Shown piece after piece: positions 1-64,000 of a stretch of DNA of 64,000 bases (positions within the stretch are counted from its first letter, which is position 1; each line of letters opens with the position of its first letter). A program made the position numbers and the translations under genes. Under the pieces are notes generated by a model. That model ran no database searches. It was given only the letters and a program-made list of their open reading frames with translations, and was not told the DNA's origin. Origin of the DNA: Halichondria panicea (lineage: Eukaryota > Porifera > Demospongiae > Suberitida > Halichondriidae). The stretch covers positions 8,028,339-8,092,338 of the forward strand of contig NC_087379.1 of the NCBI RefSeq assembly GCF_963675165.1, given 5' to 3'.

Positions 1-1
1 T

Positions 2-3000
2 GATGTTGTGCAGTGTGAAGGTCTTGGAGACAGTGTCCGACTGAGAGAGCACTCCAAACTCCAGAGAATCCTCGTCACTGTTCTCCAACAAGTACTGCAA
101 CCAATTAACCAACTATCAATGATGTTGTATATACATTGTAGATGTACATCTTTCAACAGCCATTAACTTAAGTATTGTTGATCCAATGTCAACAATTTTA
201 TGATTTTCTGAAAGCTTAGAAAGAGACCTTTCAAATGAAAATTTCGTTGAGGTACGTACGTCAGGTTAGTAGCATACATACAGGAAATGACTAGTCTTCA
301 ACGTCCTACGTCATGGACCGGCACAATGATTTGATTTTGGGACTCATGATCCTTACCGACTTCCATGTGGATTCAACTGAAATCAAACAAAAAAGATGAA
401 TCGCGAGAGCTAAAGTTATCATAAGCACACCAGGTGGAAACTATCTTACATTGGACGTATTTGGCCAAAATGTAGCAGCAATTGCTGAAATAGATGAAGC
501 CGAAGTCACTGCTGACAACCTAATCTCTGCACAGCCCTTCTCATGTTCTTATAATGGTACTGTCATGAACTCAGTTACGCGACCTTGATAACTACCAGTG
601 CGAATGTAAAATGCTTCTACTACATATACTAAATTAATAACCTTGAATTTAAATACAACATATTTCTTTTAATTCGTAAAACAAGCATGTTTTCTTACGC
701 TCGCCCCACAATGTTCAACATTCTCCTAGTATTATTATTGTCTGTCTCTTTCTTTGCAACCTCCCCTGGCAGAGTCTGCAGGAGGGCTGACAGTGACGAC
801 ATTGGACTGCATCTCAAGATCCTGTCCCTCCTCGAGAACCCGGCCGTCATCGTGGCAGCTGCATGCTGCAGCCGGAGATGCCAACACTCTCAGAGAGTTC
901 CTACGCAAACATCCCACAGAGGTGAGGACACGGTGTTATGCACTCTCTCTCCCTTCTTTCAAATTTGAGGACTCTTTCAGCTGCCATAACTTGAATTCCG
1001 TAGATCCAATTTCAATGATTTTTTGATTTTCCGAAAGCTTAGAAAGAGACCTTTCAAATGGTGTAATCAAATTTTATATTCCAGCAATAAAACTATTTGT
1101 CAATTTGGTTATACCGTGGATAATAAATAGCCCATGGTCCAAGGCGGAAAAATGACAAATTAGGGTCCCAACAAAAATAATGTTGGATTGAAACACACCA
1201 TTTAAAAGGTATCTTTGTAAGCTTTCAGAAAATCATGAAATTTTTGAAATTGGATCATCAGAATAAAAGTTATAGCTGCTGAAAGATCTTCAACTACACC
1301 ACCACCAACCCCGTTTAATTATTGCTTGGGAGACTCTTTCAGCTGCCATAACTTGAATTCTGTGGATCCAATTGCAATAATTTTTTTGATTTTCTGAAAG
1401 CTTAGAAAGAGACCTTTCAAATGGTGTCATCAAAGTTCATATTGCAGCAATAAAACTATTTGTCAATTTGGCCATACCGTGGATAATATAAATATAGCCC
1501 ATGGTCCAAGGCCGAAAAATGAGAAATTATGGCCCCAACGAAATTTCGGATTGAAACACCATTTGAATGGTCTCTTTCTAAGCTTTTAGAAAATCATAAA
1601 ATGTTTGAGATTGGATCAACGGTATTAAAATTATGGCTGTTGAAAGATGTTCCCTCTCCCCCTTCAGTTTAATCTTTAATCTCAGAATAGTACGATCTTT
1701 GGTTTAATCAATGGTTTGGGGATTCTTTCAGCTGCCATAACTTGAAGTCTGTGGATCCAATTTTAACTATTTTCTGATTTTCTGAAAGCATAGAAAGAGA
1801 CCTTTCAAATGACATCACCAAAGTTCGTATTTGAGCAATAAAACTATTTACCACACCATGTATAATAAATAGCCCATGGTCCAAGGCCGAAAAATGGCCC
1901 CGATGAAATTTTGGATTGAAACACATCATTTGAAAGCTCTCTTTCTAAGCTTTCAGAAAATCATAAAATTTTTGAGATTGGATCAACGGTATTAAAATTA
2001 TGGCCGTCGAAAAATCAGGTCTGTTTTTAGAGCTGTCTTTCAGAAGTCGTAACTTGTGTGGGGAGCATCCAGTAGCTGTTTGGTAGTATGTGGGTGGATG
2101 TCACAATGTTTAAGTTATTCAAAAACTAATACCTTATGATGTGATTTGTGTTGCCCAGGTGAACACCAAGGCAGCTGGCAAGGCAGCCATCCACTGTGCC
2201 TGTGCAGCTGGCAATGTGGACGTGCTCAAGGTCATCATGGAGTTCGCCCCCAATGTGGAAGTGGGGGTATGTGCATCATTCTAGCCTCTGCTGTATACAC
2301 TACATGTGTGTCTGTGGATGGTGTTATATTGTGCTGGTCTGCATTTCTAAATAGTGTGTGTTTCATTGCAGGCTGCTCGTATTGGGTTCCTACCGTGAGT
2401 ACTTGATCATGTGACATGGCAGGTCCTGTCAATTGTGTATATATAACATGGAGTACGAAAATAAAAGTTGTGTTTTGTAGCTGGCTTTAATATAATTATG
2501 TCTATAGATATGACTGTATGTTTTTGTTTTAACAGGAGTGCATTCCTGGTTTTAAGATTAGACGTTTCTAACTCAAATTATGGTCTCTCAAAGTTAGCTC
2601 CGAAAACAGTAAAATGATCATATCAAGGCCCTAGTATACACTGCATGTATAATCCATACTCTTATCCCCCCTGCAGAGCTGTGGAGCACTTCAACCGTCG
2701 GTTTGTGGAGCACATCAACGTGCTCAAGGACGACGGGTACACTCCCCTCCACCTGGCAGCACTCAATGATCACCTGGACGTTATCACTGCCTTCGCTAAA
2801 GTGGTGAGTGGCTGGCTGTAGATATGGTCTTACATGTACATGTAGTACTATAGTATTGTCACAATTGTTAGGAAATGGAAAGTACAACCCAAGAGTCAAA
2901 ACTTAGTGGAAAGCTTTATATTGCACAGATAATTATGTGACAATTTTAAGTTATTATACAGTGGCCTTTGTTGAGGAGTTGTTAAAATCTACATTATATA

Positions 3001-5400
3001 ATTATTAATTTGGGACCTTGTGCCTGGCTTTTATTGCAGTTTAACTTTCTTCAGGTGTGGCCATTATAATCTGACCTCTCCCCCAACAGGTGCAGTGTGA
3101 CCTCAATGCTAAGACCAACCAAGGTCAGACAGCACTTCATCTTGCTGTCCACCAAGGTCACGCTCGTATCATCGAGAGACTGGTGGGGTTCGGGGTAGAC
3201 ATGAATATTCTAGACAGTGATGGAGACACAGCTCTTCACATGGCCGTGGTCAAGGAGACAGTGGACAACCTCACACAAGAGACTCCTCAACTCAAGAAGG
3301 TAGGCTAGTAGGAATGCTAAAAGTTGTGGCTGTTCAAAGATGCTCTAGTTAACGCAGGGCCTTAGAGTCCTAGAGTTAGCTCTGTAACTAGAGTTCTGAT
3401 GATCCAAATTCAACGATTTTATGATTTTCTGAAAGCTTAGAAATAGCTCTTTCAGATGGTATGCTCAAATCCCAAATTGGGAACTGGCCATAATTTTCTG
3501 TTTTCGGGAAGATACCGTGGGGAAGATACCGTAGCCCATGGTATTTTGTCAAAATCAAGCCCAAATTAGACCTTTGATTTTAACACATCATCTGAAACGC
3601 CTCTCTCTAAGCTTTAAAAAAATCGTAAAATTAATGTGATTGGACCATCGGAACTAAAGTTATAGCCGTTCAAACATATTCAAATTGAACGCTGTGTCGC
3701 ATTATTACATGTATTTACCATCATGTGTACACTGTGCTTAGATTGCACTGTGAACATACACGTATGCCCCTCCCCCTCTACCAGGTGAAAGACAGGTTGC
3801 CTGGTCAGCAGCTGAAGGCGGTTATTCCGTGCTTCCTAGTACAAGAAGGTTCAGAGATGTTCAAGACTAACAAGAAAGGCCGGAATCCATTGGAGGTTTG
3901 CTCACCTGACGTAGCAACCATCGTCATGGGCTTCGACAAGGACGGGTGAGCTGGGGACACAATTATATATAGCCACTTCATTGTAATTTCACTGAATTTA
4001 TTCAATCCATTTTAAGACCTAAAATGCACTGTTGTTGGTAGCAAAAGCTCGATATAATTGCTAAATTTAACAGCAGTCCAAGGAAGTAGATAGCACAGCT
4101 GCAGCTAGTTGTGTACTAGGGTATGTACTAGCATACCTGTATAATGTTGTTGCTACTGTATAGATTTTGATTTTTAGTTATGTGTACTGAACTGCCTCCT
4201 TGCAGTGGAGGTGTGAAGTTCCATGGTAGTCTGAAATCACCTGCTCCCCCAGTGGTGGTTCAGGGCACACAGAGAGGACCTTTGGTGAGCCAGATACTGT
4301 TGCTTCTTTGATATACTAGCTTTATAAACAGTACATGTTGTTAACTGTATCCACTCTGAATTAGTCTTGCCCTTGCATCCATCAGGTGTACCCTACTCCC
4401 CTGCGTACTGGCAGTGCCACCCACCACCCACCCACAGCCTCTCTACCAGTTGGAGTTATGGACACTGCTGGAGCCACTGGAGGTGGTAAGAACAGTCTCT
4501 GTGCTGTACCTTAATTTGTCTCTTTGTTAGGGTGACCTTTCCAGTTATGTGTTTAGATACAAGTTTTGATAAATCTCATATTTTAAGTGGTCTTTACATG
4601 ACTGTACTTTATATGGTTGTGCATATTGCACAGAACCAACTCTGAGCAATTGAATTGTATATCCATACCACCCCCCTCCAGGTAGTGTGGGTGTGGCCAT
4701 TGAGCCGTGCTTCCTGTGTGAGGCTCCAGTGGACGTCAAGTTTGATCCATGTGGTCACGCTGTCATGTGTGCAGAATGTGCACAGAGAGCCAAGAGATGC
4801 CCCATTTGCAAAGTGAGTACTAATTAAGTACATAGCTACAATATAAAAGTTTCTACTTTATCCCAGTAACTTCCCAGATACAGTTTTTTTGACCTTCTCA
4901 AGTGCATATGTTGAATTTTATGATTCTTCCTTACACAGGCTGCAGTCAAGACTATCTCCAAGCTGTCCAAGGTTTGTGTGATGTGTAATGAAGAGGAGGC
5001 CACAGCCACTGTCAAGCCATGTGATCACACCTTCTGTCCAGGTACTGGTACTTAATGGTACATGTATCACTCAGAAACAGCCTCTCTGTGTATTATATAA
5101 GCCTCCACTATCCTCCACAGTCTCACCTTTCTTTCATATGTACTAGCTTTCATTTACTGTCTTCTCCCTCTCTCACTGTATAGAATGTGCCCGGAGGATG
5201 AAGACATGCTTCGAGTGTCGAGTGCTTATTACTGCAAAAGAGGGACTACGTACGTAAACTGCATTACAAGTTTGCACAAGCTGTGTTGCTTAATTAGATA
5301 ACCTCTATAACTGTATAGTACATGTACTTAGCAATATTGTGATTTTGTGTCAAATAATACCTCCCACACACATACACACATATACACATACACATACATC

Positions 5401-5439
<39 letters not shown>

Positions 5440-5633
5440 CCCCCGTCTCGGCCACCAGTGTCCATCCGCTGGCCAGCCCTGACTCTGAATCTAATTGTCC
5501 TATTTGTCTGACAGAGCCTAAGAACACGGCCTTCCTCTGTGGACACCAGACATGCTGGGACTGTGCACAGAAGGTCGACCATTGCCCAGTGTGCAGGAAG
5601 TTTGTGACTCACAGAATTCAGTTGTTCCAGTGA
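2..5633 (+). CDS. Mind-bomb-type E3 ubiquitin ligase, 5' end outside window
   Basis: RING ubiquitin ligase of the MIB1/MIB2 family, which ubiquitinates Notch ligands to drive their endocytosis (family knowledge). Confident exons: 773-921, 2159-2266, 2372-2394, 2677-2803, 3090-3299, 3785-3945, 4206-4284, 4386-4485, 4682-4812, 4939-5041, 5184-5249, 5440-5633. All have GT-AG borders and matching phases and give 482 residues to the TGA stop. Ankyrin repeats come first (LHAAAGDANTL, TPLHLAALNDHLDV, TALHLAVHQGHARI, TALHMAV). A linker follows, then three C-terminal RING fingers: CFLCEAP...CPIC, CVMCNEE...CFEC and CPICLTE...CPVCRK, ending RIQLFQ. Two weaker upstream exons look like the MIB-repeat region: 2-91 (GLGDSVRLREHSKLQ) and one ending at 556 (GGNYLTLDVFGQN), whose phase fits exon 773-921. 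The ankyrin block is short: about four recognisable repeats against roughly nine in vertebrate MIBs. Three RINGs is MIB1-like, while the ankyrin and linker text reads more like MIB2, so I give no symbol. Confidence 0.85.
154..238. repeat. Single arm of foldback element family A
   Basis: About 85 bp matching one arm of the foldback elements at 973-1650 (shared core tgattttctgaaagcttag followed by aaagagacctttcaaat). No opposite arm is seen nearby, so it is a solo or degraded copy inside a MIB-gene intron. Confidence 0.6.
973..1288. mobile_element. Foldback (MITE-like) element, family A, copy 1
   Basis: Imperfect inverted repeat. The left arm starts tctttcagctgccataac and runs through tttctgaaagcttag to cctttcaaatggtgt. 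The right arm is its reverse complement, ending gctgctgaaagat. Arms are about 90 bp. The middle holds a conserved segment containing tagcccatggtccaag. No coding capacity, so non-autonomous if mobile. Intronic. Confidence 0.75.
1333..1650. mobile_element. Foldback element, family A, copy 2
   Basis: Same structure and nearly the same sequence as the copy at 973-1288, starting 45 bp after it in the same orientation in the same MIB-gene intron. Confidence 0.75.
1722..2015. mobile_element. Foldback element, family A, copy 3
   Basis: Third consecutive copy in the same intron, slightly shorter in the middle, with arms ttctttcagctgccataa on the left and attatggccgtcgaaa on the right. The three copies in a row could come from nested insertion or tandem duplication. 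Confidence 0.75.
3379..3680. mobile_element. Foldback element, family A, diverged subtype
   Basis: Intronic inverted repeat sharing the core tgattttctgaaagcttag and its complement. Its outer left arm is different (tagctctgtaactagag) and it has caaattgggaactggcc-type middle sequence. It matches the element at 55747-56022 better than the copies at 973-2015, so a second subtype exists. Confidence 0.6.
5341..5439. repeat. CA-rich microsatellite abutting a splice acceptor
   Basis: Irregular (CA)n tract ending in CACACAG. The final AG is the acceptor of the last MIB exon at 5440, so the polypyrimidine position is occupied by CA repeats. Confidence 0.85.
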
Positions 5634-7389
5634 CAATTTAGCATTTGTTTCGTTTCTTTCTTTTCTGACTTTGTATATCTTATGCAGACTGTTTTGATTT
5701 TATGGGCTCCGTTTTAATTGGTTTGTACACGTGCAGTGAACATTAGACAACTTTTGTGTGTAGTGTTAATTGTTGTTTCGTTATTTATGTCAATTATTAG
5801 TTACCATGTTTAATTGTATACTCTTTTGATAACGTTTGATAACGTAATTACACGAACAAAATTAAGTTAAACATTCTATATTGCATTATCTAGCTATCCA
5901 TAATTAATCCATATCCAGTAGACACATGCTCACATCCACAGACAGTCAGACAGAGGGGCACTTCCCGAACCAATCCATCATGTGACCATGCAGCACGCTC
6001 ACAATGCATGACCATATCATGATCACATGATAGACAGCAGTTAGAGTTCCCTGTACGTAAAGAATGCATGCCAGGGAGACAATCATTAATTAGGGAAGTA
6101 GAGATGGCTATAATTATAAGTGTCCATTATGCACACCTCTACACTAATATTGCACTGCCACCAATTATCCATAGAATCAGCTATACCATAAAGCCTGAGG
6201 CAGAAGAAGACATAAGAACCATGAATGAGTGTGCTTCACCTCTATAAATTTGTAATTTGGAGCTGTAGAGGTGCTTATGTTGACAGAGATACTTGTATTA
6301 TAGGGCTGTGCCAAAGACATACTTCCTGGCGTGTAAATCAGCCACCATCCATATGGTTGTTAGTGAGAAGATTATGAATAATAGACACAGTGAATTGTGT
6401 CCCTCGTCAGGAGTGCACTCTTGCCCTCATGCATTTACATTATTAAGACAAGGACTCAAAGACATTTTAAGTATTATAGTAATTAATTAAATTCCTTAAA
6501 ACGTGCTGGTCTAGACCTAACAAGTCTTGTACTATTTACATGAACACCAGTGCAGTGCAGTAGCCAGGTGTGACCTCTAGATCTAGCTATATAGAGCTTG
6601 TAGGAAATTCCTTACATTTGCAAAGCACCATACACCATAATTATCATGACTGTCTGCATGACTGTACAGATCTAAAGAAGTACAGGGTCCACTGACATTT
6701 ATCATACATACCATATTGCTAGACTTCCATGACTGGAACTTTCTGGTAGCTATCATCCTCAATGCAGTAATGCTTGTAGCCTCGACTCAAGTCCGCTTTA
6801 CAGCGGCCTTGAATCGAGGCTATAATGCTTGTTGTCTGGCATGGCCACATTGAGATATATTCAACAGAGGAGACCTCAAAACTGAGCTGCACTGTCCAAG
6901 TAGTCAGTCTATACTTGCACATCTGCAGGGAATCAAACCAACTCATAAGTTAGTATGTATATTGTATATCTTGATACAGCAAAGAATAGATTGGAATTTG
7001 AATTTGAATTTGAATGAGAACACAAACAAAAACACAGAATAACTTAGCATGGCAGTGCATGCTTACACAGTACAGTAAGGCATACTATTATGTGATGGAT
7101 GGAGCACAAGTGAGGATAATTAGAAGTCAAAAGGCACCTGATTAAGAGTTACAGAGCAGTAGTCTGAGTACACCAGCAGCTTTCCAGATTGCAAGGATTG
7201 TAATCTATTGCAGGATGTAAAATTAACATCAGGTCATTGTGTGGGAGAAAGGGGTCTATGCGGCGCTGCAGCACTTGGATTCTTCAGTCTAACGGCTTGG
7301 AGGTTCAGAGTGAAGAAATTTGACAAGGGAGTTCATCAAACTATCAGCTATCATCAACTATCATCAGTTATCAACAACTATCAAGCTCA
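5634..7389. other. Intergenic region with one hairpin
   Basis: No convincing coding sequence: open frames are short and lack splice or family support. It holds the 3' UTR of the MIB gene and the promoter of the collagen-like gene. A hairpin at 6777-6822 has about 20-nt arms (tagcctcgactcaag / cttgaatcgaggcta). Related sequence recurs at 39530 and 51668. Confidence 0.6.
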
Positions 7390-9615
7390 ATGGCCTCTGC
7401 ACCTCTGGTTACGCCGCCGGCAGCACCACCACCAAGACTGCCGAAGACCCAGCTGCACTACAGGTCTACCAACAATCCAGTGAGTTTTGCATGATAGATC
7501 TATAGATGTTCTGTTCTAGCTAGATCTCTATGCAGTAAGGATGCATGCATGTTCTAGCTATGCTCTAGCTATGCCAGCACAATCAAAAAATTATGGTTTT
7601 TGTGCAGCCGATAACGAAGAAGCACATAGTGAGCGTTCTCCGGTTTGGGAAGAGGAGTTGGGCCACAGACAAGTTATTGTGCCCACAATGCTATCTGCAG
7701 CCGAGTGGTCCGGTCACCGTAAGTCTAAATGCAGTATTACTCTATAGCTGCAGCCTAAGTCGATTTAATATGCTCCTGAAATTATCATGGCTACACAATT
7801 ATTTTTTTAAAGCTTGCAATTCATTTCCACCCCACAGACTGAGTTCTGGTGGAAGGGTGAAGCTCATCTTGGTGTCGGGGACCACTCTATGCGCGAGGCT
7901 ACACGCTACATTGAACATCTGCAGTTTGATCATCGTAAGTAAAATTATGCAACTTTACATTGTCGTAGTATTTAGTTCCCATGCTTTCAGATTGATTTTA
8001 ATGATATTAATGGGTTTTCCCAGGTAAATTTTCCGATTTTACTTTGCGAAATTTTATCGCCTATAATTAAATATAATATGTAGCTTGGACAGCATAATTC
8101 ATTAATTAGCTCATTAAGTACTTTATAACAATAATTTTATATTGCTCCATTTCTTATTTTACAGACACCGGCGTTTCCAGTCCAACAGTGCTATTTCTTG
8201 ACCACCAACTGAGAGATTTGGCCTATGCCCAGTGGCAAAGGGCAGTGAGGTTTCCCCCCATTGTTGCACGGGGGCCACCAGGGCCACCTGGTGTTGATGG
8301 TTTGGATGGGATTGATGGTGTGGATGGTGTGGATGGTAGGGCAGGGGTAGACGGGGTGAATGGTGTGGATGGTAGGGCAGGGGTAGACGGGGCGAATGGT
8401 GTGGATGGTAGGGCAGGTGTGGATGGTAGGCCAGGGGTAGACGGGGTGAATGGTGTGGACGGTGTGGATGGTAGGCCAGGGGTAGACGGTGTGGATGGTG
8501 TAGATGGACAACGTGGAGAGAGAGGAGAGAGGGGAGAGAGAGGACAAGGATTGGACACCAGAATGATAGAATCATTATTGGCACAAAATGTAAGTTGAAT
8601 ACATGCATGCATGCATGTGTATGTACTGAAAGTTCCTTACAATAAGGAGAAATTCCTTACAAATAAATTAATTTTATTGTGTATTACAATCATTGATTAT
8701 TTTTTCACCGTGTCCTTTTCTTGCAGAGAGCGTTAACAAAAGTAGTTCATCTACTCGCGGGACTACTCCCTCAACCTCTGCCACCCAACGTTGAGGAGGC
8801 TTTGAGGCTGACGACGGCTAGTGCTATGGAGGGGGCCGAAAATCCTAGATCAACTGTCGTCACCACCCCTCGTGGCCTTGTCGTCACCGCCCCTCGTGGC
8901 CCTGTCGTCACCACCCCTCGCGGCCCTGTCGTCACCACCCCAAGTGGCCCTGTCGTCACCACCCCTCGCGGCCCTGTCGTCACCACCCCTCGCGGCCCTG
9001 TCGTCACCACCCCTCGCGGCCCTGTCGTCACCACCCCTCGCGGCCCTGTCGTCACCACCCCTCGCGGCCCTGTCGTCACCACCCCTCGCGGCCCTGTCGT
9101 CACCACCCCAAGTGGCCCTGTCGTCACCACCCCTCGCGGCCCTGTCGTCACCACCCCTCGCGGCCCTGTCGTCACCACCCCAAGTGGCCCTGTCGTCACC
9201 ACCCCTCGCGGCCCTGTCGTCACCACCCCAAGTGGCCCTGTCGTCACCACCCCTCGCGACCCTGTCGTCACCACCCCTCGCAGCCCTGTCGTCACCACCC
9301 CTCGCGACCCTGTCGTCACCACCCCTCGCGACCCTGTCGTCACCACCCCGAGTGGCTCAGGGTCCAACGTTGGACCGTCTGCTAGTTCATCACGTAAACG
9401 AAAGAGATCACCCGCAACAATGAATTTACATTACGACTATAAAAAAAGGTAAGCGATTTCATGTGAAGAGTACTACAACAAATTTCTAAAAGGCCATGCA
9501 TGCACTTCATATTTTGTGCATCTTATAATACTTGTGTAAATTTCATCTCTTTCCCTTTCATACTTGCAGAAAAACTTTTGATGCTGCGCATGAACTTGAG
9601 GACAGGGGGAGCTAG
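7390..9615 (+). CDS. Collagen-like repeat protein, family not recognised
   Basis: Six exons with matching phases: 7390-7479, 7608-7718, 7838-7934, 8165-8589, 8727-9448, 9570-9615, giving 496 residues. The ATG lies in ctcaATGG and is the first in this frame near the exon. Residues 1-30 are Pro/Ala-rich with no signal peptide. Residues 31-130 are a globular segment I cannot place ([36 protein letters not shown]). Residues about 134-226 are Gly-X-Y triplets, [10 protein letters not shown] then mostly GVDG/GVNG/GRAG, ending [12 protein letters not shown]. After LLAQN come about 20 tandem copies of an 8-residue TTPRGPVV motif (about 289-452), then a basic tail with SRKRKRS, a possible nuclear signal. 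Low-complexity codons make paralogy likely. Without a signal peptide a classical secreted collagen is doubtful. Function unknown. Confidence 0.65.
8868..9356. repeat. 24-bp coding minisatellite
   Basis: About 20 head-to-tail copies of a 24-bp unit (cctgtcgtcaccacccctcg plus cggc). Variants change cgcggc to aagtggc or cgcgac, so G alternates with S or D in the peptide. The unit length is a multiple of three, so copy-number change keeps the frame of the collagen-like gene. G+C is visibly higher than in the surroundings. Confidence 0.9.
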
Positions 9616-10194
9616 GGGAAAATAATTGTATAGTGAGTTGCTTGAGGGCAGGCGGGGGCCATATTATGGTGTTTGAATAATTCATACTTATATAGGAGGG
9701 ACCTTTTCTTTTAAATATACAAACTAGATTTTCGATGTTGTTTGGCCGGCATATGGATTGTTCTGTATCTTGGGAATTCTTGCCTATAATTTGTAGTTAC
9801 GTTGTTATGCGGTGTAAAGGTTCTTCTTGTGTATAATATAGTGTTAGTGGGATGGTGCTTGGATTATGGATTGGCTTACTTCTTTGGTGACTCTAGTTAC
9901 TGCTGTATGTTATGTATAACGGCTTCTTCTTGACTATAATTATGGAGTATTTCATTTGGCTTTCTCTCGCTGATTACGTATGTCGTAAAAAAAAAAAAAA
10001 AAAATTGGCAGACCATGTGCTACCCTTTTTAGTTTGAATTATTAATGCTTGTGCACATTCTACAACATTGTGTGCATCAATTACTGTCATGCATGGAGTC
10101 ATCTGCAGTCTATCATTTGCTGATATTCATATCTCTCTCTACAAAACCTTTTGTAACCAAGCTTTGTAGCCTCTACAAGTCTGTGCATATCATA

Positions 10195-10650
10195 ATTACT
10201 CTCATAACCGAACAATTGTCTTCCTATAAAAACATAATTACATGTTGTATCAATTTTTTCTCTCATAACCGAACAATTGTCTTCCGAACATAATATTACC
10301 TCTTTCTCTTATAACCGAACAATTGTCTTCCCATATAACATAATTATTTCTTATTTCTCTCTCTCTCAACTCCGAACAATTCTCTTCTGAACATAATATT
10401 ACTTCTAATTCTCTCATAACCGAACAATTGTCTTCCCATATAACATAATTACATCTTGTATCAATTCTTTCTCTCATAACCGAACAATTGTCTTCCGAAC
10501 ATAATATTACCTCTTTCTCTCATAACCGAACATTATTGTCTTCCCATATAACATAATTATTTCTTATTTCTCTCTCTCTCAACTCCGAACAATTCTCTTC
10601 CGAACATAATATTACTTCTTTTTCTCTATAAATTACGAACAATTCTCTTC
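10195..10650. repeat. Minisatellite, about 50-bp unit
   Basis: About eight imperfect copies of a unit containing ctcataaccgaacaattgtc, ttcc and acataatattacctcttt. Variants replace cataaccg with caactccg. No coding potential. Confidence 0.85.
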
Positions 10651-11214
10651 CTATAATTCTTGTGCTAAGATGCCATGTCATGTCATACTCCATCTTCCAT
10701 CCATGTATGTATGTCAATTCTCGATTGTTTTTGTGCATCCTATCTATTTACAACTGCACATCTTTCGGTGACGACCAGCTGGGACTAATGGAACATCTCG
10801 AGGACCTTGGATCAATATGCAGTGCAGCTAGTGCATTGAACTCTCAAACAACTCTAATAAATTATAAGCACTTCTATCTGAACACTATAATTATTATATA
10901 TACGCAGCACTGCGTGGGACGTGTCTACTGTGATGATGAAGCAGAAGACTCCTGGTTATATACCGTATACTGAAGAACTCTTCAATCTATGACTATACTA
11001 TACCTGGTGTACTCTCCATCGTTGTCGTGGGCAAGATACATTTCCAATGGCAGCCCCTCAACTCGAATTCGTGGCCACCAATATTTCTCAACACTACTGG
11101 TTAAATTTGATGCTGGAAAAACTTTTAACACCCGTCACCTCCCCTGATGATCGAAACAAAGGACTCTAAAAATCATGGATATCAAGTATGGCAACACAAT
11201 ACTCATATTATCAT

Positions 11215-11460
11215 GCATGCAAGCACACTGACTCTCTACTCTCATAATTATAACTGTATATCATGGAAGCACACTGGCTCTCTACCCTCATAATTAAAAC
11301 TGTATATCATGGAAGCACACTGGCTCTCTACTCTCATAATTATAACTGTATATCATGGAAGCACACTGGCTCTCTACTCTCATAATATATAACTGTATCA
11401 TGGAAGCACACTGGCTCTCTACTCTCATAATTATAACTCTACATATCATATCATGCACAC
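11215..11460. repeat. Minisatellite, 46-bp unit
   Basis: About five near-identical copies of a unit starting atcatggaagcacactggct and ending cataattataactgtat. Confidence 0.9.
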
Positions 11461-11589
11461 TGACTATATCTATCTATGGGGTCACTACTCATAATTTAAA
11501 TTTATAATTTGTAGTAATGTGGTCTGCCATTAATAAAATAAACGATTTGCTAATAATTATATTGCCTTGCTTTAAGCTCCTTCTGGACT

Positions 11590-11880
11590 ACAGCTAGCTG
11601 TGGACGTTGTGTTGTGTCTCTGTGAAGTTTGATGTTCTGCATTGGGAGCTGTACTTGTGTCGGTGGTCGTTGTCTCTGTGGAGCTTGATGTTCTAGGAAT
11701 TGTACTCTTGTGTTGATGATGTGTCTCTGTGGCTTGCTGTTCTGGTGACTGTACTTGTGTCGGTGGATGTTGTCTGTGTTGATTGTCGGCCTCGTTGTTC
11801 TGATAGTGGGCTGTACTTGTGTCGGTTGATGTTGTTGGCTTAAGCTTGTTCTGCTCGGGACTGTGTCTACTGTAGAGCTT
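11590..11880. repeat. Degenerate tandem repeat
   Basis: Four to five loosely related copies containing gtacttgtgtcggtgg and gttgtctctgtgg. Spacing is irregular, so this is probably an old minisatellite. Confidence 0.55.
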
Positions 11881-12244
11881 TGGTTGTTTGGTACGTTACA
11901 CTGACTTGTGTATCTCTTAAGCTTGTTGATGTATCTCTTTTTTTTTCATACGGTCCTAAAAGCCTAGGTAAAAAAAACAATTGAGAAAAAATATCCCAAC
12001 TTTTTTGTAGGATCTATGCCTGTCCCTTGACCTGCCTGCCCTCTAAAACTGCAAACTGCATGGGGGAGAATATAATGCATGCATTGTATTAATTACTGGA
12101 AGCATTTATCTAGTATAGATAGCTATAGTTAACTGTTTGCGTTAGAAGCTGTTAATTTCCGAGGCATTGCAACCGCGTTGAGCAGCTGAAATACATGATT
12201 GCTCTATGTTCGGCTCTACGCCTCGAGGTGTAATCTGTTGCAAG

Positions 12245-12373
12245 ATGGCGGGCGCTGCAAGTTTGCTGCTCAGAGGAACTATATCCTGTCTCCGTCAACG
12301 TCTCCGTCGACATCTCTCTCACAAGTCCCTCTCATCAAGTCTCTCACTCTCATCAAGTCTCTCTCATCAATGA
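12245..12373 (+). CDS. Short ORF resembling a mitochondrial presequence
   Basis: 42-codon ORF in a strong start context (caagATGGCGGG, which also resembles a YY1-type 5'-UTR element). The peptide MAGAASLLLRGTISC is followed by QRLRRH and a Ser-rich tail. It is rich in Arg and Leu and lacks Asp and Glu, as mitochondrial targeting sequences do. It could be the first exon of the gene whose later exons may be 13263-13342 and 15075-15188, but no consensus donor in frame joins them. The closing TGA may simply lie in an intron. Confidence 0.3.
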   Translation: MAGAASLLLRGTISCLRQRLRRHLSHKSLSSSLSLSSSLSHQ

Positions 12374-12424
12374 ATTGGTGTCTAAATTAATTGTGCATGG
12401 GTATGTTTTCCTAATTGGTCTGTA

Positions 12425-13100
12425 AGGGGGTTGTGCATTCCCTTGTAAGGGGTTTAGTTCTCTAAGTAGGTTGTATATATGCCTCTCTCTCTAAGGGGAC
12501 TAGGTTGTACTGATGCCTCTCTCTAAGTAGGTTTGTTTGGTTGTGCATTCCTCTGTAAGGGAGTTTAGTTGTGTATGCCTCTCTAAGGGGGTTGTACTGA
12601 TGCCTCTCTCTAAGGGGACTAGGTTGTACTGATGCCTCTCTAAGGAGGTTTGTTTGGTTGTGCATTCCTCTGTAAGGGAGTTTAGTTGTGTATACCTCTC
12701 TCTAAGGGGGTTGTACTGATGCCTCTCTCTAAGGGGACTAGGTTGTACTGATGCCTCTCTCTAAGGGGGCTTGGTTGTACTGATGCCTCTCTCTAAGGGG
12801 ACTAGGTTGTACTGATGCCTCTCTCTAAGGAGGTTTGTTTGGTTGTGCATTTCTCTGTAAGGGAGTTTAGTTGTGTATGCCTCTCTCTAAGGGGACTTGG
12901 TTGTACTGATGCCTCTCTCTAAGGGGACTTGGTTGTACTGATGCCTCTCTAAGGGGACTTGGTTGTACTGATGCCTCTCTAAGGAGGTTTGTTTGGTTGT
13001 GCATTCCTCTGTAAGGGAGTTTAGTTGTGTATGCCTCTCTCTATATAAGGTGGTTGTGATTCCTCTGCAAGGGGGTTTGCCTCTAAGGTGGTTTGGCTGT
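12425..13100. repeat. Minisatellite, about 32-bp unit
   Basis: About 20 copies of a unit built from gcctctctctaaggggacta and ggttgtactgat, interspersed with a longer variant (ggaggtttgtttggttgtgc). Long ORFs on either strand here are by-products of the repeat. Confidence 0.9.
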
Positions 13101-13262
13101 GTAATGCCTCTGTGCATGGTTGTACCTCTGTATGGGGGTTTGGTTTGGGTTTGTTGTCTCCATTGGTGGTTGGAACGGTCATGGAATAGCACTGGTGGGC
13201 TGGATGCTTCGGACTGCAGGTAGCTTGTAGCCCCTCGTGTAGAGTGGTCTATTCGACTGCAG

Positions 13263-15188
13263 ATAGCATTGTCTGGCCAGCTCAACTCCTTCGTCTGTAA
13301 CCGTCGAGACCTCCTACCGCTCTTCACGACCCTGCAGCTGAGGTACCATCATACTATCTATATCTGCATGCCCCCCTCCAAAGCCATTGCATTGCCTCGC
13401 CTGTGTTAATTAGGTTAGGCCAATTTGTTTGTGTTTCTACACTTGTAGCTTGATTTGTTAGGTATAGATAGATAGCTTTTTTTTTCTTTTCACATAATCT
13501 TGCACCAGCCAGATTATCAGATCCATGAGCATTAGTATAGATCTAATACCCTCAAAGTGAGGGTAATGATTCATATATACTATACTCTTTTTGTGTAATC
13601 ACTGTGTTTGTTTTTTTTTGTTCGTTATCAGACCAAATTCTCCCTTAGGCCAATTAGTGGTTGTAGTTCTGCACAGCCACTGTGTGGTTGTGCAGTTTAA
13701 TTTTTCTTTGTGTACTTACATTTATATAAATATCCCTACATACTCGTTATAGAAGTTATAAGAATCAGGCTTTATCACAATTAAATGCATGCAAGATTAT
13801 TAGAACCACCTTAATATAACCAAAAAAAAAAACCGGGTAACACCACCAAAAAAACCTTTTTTTGTTTTAGAGTAAGAGCTTTCATTCGTGCATACTTTAC
13901 TTACTTTGTGTTCAATCTTGTTTGTGCTTTTTTAGGATAGTTTAGTTTTTTTTTTTCTGTTCTATGTTTGTCTTGTCGGCGAGGCTTGTATGCAATTGGT
14001 GGCGGGTGGTGGTGGCCTCTGCAATGATCACGCACACACATGACTAGTCACCACAGAGGGGATACCTAATCCCGGGGTCAATGCTAGGCTCTACACTCAT
14101 TCTTACCAATGGCTGCAAAGCCAACTGAACTCAGGCAGTCCAGCTCAGAGCGAGCTCTTGTACTAACCAATGGCTGCAAAGCCAACTGTCCTGCTCAGAG
14201 CGAGCTTATCTAACCAATGGCAGGAGCACAAATGAAGTGCCTATTGCCCAATTCAAAGCCTCTTACTGAATGTTGGCTAATAGATCAGACTACTCCCAAC
14301 AAAGGAGAATGTCACTTAACCAATGACAATGACAATGGCACAATATGCCTGAAAGCCTTAATCAAGAGTTGCTGCATTGACCCCAGTGGTGTACTTATCA
14401 TGCAATATATGATGTGTCATGCAATGTGTATCACCATTATGATGCAACATGAGTATATTGTAGTCAGTAACTGCCTGCATGATTGAGTTACCTATATCAT
14501 CACTGATCATCGTAACAGTGACTCAGATTTGAACCCCTCCTAACCAGCACTCTCAGTGTTGCTCAGAGCGAACTTAGGCTATTAACAGCACAAATCAAGT
14601 GCCTGTTATAATTTTAACTGACTAAGTGTGTTGCCACTTTAAGCTCTGGAACTATGCTCTCTATAATCATATAGATCTAGCAGCATTGCAGCAGTGGGTC
14701 AAAGCACCAACTGTCGGCTGTGGTTGCTACCATGGCAACACTCTGTGTCATACATATAATTATAATTGTACTTATCCACTCTCTGTATATCTTTTACAAG
14801 AACAGATGATCACATGAGCAACAGAGCTGCTTAGTTGGGAAAACACTGCATACTGCCAGTGACAGGAAGAAGAGCACGGCACCTGTCTTGGCCTAGCTGT
14901 GTCAAGATCAATATGCCCCAGGGCACTGTACTGTGTCTTGTCTGTTGCTTGCTTGTATGCAGCCCATGCTGGCTAACCAGTGTCATGTACATGGTTGTGT
15001 GCATGTGCAATACTTTTTCCACAGGTTGCCATGTTAACAAATAGTTAGCCTAACCTGTATTGATTTGCTTTCAGCTCATATGCCTCTGAAGGTTCAGTTC
15101 GTGAGCCTATCTCTCCAGTACGTGCACGTAGTGATGGTGGCCGCTGTGACCCGTCAATTGCAAACCAGTTCATCCACTATACTATCAG
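13263..15188 (+). CDS. Two phase-compatible orphan exons
   Basis: Candidate exon 13263-13342 (after ctgcag, before gtacc) reads IALSGQLNSFVCNRRDL and ends LLPLFTTLQL with two spare bases AG. Candidate exon 15075-15188 (after gctttcag, before gttcc) needs exactly two bases and reads SSYASEGSVREPISPV and so on to GGRCDPSIANQFIHYTI, again ending with AG. Phases agree and the text is protein-like, but I recognise no family. A third piece, 15263-15285, follows an AG and joins in phase; the next repeat unit then reads to a stop (CAATAA) in that frame. The gene may therefore end in the first units of the tandem array. Tentative. Confidence 0.3.
14095..14225. repeat. Short tandem duplication
   Basis: Three partial copies of ctaaccaatggctgcaaagc followed by caactg and ctcagagcgagct, with a further degraded relative near 14560. 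The stretch 14226-15074 otherwise shows no supported gene. Confidence 0.6.
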
Positions 15189-15279
15189 GTTCCAATCGTG
15201 TACTTTGTATTATCGTGTTTCTTTACGCTTACCTGTGAATGGTCATGTGTGTACTTCTAGTACAAGCCCCTCAAGAACC

Positions 15280-18200
15280 AATAGTAAGCTCCATTGTGTA
15301 CTTTGTAACCTCTTGATTTCAGACCAGTATGTGTGCGTACCTCAATAACCAACAGTAAGCTCCATTGTGTACTTTGTAACCTCTTGATTGCAGACCAGTG
15401 TGTGTGCGTACCTCAAGAACCAACAGTAAGCTCCATTGTGTACTTTAATTTGTAACCTCTTGATTTCAGACCTGTGTGTGTGCGTACCTCAAGAACCAAC
15501 AGTAAGCTCCATTGTGTACTTTGTAACCTCTTGATTTCAGACCTGTGTGTGTGCGTACCTCAAGAACCAACAGTAAGCTCCATTGTGTACTTTACCAGCA
15601 ATTATTGCTGAATCAGCTAAAACGCAGCCACGCCCACGATTTTTAATATGTTTTGTGTGTAAAAAATTAGTTTAGCTACTTATCTTTTTTAGTTCTAATT
15701 CCGGAGGTCTAAACCTTCCTTTAAGCTCAACATTTTTAGTGCAGTAGGTAGTTCAAAGGTTTGTGCAGACTATTCAATCGGGAGGAAGCATGGTACTCTA
15801 TGCAAAGTAAGTTATTAGCTTTTACATTTAAAATTAACAGCTAGAAAACTACGTTTTTTGCAAAATCTCACCTTTGGCTGAATGAACAGCTCCCTCCCGA
15901 TTGAATAGTCTGCACAAACCTTTGAACTACCTACTACACTAAAAATTTAGAGCTGAAAGGAAGGTTTAGACCTCCGGAATTAGAACTAAAAAAGATAAGT
16001 AGCTAAACTAATTTTTTACACACAAAACATATTAAAAATCGTGGGCGTGGCTGCGTTTTAGCTGATTCAGCAATAATTGCTGGTCCCAGTTGGTCCCAGT
16101 CCTTAACCTACCTGAGTGTGTGTGTGTGTGTGTGCGTACCTCAAGAACCAACAGTAAGCTCCATTGTGTACTGTGTAACCTCTTGATTTCAGACCAGTGT
16201 GTGTGCATACCTCAAGAACCAACAGTGAGCTCCATTGTGTACTTTGTAACCTCTTGATTTCAGACCAGTGTGTGTGCGTACCTCAAGAACCAACAGTAAG
16301 CTCCATTGTGTACTTTGTAACCTCTTGATTTCAGACCTGTATGTGTGCGTACCTCAAGAACCAACAGTAAGCTCCATTGTGTACTTTGTAACCTCTTGAT
16401 TTCAGCCCTGTGTGTGTGCGTACCTCAATAACCAACAGTAAGCTCCATTGTGTACTTTGTAACCTCTTGATTTCAGACCTGTGTGTGTGCGTACCTCAAG
16501 AACCAACAGTAAGTCCATTGTGTACTTTTTAACCTCTTAATTTCAGCCGTGTGTGTGCGTACCTCAAGAACCAACAGTAAGCTCCATTGTGTACTTTGTA
16601 ACCTCTTGATTTCAGCCCTGTGTGCATGTGTGTGCGTACCTCAAGAACCAACAGTAGGCTCCATTGTGTACTTTGTAACCTCTTGATTGCAGACCTGAGT
16701 GCGTGCGTACCTCAATAACCAACAGTAAGCTCCATTGTGTACTGTGTAACCTTTTGATTTCAGACCAGTGTGTGTGCGTACCTCAAGAACCAACAGTAAG
16801 CTCCATTGTGTACTTTGTAACCTCTTGATTTCAGCCCTGTGTGTGTGCGTACCTCAAGAACCAACAGTAAGCTCCATTGTGTACTTTGTAACCTCTTGAT
16901 TTCAGACCAGTGTGTGTGCGTACCTCAAGAACCAACAGTAAGCTCCATTGTGTACTTTGTAACCTCTTGATTGCAGACCTGTGTGTGTGCGTACCTCAAG
17001 AACCAACAGTAAGCTCCATTGTGTACTTTGTAACCTCTTGATTTCAGACCTGAGTGCGTGCGTACCTCAATAACCAACAGTAAGCTCCATTGTGTACTGT
17101 GTAACCTCTTGATTTCAGACCAGTGTGTGTGCGTACCTCAAGAACCAATAGTAAGCTCTATTGTGTACTTTGTAACCTCTTGATTTCAGACCAGTGTGTG
17201 TGCGTACCTCAAGCATCATCAGTAAGCTCCATTGTGTACTTTGTAACCTCTTGATTTCAGACCAGTGTGTGTGCGTACCTCAAGAACCAACAGTAAGCTC
17301 CATTGTGTACTTTGTAACCTCTTGATTTTAGACCAGTGTGTGTGCGTACCTCAAGAACCAACAGTAAGCTCCATTGTGTACTTTGTAACCTCTTGATTTC
17401 AGACCTGTGTGTGTGCGTACCTCAAGAACCAACAGTAAGCTCCATTGTGTACTTTGTAACCTCTTGATTTCAGACCAGTGTGTGTGCGTACCTCAAGAAC
17501 CAACAGTAAGCTCCATTGTGTACTTTGTAACCTCTTGATTTCAGCCCTGTGTGTGTGCATACCTCAAGAACCAACAGTAAGCTCCATTGTGTACTTTGTA
17601 ACCTCTTGATTTCAGACCAGTGTGTGTGCGTACCTCAAGAACCAACAGTAGGCTTCATTGTGTACTTTGTAACCTCTTGATTTCAGACCAGTGTGTGTGC
17701 GTACCTCAAGAACCAACAGTAAGCTCCATTGTGTACTGTGTAACCTCTTGATTTCAGACCTGTGTGTGTGCGTACCTCAAGAACCAATAGTAAGCTCTAT
17801 TGTGTACTTTGTAACCTCTTGATTTCAGACCAGTGTGTGTGCGTACCTCAAGCACCATCAGTAAGCTCCATTGTGTACTTTGTAACCTCTTGATTTCAGA
17901 CCAGTGTGTGTGCGTACCTCAAGAACCAACAGTAAGCTCCATTGTGTACTTTGTAACCTCTTGATTTTAGACCAGTGTGTGTGCGTACCTCAAGAACCAA
18001 CAGTAAGCTCCATTGTGTACTTTGTAACCTCTTGATTTCAGACCTGTGTGTGTGCGTACCTCAAGAACCAACAGTAAGCTCCATTGTGTACTTTGTAACC
18101 TCTTGATTTCAGCCCTGTGTGTGTGCATACCTCAAGAACCAACAGTAAGCTCCATTGTGTACTTTGTAACCTCTTGATTTCAGACCAGTGTGTGTGCGTA

Positions 18201-18360
18201 CCTCAAGAACCAACAGTAGGCTTCATTGTGTACTTTGTAACCTCTTGATTTCAGACCAGTGTGTGTGCGTACCTCAAGAACCAACAGTAAGCTCCATTGT
18301 GTACTTTGTAACCTCTTGATTTCAGACCAGTGTGTGTGCGTACCTCAAGAACCAAACAGT
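15280..18360. repeat. 71-bp tandem array with a splice acceptor and donor in every unit
   Basis: About 35 copies of a 71-bp unit, interrupted once by the foldback element at 15594-16084. Each unit consists of accagtgtgtgtgcgtacct plus caagaaccaaca (32 nt), then gtaagctccattgtgtactt plus tgtaacctcttgatttcag (39 nt). The 39-nt part starts GTAAGC and ends TTTCAG, so it has the form of a complete minimal intron, and the 32-nt part that of a micro-exon. Copies differ by single substitutions. The 32-nt segment has no stop in any of its three frames, except in variants carrying caataa. Whether it is spliced is unknown; a 39-nt intron would be very short. Confidence 0.85.
15594..16084. mobile_element. 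491-bp foldback element inserted in the 71-bp array
   Basis: Nearly perfect inverted repeat with arms of about 200 bp. It starts accagcaattattgctgaat and ends with the complement, attcagcaataattgctggt. The short loop contains agcatggtactctatgc. It splits a repeat unit, so it arrived after the array formed. No transposase is encoded, so it is a non-autonomous MITE or foldback element. The very high arm identity suggests a recent insertion. Confidence 0.9.
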
Positions 18361-20565
18361 AAGCTACATTAATAGTTCTACATGTGCTGTGGAATACTCT
18401 GTCTCTTTTATTTCAGCCCTGTGTGTGTGCGTACCTCAATAACCAACAGTAAGCTCCATTGTGTACTTTGTAACCTCTTGATTTCAGACCAGTGTGTGTG
18501 CATACCTCAAGAACCAACAGTAAGCTCCATTAATAGTTCTACATGTGCTGTGGAATATTCTGTCTTATTGATTTCAGACCAGTGTGTGTGCGTACCTGAA
18601 GAACCTACAGTAAGCTACATTAATAGTTCTACATGTGCTGTGGAATATTCTGTCTCTTTGATTTCAGACCAGTGTGTGTGCGTACCTCAAGAACCAACAG
18701 TAAGCTACATTAATAGTTCTGCATGCGCTGTGGAATATTCTGTCTCTTTAATTTCAGACCAGGGCTCTAGGGTTAGGGTTAGGGTGTGTGCATACCTCAA
18801 GAACCAACAGTAAGCTCCATTAATAGTTCTACATGTGCTGTGGAATACTCTGTCTCTTTGATTTCAGACCAGTGTGTGTGCGTACCTCAAGAACCAACAG
18901 TAAGCTACATTAATAGTTCTACATGTGCTGTGGAATATTCTGTCTCTTTTATTTCAGACCAGTGTGTGTGCGTACCTCAAGAACCAACAGTAAGCTCCAT
19001 TAATAGTTCTTCATGTGCTGTGGAATATTCTGTCTCTTTGATTTCAGACCAGTGTGTGTGCGTACCTCAAGAACCAACAGTAAGCTACATTAATAGTTCT
19101 ACATGTGCTGTAGAATATTCTGTCTCTTTGATTTCAGACCAGTGTGTGTGCGTACCTCAAGAACCAACAGTAAGCTACATTAATAGTTCTACATGTGCTG
19201 TGGAATATTCTGTCTCTTTTATTTCAGACCAGTGTGTGTGCGTACCTCAAGAACCAACAGTAAGCCTCATTAATAGTTCTACATGTGCTGTAGAATATTC
19301 AGTCTCTTTGATTTCAGACCAGTGTGTGTGCGTACCTCAAGAACCAACAGTAAGCTACATTAATAGTTCTACATGTGCTGTGGAATATTCTGTCTCTTTT
19401 ATTTCAGACCAGTGTGTGTGCGTACCTCAAGAACCAACAGTAAGCCTCATTAATAGTTCTACATGTGCTGTAGAATATTCAGTCTCTTTGATTTCAGACC
19501 AGTGTGTGTGCGTACCTCAAGAACCAACAGTAAGCTACATTAATAGTTCTACATGTGCTGTGGAATATTCTGTCTCTTTTATTTCAGACCAGTGTGTGTG
19601 CGTACCTCAAGAACCAACAGTAAGCCTCATTAATAGTTCTACATGTGCTGTAGAATATTCAGTCTCTTTGATTTCAGACCAGTGTGTGTGCGTACCTCAA
19701 GAACCAACAGTAAGCTACATTAATAGTTCTTCATGTGCTGTAGAATATTCTGTCTCTTTGATTTCAGACCAGTGTGTGTGCGTACCTCAAGAACCAACAG
19801 TAAGCTCCATTAATAGTTCTACATGTGCTGTGGAATATTCTGTCTCTTTTATTTCAGACCAGTGTGTGTGCGTACCTCAAGAACCAACAGTAAGCTCCAT
19901 TAATAGTTCTTCATGTGCTGTGGAATATTTTGTCTCTTTGATTTCAGACCAGTGTGTGCGTACCTCAAGAACCAACAGTAAGCTACATTAATAGTTCTGC
20001 ATGTGCTGTAGAATATTCTGTCTCTTTGATTTCAGACCAGTGTGTGTGCGTACCTCAAGAACCAACAGTAAGCTCCATTAATAGTTCTTCATGTGCTGTG
20101 GAATATTCTGTCTCTTTGATTTCAGACCAGTGTGTGCGTACCTCAAGAACCAACAGTAAGCTACATTAATAGTTCTGCATGTGCTGTAGAATATTCTGTC
20201 TCTTTGATTTCAGACCAGTGTGTGTGCGTACCTCAAGAACCAACAGTAAGCTACATTAATATAGTTCTACATGTGCTGTGGAATATTCTGATTTCAGACC
20301 AGTGTGTGTGCGTACCTCAAGAACCAACAGTAAGCTACATGAATAGTTCTACATGTGCTGTGGAATATTCTGTCTCTTTGATTTCAGACCAGTGTGTGTG
20401 CGTACAAGAACCAACAGTAAGCTACATTAATAAATCTACATGTGCTGTAGAATATTCTGTCTCTTTGATTTCAGACCAGTGTGTGTGCGTACCTCAAGAA
20501 CCAACAGTAAGCTCCATTAATAGTTCTGCATGTGCTGTGAAATATTCTGATTTCAGACCAGTGTG
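18360..20565. repeat. 90-bp tandem array derived from the 71-bp unit
   Basis: About 24 copies. The 32-nt exon-like part is the same as in the 71-bp array, but the intron-like part is replaced by a 58-nt segment (gtaagctacattaatagttc ... tttgatttcag). Unit length is a multiple of three and one frame has no stop, giving open frames of 401 codons at 18786-19991 and others nearby. The repeated peptide reads VPQEPTVSYINSSTCAVEYS and so on. Alternating a/b variants (ttg/ttt, tac/tcc, tgg/tag) recur every 180 bp, pointing to amplification of dimers. Whether it is translated unspliced, spliced or not expressed is open. Confidence 0.85.
18768..18784 (+). repeat. Interstitial telomere-type repeat
   Basis: tagggttagggttaggg, almost three copies of the animal telomere motif TTAGGG, replaces part of one exon-like segment in the 90-bp array. 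The sequence is plain; its origin (break repair or chance) is inference. Confidence 0.8.
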
Positions 20566-20599
20566 TGTGTCTAGTACAATTAAGCCCTCCTAGAAACAG

Positions 20600-21502
20600 T
20601 GAGTTCCCTGGTGATAGCAAGCTAGGGTGTGTAATCCGCTCGCCTTAAAGTACTCCAAAATATGAGAAGAGACGAAATTGCTAGTAAAGTGTTTAAACAT
20701 TGCCTAGAGAAGGAACAATGAACTGTACACTTGATCATAATTATAATTATTGTTATTTTAGCATTATTTGTTTTGTGCCTGTTATTTATGAATCGGTTTG
20801 CTTGTATTATAATTTGTGAATGTCTTGATACATAATTTGTATATAATTATGTGCAGTATCAGTAACGTATTTAATTATTATGATGGTTATAATTATATAT
20901 CCCCATGCCATGCACGGATTGTTGGCTGTGTATATTGTTTATACCTTATATCACCTCATGTATTAATATTCTTTCTACATTTCTTGTATGTACCGTTATC
21001 ATTCTATTTTAGCACCAGCCTCGGTTAGGACGCCCTCTTTTATAACGCCTATAATTATACTACCATATAAAATCACGTACATTGTTTTTAGAAAAATAAT
21101 TATTTTTTACTGGATCACGGTATGCATGTATAAGTATACATTACCCGGCAGGTCACAATTGTTAATTATTAAAATGGTTAATTCATATAATGCCAAGACA
21201 CAATAATGTCATCAGCTAGCTACTAAACACATACAGCTCTCAAAATGACAACTGAACGATCTACTAGTAGCTACACGATAACAATAATAAACTAGATAGC
21301 TGGCTAGATAATCACTCGCTAAAATGCTGATACTAGAGCTAATAGCAGACAACTCAATTGAAATGAGGTTAAGTTGAAATCGTTATCCAAAATTCATAGT
21401 CCAAATCGTTGCAGTAGGTCAGAGGGGTTTACTCAGTCTTGCTTAGTGGGGGTTCAGATTTATGTTGGGCCCAGGAAAGAAGTGTTGAACTATCAGCGTT
21501 GC
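20600..21502. other. No gene seen
   Basis: A+T-rich sequence between the tandem array and the SELENOK locus. Short open frames only, none with splice or family support. It may include the 3' UTR of the SELENOK transcript on the minus strand. Confidence 0.5.
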
Positions 21503-21691
21503 TCAGACTCCAGATACTTTAGTTCTCAAAGAGGTCATAGGTGGTGGCTGAGAGTGTGGTGTCCTCGGAGGGTGAGGTTGGGTCGGTGGTGCCACTGCTG
21601 ATAGGGGGCTCATATCGGAGGTGATGTCATTACTGTAGAATGGAGCATCTGCTGACCACATGTTGGTGCTGTCCCAGTTAGGACTGGTGCT
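21503..21691 (-). other. Possible last exon of the SELENOK transcript
   Basis: Follows ctctgcag on the minus strand. In one frame it reads STSPNWDSTNMWSADAPFYS and on to KVSGV-stop, 62 residues with protein-like composition. The donor right after the UGA exon (21952) leaves two bases, which would put this exon in another frame and add about 18 residues. A duplicated copy of the donor motif (ggatgaggaag) further downstream would fit the long frame. So it is either a C-terminal extension, 3' UTR, or part of another transcript. Confidence 0.35.
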
Positions 21692-21839
21692 CTGCAGAGA
21701 GAGGGGGGGCATCATGATCAGATAATATACACAGTGTAGGTCTGCTAAAACATACAGTACATTATACAGTACAAGTTTGTGTGTGGTCAATGTACACTAT
21801 AAAATCCTAACATGTGTATCAACTTTCTAACACAACACC

Positions 21840-21968
21840 CACACCGCCCACACCACCCACACACACACACACACACACACAATACCTTCCTCATCCACCA
21901 CCACACACACACACACCACACCTTCCTCATCCACCACCCACACACACAATACCTTCCTCATCCACCGC
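21840..21968. repeat. CA-rich repeat with triplicated donor motif
   Basis: (CA)n tracts separated by three copies of accttcctcatccacc. On the minus strand each copy is ggatgaggaag followed by gt, that is, the Sec codon context plus the splice donor of SELENOK. Confidence 0.7.
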
Positions 21969-22657
21969 CCATGGGGGGAGGTCCAGCACCACCACCAGCA
22001 CCCTTACCAACACGACCAATACGTCTCCCTTGATCAGCACTGCACACACAAAGGTAGGAATAATAAATACCGTATAGCGCGAAATTTTCGAGGGGCTTAA
22101 TTTTCGCGGATTTCGTGGGTTGGAATTCTACACGAAAATTAAGTCCACGAAAAGTGTTCGTTAATAAGAATTACCTGCTATCATGCAAATATTTAAAGGC
22201 GTGGCTTCCGGTAAGCAGTCATTCCGCGAACATTGTGCAACGAAATGGCTTTTAGAGGCCAATCCACGAAATATAAGTGCCTCGAAAATTTCGCGCTATA
22301 CGGTACTAGGTAGGCATAAAATTGGCAACACAAAACAAAACAGTATAAGAGACACTATAAACGCACACTCCAGATCGCCTATAGTCTGTGCTGCGTGATG
22401 GTCCAGTAGCACTAGCTCCAGGGCTTATTAGAGTCTTGAAGCTGTGAGAGCAGGGAAGGGTTGAAACACACTGGCATGATCAGGGTGTGTGTAACTTACA
22501 ACAAGACAAAGAAGTTAATGACAGCCCAGAACAAGTCAACGATACCGTCCACACTCAGCCATGACCTGTTCTCAAGGACTTTACCTGCACACAGTAGAGT
22601 ATGGAGTGTGTGTCAGCTAATATCACACTCACACTTACCTCCTGATAAATACACCAG
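21953..22657 (-). CDS. SELENOK: Selenoprotein K with in-frame UGA
   Basis: Small ER-membrane selenoprotein (SELENOK/SelS group), a cofactor for ER palmitoylation and ER-associated degradation (family knowledge). Minus-strand exons: 22657-22639, 22584-22500, 22441-22367, 22039-21953, all phase-consistent. The peptide runs VYLSG, then KVLENRSWLSVDGIVDLFWA with VINFFVLFFKTL (the single membrane helix), a polar stretch STDYRR, and GRRIGRVGKGAGGGAGPPPM followed by GGG-U-G. The UGA is at 21960-21958, where vertebrate SELENOK has its GGUGR selenocysteine. Two oddities: the position equivalent to Met1 is CTG (22657-22655), with no ATG between it and an upstream stop; and after GGA-AG a GT donor follows instead of Arg-stop. 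I did not find a convincing SECIS element by eye. Confidence 0.8.
22068..22305. mobile_element. MITE family C, copy 1
   Basis: Terminal inverted repeats taccgtatagcgcgaaattt at the left and its complement aaatttcgcgctatacggta at the right. The interior is rich in ttttcgcgga and cacgaaaa segments. The TA ends fit a TA target duplication of the Tc1/mariner type. Lies in a SELENOK intron. Confidence 0.85.
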
Positions 22658-22857
22658 AGCTTCCTTGAATCTTCTTGTATGGAACTACTTGCACCACTTG
22701 TACATGTACACATACTAGAACTCAGCTAGCTAGCTAGCTCTTTGATCTATTGTATGGAGACCACGCCCCTTCTACTGTGGGTGGCAGTAGAAAGGCGTGG
22801 TCTTGATCTCGTGAGGGCAAACAAACAACAAATGGGCGTACCTGCTACCTGATAATA
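22658..22857. promoter_or_regulatory. Bidirectional promoter region with palindrome
   Basis: Only 200 bp separate the SELENOK start (minus) from the ANK-ROC gene start (plus). A 44-bp inverted repeat lies at 22759-22802: gaccacgcccc, ttctactg and the complementary cagtagaaaggcgtggtc. It contains GC-box or KLF-like CCACGCCCC on both strands. Promoter function is inferred from position. Confidence 0.5.
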
Positions 22858-25800
22858 ATGGCCGACATACTCAGTGCTGCCAGGGCTGGTGACTTGAGTG
22901 CTTTGCGAGATGCTATCAAGAGGGGAGAGGATGTCAACAGTGTGAAGGTAAGCTGGTTTGCAGAGCTAAAGCTGTGAAAGTCTATTTTTGCTGTCATGCT
23001 ATAAATTTAATACCTACCCAATCAAAAGTTGATTTGGGCGCTGTAAACTACGCTCACTGCACACTCAGTTTGGGGCAAATGGTAAATTCCAAAAAATAAG
23101 TGTAACTATGATCACACAGATGTGTTGTCAGAAGTTATTATTATGCTCTCACTCTTGTAGGATGGGTGGACTCCACTCATGTCGGCAGCCAGGGGAGGGC
23201 ACACTGACTGTGTTATACAGCTACTCTCCTCAGGAGCAGTGGTGGACCTGGCTAACAAGGTGAGTATCTGATACTAAACTGATGGTCTATAGGAGTTATA
23301 ATTATACATGGACATTGCCTTAAAATCACCTCTATGCTGAATAATTGTTGACAAGCATTCCATGGAATTGATTGGGTTGACTATTATTTTGGTTTGTGTG
23401 GATTTTAATCTACCGTCACTCAACTACGAGCTAACTTGCTGAAAGGTTAGAGTTAGTGTTATGTACTTTTGTGTGTGTGGATGGATGACGTCAGATGCAA
23501 CCACTCTATTATAGTAAATATTGCCAATCCTTACTTTATTTGTAATTACAGCACCAACTCTGACTGAATTCCATTATTTAAGTCCTCCAACGGTTGCTGT
23601 AATTAAAAGACGTAATTATTTGTGATGTCAGGCTCAAGGCAGTCGGCTTTTCTTTTATTATGCACATGCATTTGATTTGTAGAGCTGCTGTAAAATACAG
23701 AGACGAAAAATCAAACCGTACAGTTGGTCCACTGCATACTGAAAGATTGCACTCAACACTAGAATAGCTGTGCGCTTAAGCGCCACCATAATATTTTTGA
23801 GGTTATAAAAGTTGATTTAGGCGCTGTAAACTACGCTCACTGCACACTCAGTTTGGGGCAAATGGTAAATTCCAAAAATAAGTGTAACTATGATCTATCA
23901 CACAGATGTGTTGTCAAAAGTTATTATTATGCTCTCACTCTTGTAGACTGGGTGGACTCCACTCATGAAGGCAGCCAGGGGAGGGCACACTGACTGTGTT
24001 ATACAGCTGCTCTCCTCAGGAGCAGTGGTGGACCTGGCTGACGAGGTGAGTATCTGATACTAAACTGATGGTCTATAGGAGTTATAATTATACATGGACA
24101 TTGCCTTAAAATCACCTCTATGCTGAATAATTGTTGACAAGCATTCCATGGAATTGATTGGGTTGACTATTATTTTGGTTTGTGTGGATTTTAATCTACC
24201 GTCACTCAACTACGAGCTAACTTGCTGAAAGGTTAGAGTTAGTGTTATGTACTTTTGTGTGTGTGGATGGATGACGTCAGATGCAACCACTCTATTATAG
24301 TAAATATTGCCAATCCTTACTTTATTTGTAATTACAGCACCAACTCTGACTGAATTCCATTATTTAAGTCCTCCAACGGTTGCTGTAATTAAAAGACGTA
24401 ATTATTTGTGATGTCAGGCTCAAGGCAGTCGGCTTTTCTTTTATTATGCACATGCATTTGATTTGTAGAGCTGCTGTAAAATACAGAGACGAAAAATCAA
24501 ACCGTACAGGTGGTCCACTGCATACTGAAAGATTGCACTCAACACTAGAATAGCTGTGCGCTTAAGCGCCACCATAATATTTTTGAGGTTATAAAAGTTG
24601 ATTTAGGCGCTGTAAACTACGCTCACTGCACACTCAGTTTGGGGCAAATGGTAAATTCCAAAAATAAGTGTAACTATGATCTATCACACAGATGTGTTGT
24701 CAGAAGTTATTATTATGCTCTCACTCTTGTAGACTGGGTTGACTCCACTCATGGTGGCAGCCAGGGGAGGGCACACTGACTGTGTTATACAGCTACTCTC
24801 CTCAGGAGCAGTGGTGGACCTGGCTAAAAAGGTGAGTATCTGATACTAAACTGATGGTCTATAGGAGTTATAATTATACATGGACATTGCCTTAAAATCA
24901 CCTCTATGCTGAATAATTGTTGACAAGCATTCCATGGAATTGATTGGGTTGACTATTATTTTGGTTTGTGTGGATTTTAATCTACCGTCACTCAACTACG
25001 AGCTAACTTGCTGAAAGGTTAGAGTTAGTGTTATGTACTTTTGTGTGTGTGGATGGATGACGTCAGATGCAACCACTCTATTATAGTAAATATTGCCAAT
25101 CCTTACTTTATTTGTAATTACAGCACCAACTCTGACTGAAGTCCATTATTTAAGTCCTCCAACGGTTGCTGTAATTAAAAGACGTAATTATTTGTGATGT
25201 CAGGCTCAAGGCAGTCGGCTTTTCTTTTATTATGCACATGCATTTGATATGTAGAGCTGCTGTAAAATACAGAGACGAAAAATCAAACCGTACAGTTGGT
25301 CCACTGCATACTGAAAGATTGCACTCAACACTAGAATAGCTGTGCGCTTAAGCGCCACCATAATATTTGTGAGGTTATAAAAGTTGATTTGGGCGCTGTA
25401 AACTACGCTCACTGCACACTCAGTTTGGGGCAAATGGTAAATTCCAAAAATAAGTGTAACTATGATCTATCACACAGATGTGTTGTCAAAAGTTATTATT
25501 ATGCTCTCACTCTTGTAGTATGGGCGGACTCCACTCTATTGGGCAGCCAGGGGAGGTCACACTGACATTGTTAGACAGCTGCTCTCCTCAGGAGCAGTGG
25601 TGGACCTGGCTGACAAGGTGAGTATCTGATACTAAACTGATGGTCTATAGGAGTTATAATTATACATGGACATTGCCTTAAAATCACCTCTATGCTGAAT
25701 AATTGTTGACAAGCATTCCATGGAATTGATTGGGTTGACTATTATTTTGGTTTGTGTGGATTTTAATCTACCGTCACTCAACTACGAGCTAACTTGCTGA

Positions 25801-28800
25801 AAGGTTAGAGTTAGTGTTATGTACTTTTGTGTGTGTGGATGGATGACGTCAGATGCAACCACTCTATTATAGTAAATATTGCCAATCCTTACTTTATTTG
25901 TAATTACAGCACCAACTCTGACTGAATTCCATTATTTAAGTCCTCCAACGGTTGCTGTAATTAAAAGACGTAATTATTTGTGATGTCAGGCTCAAGGCAG
26001 TCGGCTTTTCTTTTATTATGCACATGCATTTGATTTGTAGAGCTGCTGTAAAATACAGAGACGAAAAATCAAACCGTACAGTTGGTCCACTGCATACTGA
26101 AAGATTGCACTCAACACTAGAATAGCTGTGCGCTTAAGCGCCACCATAATATTTTTGAGGTTATAAAAGTTGATTTAGGCGCTGTAAACTACGCTCACTG
26201 CACACTCAGTTTGGGGCAAATGGTAAATTCCAAAAAATAAGTGTAACTATGATCACACAGATGTGTTGTCAAAAGTTACTGTATGCTCTCACTCTTGTAG
26301 GATGGGTGGACTCCACTCATGAGGGCAGCCAGTAGAGGGCACACTGACTGTGTTATACAGCTGCTCTCCTCAGGAGCAGTGGTGGACCTGGCTCACAAGG
26401 TGAGTATCTGATACTAAACTGATGGTCTATAGGAGTTATAATTATACATGGACATTGCCTTAAAATCACCTCTATGCTGAATAATTGTTGACAAGCATTC
26501 CATGGAATTGATTGGGTTGACTATTATTTTGGTTTGTGTGGATTTTAATCTACCGTCACTCAACTACGAGCTAACTTGCTGAAAGGTTAGAGTTAGTGTT
26601 ATGTACTTTTGTGTGTGTGGATGGATGACGTCAGATGCAACCACTCTATTATAGTAAATATTGCCAATCCTTACTTTATTTGTAATTACAGCACCAACTC
26701 TGACTGAATTCCATTATTTAAGTCCTCCAACGGTTGCTGTAATTAAAAGACGTAATTATTTGTGATGTCAGGCTCAAGGCAGTCGGCTTTTCTTTTATTA
26801 TGCACATGCATTTGATTTGTTGAGCTGCTGTAAAATACAGACACGAAAAATCAAACCGTACAGTTGGTCCACTGCATACTGAAAGATTGCACTCAACACT
26901 AGAATAGCTGTGCGCTTAAGCGCCACCATAATATTTTTGAGGTTATAAGAGTTGATTTAGGCGCTGTAAACTACGCTCACTGCACACTCAGTTTGGGGCA
27001 AATGGTAAATTCCAAAAATAAGTGTAACTATGATCTATCACACAGATGTGTTGTCAAAAGTTATTATTATGCTCTCACTCTTGTAGGATGGGCAGACTCC
27101 ACTCTTTTGGGCAGCCTATAATGGTCACACAGACTGTGTTAGACAGCTGCTCTCCTCAGGAGCAGTGGTGGACCTGGCTGACAAGGTGAGTATCTGATAC
27201 TAAACTGATGGTCTATAGGAGTTATAATTATACATGGACATTGCCTTAAAATCACCTCTATGCTGAATAATTGTTGACAAGCATTCCATGGAATTGATTG
27301 GGTTGACTATTATTTTGGTTTGTGTGGATTTTAATCTACCGTCACTCAACTACGAGCTAACTTGCTGAAAGGTTAGAGTTAGTGTTATGTACTTTTGTGT
27401 GTGTGGATGGATGACGTCAGATGCAACCACTCTATTATAGTAAATATTGCCAATCCTTACTTTATTTGTAATTACAGCACCAACTCTGACTGAATTCCAT
27501 TATTTAAGTCCTCCAACGGTTGCTGTAATTAAAAGACGTAATTATTTGTGATGTCAGGCTCAAGGCAGTCGGCTTTTCTTTTATTATGCACATGCATTTG
27601 ATTTGTAGAGCTGCTGTAAAATACAGAGACGAAAAATCAAACCGTACAGTTGGTCCACTGCATACTGAAAGATTGCACTCAACACTAGAATAGCTGTGCG
27701 CTTAAGCGCCACTATAATATTTTTGAGGTTATAAAAGTTGATTTAGGCGCTGTAAACTACGCTCACTGCACACTCAGTTTGGGGCAAATGGTAAATTCCA
27801 AAAATAAGTGTAACTATGATCTATCACACAGATGTGTTGTCAAAAGTTATTATTATGCTCTCACTCTTGTAGGATGGGGATACTCCACTCAATTCGGCAG
27901 CCAGGAGAGGTCACACTGACTGTGTTATACAGCTGCTCTCCTCAGGAGCAGTGGTGGACCTGGCTCACAAGGTGAGTATCTGATACTAAACTGATGGTCT
28001 ATAGGAGTTATAATTATACATGGACATTGCCTTAAAATCACCTCTATGCTGAATAATTGTTGACAAGCATTCCATGGAATTGATTGGGTTGACTATTATT
28101 TTGGTTTGTGTGGATTTTAATCTACCGTCACTCAACTACGAGCTAACTTGCTGAAAGGTTAGAGTTAGTGTTATGTACTTTTGTGTGTGTGGATGGATGA
28201 CGTCAGATGCAACCACTCTATTATAGTAAATATTGCCAATCCTTACTTTATTTGTAATTACAGCACCAACTCTGACTGAATTCCATTATTTAAGTCCTCC
28301 AACGGTTGCTGTAATTAAAAGACGTAATTATTTGTGATGTCAGGCTCAAGGCAGTCGGCTTTTCTTTTATTATGCACATGCATTTGATTTGTAGAGCTGC
28401 TGTAAAATACAGACACGAAAAATCAAACCGTACAGTTGGTCCACTGCATACTGAAAGATTGCACTCAACACTAGAATAGCTGTGCGCTTAAGCGCCACCA
28501 TAATATTTTTGAGGTTATAAGAGTTGATTTAGGCGCTGTAAACTACGCTCACTGCACACTCAGTTTGGGGCAAATGGTAAATTCCAAAAATAAGTGTAAC
28601 TATGATCTATCACACAGATGTGTTGTCAAAAGTTATTATTATGCTCTCACTCTTGTAGGATGGGCAGACTCCACTCTTTTGGGCAGCCTATAATGGTCAC
28701 ACAGACTGTGTTAGACAGCTGCTCTCCTCAGGAGCAGTGGTGGACCTGGCTGACAAGGTGAGTATCTGATACTAAACTGATGGTCTATAGGAGTTATAAT

Positions 28801-31800
28801 TATACATGGACATTGCCTTAAAATCACCTCTATGCTGAATAATTGTTGACAAGCATTCCATGGAATTGATTGGGTTGACTATTATTTTGGTTTGTGTGGA
28901 TTTTAATCTACCGTCACTCAACTACGAGCTAACTTGCTGAAAGGTTAGAGTTAGTGTTATGTACTTTTGTGTGTGTGGATGGATGACGTCAGATGCAACC
29001 ACTCTATTATAGTAAATATTGCCAATCCTTACTTTATTTGTAATTACAGCACCAACTCTGACTGAATTCCATTATTTAAGTCCTCCAACGGTTGCTGTAA
29101 TTAAAAGACGTAATTATTTGTGATGTCAGGCTCAAGGCAGTCGGCTTTTCTTTTATTATGCACATGCATTTGATTTGTAGAGCTGCTGTAAAATACAGAG
29201 ACGAAAAATCAAACCGTACAGTTGGTCCACTGCATACTGAAAGATTGCACTCAACACTAGAATAGCTGTGCGCTTAAGCGCCACCATAATATTTTTGAGG
29301 TTATAAAAGTTGATTTAGGCGCTGTAAACTACGCTCACTGCACACTCAGTTTGGGGCAAATGGTAAATTCCAAAAATAAGTGTAACTATGATCTATCACA
29401 CAGATGTGTTGTCAAAAGTTATTATTATGCTCTCACTCTTGTAGGATGGGGATACTCCACTCTATTGGGCAGCCAGGAGAGGTCACACAGACAGTGTTAG
29501 AGAGCTGCTCTCCTCAGGAGCCGTGGTGGACCTGGCTAACAAGGTGAGTATCTGATACTAAACTGATGGTCTATAGGAGTTATAATTATACATGGACATT
29601 GCCTTAAAATCACCTCTATGCTGAATAATTGTTGACAAGCATTCCATGGAATTGATTGGGTTGACTATTATTTTGGTTTGTGTGGATTTTAATCTACCGT
29701 CACTCAACTACGACCTAACTTGCTGAAAGGTTAGAGTTAGTGTTATGTACTTTTGTGTGTGTGGATGGATGACGTCAGATGCAACCACTCTATTATAGTA
29801 AATATTGCCAATCCTTACTTTATTTGTAATTACAGCACCAACTCTGACTGAATTCCATTATTTAAGTCCTCCAACGGTTGCTGTAATTAAAAGACGTAAT
29901 TATTTGTGATGTCAGGCTCAAGGCAGTCGGCTTTTCTTTTATTATGCACATGCATTTGATTTGTAGAGCTGCTGTAAAATACAGAGACGAAAAATCAAAC
30001 CCTACAGTTGGTCCACTGCATACTGAAAGATTGCACTCAACACTAGAATAGCTGTGCGCTTAAGCGCCACCATAATATTTTTGAGGTTATAAAAGTTGAT
30101 TTAGGCGCTGTAAACTACGCTCACTGCACACTCAGTTTGGGGCAAATGGTAAATTCCAAAAATAAGTGTAACTATGATCTATCACACAGATGTGTTGTCA
30201 AAAGTTATTATTATGCTCTCACTCTTGTAGAATGGGAGTACTCCACTCATGTGGGCAGCCAGGGGAGGTCACACTGATAGTGTTAGACAGCTGCTCTCCT
30301 CAGGAGCCGTGGTGGACCTGGCTGACAATGTGAGTATCTGATTGTGTTTATAGGCAGCATGTTTGTGACCATTAATTTTCATCATTTGGTAAATGAAATA
30401 TTTGCGCATGTACTTACAATTATGCACATTGCCAGTATTTTAATTGTTACGTTTTGCTTATAATTTTACGCTTATCTTGCTTATTTGTGTCTAAGTTGAC
30501 GAACTGGGCTACATACGTTTTCGTGGATATGTTGTACACAAATGAATAATTATGATACGTAGCACTTAAAAGGTTGTACAGTTTAATAACATAGCTGGAT
30601 AGTTGCATTTTTGCTCTTTGCCAATCCCTTTCCTTTACTTTATTTATGGTCTATCGCACAGATGTGTTCTCAAAAGTTACTGTATGCTCTCACTTTTGTA
30701 GGGTGTCTGATTTGCTAAATTTTCTGTGACGTACATACGTATATATACATGCTGTTGTAGGTGTACTGTCATCATTGTTAAGTACATGTACTGACAATCA
30801 CATGCATGACTGTACATTTCCTTAGTGCTTTAAACTGATGTCCCAGCCGGTTTTAATTTTTTATGTACTGTACGAGGTTGTTGTGCTTGTGTTCTCACTC
30901 TAGGATGTGGTTGGAAATGTAGAGCAGTGAATGTCTGTATTGTTCAGTTTACATTCATATTGTGTTGTCACTGTCTCCACTCTTGCAGGATGGGGACACT
31001 CCGCTCATGGAGGCAGCCCGCAGTGGACGGAAAGATACAGTAATACAGCTTCTCTCAGCAGGGGCTTCCCCTCTCTCCACTAATAATGTGAGCACATGTA
31101 CTTTATAGAGTACATAGTTGCGTAGTTATACTTAATGAACAATTTTACATGTACTGTACACCTATACCTCTTACAGTAGTTAATGACTGAACAGAGCTGT
31201 CATTTGTACCTTAACAGATAACTCTTAATGTGCTATTACCATTGCCAGTATCGCTCTGTCAGCAAAGTACATGTCATACACATTAGACCACTTTTACCTT
31301 TTACAATGTACGTCTCATCCCTTCATATGGTCATCATCACAGGATGGAGAGACTCCTCTGACGATGGCCAAGAAATCACCTGACTCTACCCCTTCAGTAA
31401 TAAAGCTGCTGGAGGAAGCTACTGAATCACATGTGAGTCCATACCTCAATAATGCACACACTGATCACAGAGGAGGTACAATTAGCCTCCTCTGCATTGA
31501 TCATAAGTGTTTTAGTTTAAGAGTTTGTTGTTCCTGAATTACAAATACTGTAACATTCATCAAAAACACATTAATCAACCTTTCACCAAGAGGAAGAGTA
31601 CGCAACTCCACTTAAAACAGTAGTAGGCGTTTCTTCAACCCTCCGTCACAACCACATGCTGTTGCATAAACTGTGAAATCAAATTTGCAATGAATAACAT
31701 AGTGAACAAAAATTAAAAACAGAGTAAAGACAACGGATTTAGAGCTTGTCAGAGGTCATGGTGGTGTAAACTTACTTCTCTAGAGTACCTCCCAGCCCTG

Positions 31801-34800
31801 AGTGATCGCTAGTAGATAGGAGAGCTAGAAATAGTTGAAATAACAACCCGAGTACGGTCAAAACGAAAATATTTGCGGGCGCAAAATCATAACGCGAAGT
31901 GTTTCAACCATTTACACAGGGAGGCCTGGTCCCCTTCCTTTTCGGTATAGCCTATTATTGTATATTGTTGTGGCTCATGTTAGTATCTGTGGTGATGATC
32001 AAGAGGTGTTGTTAGCATTCAAGCTATAGGTGTACATATTGTACAGTATCGATTAGTATTCTAGTAGACGTGCATTGCATGGATAATTGAAGCGTGGAAT
32101 ATGTATTATATTGTATTGCTCTTCACAGGACCATGATACAGTCAGAGAAGAGGTGTCTTCTAAATTAGGTATGTCAGCAAGAACAAGGCTATAACTATAA
32201 TATTGTGTGTGGAAGTGTTCTACAGTAGCGGTCAATATAAAGTACAGTGACGCTACTGTACCAAACACAGTTCTTGTCTCACTATAATCTGAACTAGCTT
32301 ACGTCAGCTGGTAATTTACCAAACTCAGACTCAGTTTTACTCATTCTGCAAAAGAATATAATTTACTTACTTAATAGGCATAATTATTCTATACTGCAGA
32401 TAATTCACCTGCCCCATATCTTACCATCATTATGTCTCCAATATTGAGTATGTAAGCTTAGCTGCATTGGTGTTATGGTAATTGTTCACGCCACTAATCA
32501 ATGTATAATTATAGGACCATCCGCTAAACGAGTCACTCTTCAAGAACTAGTAGAGCAATACAATCTGACTGACGAGCAACTCAACAGTGAAATAGATGAC
32601 CCTGATACTCCCAAATTGGCCTTATTTTTTGATGATGTGGAACTTTATTCGAGTGCAATGGGGCTAGCTATTGCTGAACAAGCCGATGTGAACCAATCAC
32701 GTGGAACTCAAGCAGCCATGATGAAGTGCTTGCAAATCTGGAAACAACATAATCCTTCACAAGCAACTTACAGAGCTCTACTGGATATCGCACTGAGATT
32801 GGGGAAAGGAGACACAGCTCATCAAATCTGCCAGCAACTGACCCAACGTAAGTACATGTACACATGTTACTACATGTCAGGTGATAACCACCCTCCACCT
32901 AAGCCCTCTACTAAGTAGCTATTCGACTCATATCCATAATTACCGGTATTAATATTGAAATCACAACAGAGAAGACAATCCCTATAGATTGTGACCATCA
33001 TGCATGCATGCTTGTACACATCCCTCCTAGACAGCACTGTTGAGTATAAGCGAGGTATAGGGTAATGTGTTTGTGTGTAGACTGTTAGAGCTGCTCAAGG
33101 ATCAATGAATGCAAGTAAGAGTTTCTATAAGCTTCTAGTCATGTTTTCGTATTTGTGGATTTGCAAAATAATGCTTTGTTCTCGAGTTATGCCTAGTTTT
33201 GCTTACTTGGAATGCCATTGCAGCCTTTTCTTTTCAGAAGAGTCCGTAGCAAAACTTGTTTACCGAGTGTTGCTACTCTACTTAGTATAGTTAGCTCTGC
33301 ACTAGAACGCTAGCTATTGGTAGCTGCAAGAGTGAGAAGAGAGCTGCAAGGCTCTGCTGATGGCAGCCATTAATTTTAGACTTGAATTTTTGGCATTGAT
33401 CGTTTTTAACAACAATCATCGTCGATCATTACCCACTATTTGAGTTTCCCTGTGATTGTGTATTCTGCGCAGCAAAATTAAAAATGTTTATCATGATAAT
33501 TATAATCAGCGTGTGTATAAAAGCTAGCTATTAGTAGTTTTATGCCGGTTATGTAGCTTTGGCACCTCCACCGAGGCATCAGCACCCGCGATGCTTTCAT
33601 TATTTATATCAATCTGTGTATAAAAGCTAGCTATTAGTAGCTTTATGTTATGTATCTTTGGCACCTCCACCGAGGCATCAGCACCCGCGATGCTTTCATT
33701 ATTTATATCAATCTGTGTATAAAAGCTAGCTATTAGTAGCTTTATGTTATGTAGCTTGGCACCTCCACCGAGGCATCAGCACCTGCGGTGCTTTCATTAT
33801 TTATATCAATCGGACCTCAATTTTGATACAAAAATGTGCCACAAAAATAATAATTATTTACCACTACTTTGGTTCAATAATATTACCGATTGTTTACTTT
33901 TTTACAGTCAATATTCAAAACCGAACCTACTTAAAAAAACTGGATGAGCTGATGGCCGACACAAGTGGCACTATAGAGCTACATTATCTCAAGACGCACT
34001 TTATTGGTCCCTCGGGTCTTGGCAAAACGACCACTCGACAGCGGCTTGTTGGATCCATCACTAACCTGTCTTTGCTGCCTGAAGATCAAAGGAAACGTTG
34101 CAGTACATTACTAGCCGAGTGTGAACAAGTATTGGCCTTTGTGGACAAATCTGGAACAAAGCTTGAATTCAAAGCATCTTCAAGTCTAGAGGAAGAAACA
34201 CAGTTTATCTTCTCTTACCTTATGTCCTGTGAACCTATTGAAGACAGCACTGTCAGCAATACTAGTACACCTAAGGAACAGCCCAAAAAAGAAACCACTA
34301 ACCCAAAGAAGCAAACTCAACTCAAGATCGATGAAGCTGCTACTGTACCCAAAGAAACGGTATCACCAACACCAGAACCACCGGAAAAGGTCGTGAAAGT
34401 GACCACTGTAGATGTTGGAAAGGTTGTCTCGAGACTCCGGAGTATTGTGGGTTCAGGAGAGTACACTAAAGAGCTGCTGAACAAAGTCCTACTCAATCTA
34501 GTCGATATAGGTGGGCAGCCTGGATTCGTGGAGATGTTTCCTTTTCTAAGCAAAGGCGCAGGGATTTTCCTAGTATTCTTTCGACTGGACAAAGACCTCG
34601 ATGACATGTGTCAAGTCTCCTACGAACGAGGAAAGGACAAGATCACACCGTACGATTCAACGTACACAAGCAGAGAAACGGTCTCTCAAATCCTGTCAGC
34701 TATCAGCCACCATACCAAGATTGACTCGGACATTGACAGAGAGCAGTGTAGTAAACTGGGCAATCTAGGCTCTGCTAAGCCTGTTGCTACCCTCATAGGT

Positions 34801-37800
34801 ACTTTCAAGGATGAACTGGCAATGCAAATCAAAGTCGATCTCCTGTACGAGAAATGTTGTGCCTCCACAAAAGCTGTCAGCAAAAGCGATAGTACCACTG
34901 CCAGCAAGAGCGATAGTACCACTGCCAGCAAGACCACTACCAGCAAGACCACTGCCAGCAAGAGCGATAGTACCACTGCCAGCAAGAGCGATAGTACCAC
35001 TGCCAGCAAAAGCGATAGTACTACAGCCAGCAAGAGCCATAGTACCACTGCCGACAAGAGCGATAGTACCACTACCAGCAAGAGCGATAGTACCACTGCC
35101 AGCAAGAGCCATAGTACCACTGCCGACAAGAGCGATAGTACCACTTCCAGCAAGAGCGATAGTACCACTTCCAGCAAGAGCGATAGTACCACTGCCAGCA
35201 AGACCACTACCAGCAAGAGCGATAGCACCACTGCCAGCAAGACCACTGCCAGCAAGAGCGATAGCACCACTGCCAGCAATACCACTACCAGCAAGAGCGA
35301 TAGTACCACTGCCAGCAAGAGTGATAGTACCACTGCCAGCAAGACCACTGCCAGCAAGAGCGAAAGCACCACTGCCGACAAGAGGGATGGCACCACTGCC
35401 GACAAGAGCGATGGTACCACTGCCAGCAAGAGCTATGGCACCACTGCCAGCAAGAGCGATAGTACCACTGACAGCGAGAGCGATGGCACCACTGCCAGCA
35501 AGAGCTATGGCACCACTGCCAGCAAGAGCGATGGCACCACTGCCAGCAAGAGCGATGGCACCACCGGCAACAAGAGCGATGGCAACACTGCCAGCAAGAG
35601 CAATGGCACCACTTCCAGCAAGAGCGATAGTACCACTGCCGACAAGAGCCTAAATGAACACGAACAAAAGAAAGCAATTCGGAATATTTTGACTCAACTG
35701 AAGAGTGATGAGCCTGCTAACGTCAGTGCAGAAGACATGGCTGCCATTGAGCAAACAGTCAGCCAACACCTCAACTCAGACACTTTCAAGAAAGATGTCC
35801 AAGACCGCTTAGAGCAAAAGTTGACAGAGAAAAACGAAGCTGTGAGCAAGATTACCAGCAAGTTTGAGAAATTACTTTCACACCCAAAAGACAAGAAGTT
35901 CATAGCAGTCGACAACTATGAAGGCACTGATTCTGATATGGAACCTCTTCGTGAACATCTTCATGGCATATTCAGTAGCTATTTCAAAGATGCCAAGCTT
36001 CGAATTCGCCCACAACAGCTTTTGTTGGGAGTTGTACTGAGAAAAGAGTATGACATTGTGTCTATGGAAGAATGCATTCGTATCGGTACCGAGGGGTTAA
36101 AGATGAGTGAGGAGGAAGTTCGATTCACCGTTTGGTACCTTGATCGATTTGTCGGAGCTTTGATATATCATCCAGAGATCAAGGATAAAGATGGTTGGTT
36201 TGGAAACTTTGTCATTTGCAACCCCCAAGTGGTATTCAACAGCCTCAGTGTTCTCGTTGTCAATCCGCTGCTGGAGCTCCATTCTGAAGAGGGCAATATT
36301 CAGTTTAACGATAATGAGAGAAAAAATTGGATACTCAAGGGTCAATTCTTACTGAAAACAATCACTCGATGCCATTCGGAGGAAAACCAGGGGGTGAAGA
36401 AAGACCAGTTGATTCCTGTTGAGAAGCTGCTCATACTGCTCGAGCATTCCCACCTTTTGGCCAAAATCACAACAGTGGAGGAAGACCATACCACAGAAGA
36501 AGTTGAAACGACATATTTCATCCCCGCTATTCTCAAGTGTGCATCTCGCGAGGAACTAACGAAACCACCCCCCACTGGCATTGATACACCCTCTCCAATC
36601 AAGATCACATTCAAACCCCAATACGTTCCCATTGGAGTATTTTGTGCCATGATCAGTGAATTGGTCTCAAGGGGGAGTACTGGAATTCTGGGCATGACTT
36701 GGAAACTTGCCACTGATACCTCAGTAAAGAGAAACCTCGTCTCCTTTCACATTGACGAATCTGCCAAGCATTTTGTTACCCTTATCGCTAACGTCGATTG
36801 CTATGAGATACGGATTATTCGACAGGACAGGGACCATACGATGCACGAGCTTTGTTCCTACGTCCTCTCAACCCTCCTGTTGGTGATGAAGGACATCAGT
36901 CCACTACTCACTCCAATCATTGCCTTCGACTGCTACTGTGGCAAACATGAAGATGGTTCCAAGCTTTGTCTCCTCACACCTGGAGCTGATCCCTGCTTTA
37001 AATGCACCAGCAAAGTCTCTCTGAGTCCTCACCAAGAATGCTGGTTCGCAGAAGTAAGTGAACTAACAGTTACAGTGTATGCACTATAAGAATTACCATT
37101 CCTGTGTACTAGCATTTAATTTTAGTATCAGATTATAACAGTTTTTTGTGTATTTAACTATTAATATTATGTGTGCAAGCATTCATTGTACATTGTTTTT
37201 TGTACAAAGATCAAAGGAAGAACTATGCAAATGCCATAGACTAGGATCTACAACTGTAGTAAACAGAAACTGTGCTCTATTATTCTGTGGTTGGAATTTT
37301 TGGTAGTTAGAGCACGGTTGGTGGTCAAAATAATTGATTTTAAGCCATAGAATTTTATAATAGCTACAACTGCTCCATGGTTGCAATGCGAGTACAGCTA
37401 AGTGATTCTATAAGCTTCTAGCAATGCTATCTTTCTAACAAAGGCTTTATTCTCGAGTAAAGGCTAGCTTTGCTTACCAGTACGTTGAAGGCCATTGCAG
37501 ACTCTCCAGAATCAGGAATAGCAAAATATTTTCGTAGAAAGTTGCTATTCTACATACTAGAGCCGATAGCTATTGGTAGCTGCAAGCAACTAAAAGTTAC
37601 AAACCAGTTAATGCACTGTTTTATGCTCGTGCTCTATGGATATTTTGGCCTCGCGGAAGTTCTCGAAGCATCATGTAGCACTTGGCTTCGCCTCGAGCTA
37701 TTGGCCAATAATATCCATAATATATAGAGCACTTGCAACCGTGCATTAACTAGTACGTATCCCTGTGTACAGGAAGTCAGTCTGAGAGAGGATGTTACTC

Positions 37801-39372
37801 TCAAGGCTCTGCCCTTTGCCTCTAGGCGAGAGTTGAGGGACAAGAGCCTCTCCTTCGAGTGGAGCAAAAGAAGTCCTGAAATTGATGGTGATGAACACAA
37901 GTTGGAATTCAAGGCTTCGTCACATGGTCACTTCAAGGGCTTTATCAGTTGTGAGATCTCCAAGAACCAGAAGCATTTCTTCACCGTGTACCACTGCCTC
38001 AAAGAGAGTGTTGGTGAGAATAATGTTAGAGCTTGTATGCAGATTATAATGTGTGTAATGTGTACATGTATAATACATTGTTACGTGTGTACTGTACATG
38101 TATAATCATCTATTTACAATTTCAATTGATACAGAGAACACCTCCAGCTCTGAAACTGATCAGCTGTTTGCAGATGTGAAGGAAGTGATCAAAGAGATAC
38201 GCTCTGACTGGTACAGCCTGGCTATAGAACTGGACATTGACTATGCAACTAGGAAGGTGAGACCTTAAGAATGTGTCCCTCCACCACCTTGAGTGTATTC
38301 TCCCAGTGTAGTCCTAATTATGTGTGTGCACTATTTAATTGACTGCTGCGGTTATTTAATGGTTGAATAGTGAGCATTTAAATAATACCTTTTTAGAATG
38401 AGGTGTCTATAGCAATGCTGACTCTGCATATTTGATGTGGTCTTGTATGAAGTACCAACCTATTTAACAGGTTACTATAGCAACGTAATGTTGAGGCTCT
38501 TACTAAGTATTTAATACTGTGTTTCACTGTGTGTACCGATACAGAGTCTTGAGAAGGACTATCGCTGGGTTGAGCCGTGCTTTGAGGCCATGCTGACACA
38601 CTGGGTGAAGCGCTCCTCTCCTCCCCCCTCCTGGTCTGCCCTTGTTAGAGCACTAGAGTCTCCCGCCATTGCTCGTGGAGACATTGCAACAACCATTAAG
38701 GTTGGCAACTATATTACAATTGAAAACTTTATTTTGTATAAATTGTTGCAGTACATGTTCTATCCTCTACGTTATAAACGCAAGTAGCTAATATTTGATT
38801 TCTCTTTACAGACAAAAGCTACCAGCGACATCTCTCCTGATATTTGTCATCTCACTCACGGTGTGCTGCCATAGCTTGTATTGTATAGTATTACTGTATC
38901 AACCGTAAAATAGCTAATGCTTGCTCTTCATATCTGTCGTTCTATATTCCATTCCATTCCGCATTCCTCCTTTTACAACATGCCTTTCCACTTCCTCCTA
39001 TTGTGTACTGCTATTAAATTTTGTTCACATTACATGTACTTAGGTCTCCAGTGTAACCATTTCCTCTCACCTGCAGGTAACGCTGGCTACAGTGTGCTGG
39101 TGAGCTTCAGTGAGAAGATAGTCCAGTCACTCTCTCATGAGCCCAAAGCCCTAGCTGTTAGTTTCCTGTCAGTCGGACTCATCACTGAGCGTGTGTTGCG
39201 AGAGACTAACGAGCTGAACGAGATCAAAGCTGACAAAGCCACTAGACTGTACACTGCCCTGCTGGGTGTAGTCAAACACCACCCCCACAAGTACCACGAG
39301 TTTGTCTCCACTCTCAGACTCAACCCACTACACACTGACTTGGTCACACTATTAGATAGCAAGTACAAGTAG
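22858..39372 (+). CDS. ANK/death/ROC-COR/Ig-like/death/CARD-like signalling protein
   Basis: Twenty-one exons in full phase agreement give 1883 residues. Exons: 22858-22947; eleven 99-nt ankyrin exons from 23161 to 31087; 31343-31432, 32129-32168, 32515-32847, 33908-37053, 37773-38013, 38135-38256, 38545-38700, 38812-38860, 39077-39372. Domains: ankyrin repeats 31-423; death domain about 435-545; ROC GTPase with P-loop GPSGLGKTT (about 581), DIGGQ (about 746) and GTFKD (about 845); a 260-residue Ser/Thr/Lys tract; COR-like region about 1245-1435; Ig-like segment about 1597-1676 (FEW ... YHC); second death domain about 1678-1770 ([10 protein letters not shown] ... MLTHWVK); C-terminal CARD-like helical domain. 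ROC-COR proteins with ankyrin and death domains are related to DAPK1 and other ROCO proteins. This order looks sponge-specific and NLR-like. Likely an intracellular sensor or scaffold; the ligand is unknown. Confidence 0.8.
22990..30340. repeat. 786-bp tandem duplication carrying ankyrin exons
   Basis: Exons begin at 23161, 23947, 24733, 25519, 26301, 27087, 27873, 28659, 29445 and 30231, a spacing of 782-786 bp. Each unit is one 99-nt ankyrin exon plus a roughly 687-bp intron. By eye the introns are almost identical across nine copies (single substitutions only), while the exons differ at several codons. Exons 27087-27185 and 28659-28757 are identical, suggesting a two-unit duplication. Confidence 0.95.
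33515..33812. repeat. Tandem repeat, about 99 bp x 3
   Basis: Three copies containing aaaagctagctattagtagc, ggcacctccaccgaggcatc and gctttcattatttatatcaa, immediately upstream of the large ROC exon of the ANK-ROC gene. Confidence 0.9.
34873..35650. repeat. 24-bp coding repeat (Ser/Lys/Asp/Thr octapeptide)
   Basis: Imperfect tandem copies of a 24-bp unit encoding SKSDSTTA, with shorter SKTT units between, inside the ROC exon. Later copies shift to SKSDGTTA or SKSYGTTA. The tract lies between the GTPase G4-like motif (GTFKD) and the G5-like region ([10 protein letters not shown]), so it forms a disordered loop in the GTPase fold. All units keep the frame. Confidence 0.9.
37395..37740. repeat. 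Dispersed repeat related to 33115-33360, plus small foldback
   Basis: 37395-37600 resembles 33115-33330 (shared tctataagcttctag, ttctcgagt and tagctattggtagctgcaag). Next to it, 37630-37731 has arms gtgctctatggatatt and complementary aatatccat ... agagcac. Both lie in the intron after the large ROC exon. Non-coding. Confidence 0.55.
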
Positions 39373-40468
39373 TTTGTCCACACGTATATACGCATAATTA
39401 TTTTTTGTGTACATTCTTTTTGTTTATCCTTGATTTAATTTTGTCTGAGTCTTGAATTTCTATACTGAATTACATTCTTAACACAAAATTATAAACTCTG
39501 CAGATATTGCATGCATGGATGCCTAAAATTGTAGCCTCGATTCCAGGCCGTTATCAAAAAAGTCCTGGGATCTAATGCTTTATATGACTGCATTAATTAA
39601 TTAATATCACTTAATTGGGATACTAAGCGTTGAAAATATTTCGTAGATCAGTCCATTTCAGCTCTTTCATATAGCTCTATTGACGCATTTTATGATATAC
39701 CTACCAGTAAGGCCACTCCAAGTGACACTCTGGTTTCTGGTCCTGAACACAGGGCCAGAAGTGGTAGTTTACAGCTTGTAAACTATGTTTGTACTTGCGA
39801 GTGTACATCATAGTTTACAATGTTGTTGAATTTTAGTTCATCTACAATAGTTTCCTTCATAGTTTACAAAGAAAGTTGATAGTGTACAACGTTGTATACT
39901 ACTGTAAATGAACTCTTTTGGCCCTATGGAAGTTTTTCTAATTGCATGCGGACGGGCGGCTTTTCTCATTATGTCATTATCAATTTCACCTTATGAATCT
40001 CATTATTTTGCAAATGAATATCATTATCACACTATATTTTGTACCACATGGACCATTCTGCGCATGCGTAGTAGAAATAATGAGATAGAAATCCAATAAT
40101 GAGATAGAATAAAATCTGATGCGGGCAGTGGACCAGAAACCAGAGTATCACTTGGAGTGGCCTAATTATGTATACCACCTGCAGCTTAATTGTACATTGT
40201 ATATACATGTATATACAGCTCAGAATAATGATGTAATCCACAGCCTGAGCCACCTCCTAGCGTTTATAACAAAGCAATTGATTTCACCCCCTAGCTAGCG
40301 TTTATAACACAACGAAACAGTAATTGAAATAAGATACAGCACGAAGTATCTTGACACGACACACACACACACATATATACATGACAGATAGAATGAATTT
40401 ATAATAGTCTGGTAGTAGCAGTAACTATTTAGTTTGTTCAGTAGGTTGTGAGGTGTAGCCATTAGATA
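39373..40468. other. Convergent intergenic region
   Basis: Lies between the ends of the ANK-ROC gene (plus) and the coiled-coil gene (minus). It holds both 3' UTRs, a partial tagcctcgattccaggcc hairpin at about 39534 and the foldback element at 39710-40163. No gene seen. Confidence 0.6.
39710..40163. mobile_element. Foldback element, family D
   Basis: Terminal inverted repeats of about 34 bp: left aggccactccaagtgacact followed by ctggtttctggtcc; right ggaccagaaaccagag followed by tatcacttggagtggcct. Flanked by TA on both sides. The interior is non-coding and has its own tagtttacaa repeats. Confidence 0.8.
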
Positions 40469-43260
40469 TCAGAAGAAGGAGAATGATGACTCACCACTGG
40501 CTGTCTCATCTCCCCCGAATAAGAAACAGAAATCTGTGTCTGCGTGTGTGTGAGGAGGTAGATGGAGTCATCGAAAACAGGCTTTAATTTATAATTTTTA
40601 TAGCCCACACTTTTTGAAAACAGAAGATTTGGGCCCGAAAGTAATCGCTGACCTAAGCACATCATATTGTAGCACTATACCAACAGCTACTAAATGCATA
40701 TTTTAGATTTGAAATTGAACGTTCCCAACACAAGTTATGGGCTAGCATGACAAAGAGCAACACAAATTGCTACTACTATACACAGCACACACCGTAAAAA
40801 GTGCATTTCTATTATACAGCATACTAAAAGTAGCCCCATGCATGCAAATGAGTTTACCTGTGGCTCCAGTGGTTGTCTTGCTGACGTCAGGTGCCTCATC
40901 TTGTGAGAACAAGTTGAATCCTCCTCCATCATCATGAGCAGACTCTGAGCCTAACCCAGCAAACATGTCCCCAGTAGCACTCGTATCTATGCAATGAGTG
41001 CATTGTCAATATAAATACATGGATAGTGAAGTACCTGGCTGATTCCCTAGTTCGGATAGAGAGCCTTCCATTCCATAAAACAACCCATTGTCATCTTCTC
41101 CAGTAAACTGCAAGTGTGTGAGTGGGTGTGCATGAAGGCTACATTACTGCAATCATTGTATGCAACTATATCAAAGAAATGGGAGAGATCTAGAGTGAGA
41201 AAGAAAAGAGGCCTGAGGCAGTGGGGAATAATGGGAAAATGAAAGAGTGGGGGACATAATTATACAGGGAAAGAAAAAGGACAAAACACAAATGAAATGC
41301 ACGCGGTGAGCATCATACTGACATACCTCAAGTTGTTGCTGATCATTCACAGAGCTCTCCTGATAGTGTACAGTCTGCCCAAAGTCACCAGCATAGTCTG
41401 TGCACTCCTGACCACTGTCACTGGTGAACAGAGTAGCAAATGATGTACTCTCCTGAGAAGCATTGCTTAACTCAAAACCACCCGACTCCTGCTGCAATGT
41501 TTGATTATCCATTTCAGCCACAGAATCTTGAATTTCAATGCCTACATTATTTGTTGCTTTTGATAGGGACGATGGTTGCATGGGAGCTTGGTTATGACCA
41601 GCTTGTGGTACAGTGGTAGTTGGTGTCTGCACTGTTGATGAGGACTGGCTTGTCGCTAAGGTTGATACAGTAGGCCTAATATTCGGTGTACTAAGAGTCA
41701 CTTGAGGTGTTGACCTGGCAGTGGGTGGAGTGAACGATAGCAACCTTGGCCTCTGTTGTACTGGTGTGTGCAATAGAGGTATGCACGGTCTAGGAGGTGT
41801 GCTAATGGCCAGGGTGGGGATCTGGAAGTTTGAGCGAGGTCGATTAGTAGGTACTTTGAACACTGGTGATTGAAATGCTCCGGGGGATTGTGATATGGAG
41901 GCCCTGATAGCGGGTACACGTGAGGGCATGGTTAGTTTAGGGATCTCAAGTTGGTAGCGTGCACGTGATGGAGTGCTTTGTTTCGGTGGTACTGTCAATG
42001 GTAGGATTGTTGGTGGTAGTATTCCAGGAGTACGTGGGCGTTGGGGTGTGTGGGTTGATTGAGTAACCATAGCTACAGATGTAGATTCCTCAGTGTCCAT
42101 ACGATTATCCTGTACGTAAATAATAATTATAGCAAAGCTAATATTAGAAGTTTTATTACCTGTACTTTATTTTGACTGTCTCGTTTCTCTTTTTCTTGTT
42201 GTTTTTTCATCTCTTCAGCTTTGATCTTCTCACGAAGGACCTCAATATCTTTCTCTAGTAGAGTAGCTTGCTGAGGGTTGTCTGTTGTCATTTCCTGCCT
42301 CACTTTAGTTGTCTCCACATGAAGCTCAGCCCTGTCAAAGATAGTAACACAATAATGTCCATAGCGAGGACAACCTACATTTTGAGAACAAATGCGACCA
42401 GGGAAATTCTCTCTCCTATGGAAACAAGATACAGTACTATCAATAAATAGTACATACATAGAATTATATACAAGTACCTTTTTGCTTTAGAGCAAAGATG
42501 GCTTCTTTTATTTGGTTGATGTTCGTTTCCAGAGTTGAATCTACAGAGAGGCAAGTGATAAGTAGTAATAAACGGATTGTCAATACTCTCACTCTCTTGG
42601 CGAAGATTGTTCAGCTGTGTCTCAGTTGCCTGGATGCCCTGAGCTTTCTCTGTGCTGTTGTACTGAACTCTGTATCTCTCCCAGACACTCTCATACTTGG
42701 ACAAGGATTCATTTTGCTCCCATCTGAAAAACGCAGTCTCATAATTATTAATTAATGCAACTTGTGTGTACTTCTCTGACTCCACTTCTTTCTGTGTTGT
42801 GAGTAGTTTCCCCTTCAGTGCATCCTCATGATCAGCAAGGACAATAGCAGTGCGTTTCAAACTTTGGTGGATTAATTTTAATGTTGATACAGCAATGGAA
42901 GTCACTACCTTTCACAGTTGTCTCTGTTGATGAGGAATTGCTTGTGGAGTTGTTTTGCATGCTCGTCCAAATCACTGATTGTTTTCTGAAACTGGAGTAT
43001 CTGCTTCTGCTTTTCTTTGAGTTGAAACTGGCAGGCTAAATAAAACTCAGAATAATTATTTTATACGACAATTTACAATCAGTTTACATTGTGCTCTTTC
43101 TTGCTCGGCTTTGATAGCCTTCAATTGATGGTCGTTCTCGAATTCTGCAAAACAAAGGAACGATTAATTTTAACACAATGAGCATAATGCATGTAACAGA
43201 ACCTGTATTCTTCAGTATTTGGTCGAAGCCAGAGCCAGCTTCCTGTGCAGAGGTAGCCAT
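40469..43260 (-). CDS. Coiled-coil protein, possibly SIX6OS1-like synaptonemal protein
   Basis: Twelve minus-strand exons, phase-consistent, giving 596 residues: 43260-43203, 43144-43088, 43035-42909, 42861-42772, 42723-42587, 42540-42478, 42415-42379, 42331-42160, 42109-41327, 41107-41035, 40986-40858, 40533-40469. The first 247 residues are predicted coiled coil (FQLKEKQKQILQFQKTIS, HEDALKGKLLTTQKEVESEK, KYESVWERYRVQYNS). Residues about 248-508 are disordered and Pro/Thr/Ser-rich. The tail is acidic with Phe motifs (GLFYGMEG, FNLFSQDE, FLFGGDE, SFSFF-stop). The HED...YESV...YNS spacing recalls vertebrate SIX6OS1 (C14orf39), a synaptonemal-complex central-element protein; this is from memory and unverified. 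Other coiled-coil families remain possible. Shares an upstream region with Dishevelled. Confidence 0.6.
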
Positions 43261-43814
43261 TATTGTATTACTATGACAGCATCCTCTTCCCCTCCTTTGT
43301 CGCCTTCTTTGAGCTATGACAACGTCCTCTTCCGCTCCTTTGTTGCCTTCTTTGAGCTATGACAACGTCCTCTTCCGCTTCTTTGTTGCCTTCTTTGAGC
43401 TTTTAATTAACCCTCATGCACAAACCGCATGCATTTATAATTACTAATTCCAACGATTCTTATAATACTAGCCAGAGAGTTGTGTAGGTCTAAAGAGAGA
43501 GTACTGAACAGCGTTGCTACTACAACACGGAGACGGTGAAGCGGCCCGAATAAAGCCAATCGCTCTACAGAAGAAACCAGTGGCAGTGAACACAGCAGAC
43601 AAGGACAAAGAGAATTATTATTGATTTTGATAGGAGGTGATTTGTCACATACGTTAATAACTAAATGCTCTCACTGGTTCACCTAGTACCTATATAAGCA
43701 CACGCTTGATGTGTTGTGAATGACTTGCGTTACCATTCTAGTGATCCTGAAAGTGAATTTATTAATATAGCAAAACTTTCTCTCTAGCTGCTCGATCAAA
43801 ACGCCAGCCATATT
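43261..43814. promoter_or_regulatory. Bidirectional promoter region, coiled-coil gene and Dishevelled
   Basis: 554 bp between two divergent starts. At 43272-43402 there are three copies of a 43-bp unit (tatgacaacgtcctcttccg ... ttgccttctttgagc). Each contains CTTCCG/TTCC-type ETS-like motifs, so it could be regulatory or simply 5' UTR repeat. Promoter activity is inferred from gene arrangement. Confidence 0.45.
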
Positions 43815-46800
43815 ATGGAGGAAACGAAAGTCATATACTACATTGATGACGAGGAAACCCCGTACCTGATGAAGATAGGTAAGCCACCAGAGCTGGTTAC
43901 CCTTGGAGACTTCAAGGGACAGCTCAATCGCACATACATCAAGTTCTTTTTCAAGTCAGAAGACGATGATTTTGGGTGAGTTTAAAAATGGGACGTTATA
44001 TTTTATTTGATGCTCTTGGAGAATAATTATGATAGGCACAAGGTCCATTGATTACTAGCTTGAGTCAATTAAGTTCCTTGTAGGGAATTGCAATTCAAAT
44101 ACACACTGTTGATAAACTATATTTGTGTGTGCTTGTGTGTCAGTTTTCATCCTAATCTAATAATGGCCCCATTCCATTTCACACCTCAAGGTCTTAATGG
44201 ATCCATTTCGCACTATTCACACACACACACTAGCTCTCCTTATGTTGTCTGTGTGTAGCCAGGCCCCCATTAGGATATGTTTGACTCAATCAGGTTTACT
44301 TGTACCGCACTGCATAGCTTGGCAGTGATGTGTGTTTCTTGGAAATTTCTCGTACAAAAAGCAAATTTTTGGGCACTTGCTTTCTTATTAAAACACCTGC
44401 TGCTGTGTTGGTCAATGTGTGGCAGGAAGGTAATATAATCATTGGTACTTAATGACATCCTTAGTGGATAGCCTAAACTATATGTTGTGGTGTTGAGGTC
44501 ACTTTGATGTTTCCTTTGATCTCTGACCCACATCCAGGGGTAGTTGTGATCTAAGAGAGGCTCTGTCTTTATTCATAGTTTGTACAGCTGATTAGTTGCC
44601 AAGTAACTACTATTAACTCTTTAGCCTATTAACTCTTTTAGCCTTGGCCTGTATATAGAAACTGTGAACTGTATGTCTACCTTTGATGACTCTGGCCATC
44701 ATTGTCATTATAGAATGTATATAGTAGTATATAGCGGGTAGATGAGGTAGACACATTCCCATAGCTAGCACTGTTGATTGGGATTAATGTCAGGAATTTC
44801 CAATAATGAGTTCACTCTTCTTTTGGCGGCTGTTGTTTCATGTGTTAGTGTTGTTGTTCCAGTGTATCTGTATCTGTAGTCCTGTCTCTTTGAAGTTGAT
44901 TATCTGTGATCTTGGAACAGTGTTTGTTTTATCGCACTCAGCTGAAGTCTGTAGGAGAAAGGATAATTGTTTTGTGTATCAGATGTCAGTCCAAAATATG
45001 CAATATATATATATTATACAGTAGTCTATCCTTTGTACTGACAATTGGCATGTACTCTATAGCTAGTGTGTATAGCTAGCATGTAGCATATCTCTGAGAT
45101 GGCTTATGTGTCATCTGTACGTGGGTGTGTGTGTGTGTGTTTGAAGAGGACCAGTTTCCCTGGAGCACCTAGGCAAGGGTTGCTAGTGGATACTGTCTAG
45201 CTGGCTGTGAAATGGCTTAGTTTGGTAATAAGTCTACTGAATTGAAAGGTGGATCTGGATATTACTATATACAGCTGTGTATCTCTTAGACTGACTGTGT
45301 GTGTCTTTAACTTCAGCTGGTGCTGTTCATTCATCTTTTGTTGGGGTATTTGGCAGGTGCTCCAGCACTTGTAGGGCTCCCAATGCTTTGGTCCTATTGA
45401 GCATAATAGCCTCAGAGGGTAGTCTGCTACACTGGCTGTGTGTGCCCCCATGGTTTCAGGTCAGCATACCCAGGGAAAATGGAATTAATTAAATTACTAA
45501 TGACACAAATTCAGTTAGCTAATTATAGACTAATGCAAAACTCCTCTGTCTGTTGTGTGTGGAGCATATTATTTCAAGGGATTCCACAGGTAACAAGATA
45601 GTTTTTATATATGCGGGGAGAGATGCCCATACATTTTTTGTTATTTTTCACATCATGGTTATATTCACTGTGGCTTCATTATGTATGCAGTGTTGTTAAG
45701 GAAGAACTGGCTGAAGATGATGCTCTACTGCCCCAGGTCAATGGTCGCGTTGTGTGCTGGGTAAGTACCTCACTATATTACGGTGTGTGTGTTATGTCTA
45801 TGTGTTATGTGGTGCTCAAGTTCAAAGCATATTTTGTGAAGGTTTTAGTGATCACCATGGCCACTGTTCTGTGGTTAATTGCTGACTATATAGATAGTCC
45901 AGACCTTGTTCTGTGTGTGTGTGTATTCCAATTAGCTCTAGTAGAATGCGTTTCTCACACTTATGGCTGGTGTTGCTAATATCACCACCTTAACACTCCA
46001 GCCAGGTGGTGTTGCCAGTAGTTGCCTACCACACTCTTCTCCCCCCCCCCCCAGTAGTTGCCTACCACACTCCTCTCCCCCAGTAGTTGCCTACCACACT
46101 CCTCCCCCCCAGTAGTTGCCTACCACACTTCTCTCCCCCAGTAGTTGCCTACCACACCCCCTCTCCCCCTCCAGGTGGTCACAGAGTCCAATGTGTCAGG
46201 ATCTGAGGCAGGTGGCTCCAAGGGAGACTCTGAATCTGTGTAAGTATTCTACCTCCTAGTATTTGGCAATATTGATATAGAGGGTGTTGCATTGCAAGGC
46301 AGGTTAGATAATTTGTTTCTTGATGTGTGTATTAGTTCTGGTTAGGTTTGGCATGTGTGTAGTGTTCAAACAAGCCAGCAACGATAACTGTACAAGCTGA
46401 TGGGATCAAATAAAGGCGCTGGCCACCACCTACATAGATACATTGCTGTATACATCTCCTGTTTAGTAGTCAGCTTGTACAGTGGTTATGATTGATGTGG
46501 TCTGGTGGTTGTGGTTTTGGTGTTGTAATCACATGATGTGTCTTTGATCTCACAGGAGAGGGGGTAAAGAAGCTGACGGAATGTCGATTATCTCAGGGAG
46601 TAAGTACATCTTGGCAAATTATATATAAGCTATGCCTAATTACAATAGTCACGATGTGCATTGCCAAAATCAAAAAATTCCTAGAATTTGTAATTTAAAT
46701 AGTTTATTCCTTAACTTCCGCTATTCCTTGGTGACATGTACATGATTGTATGCCCACAAGCTACAATATTATATCCCCAACATTGCCATGTAATTACACA

Positions 46801-48993
46801 CGTATATTTTCCGCCCACTCCACACAGCCTCTAAGGCCTCGCGTCGTCACCATCACAAGCATCGTCACAGCTCCTCGGGTCGACAGCACCGCTCACACAG
46901 ACATCGCGTGGGCGGGGGAAGCACAGTGAGCGGCACTGATCTAGAGTCTGCCACGGACTTCACCACGGAAACAGAGACCTCTTGCTGCGATACTGAAGAC
47001 GCTACAAGGTAAGCTTATAATGTATGAATCTGCACACACGATATTTATCCCATCATAATAATTATTATCGCTAGCTTACAGTGATACCTTCAAGTATGGT
47101 ACAATTGTGTATTTTAAGTTTCAAAGGGGGCCTCTCACACACACACACAACGCCCCCTCTCACACTCACACACACACACACACACGCCCCCTCACACACA
47201 CATACACTTTAGCCGTGTCAGCTCCAGCACTCTCACATCACTTAGACCACGCAAGAAGATTCTCACCAAACACCGACCCAAACTACCTCGAGTAAGTCTG
47301 TCCCTTTATCATCAATATGGCGTGTGTGCGTGTGTGTATGTGCACTGTGTGCATGTGCATGTGCGTGGGTGGGTGGGCGTGTGTGTGTGTCTGTACTAAG
47401 CTAGATTCAAGTGTACAGTGTGAATGAGATAACAATGCTCCAAACATACCGATTTCCATTTAGCGATTCATGCTTTGGTGAGAAAATCCCACATTGTATA
47501 AGGTCTCAGCTTTTAGCTCCTATTAGCGTGAACTATTGACTGGGCACTCAGACCATTTTATGACCCATTGTCTTGCAAGGTATACAAATCCCCCTTCACT
47601 ACAAGGGTATTAGCAGTCATCAAAGCTGAACAAGTGTTAGAACACATACAGCCCTCTTGTTCACACAGAGGTAGTCTCTGTACTTGATTGCTTTGACTCG
47701 TGGCATACTAGGGCAAGATGAACGAATTAAAGGATTTGATTGCCAAGTATTTTGTTTGGAAACAGTTACTTTTGATGTATTTAACTTGTGATGGGCTTGT
47801 GGTCTCAGCATATGTTGTGGTAGTGTGTGTGGTGTGGGATAAGGCTGCCCCAGACCACAACACAATTCCTCAAGAAGCTGTGCAGTTTATACTTAATATA
47901 TGTTACTTGATATTCTGACCTTTGTCTGTATACCATATAGCGGGTATATTTCGAGGGTATAAATGTTTGTGGTTTTCGCGGATTAGGCATGTACCGCGAA
48001 TTTAATATCACATGCATGCATGCTGCAAAAAGGCGCTATTCCACGAAAATTAAATCTGCGAAAACCTTTCTAAAGGCATTTCCGCGAAGATTTGTACCCT
48101 CGAAATATACCCGCTATACAGTACCTTATGCACTACACTGTTGTGTGTGTGGGGGTGGGTGTGTGTGTGGGTGTGTACTGACTCCCCTCTCCTCACAGAG
48201 CATCTCCACCAGCACCATAACAACCACCACAATGACAGATCTCTCCACCACACAGATTGTTAAAGTCACACTCAATATGGGTAAGTAGTTATACTCTAAT
48301 TATACAGAGTACGTTATTCGTGGCGATGGATGGATTCTCTCTTAATTCTTAAAACAGTAGTTTACCTTTTACACACTATTATAATTTGTACAAATTGGAG
48401 CAGATTATAATTATGATTTCTGTATAGAGTGATTAGACTGGTTAGTGTAGTACTCAGTGAATCACCATCATCACATGCGAACAGTTCAAGGTTTGTTTCT
48501 TCTCCTGCAGACACTGTTAATTTCCTTGGTATCAGTATAGTGGGACAGACCAATGAAGAAGGAGCAGGAGGCATCTATGTGGGCTCAGTCATGAAGGGGT
48601 GAGTATCGCTATGTGTGCATCTATTGTAACTAGAGCTCTTTGTTACATTGCAACAGAACTTTTATTCAACATAATTATTCTAACGGCCCTAACTTTAGTA
48701 CCGTTGATCCGATATCAAAAATTTTATGATTTTCTGAAAGCTTAGGAAAAGACCTTTCAAATGGTGTGTTTCAATCCAAAATTTTGTCAGGGCCATAATT
48801 TGTCATTTTTCGGCCTTGGACCATGGGCTATTATTATTCATGGTATAGCCAAATTGGCAAATACTTTTATCTCTCAAATATGAAATTTGATGACAACTTT
48901 TGAAAGGTCTTTTTCTAAGCTTTCAGAAAATCATAAAATTGTTGAAATTGGATCCACGGAATTCAAGTTATGGCAGCTGAAAGAGTTCCCAAA

Positions 48994-49050
<57 letters not shown>

Positions 49051-50207
49051 GGAGCAGTGGCAGCTGACGGGAGGATAGAGCCTGGGGACATGTTGTTGGA
49101 GGTTAACGACATCTCCTTTGAGAACATGAGCAATGACGATGCTGTGAGGACACTCAGGGAGATTGTACAACACCCTGGGTAAGTCATCCATACCATACAG
49201 TAACAGTAGTGAGGGTCAAGTACTGGCAGCTTCTTTCTTCCTTGATCTCTCCCACTCTCTCTTCTTTCTTCCCTGGTGGCACTGCACATGTAGTGCAGCT
49301 AGCTAATGCTTCTCTTGTATGTAATTACATTACTCAAATTTATGGTGCTATTCTGATGTACAGTGTAATGGTGGGCATAATATTGCATGGTTGTGTACAA
49401 GTACATCACTCTGACTCTAGTAATATAATTAAAGGAAGGATACATGTATTAGGCATATTGGAAGGTTATTGTTTCATGGCCCCCCTCCCACTGTTGTGTG
49501 GCATGCTGACTGCCTTGACCCCTCCTCCCTCCTACAGGCCCATCACACTGACAGTGGCCAAGTGCTGGGAGCCAGAGCCAATAGTGCCCAACTTTGAGCC
49601 AAGATGTGAGTACACAAAACATCTGCTTCATATCATCATTAAGACTTCAAACATAACGAAATGTTTCGTCTAATTGTTGTTAGATGTGTGTGTCCATGGT
49701 ACCTGTTATATCCACTGTTTATACAAATAATAACTATTATTATTATGACCAGTTGTTTTCTATACTCCAATCTTGTTATTTCTACTTGTGCAGTGGAGCC
49801 AATTCGTCCTATTGACCCGTCAGCCTGGGTCATGCAGACCAATCAGCATCAAGCTGACTACCAAGCCTATCGTCGCCAGTTTGCCGGGAGCCCCACTCTG
49901 AGTACTATGACCTCAAACTCCTCCCCAAGCCTCACCTCATCCATTCCTGAATCTGAACGTGAGTACATCACTCCCAGTATTAATCAGGTTTCAAATAATG
50001 CGACGTTCTTTTGATTGCTTTTTCGCATAATTCGCAATTAAAAGACATGCAAGAGTGAGCATGCGCGTGTATTTTCCCATGTGTTGTATGCATCGCAATA
50101 GTTAGAAATGTGATCAATATGCTTGTACCAGTGTCATTCACAATCAATTAACCTCGTATTCGAAACCTGATATAAGATACGAATAGCAAGCATTTTGTGA
50201 TAATATA

Positions 50208-50262
<55 letters not shown>

Positions 50263-52227
50263 GTGATCTGGTAAAGCTCACGCTGACCACGCCCATGTAT
50301 AGGATAGCGAAGGCACTGGCCACACCTAAATCTGGACTAGAAGTGAAAGATCGAATCTGGCTCAAAATGACCATTCCTAAATCCTTTATTGGTAAGTCAA
50401 TATCTCAACCCCACACACGTGTGAAGTGTAAGGCTGCTGATTACTATTTTGTAGCATCTATGTAAATATTGTGATCCTTCCCGTAACTGTGCCCTTTGAT
50501 AATTAAAACTTCACACGCCACGCTGTGACACACGCATACCTCTGCACCACAAAAGCCTAGACGTGTGGCTATGGCTGCCCACATTATAATTATACCAAAT
50601 AGCGGGTAATTTTTGTGGGCAAGCTGACCTCGACGAAATTTTACCCACGAAAACCTAGGCGTGGTTTATTGGAAATCACGTACAGTGCCTGTAATGAAGC
50701 AAAAAATGACATTTTAGCTAATTTTTCACCCCACGAAAATTACCCGCTATACGGTAGTCGATATCTATAACTGTATCCATCATCCCCCCCCTCTCCCGTG
50801 TAGGCTCTGACCTGGTGGACTGGTTGCATACCAATGTGGATGGATTCATCGATCGCCGCCATGCTAGGAAGTACGCCGCTCTCATGCTCAAGCATGGTTT
50901 CCTACGTCACACGGTCAACAAGATCACATTCTCTGAGCAATGCTATTACGTGTTTGGGGACTTCAAGGCAGCTGCCAATTCACTGCCCTCAGGTAAGTAC
51001 TTGTACACACACAGTGTGATGCTATGTACATACATGTAGAGGTATAGGGTAGTGCTTTTAATAACATGGATGTGAGGGGCTCTTAAATAAGCTGAAAATG
51101 AAATTATCGATAATAATTATAGTGGAGTACAACTGTAGCCATTTGTACTTGCTAAGAGGCTCTTGTGGCCATCTTTTTGTAACTCTGACAAATAAGTTGT
51201 GTCAGGAGTAACCTATTCCTAGGTCCTAGCTGACAGCATAAATATCACTACTTTAATATTACTTGTTGTATGTCTCATAAATTAGCGTGTGAGAGATTTC
51301 TATATAATTTGTATTCACACAAACTCCTCCTCCTTCAGAATTCAGTCACCTTGCCCTCAGCAATGACTCGGGAGACGCGGACACTCTGGGTCCGTTGCCA
51401 GGACAACACGGAGGCTGGGGTTCATCTGATGGAGAGTTCTCTGTTGCATACGAGTATTACCAGCACAAGCAGCCAGGGCAGATGTCCAACTCCAGCAAAT
51501 CAAGCTCCCCATCTCCTGGTGAGTGGTGATTGAACCATCTAGCTAGTATCAGGATTTACTACTGTTAATATTCTTACATTGTACCCTTCCTTTCTTCCTC
51601 ACTATCCACCACTCTCTCTCCTTTTATTTCTAAGCAAGCCACTTAAGTATACACTGTACATGTATATACTAGCCTCGATCCCAGGCCTCTTGGTGAAAAG
51701 AGGCCTGGGATCGAGGCTAGTATAATATTCGTCTTCTTGAAAGTGGCCTGGAATCGGGGCTAATATTATTATACTGTCATATACATGTATAGTTCACTTC
51801 TGTTACAACCCCGCCCCCTTCCTCTGCAGGAGACAAACAGCAGATGTATGCTAGCAGGTCATCTGGTAGCAGCTCCGCCAGTGGCACCTCTAACTCTCAA
51901 CAATCTCGTCAACAACGCCCCTCGAGCGGAAACTCTAACTCTAATAACCGTGGCAACATGGCTGTTCATCCGTACAATCCTAACATACGTCGTTCACCAT
52001 CAATAAGCTCGTCAAGCGAGTTTACGAGTGTCTCCCAGCAACAGATGCCCCCACCCCCGCCATACCAACATCCTCAAGGAGTTGGGGTTTTTGTGGAGCC
52101 GGACCGAGTCAGTGTACGTAGCGACCATATCGGGAATCTAGGTGTGACTGCTCATCTTGCCAACAGCAGAGAGAGCTTCCAACAAGCACTGGATAATCCC
52201 TGTGAATATTTCATTGATGTTATGTAG
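43815..52227 (+). CDS. DVL: Dishevelled, Wnt signal transducer
   Basis: Cytoplasmic scaffold that polymerises through its DIX domain, binds Frizzled through PDZ and DEP, and relays canonical and planar-polarity Wnt signals. Fifteen phase-consistent exons: 43815-43975, 45691-45760, 46175-46239, 46556-46599, 46828-47008, 47213-47291, 48199-48280, 48511-48598, 49050-49178, 49538-49605, 49794-49958, 50263-50391, 50804-50992, 51339-51518, 51830-52227; 675 residues. DIX at 1-77 ([17 protein letters not shown]). A His/Arg-rich basic stretch follows ([12 protein letters not shown]). PDZ about 218-310 ([30 protein letters not shown]). Then the conserved RPIDPSAWV linker and DEP about 378-483 ([20 protein letters not shown]). 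The C-terminus FIDVM matches the conserved Dishevelled end. ATG context is tattATGG. Domain set and order are complete. Confidence 0.97.
46021..46172. repeat. Minisatellite, about 31-bp x 5
   Basis: Copies of cagtagttgcctaccacact followed by a C-rich tract (cctctcccc). It forms the polypyrimidine region directly before the Dishevelled exon at 46175. Confidence 0.85.
47931..48123. mobile_element. MITE family C, copy 2
   Basis: Ends taccatatagcgggtatatt and the complement aatatacccgctatacagta. The interior has ttttcgcgga and cacgaaaatt as in the element at 22068. Intronic in Dishevelled, 75 bp before the exon at 48199. Confidence 0.85.
48684..48987. mobile_element. Foldback element, family A, reverse orientation
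   Basis: Same family as 973-1650, inserted in the opposite orientation: the right end reads gaattcaagttatggcagct, the complement of the left arm there. It lies in the intron that interrupts the PDZ domain of Dishevelled and is followed at once by the CA tract that leads to the acceptor at 49049. Confidence 0.8.
48995..49048. repeat. (CA)n microsatellite at a splice acceptor
   Basis: Uninterrupted CA dinucleotides ending CACACAG before the PDZ exon at 49050. No pyrimidine tract is present. Confidence 0.95.
50206..50260. repeat. (C)n(AC)n microsatellite at a splice acceptor
   Basis: A run of C then CA dinucleotides ending ACATAG before the DEP exon at 50263 of Dishevelled. Confidence 0.95.
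50593..50756. mobile_element. MITE family C, copy 3
   Basis: Ends taccaaatagcgggtaattt and the complement aaattacccgctatacggta. Shorter interior (164 bp overall). Intronic in Dishevelled, 47 bp before the DEP exon at 50804. Confidence 0.85.
51668..51721. repeat. Perfect 24-nt hairpin
   Basis: Arms actagcctcgatcccaggcc+tctt and the complement aaga+ggcctgggatcgaggctagt around a short loop (ggtgaa). A partial third arm follows (gtggcctggaatcggggcta, about 51743-51762). Same sequence family as 6777-6822 and 39534. In the last Dishevelled intron. Confidence 0.85.
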
Positions 52228-53141
52228 TGATGTAAGCCCTGCACATGTGTAGCTATAGCAATTAATAGCAATTAAAACTTCAAAAAAGACTGTTTAGATA
52301 ATTATTGCATCATGTATCATTAGCTTACACTAACTGTTATTATAGATCTTTAGTTACTAAAACTGAATTTCTGTATACAGTATATATTATTTTTTCACTG
52401 TTTTTGAACTCTGGGTTTTTGTTTACTCCAGGGAGGGAGTCGCCAGCCCTGCTCACTGCACCACAAACTGTCCTCTGATCTGTTCAACAACTTTATGTAA
52501 GCAAGTTCCTCTCGTAGCAGCTGTACACGCAGTTAGTGTGTGTGCAGGCAAGTACTTTATTATTGGACACTTTAAAATGTATTATTATTATTATTATTAT
52601 ATTGTTTTGTTACATACATTCGTATTGTTGTTGTACATTATTATATTTGTTGAGTCAGCCAATTTTCTACCATGCACCTTTAATCTCAATAATTATTTAG
52701 AAATTGTTGATCAATCGCTAGCTGCATGTCTTGTAGGTTATGAGTGAGTGTTTGCATGCGTAAGGAAGACACCACTATATAAGTTTTGATCTTACAAGTA
52801 CATGGGAATGAACACTGAGCCGTGAAGATACAGTCACTGTGATAAGGGTCAGGTACACAGAACACCCTGAGGCTGTGTAATTATTGACAGAATGCATGCA
52901 TGCATGCATGTACATGGTTTATTACTTTAGCTGATCATTAAGCTTTTTGGCACGCCTATATATAATAATAGTTAATGAATTGTACAAAATAATTGGGCAA
53001 AAATGTATATAGCATAATTCAAGTGATGAAAACGTAGAATAATTATAGCAATTAATTAAGTGACTTGTTATAAAGAATTCACAAAAATATATTATACCTG
53101 TGTAATGTTAAGAGTGTAAAATAATCGTTCGCTAGTTGTCC
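52228..53141. other. Convergent intergenic region
   Basis: 3' UTRs of Dishevelled (plus) and the ANK-ROC-COR gene (minus), with a (ATT)n stretch near 52580 and a (GCAT)n stretch near 52893. No gene seen. Confidence 0.6.
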
Positions 53142-56100
53142 CTATTCAAACCACACCTGCAGTTTACTGGGGGCATCCCCCACGTTCAATACTGTGTGCC
53201 TCCAGTGCTGATTCAGCACAACGGGCGTGGAGGCACTCGTTCGTTCGGCAATGTGTAGCCGTAGCCCTGGTAACCAACAGTCGCACAAAAACTGTAGATT
53301 AGATCTGAGGAAACGCAGCACTTGTGGACAGACGCTCTCCAACGTAGTACAGTCGTCTGATAGCGATAGGTGAAGCTTCGGGTCCACTCCGCTGTTTGTA
53401 GACGAGTCAATCAACCGTGAAATGTTATCTGATGGCATAAGATCGGTCTGATCCCCTATTAGGTGTGCTATGCTTGAGCAGGTGGGGGAGAACTCGTATT
53501 GTGCTTCTTTCGACTGACAAGTTGAGCAGAAATGGGTCACGTTTGATTGCACAAGACAAGCAATTGAAGTGTGCTCCTTCCACAGAATGAGATGGTGTGT
53601 GGAGTTGAGTCGAATGTGGGCCATTTGGTAGTAGAAGGTCGGCTCGTACTGACAACTTCGTACACAGCGTACTACAAGCTGGGTGAAGATAGCAATAGGA
53701 AGGGCAGACTCTCCGGCCGTAAAGTAGAGGGGGGTGGGGTCTGTATCCATGGGGATGTAGAACGGATCGGGGGCTCCAACTACGACCATCGCCGGTAGAT
53801 AGTACGAATTTTTCTCGTGCAGTGAAGGATGACAACAGATAATGTCCATGCAGTTAAGAATGAACAACATTTCGTTCCAGTGCCTCTGGCCCATGCGTGC
53901 ACAGCGGTAGGCCAGACTCAGCATGTCCCTACTGATCACTCCTTTCTTGCCGAGCTTCGTGAATGCATTCTGTACCTCCGGAGTGACCCAGTTGCCGGGA
54001 TGGGAGGTGATGATCGAACCAAGCGACGAGGCCAGCCATTGTGGACGAATAATCACCAACTTGCTCAACTCGGGATGTCGATAGAAGAACACAATCGTGC
54101 CCATATCGTGAAACTGAGAGAGAACCGGTAGAATACGAAGTGGCCCAGTCATCGAACAATGCTCGCTGATGTACTTTGAGAGGTCATCGTACAGAAGTAT
54201 CACTTTCTTTTGCTGCTGTAGACCACACAATAGTTGCTCAAACTTGACCCACTGAATCGGAACCTCGTCACAAATGTACGGCATCTGACGAGCCAAATAG
54301 TCGACTTCACGACGCAAAATATGGTGCCCACTGTAGTGAAACTCTTCGTCCAGCTCCTCGCTGCTGTTGAAGATTGTCTCCGAGTGGTTGCTCACTCCAA
54401 CAGCTGTCGGATTTGAGTACTCGACCAAATGCTTTTGGTATGTTTCGAAAGACTTTCGGTCGAAAAACCGGACAAAATCGGTTGCAGACTCCTGGCCTTT
54501 ACCGGCATCGATCTTTGTGCAGGTGATGATGATGGGTGGTAGCACTGGTGTCTTGTTGGTACACTTGAAAGGTAAGGCTGGCGTCTCTTTAGTGTGGGCA
54601 GTAGCACATCCAATCCAACTTTCCAGTACTTCGGCATTCGTGGGGAAAGATCCATCAACGTTTCGGAGATCCTTAGATTGATAAGATTCACACACATCGT
54701 CTAAACCATGAGTGATGTCATAGGCAGTGATGAAAATGGAGCGATCGGAATAGAAGAAGGGTACAAAGTTCAACTGCAGGGGATCACCTGATGCGTCCCA
54801 CACGTTCATCATGAGGCGATTTGAGTTGAGCTCAGAGCGATCTTGAAACTGTTCGTCTCCAACCGGCCATCGAATTATCATTCTCCTCAGCATTTCTGAC
54901 GGCATTTTCTCCGCTAGTAATCGCGATGGCTCTCGTGTCGGACGAATAAAGTTAAAAAGTGGCGGAGGAGGAGACTCGGCCTTGGCCTGCTGCTGTGAGC
55001 TCTGACTGCTCTCCTGGCGGTTTGCAGCCGAAGGTGTCAGGTTTAGCCGGGGTTTCATGATAGGAGAAACACGTCCGTTGGTGGAGGGCGGGTCGGCCAG
55101 GAGGTAGCTGTCTGGAGAGTCAGGGCTGGTAGTGGGAGTTATTTCTCGGTCCAGTTCAACTAGACGACTGATTCGATCGTCGTCTTCTGAGGGTTCTTTA
55201 ATACGCACACCAATCGTCGTCGATGGGTTATCATTTACGTGTACTTCTTCCTGCCATTGGACAGTTTCGTTTCGTTTCGTCTCCTCATTGGCTGGATTTG
55301 GTGGTGGTTGGTGTTTTGATACTACCCCGGGAGTTTTGCGGAGTATTCCTCTGATGCTGACCTCTGATCCCTCACTGCTAACGGAGGTGGGGCTAGATGG
55401 GGACGAATGGTCGGAAGGGGGTGTGTCAGTTGCCATGGTTTTGTTGTTGGGTTCAGCAGAGTTAGCGAGGAGGCTACTTGATGATAGTTCAGTGGGAGAG
55501 GGCTTGTTCGGGATGATACTATCCGTGGCGTTGAAATTGACCGATTTTGGACGTTCTTTCTCCTTTTGGAAGCCCATGGATTCTATCATCTCATCTTGAA
55601 CAACCTGAGCATGCAAAGAGAACAAGTCAAAACATCACATCTTTGTGCCTATAATAACATACATTCTAATACAATTGTTCTAACTACACACTGGCATACA
55701 ATCACAGATCCCATGTAGATTAAAAGTCTTATCCCCAAAATAGATTTTCTAGAGTACTAGAGTCGGCTCTGTAACTAGTGAAAACTTAGAAGGAGCTCTT
55801 TCAGTTGGTATATGCCAAATTTGGAATGAGTTAATTTTTGGAAAAGAATGAGTGTGGTCGCACTCCTGATTGGTCGCCACTCCTGATGTGGTATTTATCA
55901 CCGAGAATAGACCTTTGATTTTTAACACATCATCTGAAAGGCCTCTCTCTAAGCTTACAGAAAATCATAAAATTTATGTTATTGTACCAACGGAACTAAA
56001 GTTATGGCCGTTCAAAGATGCTCTGTTTCAGAAAAATACCATGGGCTAGCTACTAGAACAGAATGTACAGTGAACTGAATGGCCTCCTACGGCTTCTGTC

Positions 56101-56529
56101 AATATAAACAACAGTATACAATTACTGATCCACTAATCCAGTCTCAAAGAACATTAGAAGCTCTTAACAACCACAAAACAAAATCCATTACTGACATTTT
56201 TTCAATGAAACTGTATCCACCACAAAAATAGCACTGATATTGTTTCTACATGCCTTACAGTATTCATATGTGCTCCCAGAGGCATTACGCACGTGCACTC
56301 ACCCGTGGCTGCCTCAGGAACTTGATCACATAGTCGATGATGCTGTCAATGTACTCGAGATTGAGGCGATGGCTGTCGTCCTTTGTTGCCGGTTGTTGGA
56401 CCCACTCCCTGTATTGTCGGAACGTTATTCGTGTGGTGGATGGGTCTGCCCAGATACCAGAGCTCGGGCGCTCCTGGGGATTATACGGTTCACCAAACAT
56501 GGTCTTCTTGAGACTGGTCTTGCCTGAGG

Positions 56530-56596
<67 letters not shown>

Positions 56597-57124
56597 GTTG
56601 TGTGGGTAATGATCTAATAATATCAATTCCATGATTGAAAGTATAACCATGCAGCTATTGCCAATCAATAACAAACATAAAGCAATTGATATCAAATACT
56701 AAAGATCAAAAGATCAAAAGATATACACAGGCACCAGAACATGGCTAAATCATAACAGCTGCACACACACACCCCACACACACACCCCACACACACACCC
56801 CACACACACACACCACTTTCACACCACACACCCCACACACACACACCACTTTCACACCACACCCCACACACACACACCACTCCCACACCACACACACACA
56901 CACACCACACACACCCCCAAACCACACCACACACATGTATACCTGTTCCCCTGGCTCCAGTGAGGACAATGCGAGCCTTGGACTCGGTGTGACTGGCGTA
57001 CTTGAGTGCTCTGATGTAAGCACGGATCAGCTCCTTCTCTCTGCGGTTCATCTCCTTGATGGCACTATCGGCTGTAGAGGGTGTGAAATATTGTCATCCT
57101 TTGTTCTCTGATACAAAGATGGTT

Positions 57125-57157
<33 letters not shown>

Positions 57158-58138
57158 CAGGAGTGCATGAATACAATTACTTGTATATAAGTCCCTAACC
57201 GCACGAGTTCTATAATTAGAACATTGGGACTAAAAGTAAATTGATAATTGATAACTGGAAAAAGTGGCAAATGAAATTGTTTAGAAAACTTACACAATCT
57301 CATAAGATGAAACCTAAACTGAAAACAAACAATAAAGAAACCCACCAAACACACCCTCACACCTCACACACACTCACACCCACTCACACCTCACACCCAC
57401 TCACCATGTTGTTGCTCCACGTTGAGGAGCAGTCTCTCTGCCTCCAGCTGCTCAAACTTGCGAGCCACCATGTAGGGGGTTTCCCCGGCATTGTTCTCAA
57501 TCAGGCGGTCGGCCCCTGCCTTAACGAGGATCTCGATGAGCTCCTTGGAGCCGTGCTTGGCTGCATGATGGAGAGCAGTGTAGCCGGCATCATTCTGTGA
57601 GTCTACTGTCTCTGGGTCCTGATCACGCCCTGTGAGGGTGTGTGAGGTGTGAGGGTGTGTAGTGTGAGGTGTGATGGTGTGAGGGTATGTGGTGATGTGT
57701 GTGGTGTGAGGGTGTGTGTGGTGTGTGAAGTGTGAGGGTGTGTGTGAGGGGGTGTACAAAGCAAGAAAGGGCAGTGTGGAAAGAATTAAAGTACAGAAAA
57801 CTATATATAAAAAAGCCATATTTGAATATACTTGCAGTGAAAGTGAAAGATGTATTTAACTCACCGACTATAGCACTGACAGATGCCACATGACCTCCCA
57901 CAGCTGCTCGATGGAGGCAAGTCTCACCACGGTTGTTCCTGACGGTTACAGAGGCTCCAGCGGCTATCAACATCTGACAGATTTCCCCGTTGCCAGCCTC
58001 GGCTGCGAGATGCAGGGCAGTGTCGCCCCACTCGTTGCGGTGGTTTAGCCGAGCTCGGCAGTTCTTGGACTGGAGAAGGTGACGTACAATGTCCGTGTTC
58101 CCATCTCGAACTGACGAGAATAGATCAAACGTTGTCAT
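53142..58138 (-). CDS. Ankyrin-ROC-COR (ROCO-type) GTPase protein
   Basis: Minus-strand exons 58138-57865, 57629-57405, 57071-56943, 56523-56303 and 55604-53142, phase-consistent, 1103 residues. Start chosen at the first ATG (MTTFDLFSSVRDGNTDIV). Four ankyrin repeats in residues 1-166 (TALHLAAEAGNGEICQ, TCLHRAAVGGHVASV, TALHHAAKHGSKELIEI). The P-loop GARGTGKTS (about 204-212) is split by an intron between its T and GK parts. A disordered Ser/Pro-rich region of about 250 residues (284-530) lies between the P-loop and the G3-like motif WDASGD (about 550). The G4-like motif TCTKIDAG is near 640, and the rest resembles a COR domain (LVIIRPQWLASSLGSI). No kinase, death domain or LRR is visible. 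ROCO proteins are regulated GTPase scaffolds; the role here is unknown. It is diverged from the other ANK-ROC gene in this window. Confidence 0.8.
55747..56022. mobile_element. Foldback element, family A, diverged subtype
   Basis: Starts with tagagtcggctctgtaacta like the element at 3379. Right arm ctctctaagcttacagaaaa followed by tcataaaatttatg. Intronic in the ANK-ROC-COR gene, between P-loop exon and main exon. Confidence 0.6.
56535..56594. repeat. (TG)n microsatellite; (CA)n on the coding strand
   Basis: On the transcribed (minus) sense strand this is (CA)n followed by cgtgccctcag, the acceptor of the exon starting at 56523. Confidence 0.95.
56761..56937. repeat. CA-rich minisatellite
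   Basis: Tandem blocks of cacacacacacc interspersed with actttcacaccacacccc, in the intron splitting the P-loop codons of the ANK-ROC-COR gene. Confidence 0.9.
57128..57156. repeat. (CA)n microsatellite
   Basis: Perfect CA dinucleotide run in an intron of the ANK-ROC-COR gene, in TG orientation on the sense strand. Confidence 0.9.
57632..57760. repeat. Irregular GTGTGAGG repeat
   Basis: Tandem gtgtgaggtgtgagggtgtg-like units. On the sense (minus) strand they read cacaccctcacac and run into the acceptor cctcacag of the ankyrin exon starting at 57629. Confidence 0.85.
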
Positions 58139-58905
58139 GACCACTAGCACTTGGTCTGTTGTTGTGGGAAATATAGTGTAATCTTATATAGCTAATCATT
58201 GTGTATGTCTATGTAGCTAGGGATTTGATAGGTCTGTACAGACACCTGTATCTGGTGTACTGTGGCCCTATACTGTGCAACTGTAGACTACTTAACATAT
58301 TATAGGGAAATTTGATACCACCAACTTGCCAAATAGTAGCCAAATTAAATAGTATTGAGCTAAAGCTAGCTACGGTTTATTAGAATTTGCCCATACACAC
58401 AAACGCATGCATCAGACCTCAAGTTAAGGCTATTGCTTACGTTTTTGCTCCACTTGAGTAGCTAGCTGGTTAGAAAACAAAGAGAGGTTGTTTCAGTCTC
58501 AACATATTAGGAGAGCAGATTGCAGAGATAGTGCGAGGGGGGAGGGGCTGATGGTCTCTCCACCTATTTAGCAGTTTACTTCCTAAAAAGCAATGCATTC
58601 CAGAAGTACAGAAGGACTGCAACAATTAATTAATATGGCTTTAGTATGTTATTAGGCAGCTAGCTATAGCTCTACACTGTCAGCAACTCGATGATCTCTG
58701 GCCTCGCTTCTAGCTCGGTAAGATAGCCCCCTTTTAAATATATGAGTGAACCTATAAACCAAGGCCTAGCCGGCCCATGCTGCACAGATGTCATGAAGTG
58801 TGCTGGATCATTGAACATAATTGATCACATGAATAGTTGCATGGGTCCTGTCTAGCTAGCTGTGTATCAGTGAGTTATTTTCTCTCTGCAGCATGCAAAT
58901 GAAGT
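58139..58905. promoter_or_regulatory. Bidirectional upstream region, ANK-ROC-COR and Kelch gene
   Basis: 767 bp between divergent start codons. A tttctctctgcag acceptor at 58891 lies 15 bp before the Kelch-gene ATG, so that gene probably has a non-coding first exon in this region. No coding sequence or repeat of note seen. Confidence 0.4.
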
Positions 58906-61399
58906 ATGGATCGCCATGGAAAACAACAGCAACGTGTCAAAGCATTATCTGATGGTTCTCTACAGTTTAACTCCAACTACCAATTTGTCGGTTCCTTCAA
59001 AGCGATGTCGGCCATGAGAAAATCCAGAGAACTGTGTGATGTCGTATTGATAGTCGATGGGGAGCCGATTCATGCCCATCGCATTGTCCTCTCATCTCTG
59101 AGCCCGTATTTCAAAGCTATGTTCACCGGTGACATGGCCGAGAGCAAGCAGAGGGAGATAACGATCAACGGCATCGACGCCGATACACTCGAGAGCATTG
59201 TTGACTATGCATACACTGCGAATATCAAGATAACTGAAGACAATGTGCAACTGCTGCTACCAGCGGCTAGCATTCTACAGTTTGAGGAAATCCGACAAGT
59301 CTGCAGCGATTTCATGCTACACCGATTGTCGACCGATAATTGCCTCGGAGTTAGGATATTTGCGGAGATACATGGCTGTCCACACTTAGAATCTGCTGCA
59401 TCTGTATTCTCTCAGAGTCATTTCCCTGAGGTTTCCAAAAAAGAAGAGTTTCTGAATTTCACCGTAGATCAGCTGAAGGAGTTGGTGGCCAAGGATCAAC
59501 TGAATGTGCAGAGCGAATTTGAAGTATTTGAAGCTCTCATGAATTGGATTGAGCAAGACAAAGAAAGCCGTCAAAAGTACATAGCTGATCTTGTTAAGCA
59601 AGTTCGTCTGCCCCTCCTCTCTGTGAAAGAGCTGCTTCAAGATGTGGGCAAGAATCCGTTGGTTCTTGGGGACTCAAAGTGTGTGGAGCTGCTCCTAGGG
59701 GCAGTGGAGCATCACCTTCTGCCAAGTGCCATCAAGGTTTGTTTATTATGTGTGTTGATGCACATTTATTGTGCTTTGGGGAATTGCACACTCAAAGAGT
59801 GTTTTATCTAGAGGGACAACAATTATGTGCTTTGCTTAATTAGGTGTGACATGTACACTGTATATACATGTTTACATTGCATTTGGATAGGTATTTGGTT
59901 GATCTTAGCTCCCCACATCCAAGGGTAAGTCATAAGGCTTGCAACATGCACACTGAAGCTGCATATGTTTCATAACAATCCCAGCCATGTGGATAGCCCA
60001 CTCATTAGCACCCCCAGGTCATATTGTACTGTATGGCCTCAGGGCACCTCTGGAGCATGCAGCTGCTCCTATTGTCTGGGAGCTGCCTGGTGTCTTTGTG
60101 TGTCACTTAATTAGTTGTTTGTGCCCTAAACCTGTTTACCTGGACCCCAATTAGTCCCTGTGGTGTTGTTCTGAGATCTGTAGACCTGATGAGGTTTTTC
60201 CTCTTGGTCATGTTGAGGGCAGCTCTGTTAGTAACCTGCTCTTGTTTGAGGTCTAGTAGACCATGCACTGACATCCTTTATCATGTTGTACCATTATCAC
60301 ATCATTCAGATGTGGTTATAAGGTAGCTCTCTAAATGAGATTTAAGCCAACCAACTCTATCTTTAGGCCATCAAGTCAGTACTTTCCCACTTTGAGCTCA
60401 AAGTGGGAAAGTAAACCTCAAAGCAAAAACTTGAAATTCTAGACACTAGTGTGTATGTCAGTGCATCCAAGCCTATTTATCGTGATTAATTTTTTGTTTT
60501 CACTGCAGGCAGAACAGAAAATCAACCCAAGGAACTCCCCTAAGAAGCTGTTTGCCATTGGCGGCTGGGACGGCGCCACCGCTATTGAGATTGTCGAGTA
60601 TTACGACACTGAAACGGGGCTATGGGAGAATGGACCGTGTACTATTGCTGCTCGTAATGGAGTCAGTTTGGCTGTTCTGGACGACAAATTGTATGCCGTG
60701 GGCGGGCATAACGGGCAAAAATTTCAGCAATCTGTGGAAGTGTACGATCCTCGCGTGAATGCATGGCAGTACACCGCCTCGATGAAACATAGACGAGCGA
60801 GTTCAGGGGTCACAGGTCACAGAGGGTACCTGTACGCTGTGGGGGGTCAAGACAGCAGCGTGAGATTGAAATCTGTCGAGAGATACGACCCGGAAAACAA
60901 CAGCTGGCAGTGTATGATGAACATGAACATGCGGAGGGATAGCCCTGGAGTTGTGAGTCATGGCGACTATATTTACGCTATCGGAGGCTGTCATTCGTGC
61001 ATGTTTTTAGACACAGTTGAGAGATTCGATCCAAAGGCTAATCAGTGGATCTCCGTGCAAAGTATGTCTCATCGCCGTAGCGCTGTTGGTGCCGTCTCAA
61101 TGGGCAGTTTTATTTACGTTTTCGGAGGGCACGACGAGCAGAATAACCTCTGCACTCTGGAGCGGTACGACCCCTCCACGGACGCGTGGGCGACGCTAAG
61201 TCCGATGAATTCTACTCGAGCAGGAGTGGGCGGGGCCATCTTAAACGGTAAGATAGTTGCCATCGGCGGTTTCGATGGAGTTGAACAACTGAACACTGTC
61301 GAGGAATATTGTGTGGAGACTGATAAATGGCGTTACACCACTCCAATGAAATACGAACGAAGCTATGTCGGAACTGTCACCATGACTAAAATTGTTTGA
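58906..61399 (+). CDS. BTB-BACK-Kelch protein (KLHL family, Cullin-3 adaptor)
   Basis: Two coding exons, 58906-59736 and 60509-61399, phase 0, 573 residues. KLHL proteins bind Cullin-3 through BTB/BACK and recruit substrates through a six-bladed Kelch propeller. BTB about 30-140 (CDVVLIVDGEPIHAHRIVLS, LSPYFKAMFTGDMAESKQ); BACK about 145-250 (NCLGVRIFAEIHGCPHL, VRLPLLSVKELLQDVG). Six Kelch repeats run from about 285 (LFAIGGWDG, LYAVGGHNG, LYAVGGQDS, IYAIGGCHS, IYVFGGHDE, IVAIGGFDG), each with the GG and a Tyr/Trp pair. One intron separates the adaptor half from the propeller. BTB text is closest in style to KLHL20/KLHL2-type proteins, but I cannot assign an orthologue. Confidence 0.93.
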
Positions 61400-61672
61400 C
61401 TTTATAAGTAGTTTATATAATTTTTTCTGTGTTTCTACATTCTCATTTCTTGTTTCTCACACATCAATCAACTCACAAATTATTATTTAATTGATTCAAT
61501 TTGCCACAAAAAATGATAGTATTGAAAGCATGCTGCAGACAAGAAACATGTAGGTAGGTAACCATAACAACGAACATAATTATGTTAGAAGCCATACGAA
61601 AGCAAAACAATATATAAATATTGGTGCACGAAAAATAGTCACGATCGAGTATTCAATATTACTTTATTCTTA
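61400..61672. other. Convergent 3' ends
   Basis: 273 bp between the Kelch-gene stop and the MBOAT-gene stop, A+T-rich, no coding signal. Confidence 0.6.
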
Positions 61673-62964
61673 TTATTCATCTTTCTTTGGTTTTGGCTTT
61701 CTGATGACGTTGGCTAGGACGGTGTAGAAGAGGAAGCACCAAACGATCACAATGATGTGGTCCATGAAATACACAGAGCTCATAAACTGCAAGTGGAGGG
61801 AGAAAGAGGAGTAATCATAACATAACAACTGGTAGTGTACACAGAATGCAGGCTAGGGACACTACTGTCTACAATGCAGGCTAGGGACACTACTGTCTAC
61901 AATGAAACCACAGCAAATTGCCAATAGCTATTACACAGACACGCAAATTAGCTTGACAAGGATTTAATTGGTGTAGGACAGATAGCATGCATGTTATCTA
62001 TAGTGGCAGTCAAGCACTAGTAACCACAACAAGATTGCTTCCAAGATACATAATTTGTACCAGACAATGGCCTAAAGGGACGCCTGGGTAGTGTTAGTAA
62101 AGAGACAGACCTTGAAACACAGGTCCCAGGAGAGGAGCATGAAAAGCATGAGAGGGTAGAAGAGGAGGACATTCCTGAGGATAAAGGCTGCCAGTGTGAG
62201 GAGAGCTCTGAGGGGCAGGCTAAACTCTGACAGTGTACCACCGAGCAACCATTTCATGAAGCTGATGAACTGCAGGCATGCAGGGAAGGGGGGTATTAAC
62301 ATGCAGCTGTGTACATGTTAGGGGGGGTAGGGGGTAGGGGGGTAGGGGGGGGGGGTTAACATACAGCTGTACATGTTAGGGCTTGCAACAAATAACAGGA
62401 CAATAGCCTCCTAGTGACAGATTAGGTTACCAGGGAGGCAGTACATCAATGAAATACTTCTAAGTGGAGGGGGGGCAGTTAGAAGCCAATGATACTCATA
62501 ATTCTAATGTGATTATCTTGAGACTGCACGTACACTCCTCTCAGCAAACAGCAGCATGAACTCCAGTGAGAAGCACAGAGCGTAGCCCGGCCATACGCCA
62601 TGCCACAGGGAGACAAAGGTGAGGGAGATGAGAAGAGAGAGAGTCTTGCTTCCCAGAAACCTGAGTCGCTTGAAGACGTACCTGTATAGTGGGCGTGGAG
62701 TGTGTGGTGTGTGGAGTGGGTGTGGAGTGGGTGGGCTTACAGTGCAATCCATTTGTTGGTGTTGATATTAAACGACTCAACGATTCCCTGTAGCAGATAG
62801 TGAAAATAAGTGTACATAGCAATGAACGCTAGTAACACAGTTTACATGTAGTGTGATGGAGGTCTCTGCTTTGAGCAGGTGAATATTGGAGAGGCCGTAC
62901 CAGTCCACAGAACCAGATTTGTCCACACCATTGTACATATACCGGTGAGTATACACGAGCCCTC
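61673..62964 (-). CDS. LPCAT3-like MBOAT acyltransferase, C-terminal part, possibly disrupted
   Basis: ER membrane lysophospholipid acyltransferase (MBOAT5/LPCAT3 group), which re-acylates lysophosphatidylcholine. Minus-strand exons 62964-62846, 62787-62741, 62681-62534, 62269-62111, 61786-61673. The text matches the LPCAT3 C-terminal half: SFNINTNKWIA, YVFKRLRFLGSKTL, the MBOAT active-site histidine in FVSLWHGVWPGY, membrane helices, and a KKDE end fitting the KKXX ER-retrieval motif. Anomalies: the N-terminal half (about 300 residues) is absent upstream, where another gene's 3' end lies within 170 bp. In the first exon EGSCILTG (matching LPCAT3) and NGVDKSGSVDW lie in different frames, implying a one-base loss near 62935. 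An ORF from an ATG at 63079 would bypass the shift but not restore the missing part. Pseudogene, assembly or sequencing error, or a truncated new start are all possible. Confidence 0.7.
61846..61905. repeat. Short tandem duplication
   Basis: Two copies of aatgcaggctagggacacta followed by ctgtctac, in the last intron of the MBOAT gene. Confidence 0.8.
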
Positions 62965-63123
62965 CTGCAGTCGAACTGTGCATGTGTGTAAGGCGGAGGA
63001 GGGTACTATAAAATGACCTCTTGTAATTAATACACAATTTCCATATAGAAGGATAAACGATTACTACTCTTGACGACATATTAAGCCCTCAAAGGTAACC
63101 GGTACGTGCGTGTAGGCAATGAC

Positions 63124-63318
63124 TCACTCATTGATATCCTTGATTGCCCCTAGGTTATCACCAGCCACCTCTACGTACGGCTCCACCGCCTGCAGGGGGT
63201 ACATTTACATGTATTAACGCTGACTGTGGGGGGTAACAATACTGCCAGTACTTACTGTGTGTCGGAGCAAAGGCAGCTCCTTCTGACAGCGCTGCACCAC
63301 TCTTGAGAGATACTCAAC
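63124..63318 (-). CDS. 3' end of an unrecognised gene
   Basis: Two minus-strand exons, 63318-63256 (VEYLSRVVQRCQKELPLL then RHT) and 63189-63124 (AVEPYVEVAGDNLGAIKDIN then E-stop), phase 0, bordered by GTAAGT and CAG. The TGA after INE overlaps a possible GTGAGT donor, so the last exon could instead continue. Helical, charged text; family not recognised. Further upstream exons probably lie toward 64000 and beyond. A protein-like stretch on the minus strand at 63746-63836 (VEVSLDEKNEEETLYLL) may be another exon but has no clean acceptor. Confidence 0.4.
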
Positions 63319-64000
63319 CTGTGAACAGAATAATGGCTGCATGAAACTGGTCAGAGGGTATATAGCTCTTACATTTTCAGAAAACCAGTTCTTGACTCTA
63401 ATTTCGAGGTTAGACCCAGCGAAGGATTACTCGGAGGCTAGGGAATGGTTTAGGAACATTAACTTACTTATAATTAGAGAGTGTGTCTTACCAGTTCTCG
63501 TAGCAGAGGGTGAAGAGATTTGCAGTATTTATCCAGCTCAGTTCGAAACATACATGTATGCATCAGTTAAGGACGCATACAACCTGTGATACTTCTTACC
63601 CCTCACACAGTTACTCCACCTCCACCACCCCACCACCCACACAGTTACTCCACCCCCACCACCCCACCACCCACACAGTTACTCCACCTCCACCACCCCA
63701 CCACCCACACAGTTACTCCACCCCCACCACACACACACATAGGATACAGGTCGAGTCCTTGCTTCCCTATGGACATAAACGAGAGAAGATAGAGAGTTTC
63801 TTCTTCGTTTTTTTCATCAAGGCTGACCTCCACCAAACAGTGGTAGCTTTATGAGGAGGGAGGGAACAGTCTGAGGAGAAAGCATCGTATCAGTGACTCG
63901 TAACATTCATACGTACGAGGTAAAACTTCTACTGTACCCTCGCGATCCCCTATTAAGTCTAAAGTTATTGCAGAAAAGGGTGTGCGTATTTTCGTGAGGG
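63319..64000. other. Right edge: minisatellite and possible exons of the minus-strand gene
   Basis: 63600-63745 holds four copies of a 37-bp unit (acacagttactccacc plus a C-rich tail). The rest shows no supported complete exon; see the note on 63746-63836 in the preceding entry. Confidence 0.5.

What the first reader, a model, noticed from the sequence alone, without database searches (positions are those of the whole stretch)
22990..30340. Ankyrin exon array: introns nearly identical, exons diversified at loop codons
Ten ankyrin exons sit in a roughly 786-bp tandem duplication. The introns (about 690 bp) differ by only a few bases, so the duplication is recent or homogenised. The 99-nt exons differ far more per base, and the changes cluster. 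Position 1-3 reads DGW, TGW, TGL, YGR, DGQ, DGD or NGS; after TPL comes MS, MK, MV, YW, MR, FW, NS or MW; then RGG, SRG, YNG or RRG; and the last codons are NK, DE, KK, DK, HK or DN. In an ankyrin repeat these are the beta-hairpin tip and the exposed face of the first helix, the usual binding surface. The remainder (SSGAVVDLA) is invariant. Faster exon than intron change suggests positive selection on a recognition surface.
Basis: partly seen in the sequence, partly recalled or inferred. Interest (0 to 1): 0.93.

Follow-up and report, generated by a model that had tools for sequence, protein, structure and literature searches.

The report
Animal ankyrin receptor array with shuffled exons
An animal gene carries ten near-copies of one ankyrin exon whose introns stay almost identical while mainly the codons on the likely binding face differ, as expected if the gene family builds and keeps a repertoire of recognition proteins.

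Summary
Confirmed and extended. The ten 99-nt ankyrin exons differ by 12.7% on average, their nine introns by 0.50%. The window lies in a 131-Mb animal genome (Wnt present), and its gene is one of at least 15 sister loci on contig C3; I read 83 array exons there, 76 distinct. In 41 exon+intron units from 12 sources, exon diversity is 13.7% and intron 0.67%, with the break at both splice sites. Twenty-two pairs with identical introns differ 5-18% in the exon. Twelve codons vary (picked because they vary; pN about 0.35), the other 21 hardly (pN 0-0.019). The twelve include five of six positions randomised in engineered ankyrin binders. Array introns are less diverged between genes than silent sites of gene bodies (0.7% against mostly 2.5-7.5%), so the array is homogenised, not merely young. 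Best explanation: concerted evolution plus diversifying selection on the binding face of an intracellular ankyrin, Death-like, GTPase-like receptor. Precedents: fungal NLRs, brown-algal LRR-ROCO genes. Against a simple story: five exon silent sites are also polymorphic and whole-exon pN/pS is only 1.6-1.75. The recognition role is inferred.

The parts
22858..22947 (+). first coding exon, [30 protein letters not shown] (N-terminal cap)
   Evidence: ATG, open frame, donor gtaagc; tblastn matches at all 15 main-cluster loci read, 69-100% identity
23161..23259 (+). array exon E1
23260..23946 (+). array intron I1, 687 bp; the other introns repeat it
   Evidence: genome copies
23947..24045 (+). array exon E2
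24733..24831 (+). array exon E3
25519..25617 (+). array exon E4
26301..26399 (+). array exon E5 (preceded by the 683-bp intron)
27087..27185 (+). array exon E6, identical to E8
27873..27971 (+). array exon E7
28659..28757 (+). array exon E8, identical to E6; the introns before both share two private variants
29445..29543 (+). array exon E9
30231..30329 (+). array exon E10; similarity to the array ends about 13 bp after it (by eye)
30989..31087 (+). ankyrin exon outside the array ([33 protein letters not shown]), C-terminal cap type
31343..31432 (+). last ankyrin exon ([30 protein letters not shown])
   Evidence: tblastn matches at 14 of 15 main-cluster loci read
32514..32888 (+). Death-like domain (exon limits not determined)
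   Evidence: Pfam Death E 6e-4, 20.3 bits against cut-off 22.6; 19 of 21 members of the paralogue alignment match at E<=0.1; relatives
33877..34911 (+). P-loop GTPase-like domain resembling Roc
   Evidence: Pfam Roc E 0.0086, 16.8 bits against cut-off 27; 7 of 7 alignment members at E<=0.5; 93-99% identical segments at six sister loci
34874..35649 (+). in-frame 24-bp tandem repeat, Ser/Thr/Lys/Asp-rich linker
35617..37089 (+). C-terminal region, COR-like by position and weak similarity only
   Evidence: COR-A in 1 of 6 alignment members, E 0.0048, none in the window member; weak collinear match to the window's other COR-A gene, probability 4%, E 0.009

Best explanation
The array is the variable recognition part of an intracellular receptor-like protein: ankyrin repeats, then a Death-like domain, then a Roc/COR-like GTPase. 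It is one of at least 15 linked sister genes. Shown here, from sequence patterns: units have been exchanged within and between genes on both strands; introns and framework codons are nearly identical; exon segments are shuffled. Inferred from those patterns: exchange is by unequal crossing-over and short-tract gene conversion, and selection favours, or refuses to erase, amino-acid differences at about 12 codons of each repeat, most of them on the ankyrin binding face, so each gene carries a different binding surface in front of a conserved signalling part. Inferred only: that the surface binds microbial, parasite or non-self proteins and that the Death/GTPase part signals defence or cell death.
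For: Exon diversity 13.7% against intron 0.67% in 41 units; 22 pairs with identical introns differ 5.1-18.2% in the exon; the break is at both splice sites. Highest 99-bp window inside the intron 1.8%. The 12 variable codons have pN 0.35-0.36 and pS 0.04-0.07; the other 21 have pN 0-0.019. Most amino acids at variable codons are encoded by one codon, and the third base of codons 1, 17, 18 and 20 is invariant in 83 exons: selection on protein, not general exon mutability. Silent sites 15-39 nt apart show all four combinations (codons 13/21, 13/26, 15/26, 21/26), and association decays within about 10 codons: recombination inside exons. 121 of 123 exon cores in the window and 20 stretches are intact 99-nt AG..GT exons. 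Between sister genes the GTPase frame has pS 2.5-3.7% (three genes) and the Death-like part 2.5-7.5% in nine of ten pairs, 0 in one, against 0.68% for array introns between genes. The signalling part is 93-99% identical in protein segments at six sister loci. A simulation without selection gives exon diversity equal to intron diversity; with selection and tracts of about 30 bp it gives the observed values at variable codons and flanks.
Against: The 12 codons were chosen because they vary, so their pN is high by construction; unbiased whole-exon pN/pS is only 1.56-1.75, and no codon-model likelihood test was run. Five silent sites are polymorphic, several at intermediate frequency, and the best-fitting simulation does not reproduce them (1.1% against 9.0% at framework third positions). 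Codon 18, a core position, also varies (V/I/T/A/G). Cap exons outside the array have pN above pS too (0.166/0.115, six exons). The 5.317-Mb array has pN/pS 0.62 (six exons, one of them a cap exon). Arrays at 5.42-5.53 Mb have few exon types. Death, Roc and COR matches of this gene are below Pfam cut-offs or absent, and the Death-like profile hit only solenoid repeats in PDB. Three of six sister GTPase frames show an in-frame TAG. No expression, binding or population data.
Confidence: 0.72

Rival explanations
1. Recent amplification only: the units were copied very recently, and strong positive selection then fixed new amino-acid changes, without continuing homogenisation or retained older alleles.
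Against: Gene bodies are older than the array introns. Recombination within exons is frequent. Five silent exon sites at intermediate frequency are not expected. The exon framework is shared with other clusters whose introns are mostly unrelated.
Confidence: 0.15
2. Exon-targeted diversification: a mutagenic or RNA-templated process (DGR-like, deaminase, or conversion from spliced cDNA) changes the exons up to the splice sites.
For: The diversity break is at the splice sites. Codons such as 1, 17 and 18 vary at bases 1-2 and never at base 3 in the main set, superficially like template-directed mutagenesis.
Against: Framework codons between the variable ones are silent-invariant (codons 4, 9, 22, 25, 31), so no general exon mutability. 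Base-3 constancy is what selection on amino acids gives. Ordinary short-tract conversion with selection also gives sharp edges. I did not look for a template copy or a dedicated reverse transcriptase.
Confidence: 0.05
3. Functional constraint on the introns (regulatory or splicing RNA) rather than homogenisation makes them look young.
For: The full 687-bp intron is 98-100% identical in 38 places, some hundreds of kb apart.
Against: Sister exons in other C3 clusters have mostly unrelated introns: in 20 exons sampled, matches were largely limited to about 33 bp after and about 55 bp before the exon, plus a 70-72% stretch in two and short stretches in two others. Part of the intron is a dispersed element.
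Confidence: 0.04
4. Alternative-exon cassette: the exons are chosen by splicing, as in Dscam, rather than all being built into one long repeat domain.
For: All ten window exons are 99 nt and phase 0, so any can be skipped; brown-algal LRR-ROCO arrays are alternatively spliced (PMC11378527, sections 11 and 15 read).
Against: Each exon is a whole repeat that would stack with its neighbours, and identical introns give no exon-specific choice signal (inference). No RNA data; compatible with the best explanation as an added layer.
Confidence: 0.1

Closest known systems
[quoted passage not shown] PMC1805685 passages seen, PMC4986451 passages seen and section 17 read)
   Same: Near-identical repeats exchanged within and between genes; diversifying selection on a few binding-face codons; repeat number varies; ANK examples mostly on the concave face; intracellular signalling protein.
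   Different: NACHT/NB-ARC proteins in fungi. Here an animal gene, one repeat per exon with a homogenised intron, and a Death-like plus Roc-like part; no NACHT or NB-ARC match in the window ORFs given to Pfam.
Brown-algal LRR-ROCO genes (Teng 2024, PMC11378527, abstract and sections 11, 15 read; Zambounis 2012 not held, seen only as cited there and in PMC4104024 passages)
   Same: One repeat per same-phase exon, exon shuffling, positively selected sites on the binding face, ROCO-type GTPase, clustered genes.
   Different: 72-nt phase-2 LRR exons in algae; here 99-nt phase-0 ankyrin exons in an animal, a Death-like domain, and a measured exon/intron contrast.
DARPins, designed ankyrin repeat binders (PDB alignments of two chains; PMC6590788 passage: six randomised positions per repeat)
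   Same: Fixed ankyrin framework with surface positions varied; five of six positions that differ between repeats there (2, 3, 5, 13, 14) correspond to codons 33, 1, 3, 11, 12 here.
   Different: Engineered. Position 33 (codon 31) is invariant here, and codons 7, 8, 17-20 and 32 also vary.
DAPK1 and LRRK-type Roco proteins (architecture recalled)
   Same: Ankyrin, Roc/COR and Death modules occur together.
   Different: No kinase match in the ORFs given to Pfam; different order; very weak sequence similarity; large family in this genome.

Membership tests
Ankyrin repeat | 33-residue repeats matching the ankyrin consensus | tested here: met
   phmmer of five joined exon translations: Ankyrin-1 E 3.7e-116 and DARPins
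Roco (Roc-COR) family | Roc GTPase domain over the Pfam cut-off | tested here: inconclusive
   window member 16.8 bits against 27; 7 of 7 alignment members at E 0.0016-0.5; profile reaches 3dpu 'Rab family protein' (a bacterial Roco, recalled) only at E 0.2
Roco (Roc-COR) family | COR domain directly after Roc | tested here: inconclusive
   No match in the window member; 1 of 6 members E 0.0048; no PDB match
Death domain | Pfam Death over the cut-off | tested here: inconclusive
   20.3 bits against cut-off 22.6; 19 of 21 members E<=0.1; no Death structure among seven PDB profile matches
NLR/STAND receptor | NACHT or NB-ARC NTPase | tested here: not met
   No NACHT/NB-ARC match in the ORFs given to Pfam
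Concerted, diversifying repeat arrays (fungal HNWD type) | repeat exchange between family members | tested here: met
   near-identical introns between genes on both strands; four-gamete silent sites
Concerted, diversifying repeat arrays (fungal HNWD type) | excess nonsynonymous change at binding-face codons | tested here: met
   Nei-Gojobori counts on codons chosen as variable, no codon-model likelihood test
Concerted, diversifying repeat arrays (fungal HNWD type) | high internal repeat conservation (85% identity over 100 aa in PMC4986451) | not tested
   amino-acid identity between repeats was not computed
Concerted, diversifying repeat arrays (fungal HNWD type) | repeat number polymorphism within the species | not testable with these tools
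   one assembly only; array length varies 2-10 between loci
Brown-algal LRR-ROCO | LRR exons of 72 nt, phase 2 | tested here: not met
   ankyrin exons of 99 nt, phase 0

The most novel reading that the evidence does not exclude
An animal has a large, rapidly renewed repertoire of DARPin-like binding proteins (at least 265 exon copies in the genome, those listed all on one contig) used for immune or self/non-self recognition, in which individuals, and perhaps somatic cells, differ by exon shuffling or an exon-limited diversification process.
Probability: 0.12. Interest if true: 0.95.

Novelty: new variant of a known kind. Interest (0 to 1): 0.74.

Why it matters
Variable, concertedly evolving recognition repeats are known from fungi and brown algae. 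This is an apparent animal case, with an internal control (the near-identical introns) that makes selection on the binding face directly visible. It offers a genome-scale natural counterpart to designed ankyrin binders, and a defined locus to test whether an animal renews immune or allorecognition receptors by exon exchange.

Tried and rejected
First exon scan had a one-position error in its template and found nothing; repeated correctly. One search crashed in its last step (window test); its earlier output is used, and the window statistic was redone.

The 129 exon hits were cut to 83 main-cluster and 39 other-cluster array exons. The seven dropped are six cap exons and one exon mis-called as 93 nt. 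One cap exon stayed among the 39 and was removed only; it is part of the pN/pS 0.62 printed for the six 5.317-Mb exons. One search lists some exons of the cluster region that lie outside the stretches I fetched (for example at 7.752-7.754 and 7.845 Mb), so 83 exons and 15 loci are minima; L013 and L014 are counted as one locus by assumption. Of 67 main-cluster introns, 49 were 655-715 bp and 41 of those were at least 98.5% identical to I1; the other introns are not in the core statistic. The 20 extra exons were chosen among places with no mismatch in a 30-base 3' pattern, so conservation of codons 22-31 in them is ascertained. In one search the longest frame of L030 (gene G) was not a homologue (pS 0.83) and was dropped; genes outside the main comparison (5440k, 7064k, 8220k) had Death-like pS 0.056-0.176 and are not in the quoted range.

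An introner-type explanation (the intron inserted repeatedly into old exons) was rejected: the repeat begins about 137 bp upstream of E1 and ends about 13 bp after E10 (by eye), as in ordinary tandem duplication. Assembly artefact was rejected as the main cause: nine different sequences occur among the ten exons.

Not settled: the species. Wnt genes make it an animal; a sponge is my guess from genome size and gene content, not a result. The ten paper searches (one search found none) listed no description of such an array in an animal, judged from titles and abstract openings; the library holds open-licence papers only. The DARPin papers PMC8683736 and PMC8229355 were seen as passages, which did not give the position numbers.
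Full report
WHAT IS THERE. Ten 99-nt exons, each one ankyrin repeat (33 codons, phase 0 at both ends, AG...GTGAGT), lie at 23161-30329 on the + strand with a 786-bp period (one 782). The nine introns are 687 bp (one 683). Variable columns are 29 of 99 in exons and 14 of 688 in introns; mean pairwise difference is 12.7% and 0.50% (Fisher p 3e-18). E6 and E8 are identical, and the introns before them share two private variants, a sign of block copying inside the array. Upstream is a start exon (22858-22947); downstream are two more ankyrin exons (30989-31087, 31343-31432), a Death-like domain (32514-32888) and a long open frame (33877-37089) with a P-loop GTPase region, a repetitive linker and a C-terminal region.

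FAMILY. The window lies at C3:8028339-8092338 of a 131-Mb assembly of 39 contigs. It is an animal: the Wnt family gives 10 matches on three contigs and none in 14 control genomes. A 30-base exon pattern with up to 3 mismatches has 265 places and none for the reversed control; the listing is capped, and all places listed are on C3. The full-length array intron is found 94-100% identical in 43 places between 7.477 and 8.243 Mb, on both strands. In the window and 20 fetched stretches I found 129 exons, of which 83 are array exons of the 7.4-8.3 Mb cluster: 15 loci counting the window (L013 and L014 taken as one), all with the start exon and 14 with the last ankyrin exon. These are minima, since one search lists further exons outside the stretches. 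Loci hold 2-10 array exons; ten are seen in the window and at the L013/L014 locus (8+2). The 83 exons comprise 76 distinct DNA and 74 distinct protein sequences. A search by the conserved 3' part found 123 exon cores: 121 intact 99-nt exons; of the other two, one is a 102-nt exon in frame and one is broken or shifted.

EXON AGAINST INTRON. Of 67 main-cluster introns 49 are 655-715 bp, and 41 of these are at least 98.5% identical to the window's first intron. They come from 12 sources (window 9, and 11 stretches). In these 41 units diversity is 13.7% in exons and 0.67% in introns (48 of 99 and 59 of 687 variable columns). Within a source it is 12.8% and 0.62%; between sources 13.8% and 0.68%. 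Twenty-two pairs with identical introns differ by 5.1-18.2% in the exon. The first 22 bp after the exon have 0.44%, the last 22 bp before it 1.1%, and no 99-bp window inside the intron exceeds 1.8%.

WHICH CODONS. Codons 1, 3, 7, 8, 11, 12, 17, 18, 19, 20, 32 and 33 vary in amino acid; G2, T4, P5, L6, A9, A10, G13, H14, L21, L22, S23, S24, G25, A26, V27, V28, D29, L30 and A31 are fixed or nearly so. In PDB alignments of two DARPin chains the positions that differ between repeats are 2, 3, 5, 13, 14 and 33, which correspond to codons 33, 1, 3, 11, 12 and 31 here; five of the six vary, codon 31 does not. For the 12 codons, which I chose because they vary, pN is 0.347 (pS 0.041) in the window, 0.351 (0.059) in the 41 units and 0.357 (0.071) in the 83 exons; for the other 21 codons pN is 0, 0.016 and 0.019 (pS 0.097, 0.096, 0.110). 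Most amino acids at the variable codons are encoded by a single codon, and third bases of codons 1, 17, 18 and 20 never change in the 83 exons.

RESULTS THAT CUT AGAINST THE SIMPLE STORY. Unbiased whole-exon pN/pS is only 1.56-1.75. Silent variation is not general: framework codons such as 4, 9, 22, 25 and 31 are silent-invariant. It sits mainly in codons 13, 15, 16, 21 and 26, mostly as two states, several at intermediate frequency. Exon silent diversity is thus well above the introns, which new positive selection alone does not give. Retained or hitch-hiking exon alleles may explain it; my simulation did not reproduce it. Cap exons outside the array also have pN above pS (0.166 and 0.115, six exons), and the 5.317-Mb array has pN/pS 0.62 (six exons, one a cap exon).

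RECOMBINATION AND HOMOGENISATION. Silent sites 24-39 nt apart (codons 13/21, 13/26, 15/26) and 15 nt apart (21/26) show all four combinations, and association between codons fades within about 10 codons: exons are mosaics. Between sister genes the silent divergence is 2.5-3.7% in the GTPase frame (W, K, A) and, in the Death-like part of W, A, B, C and K, 2.5-7.5% in nine of ten pairs and 0 in one; array introns between genes differ by 0.68%. The array is therefore homogenised beyond the age of the genes. In other C3 clusters (20 exons sampled) the exon framework is the same but introns mostly share only about 33 bp after and about 55 bp before the exon. At 5.42-5.53 Mb 33 exons have 11 DNA types, so exon homogenisation does happen.

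SIMULATION. In a 41-unit model with mutation scaled to the observed intron diversity (12 settings, five seeds each), no selection gives exon diversity like the intron (0.6-1.0% at the variable codons). Refusing conversions that make exons alike, with tracts of about 30 bp and a 20-fold rate at the 12 codons, gives 37.6% at bases 1-2, 14.1% at base 3 and 0.9% in the flanks, against 38.5%, 14.7% and 0.8% observed. Framework third positions (1.1% against 9.0%) do not fit. The model is simple and was not fitted formally; one search was a single-seed trial of it.

THE REST OF THE PROTEIN. The Death-like domain reaches Pfam Death at 20.3 bits (cut-off 22.6), and 19 of 21 alignment members match at E<=0.1; its profile found no Death structure in PDB, only solenoid repeats over a short stretch. 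It has 150 listed places including itself on twelve contigs (150 of 672 candidates scored). Roc matches 7 of 7 members at E<=0.5, the window's below the cut-off; COR-A matches 1 of 6. The label 'Roc/COR-like' is therefore weak, resting on the P-loop and the DIGGQPGF motif (read from the alignment; their meaning recalled), the order of domains and a weak collinear match to the window's second Roc/COR gene. Segments of this part are 93-99% identical at six sister loci, three of which show an in-frame TAG in a matched stretch.

HOW IT PROBABLY WORKS. Shown: units are exchanged within and between genes; introns and framework are nearly identical; variation is largely confined to the exon and to about 12 codons. 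Inferred: diversifying selection on the ligand face. Inferred further: the protein is an intracellular recognition receptor whose Death/GTPase part signals.

KNOWN RELATIVES. The same logic is described for fungal NLRs with WD, ANK and TPR repeats (PMC4986451, section 17 and passages; PMC1805685, passages) and for brown-algal LRR-ROCO genes (PMC11378527, abstract and sections 11 and 15). PMC4986451 (passage) gives 0.8% as the fraction of such repeats with high internal conservation in metazoans. The passages seen of one sponge immune survey (PMC8242945) do not describe such arrays; other sponge papers were seen only as listings. I rate this a new variant of a known kind: same evolutionary device, a different host kingdom, exon design and effector.

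Noticed in passing
window 16126-20549: Tandem arrays of 71-bp (31.6 copies) and 90-bp (22.9 copies) units; units carry an acceptor-like TTGATTTCAG and a donor-like GTAAGC, and part of the 90-bp array is open in one frame for 402 aa (18783-19991). Could be a mini-exon array or a minisatellite.
   Followed up: no
window 34874-35649: 24-bp in-frame repeat coding [12 protein letters not shown] units inside the GTPase-like frame; paralogous open frames range from 734 to 2394 aa, so its length probably varies.
   Followed up: partly
window 53142-58183 (-): Ankyrin ORF and, downstream of it, an ORF with a COR-A domain above the Pfam cut-off (E 8.2e-9), probably a second ankyrin-Roc/COR gene, very distant in sequence from the array gene.
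   Followed up: partly
G000 many contigs: The Death-like domain has 150 listed places on C1, C3, C5-C8, C10, C12-C15 and C20, with dense runs on C6 3.36-3.67 Mb and C7 5.8-7.2 Mb: a very large gene superfamily.
   Followed up: partly
intron positions 282-629 of the array intron (window 23541-23888 in I1): This part matches dispersed copies on C1, C3, C5, C10, C11 and C15 (78-88%), so the founder intron seems to hold a mobile-element-like insertion.
   Followed up: no
L025-L028 (C3 5.417-5.542 Mb): Long arrays with only 11 DNA types in 33 exons and introns of about 370-1120 bp in a higher-order pattern: apparently amplified recently, with exons homogenised too.
   Followed up: partly
window about 30640-30702: A diverged relic of the array intron's 3' end, with its acceptor but no ankyrin exon after it (seen by eye).
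   Followed up: no
window 58903-61399 (+): Open frames resembling a BTB-kelch protein (by eye).
   Followed up: no
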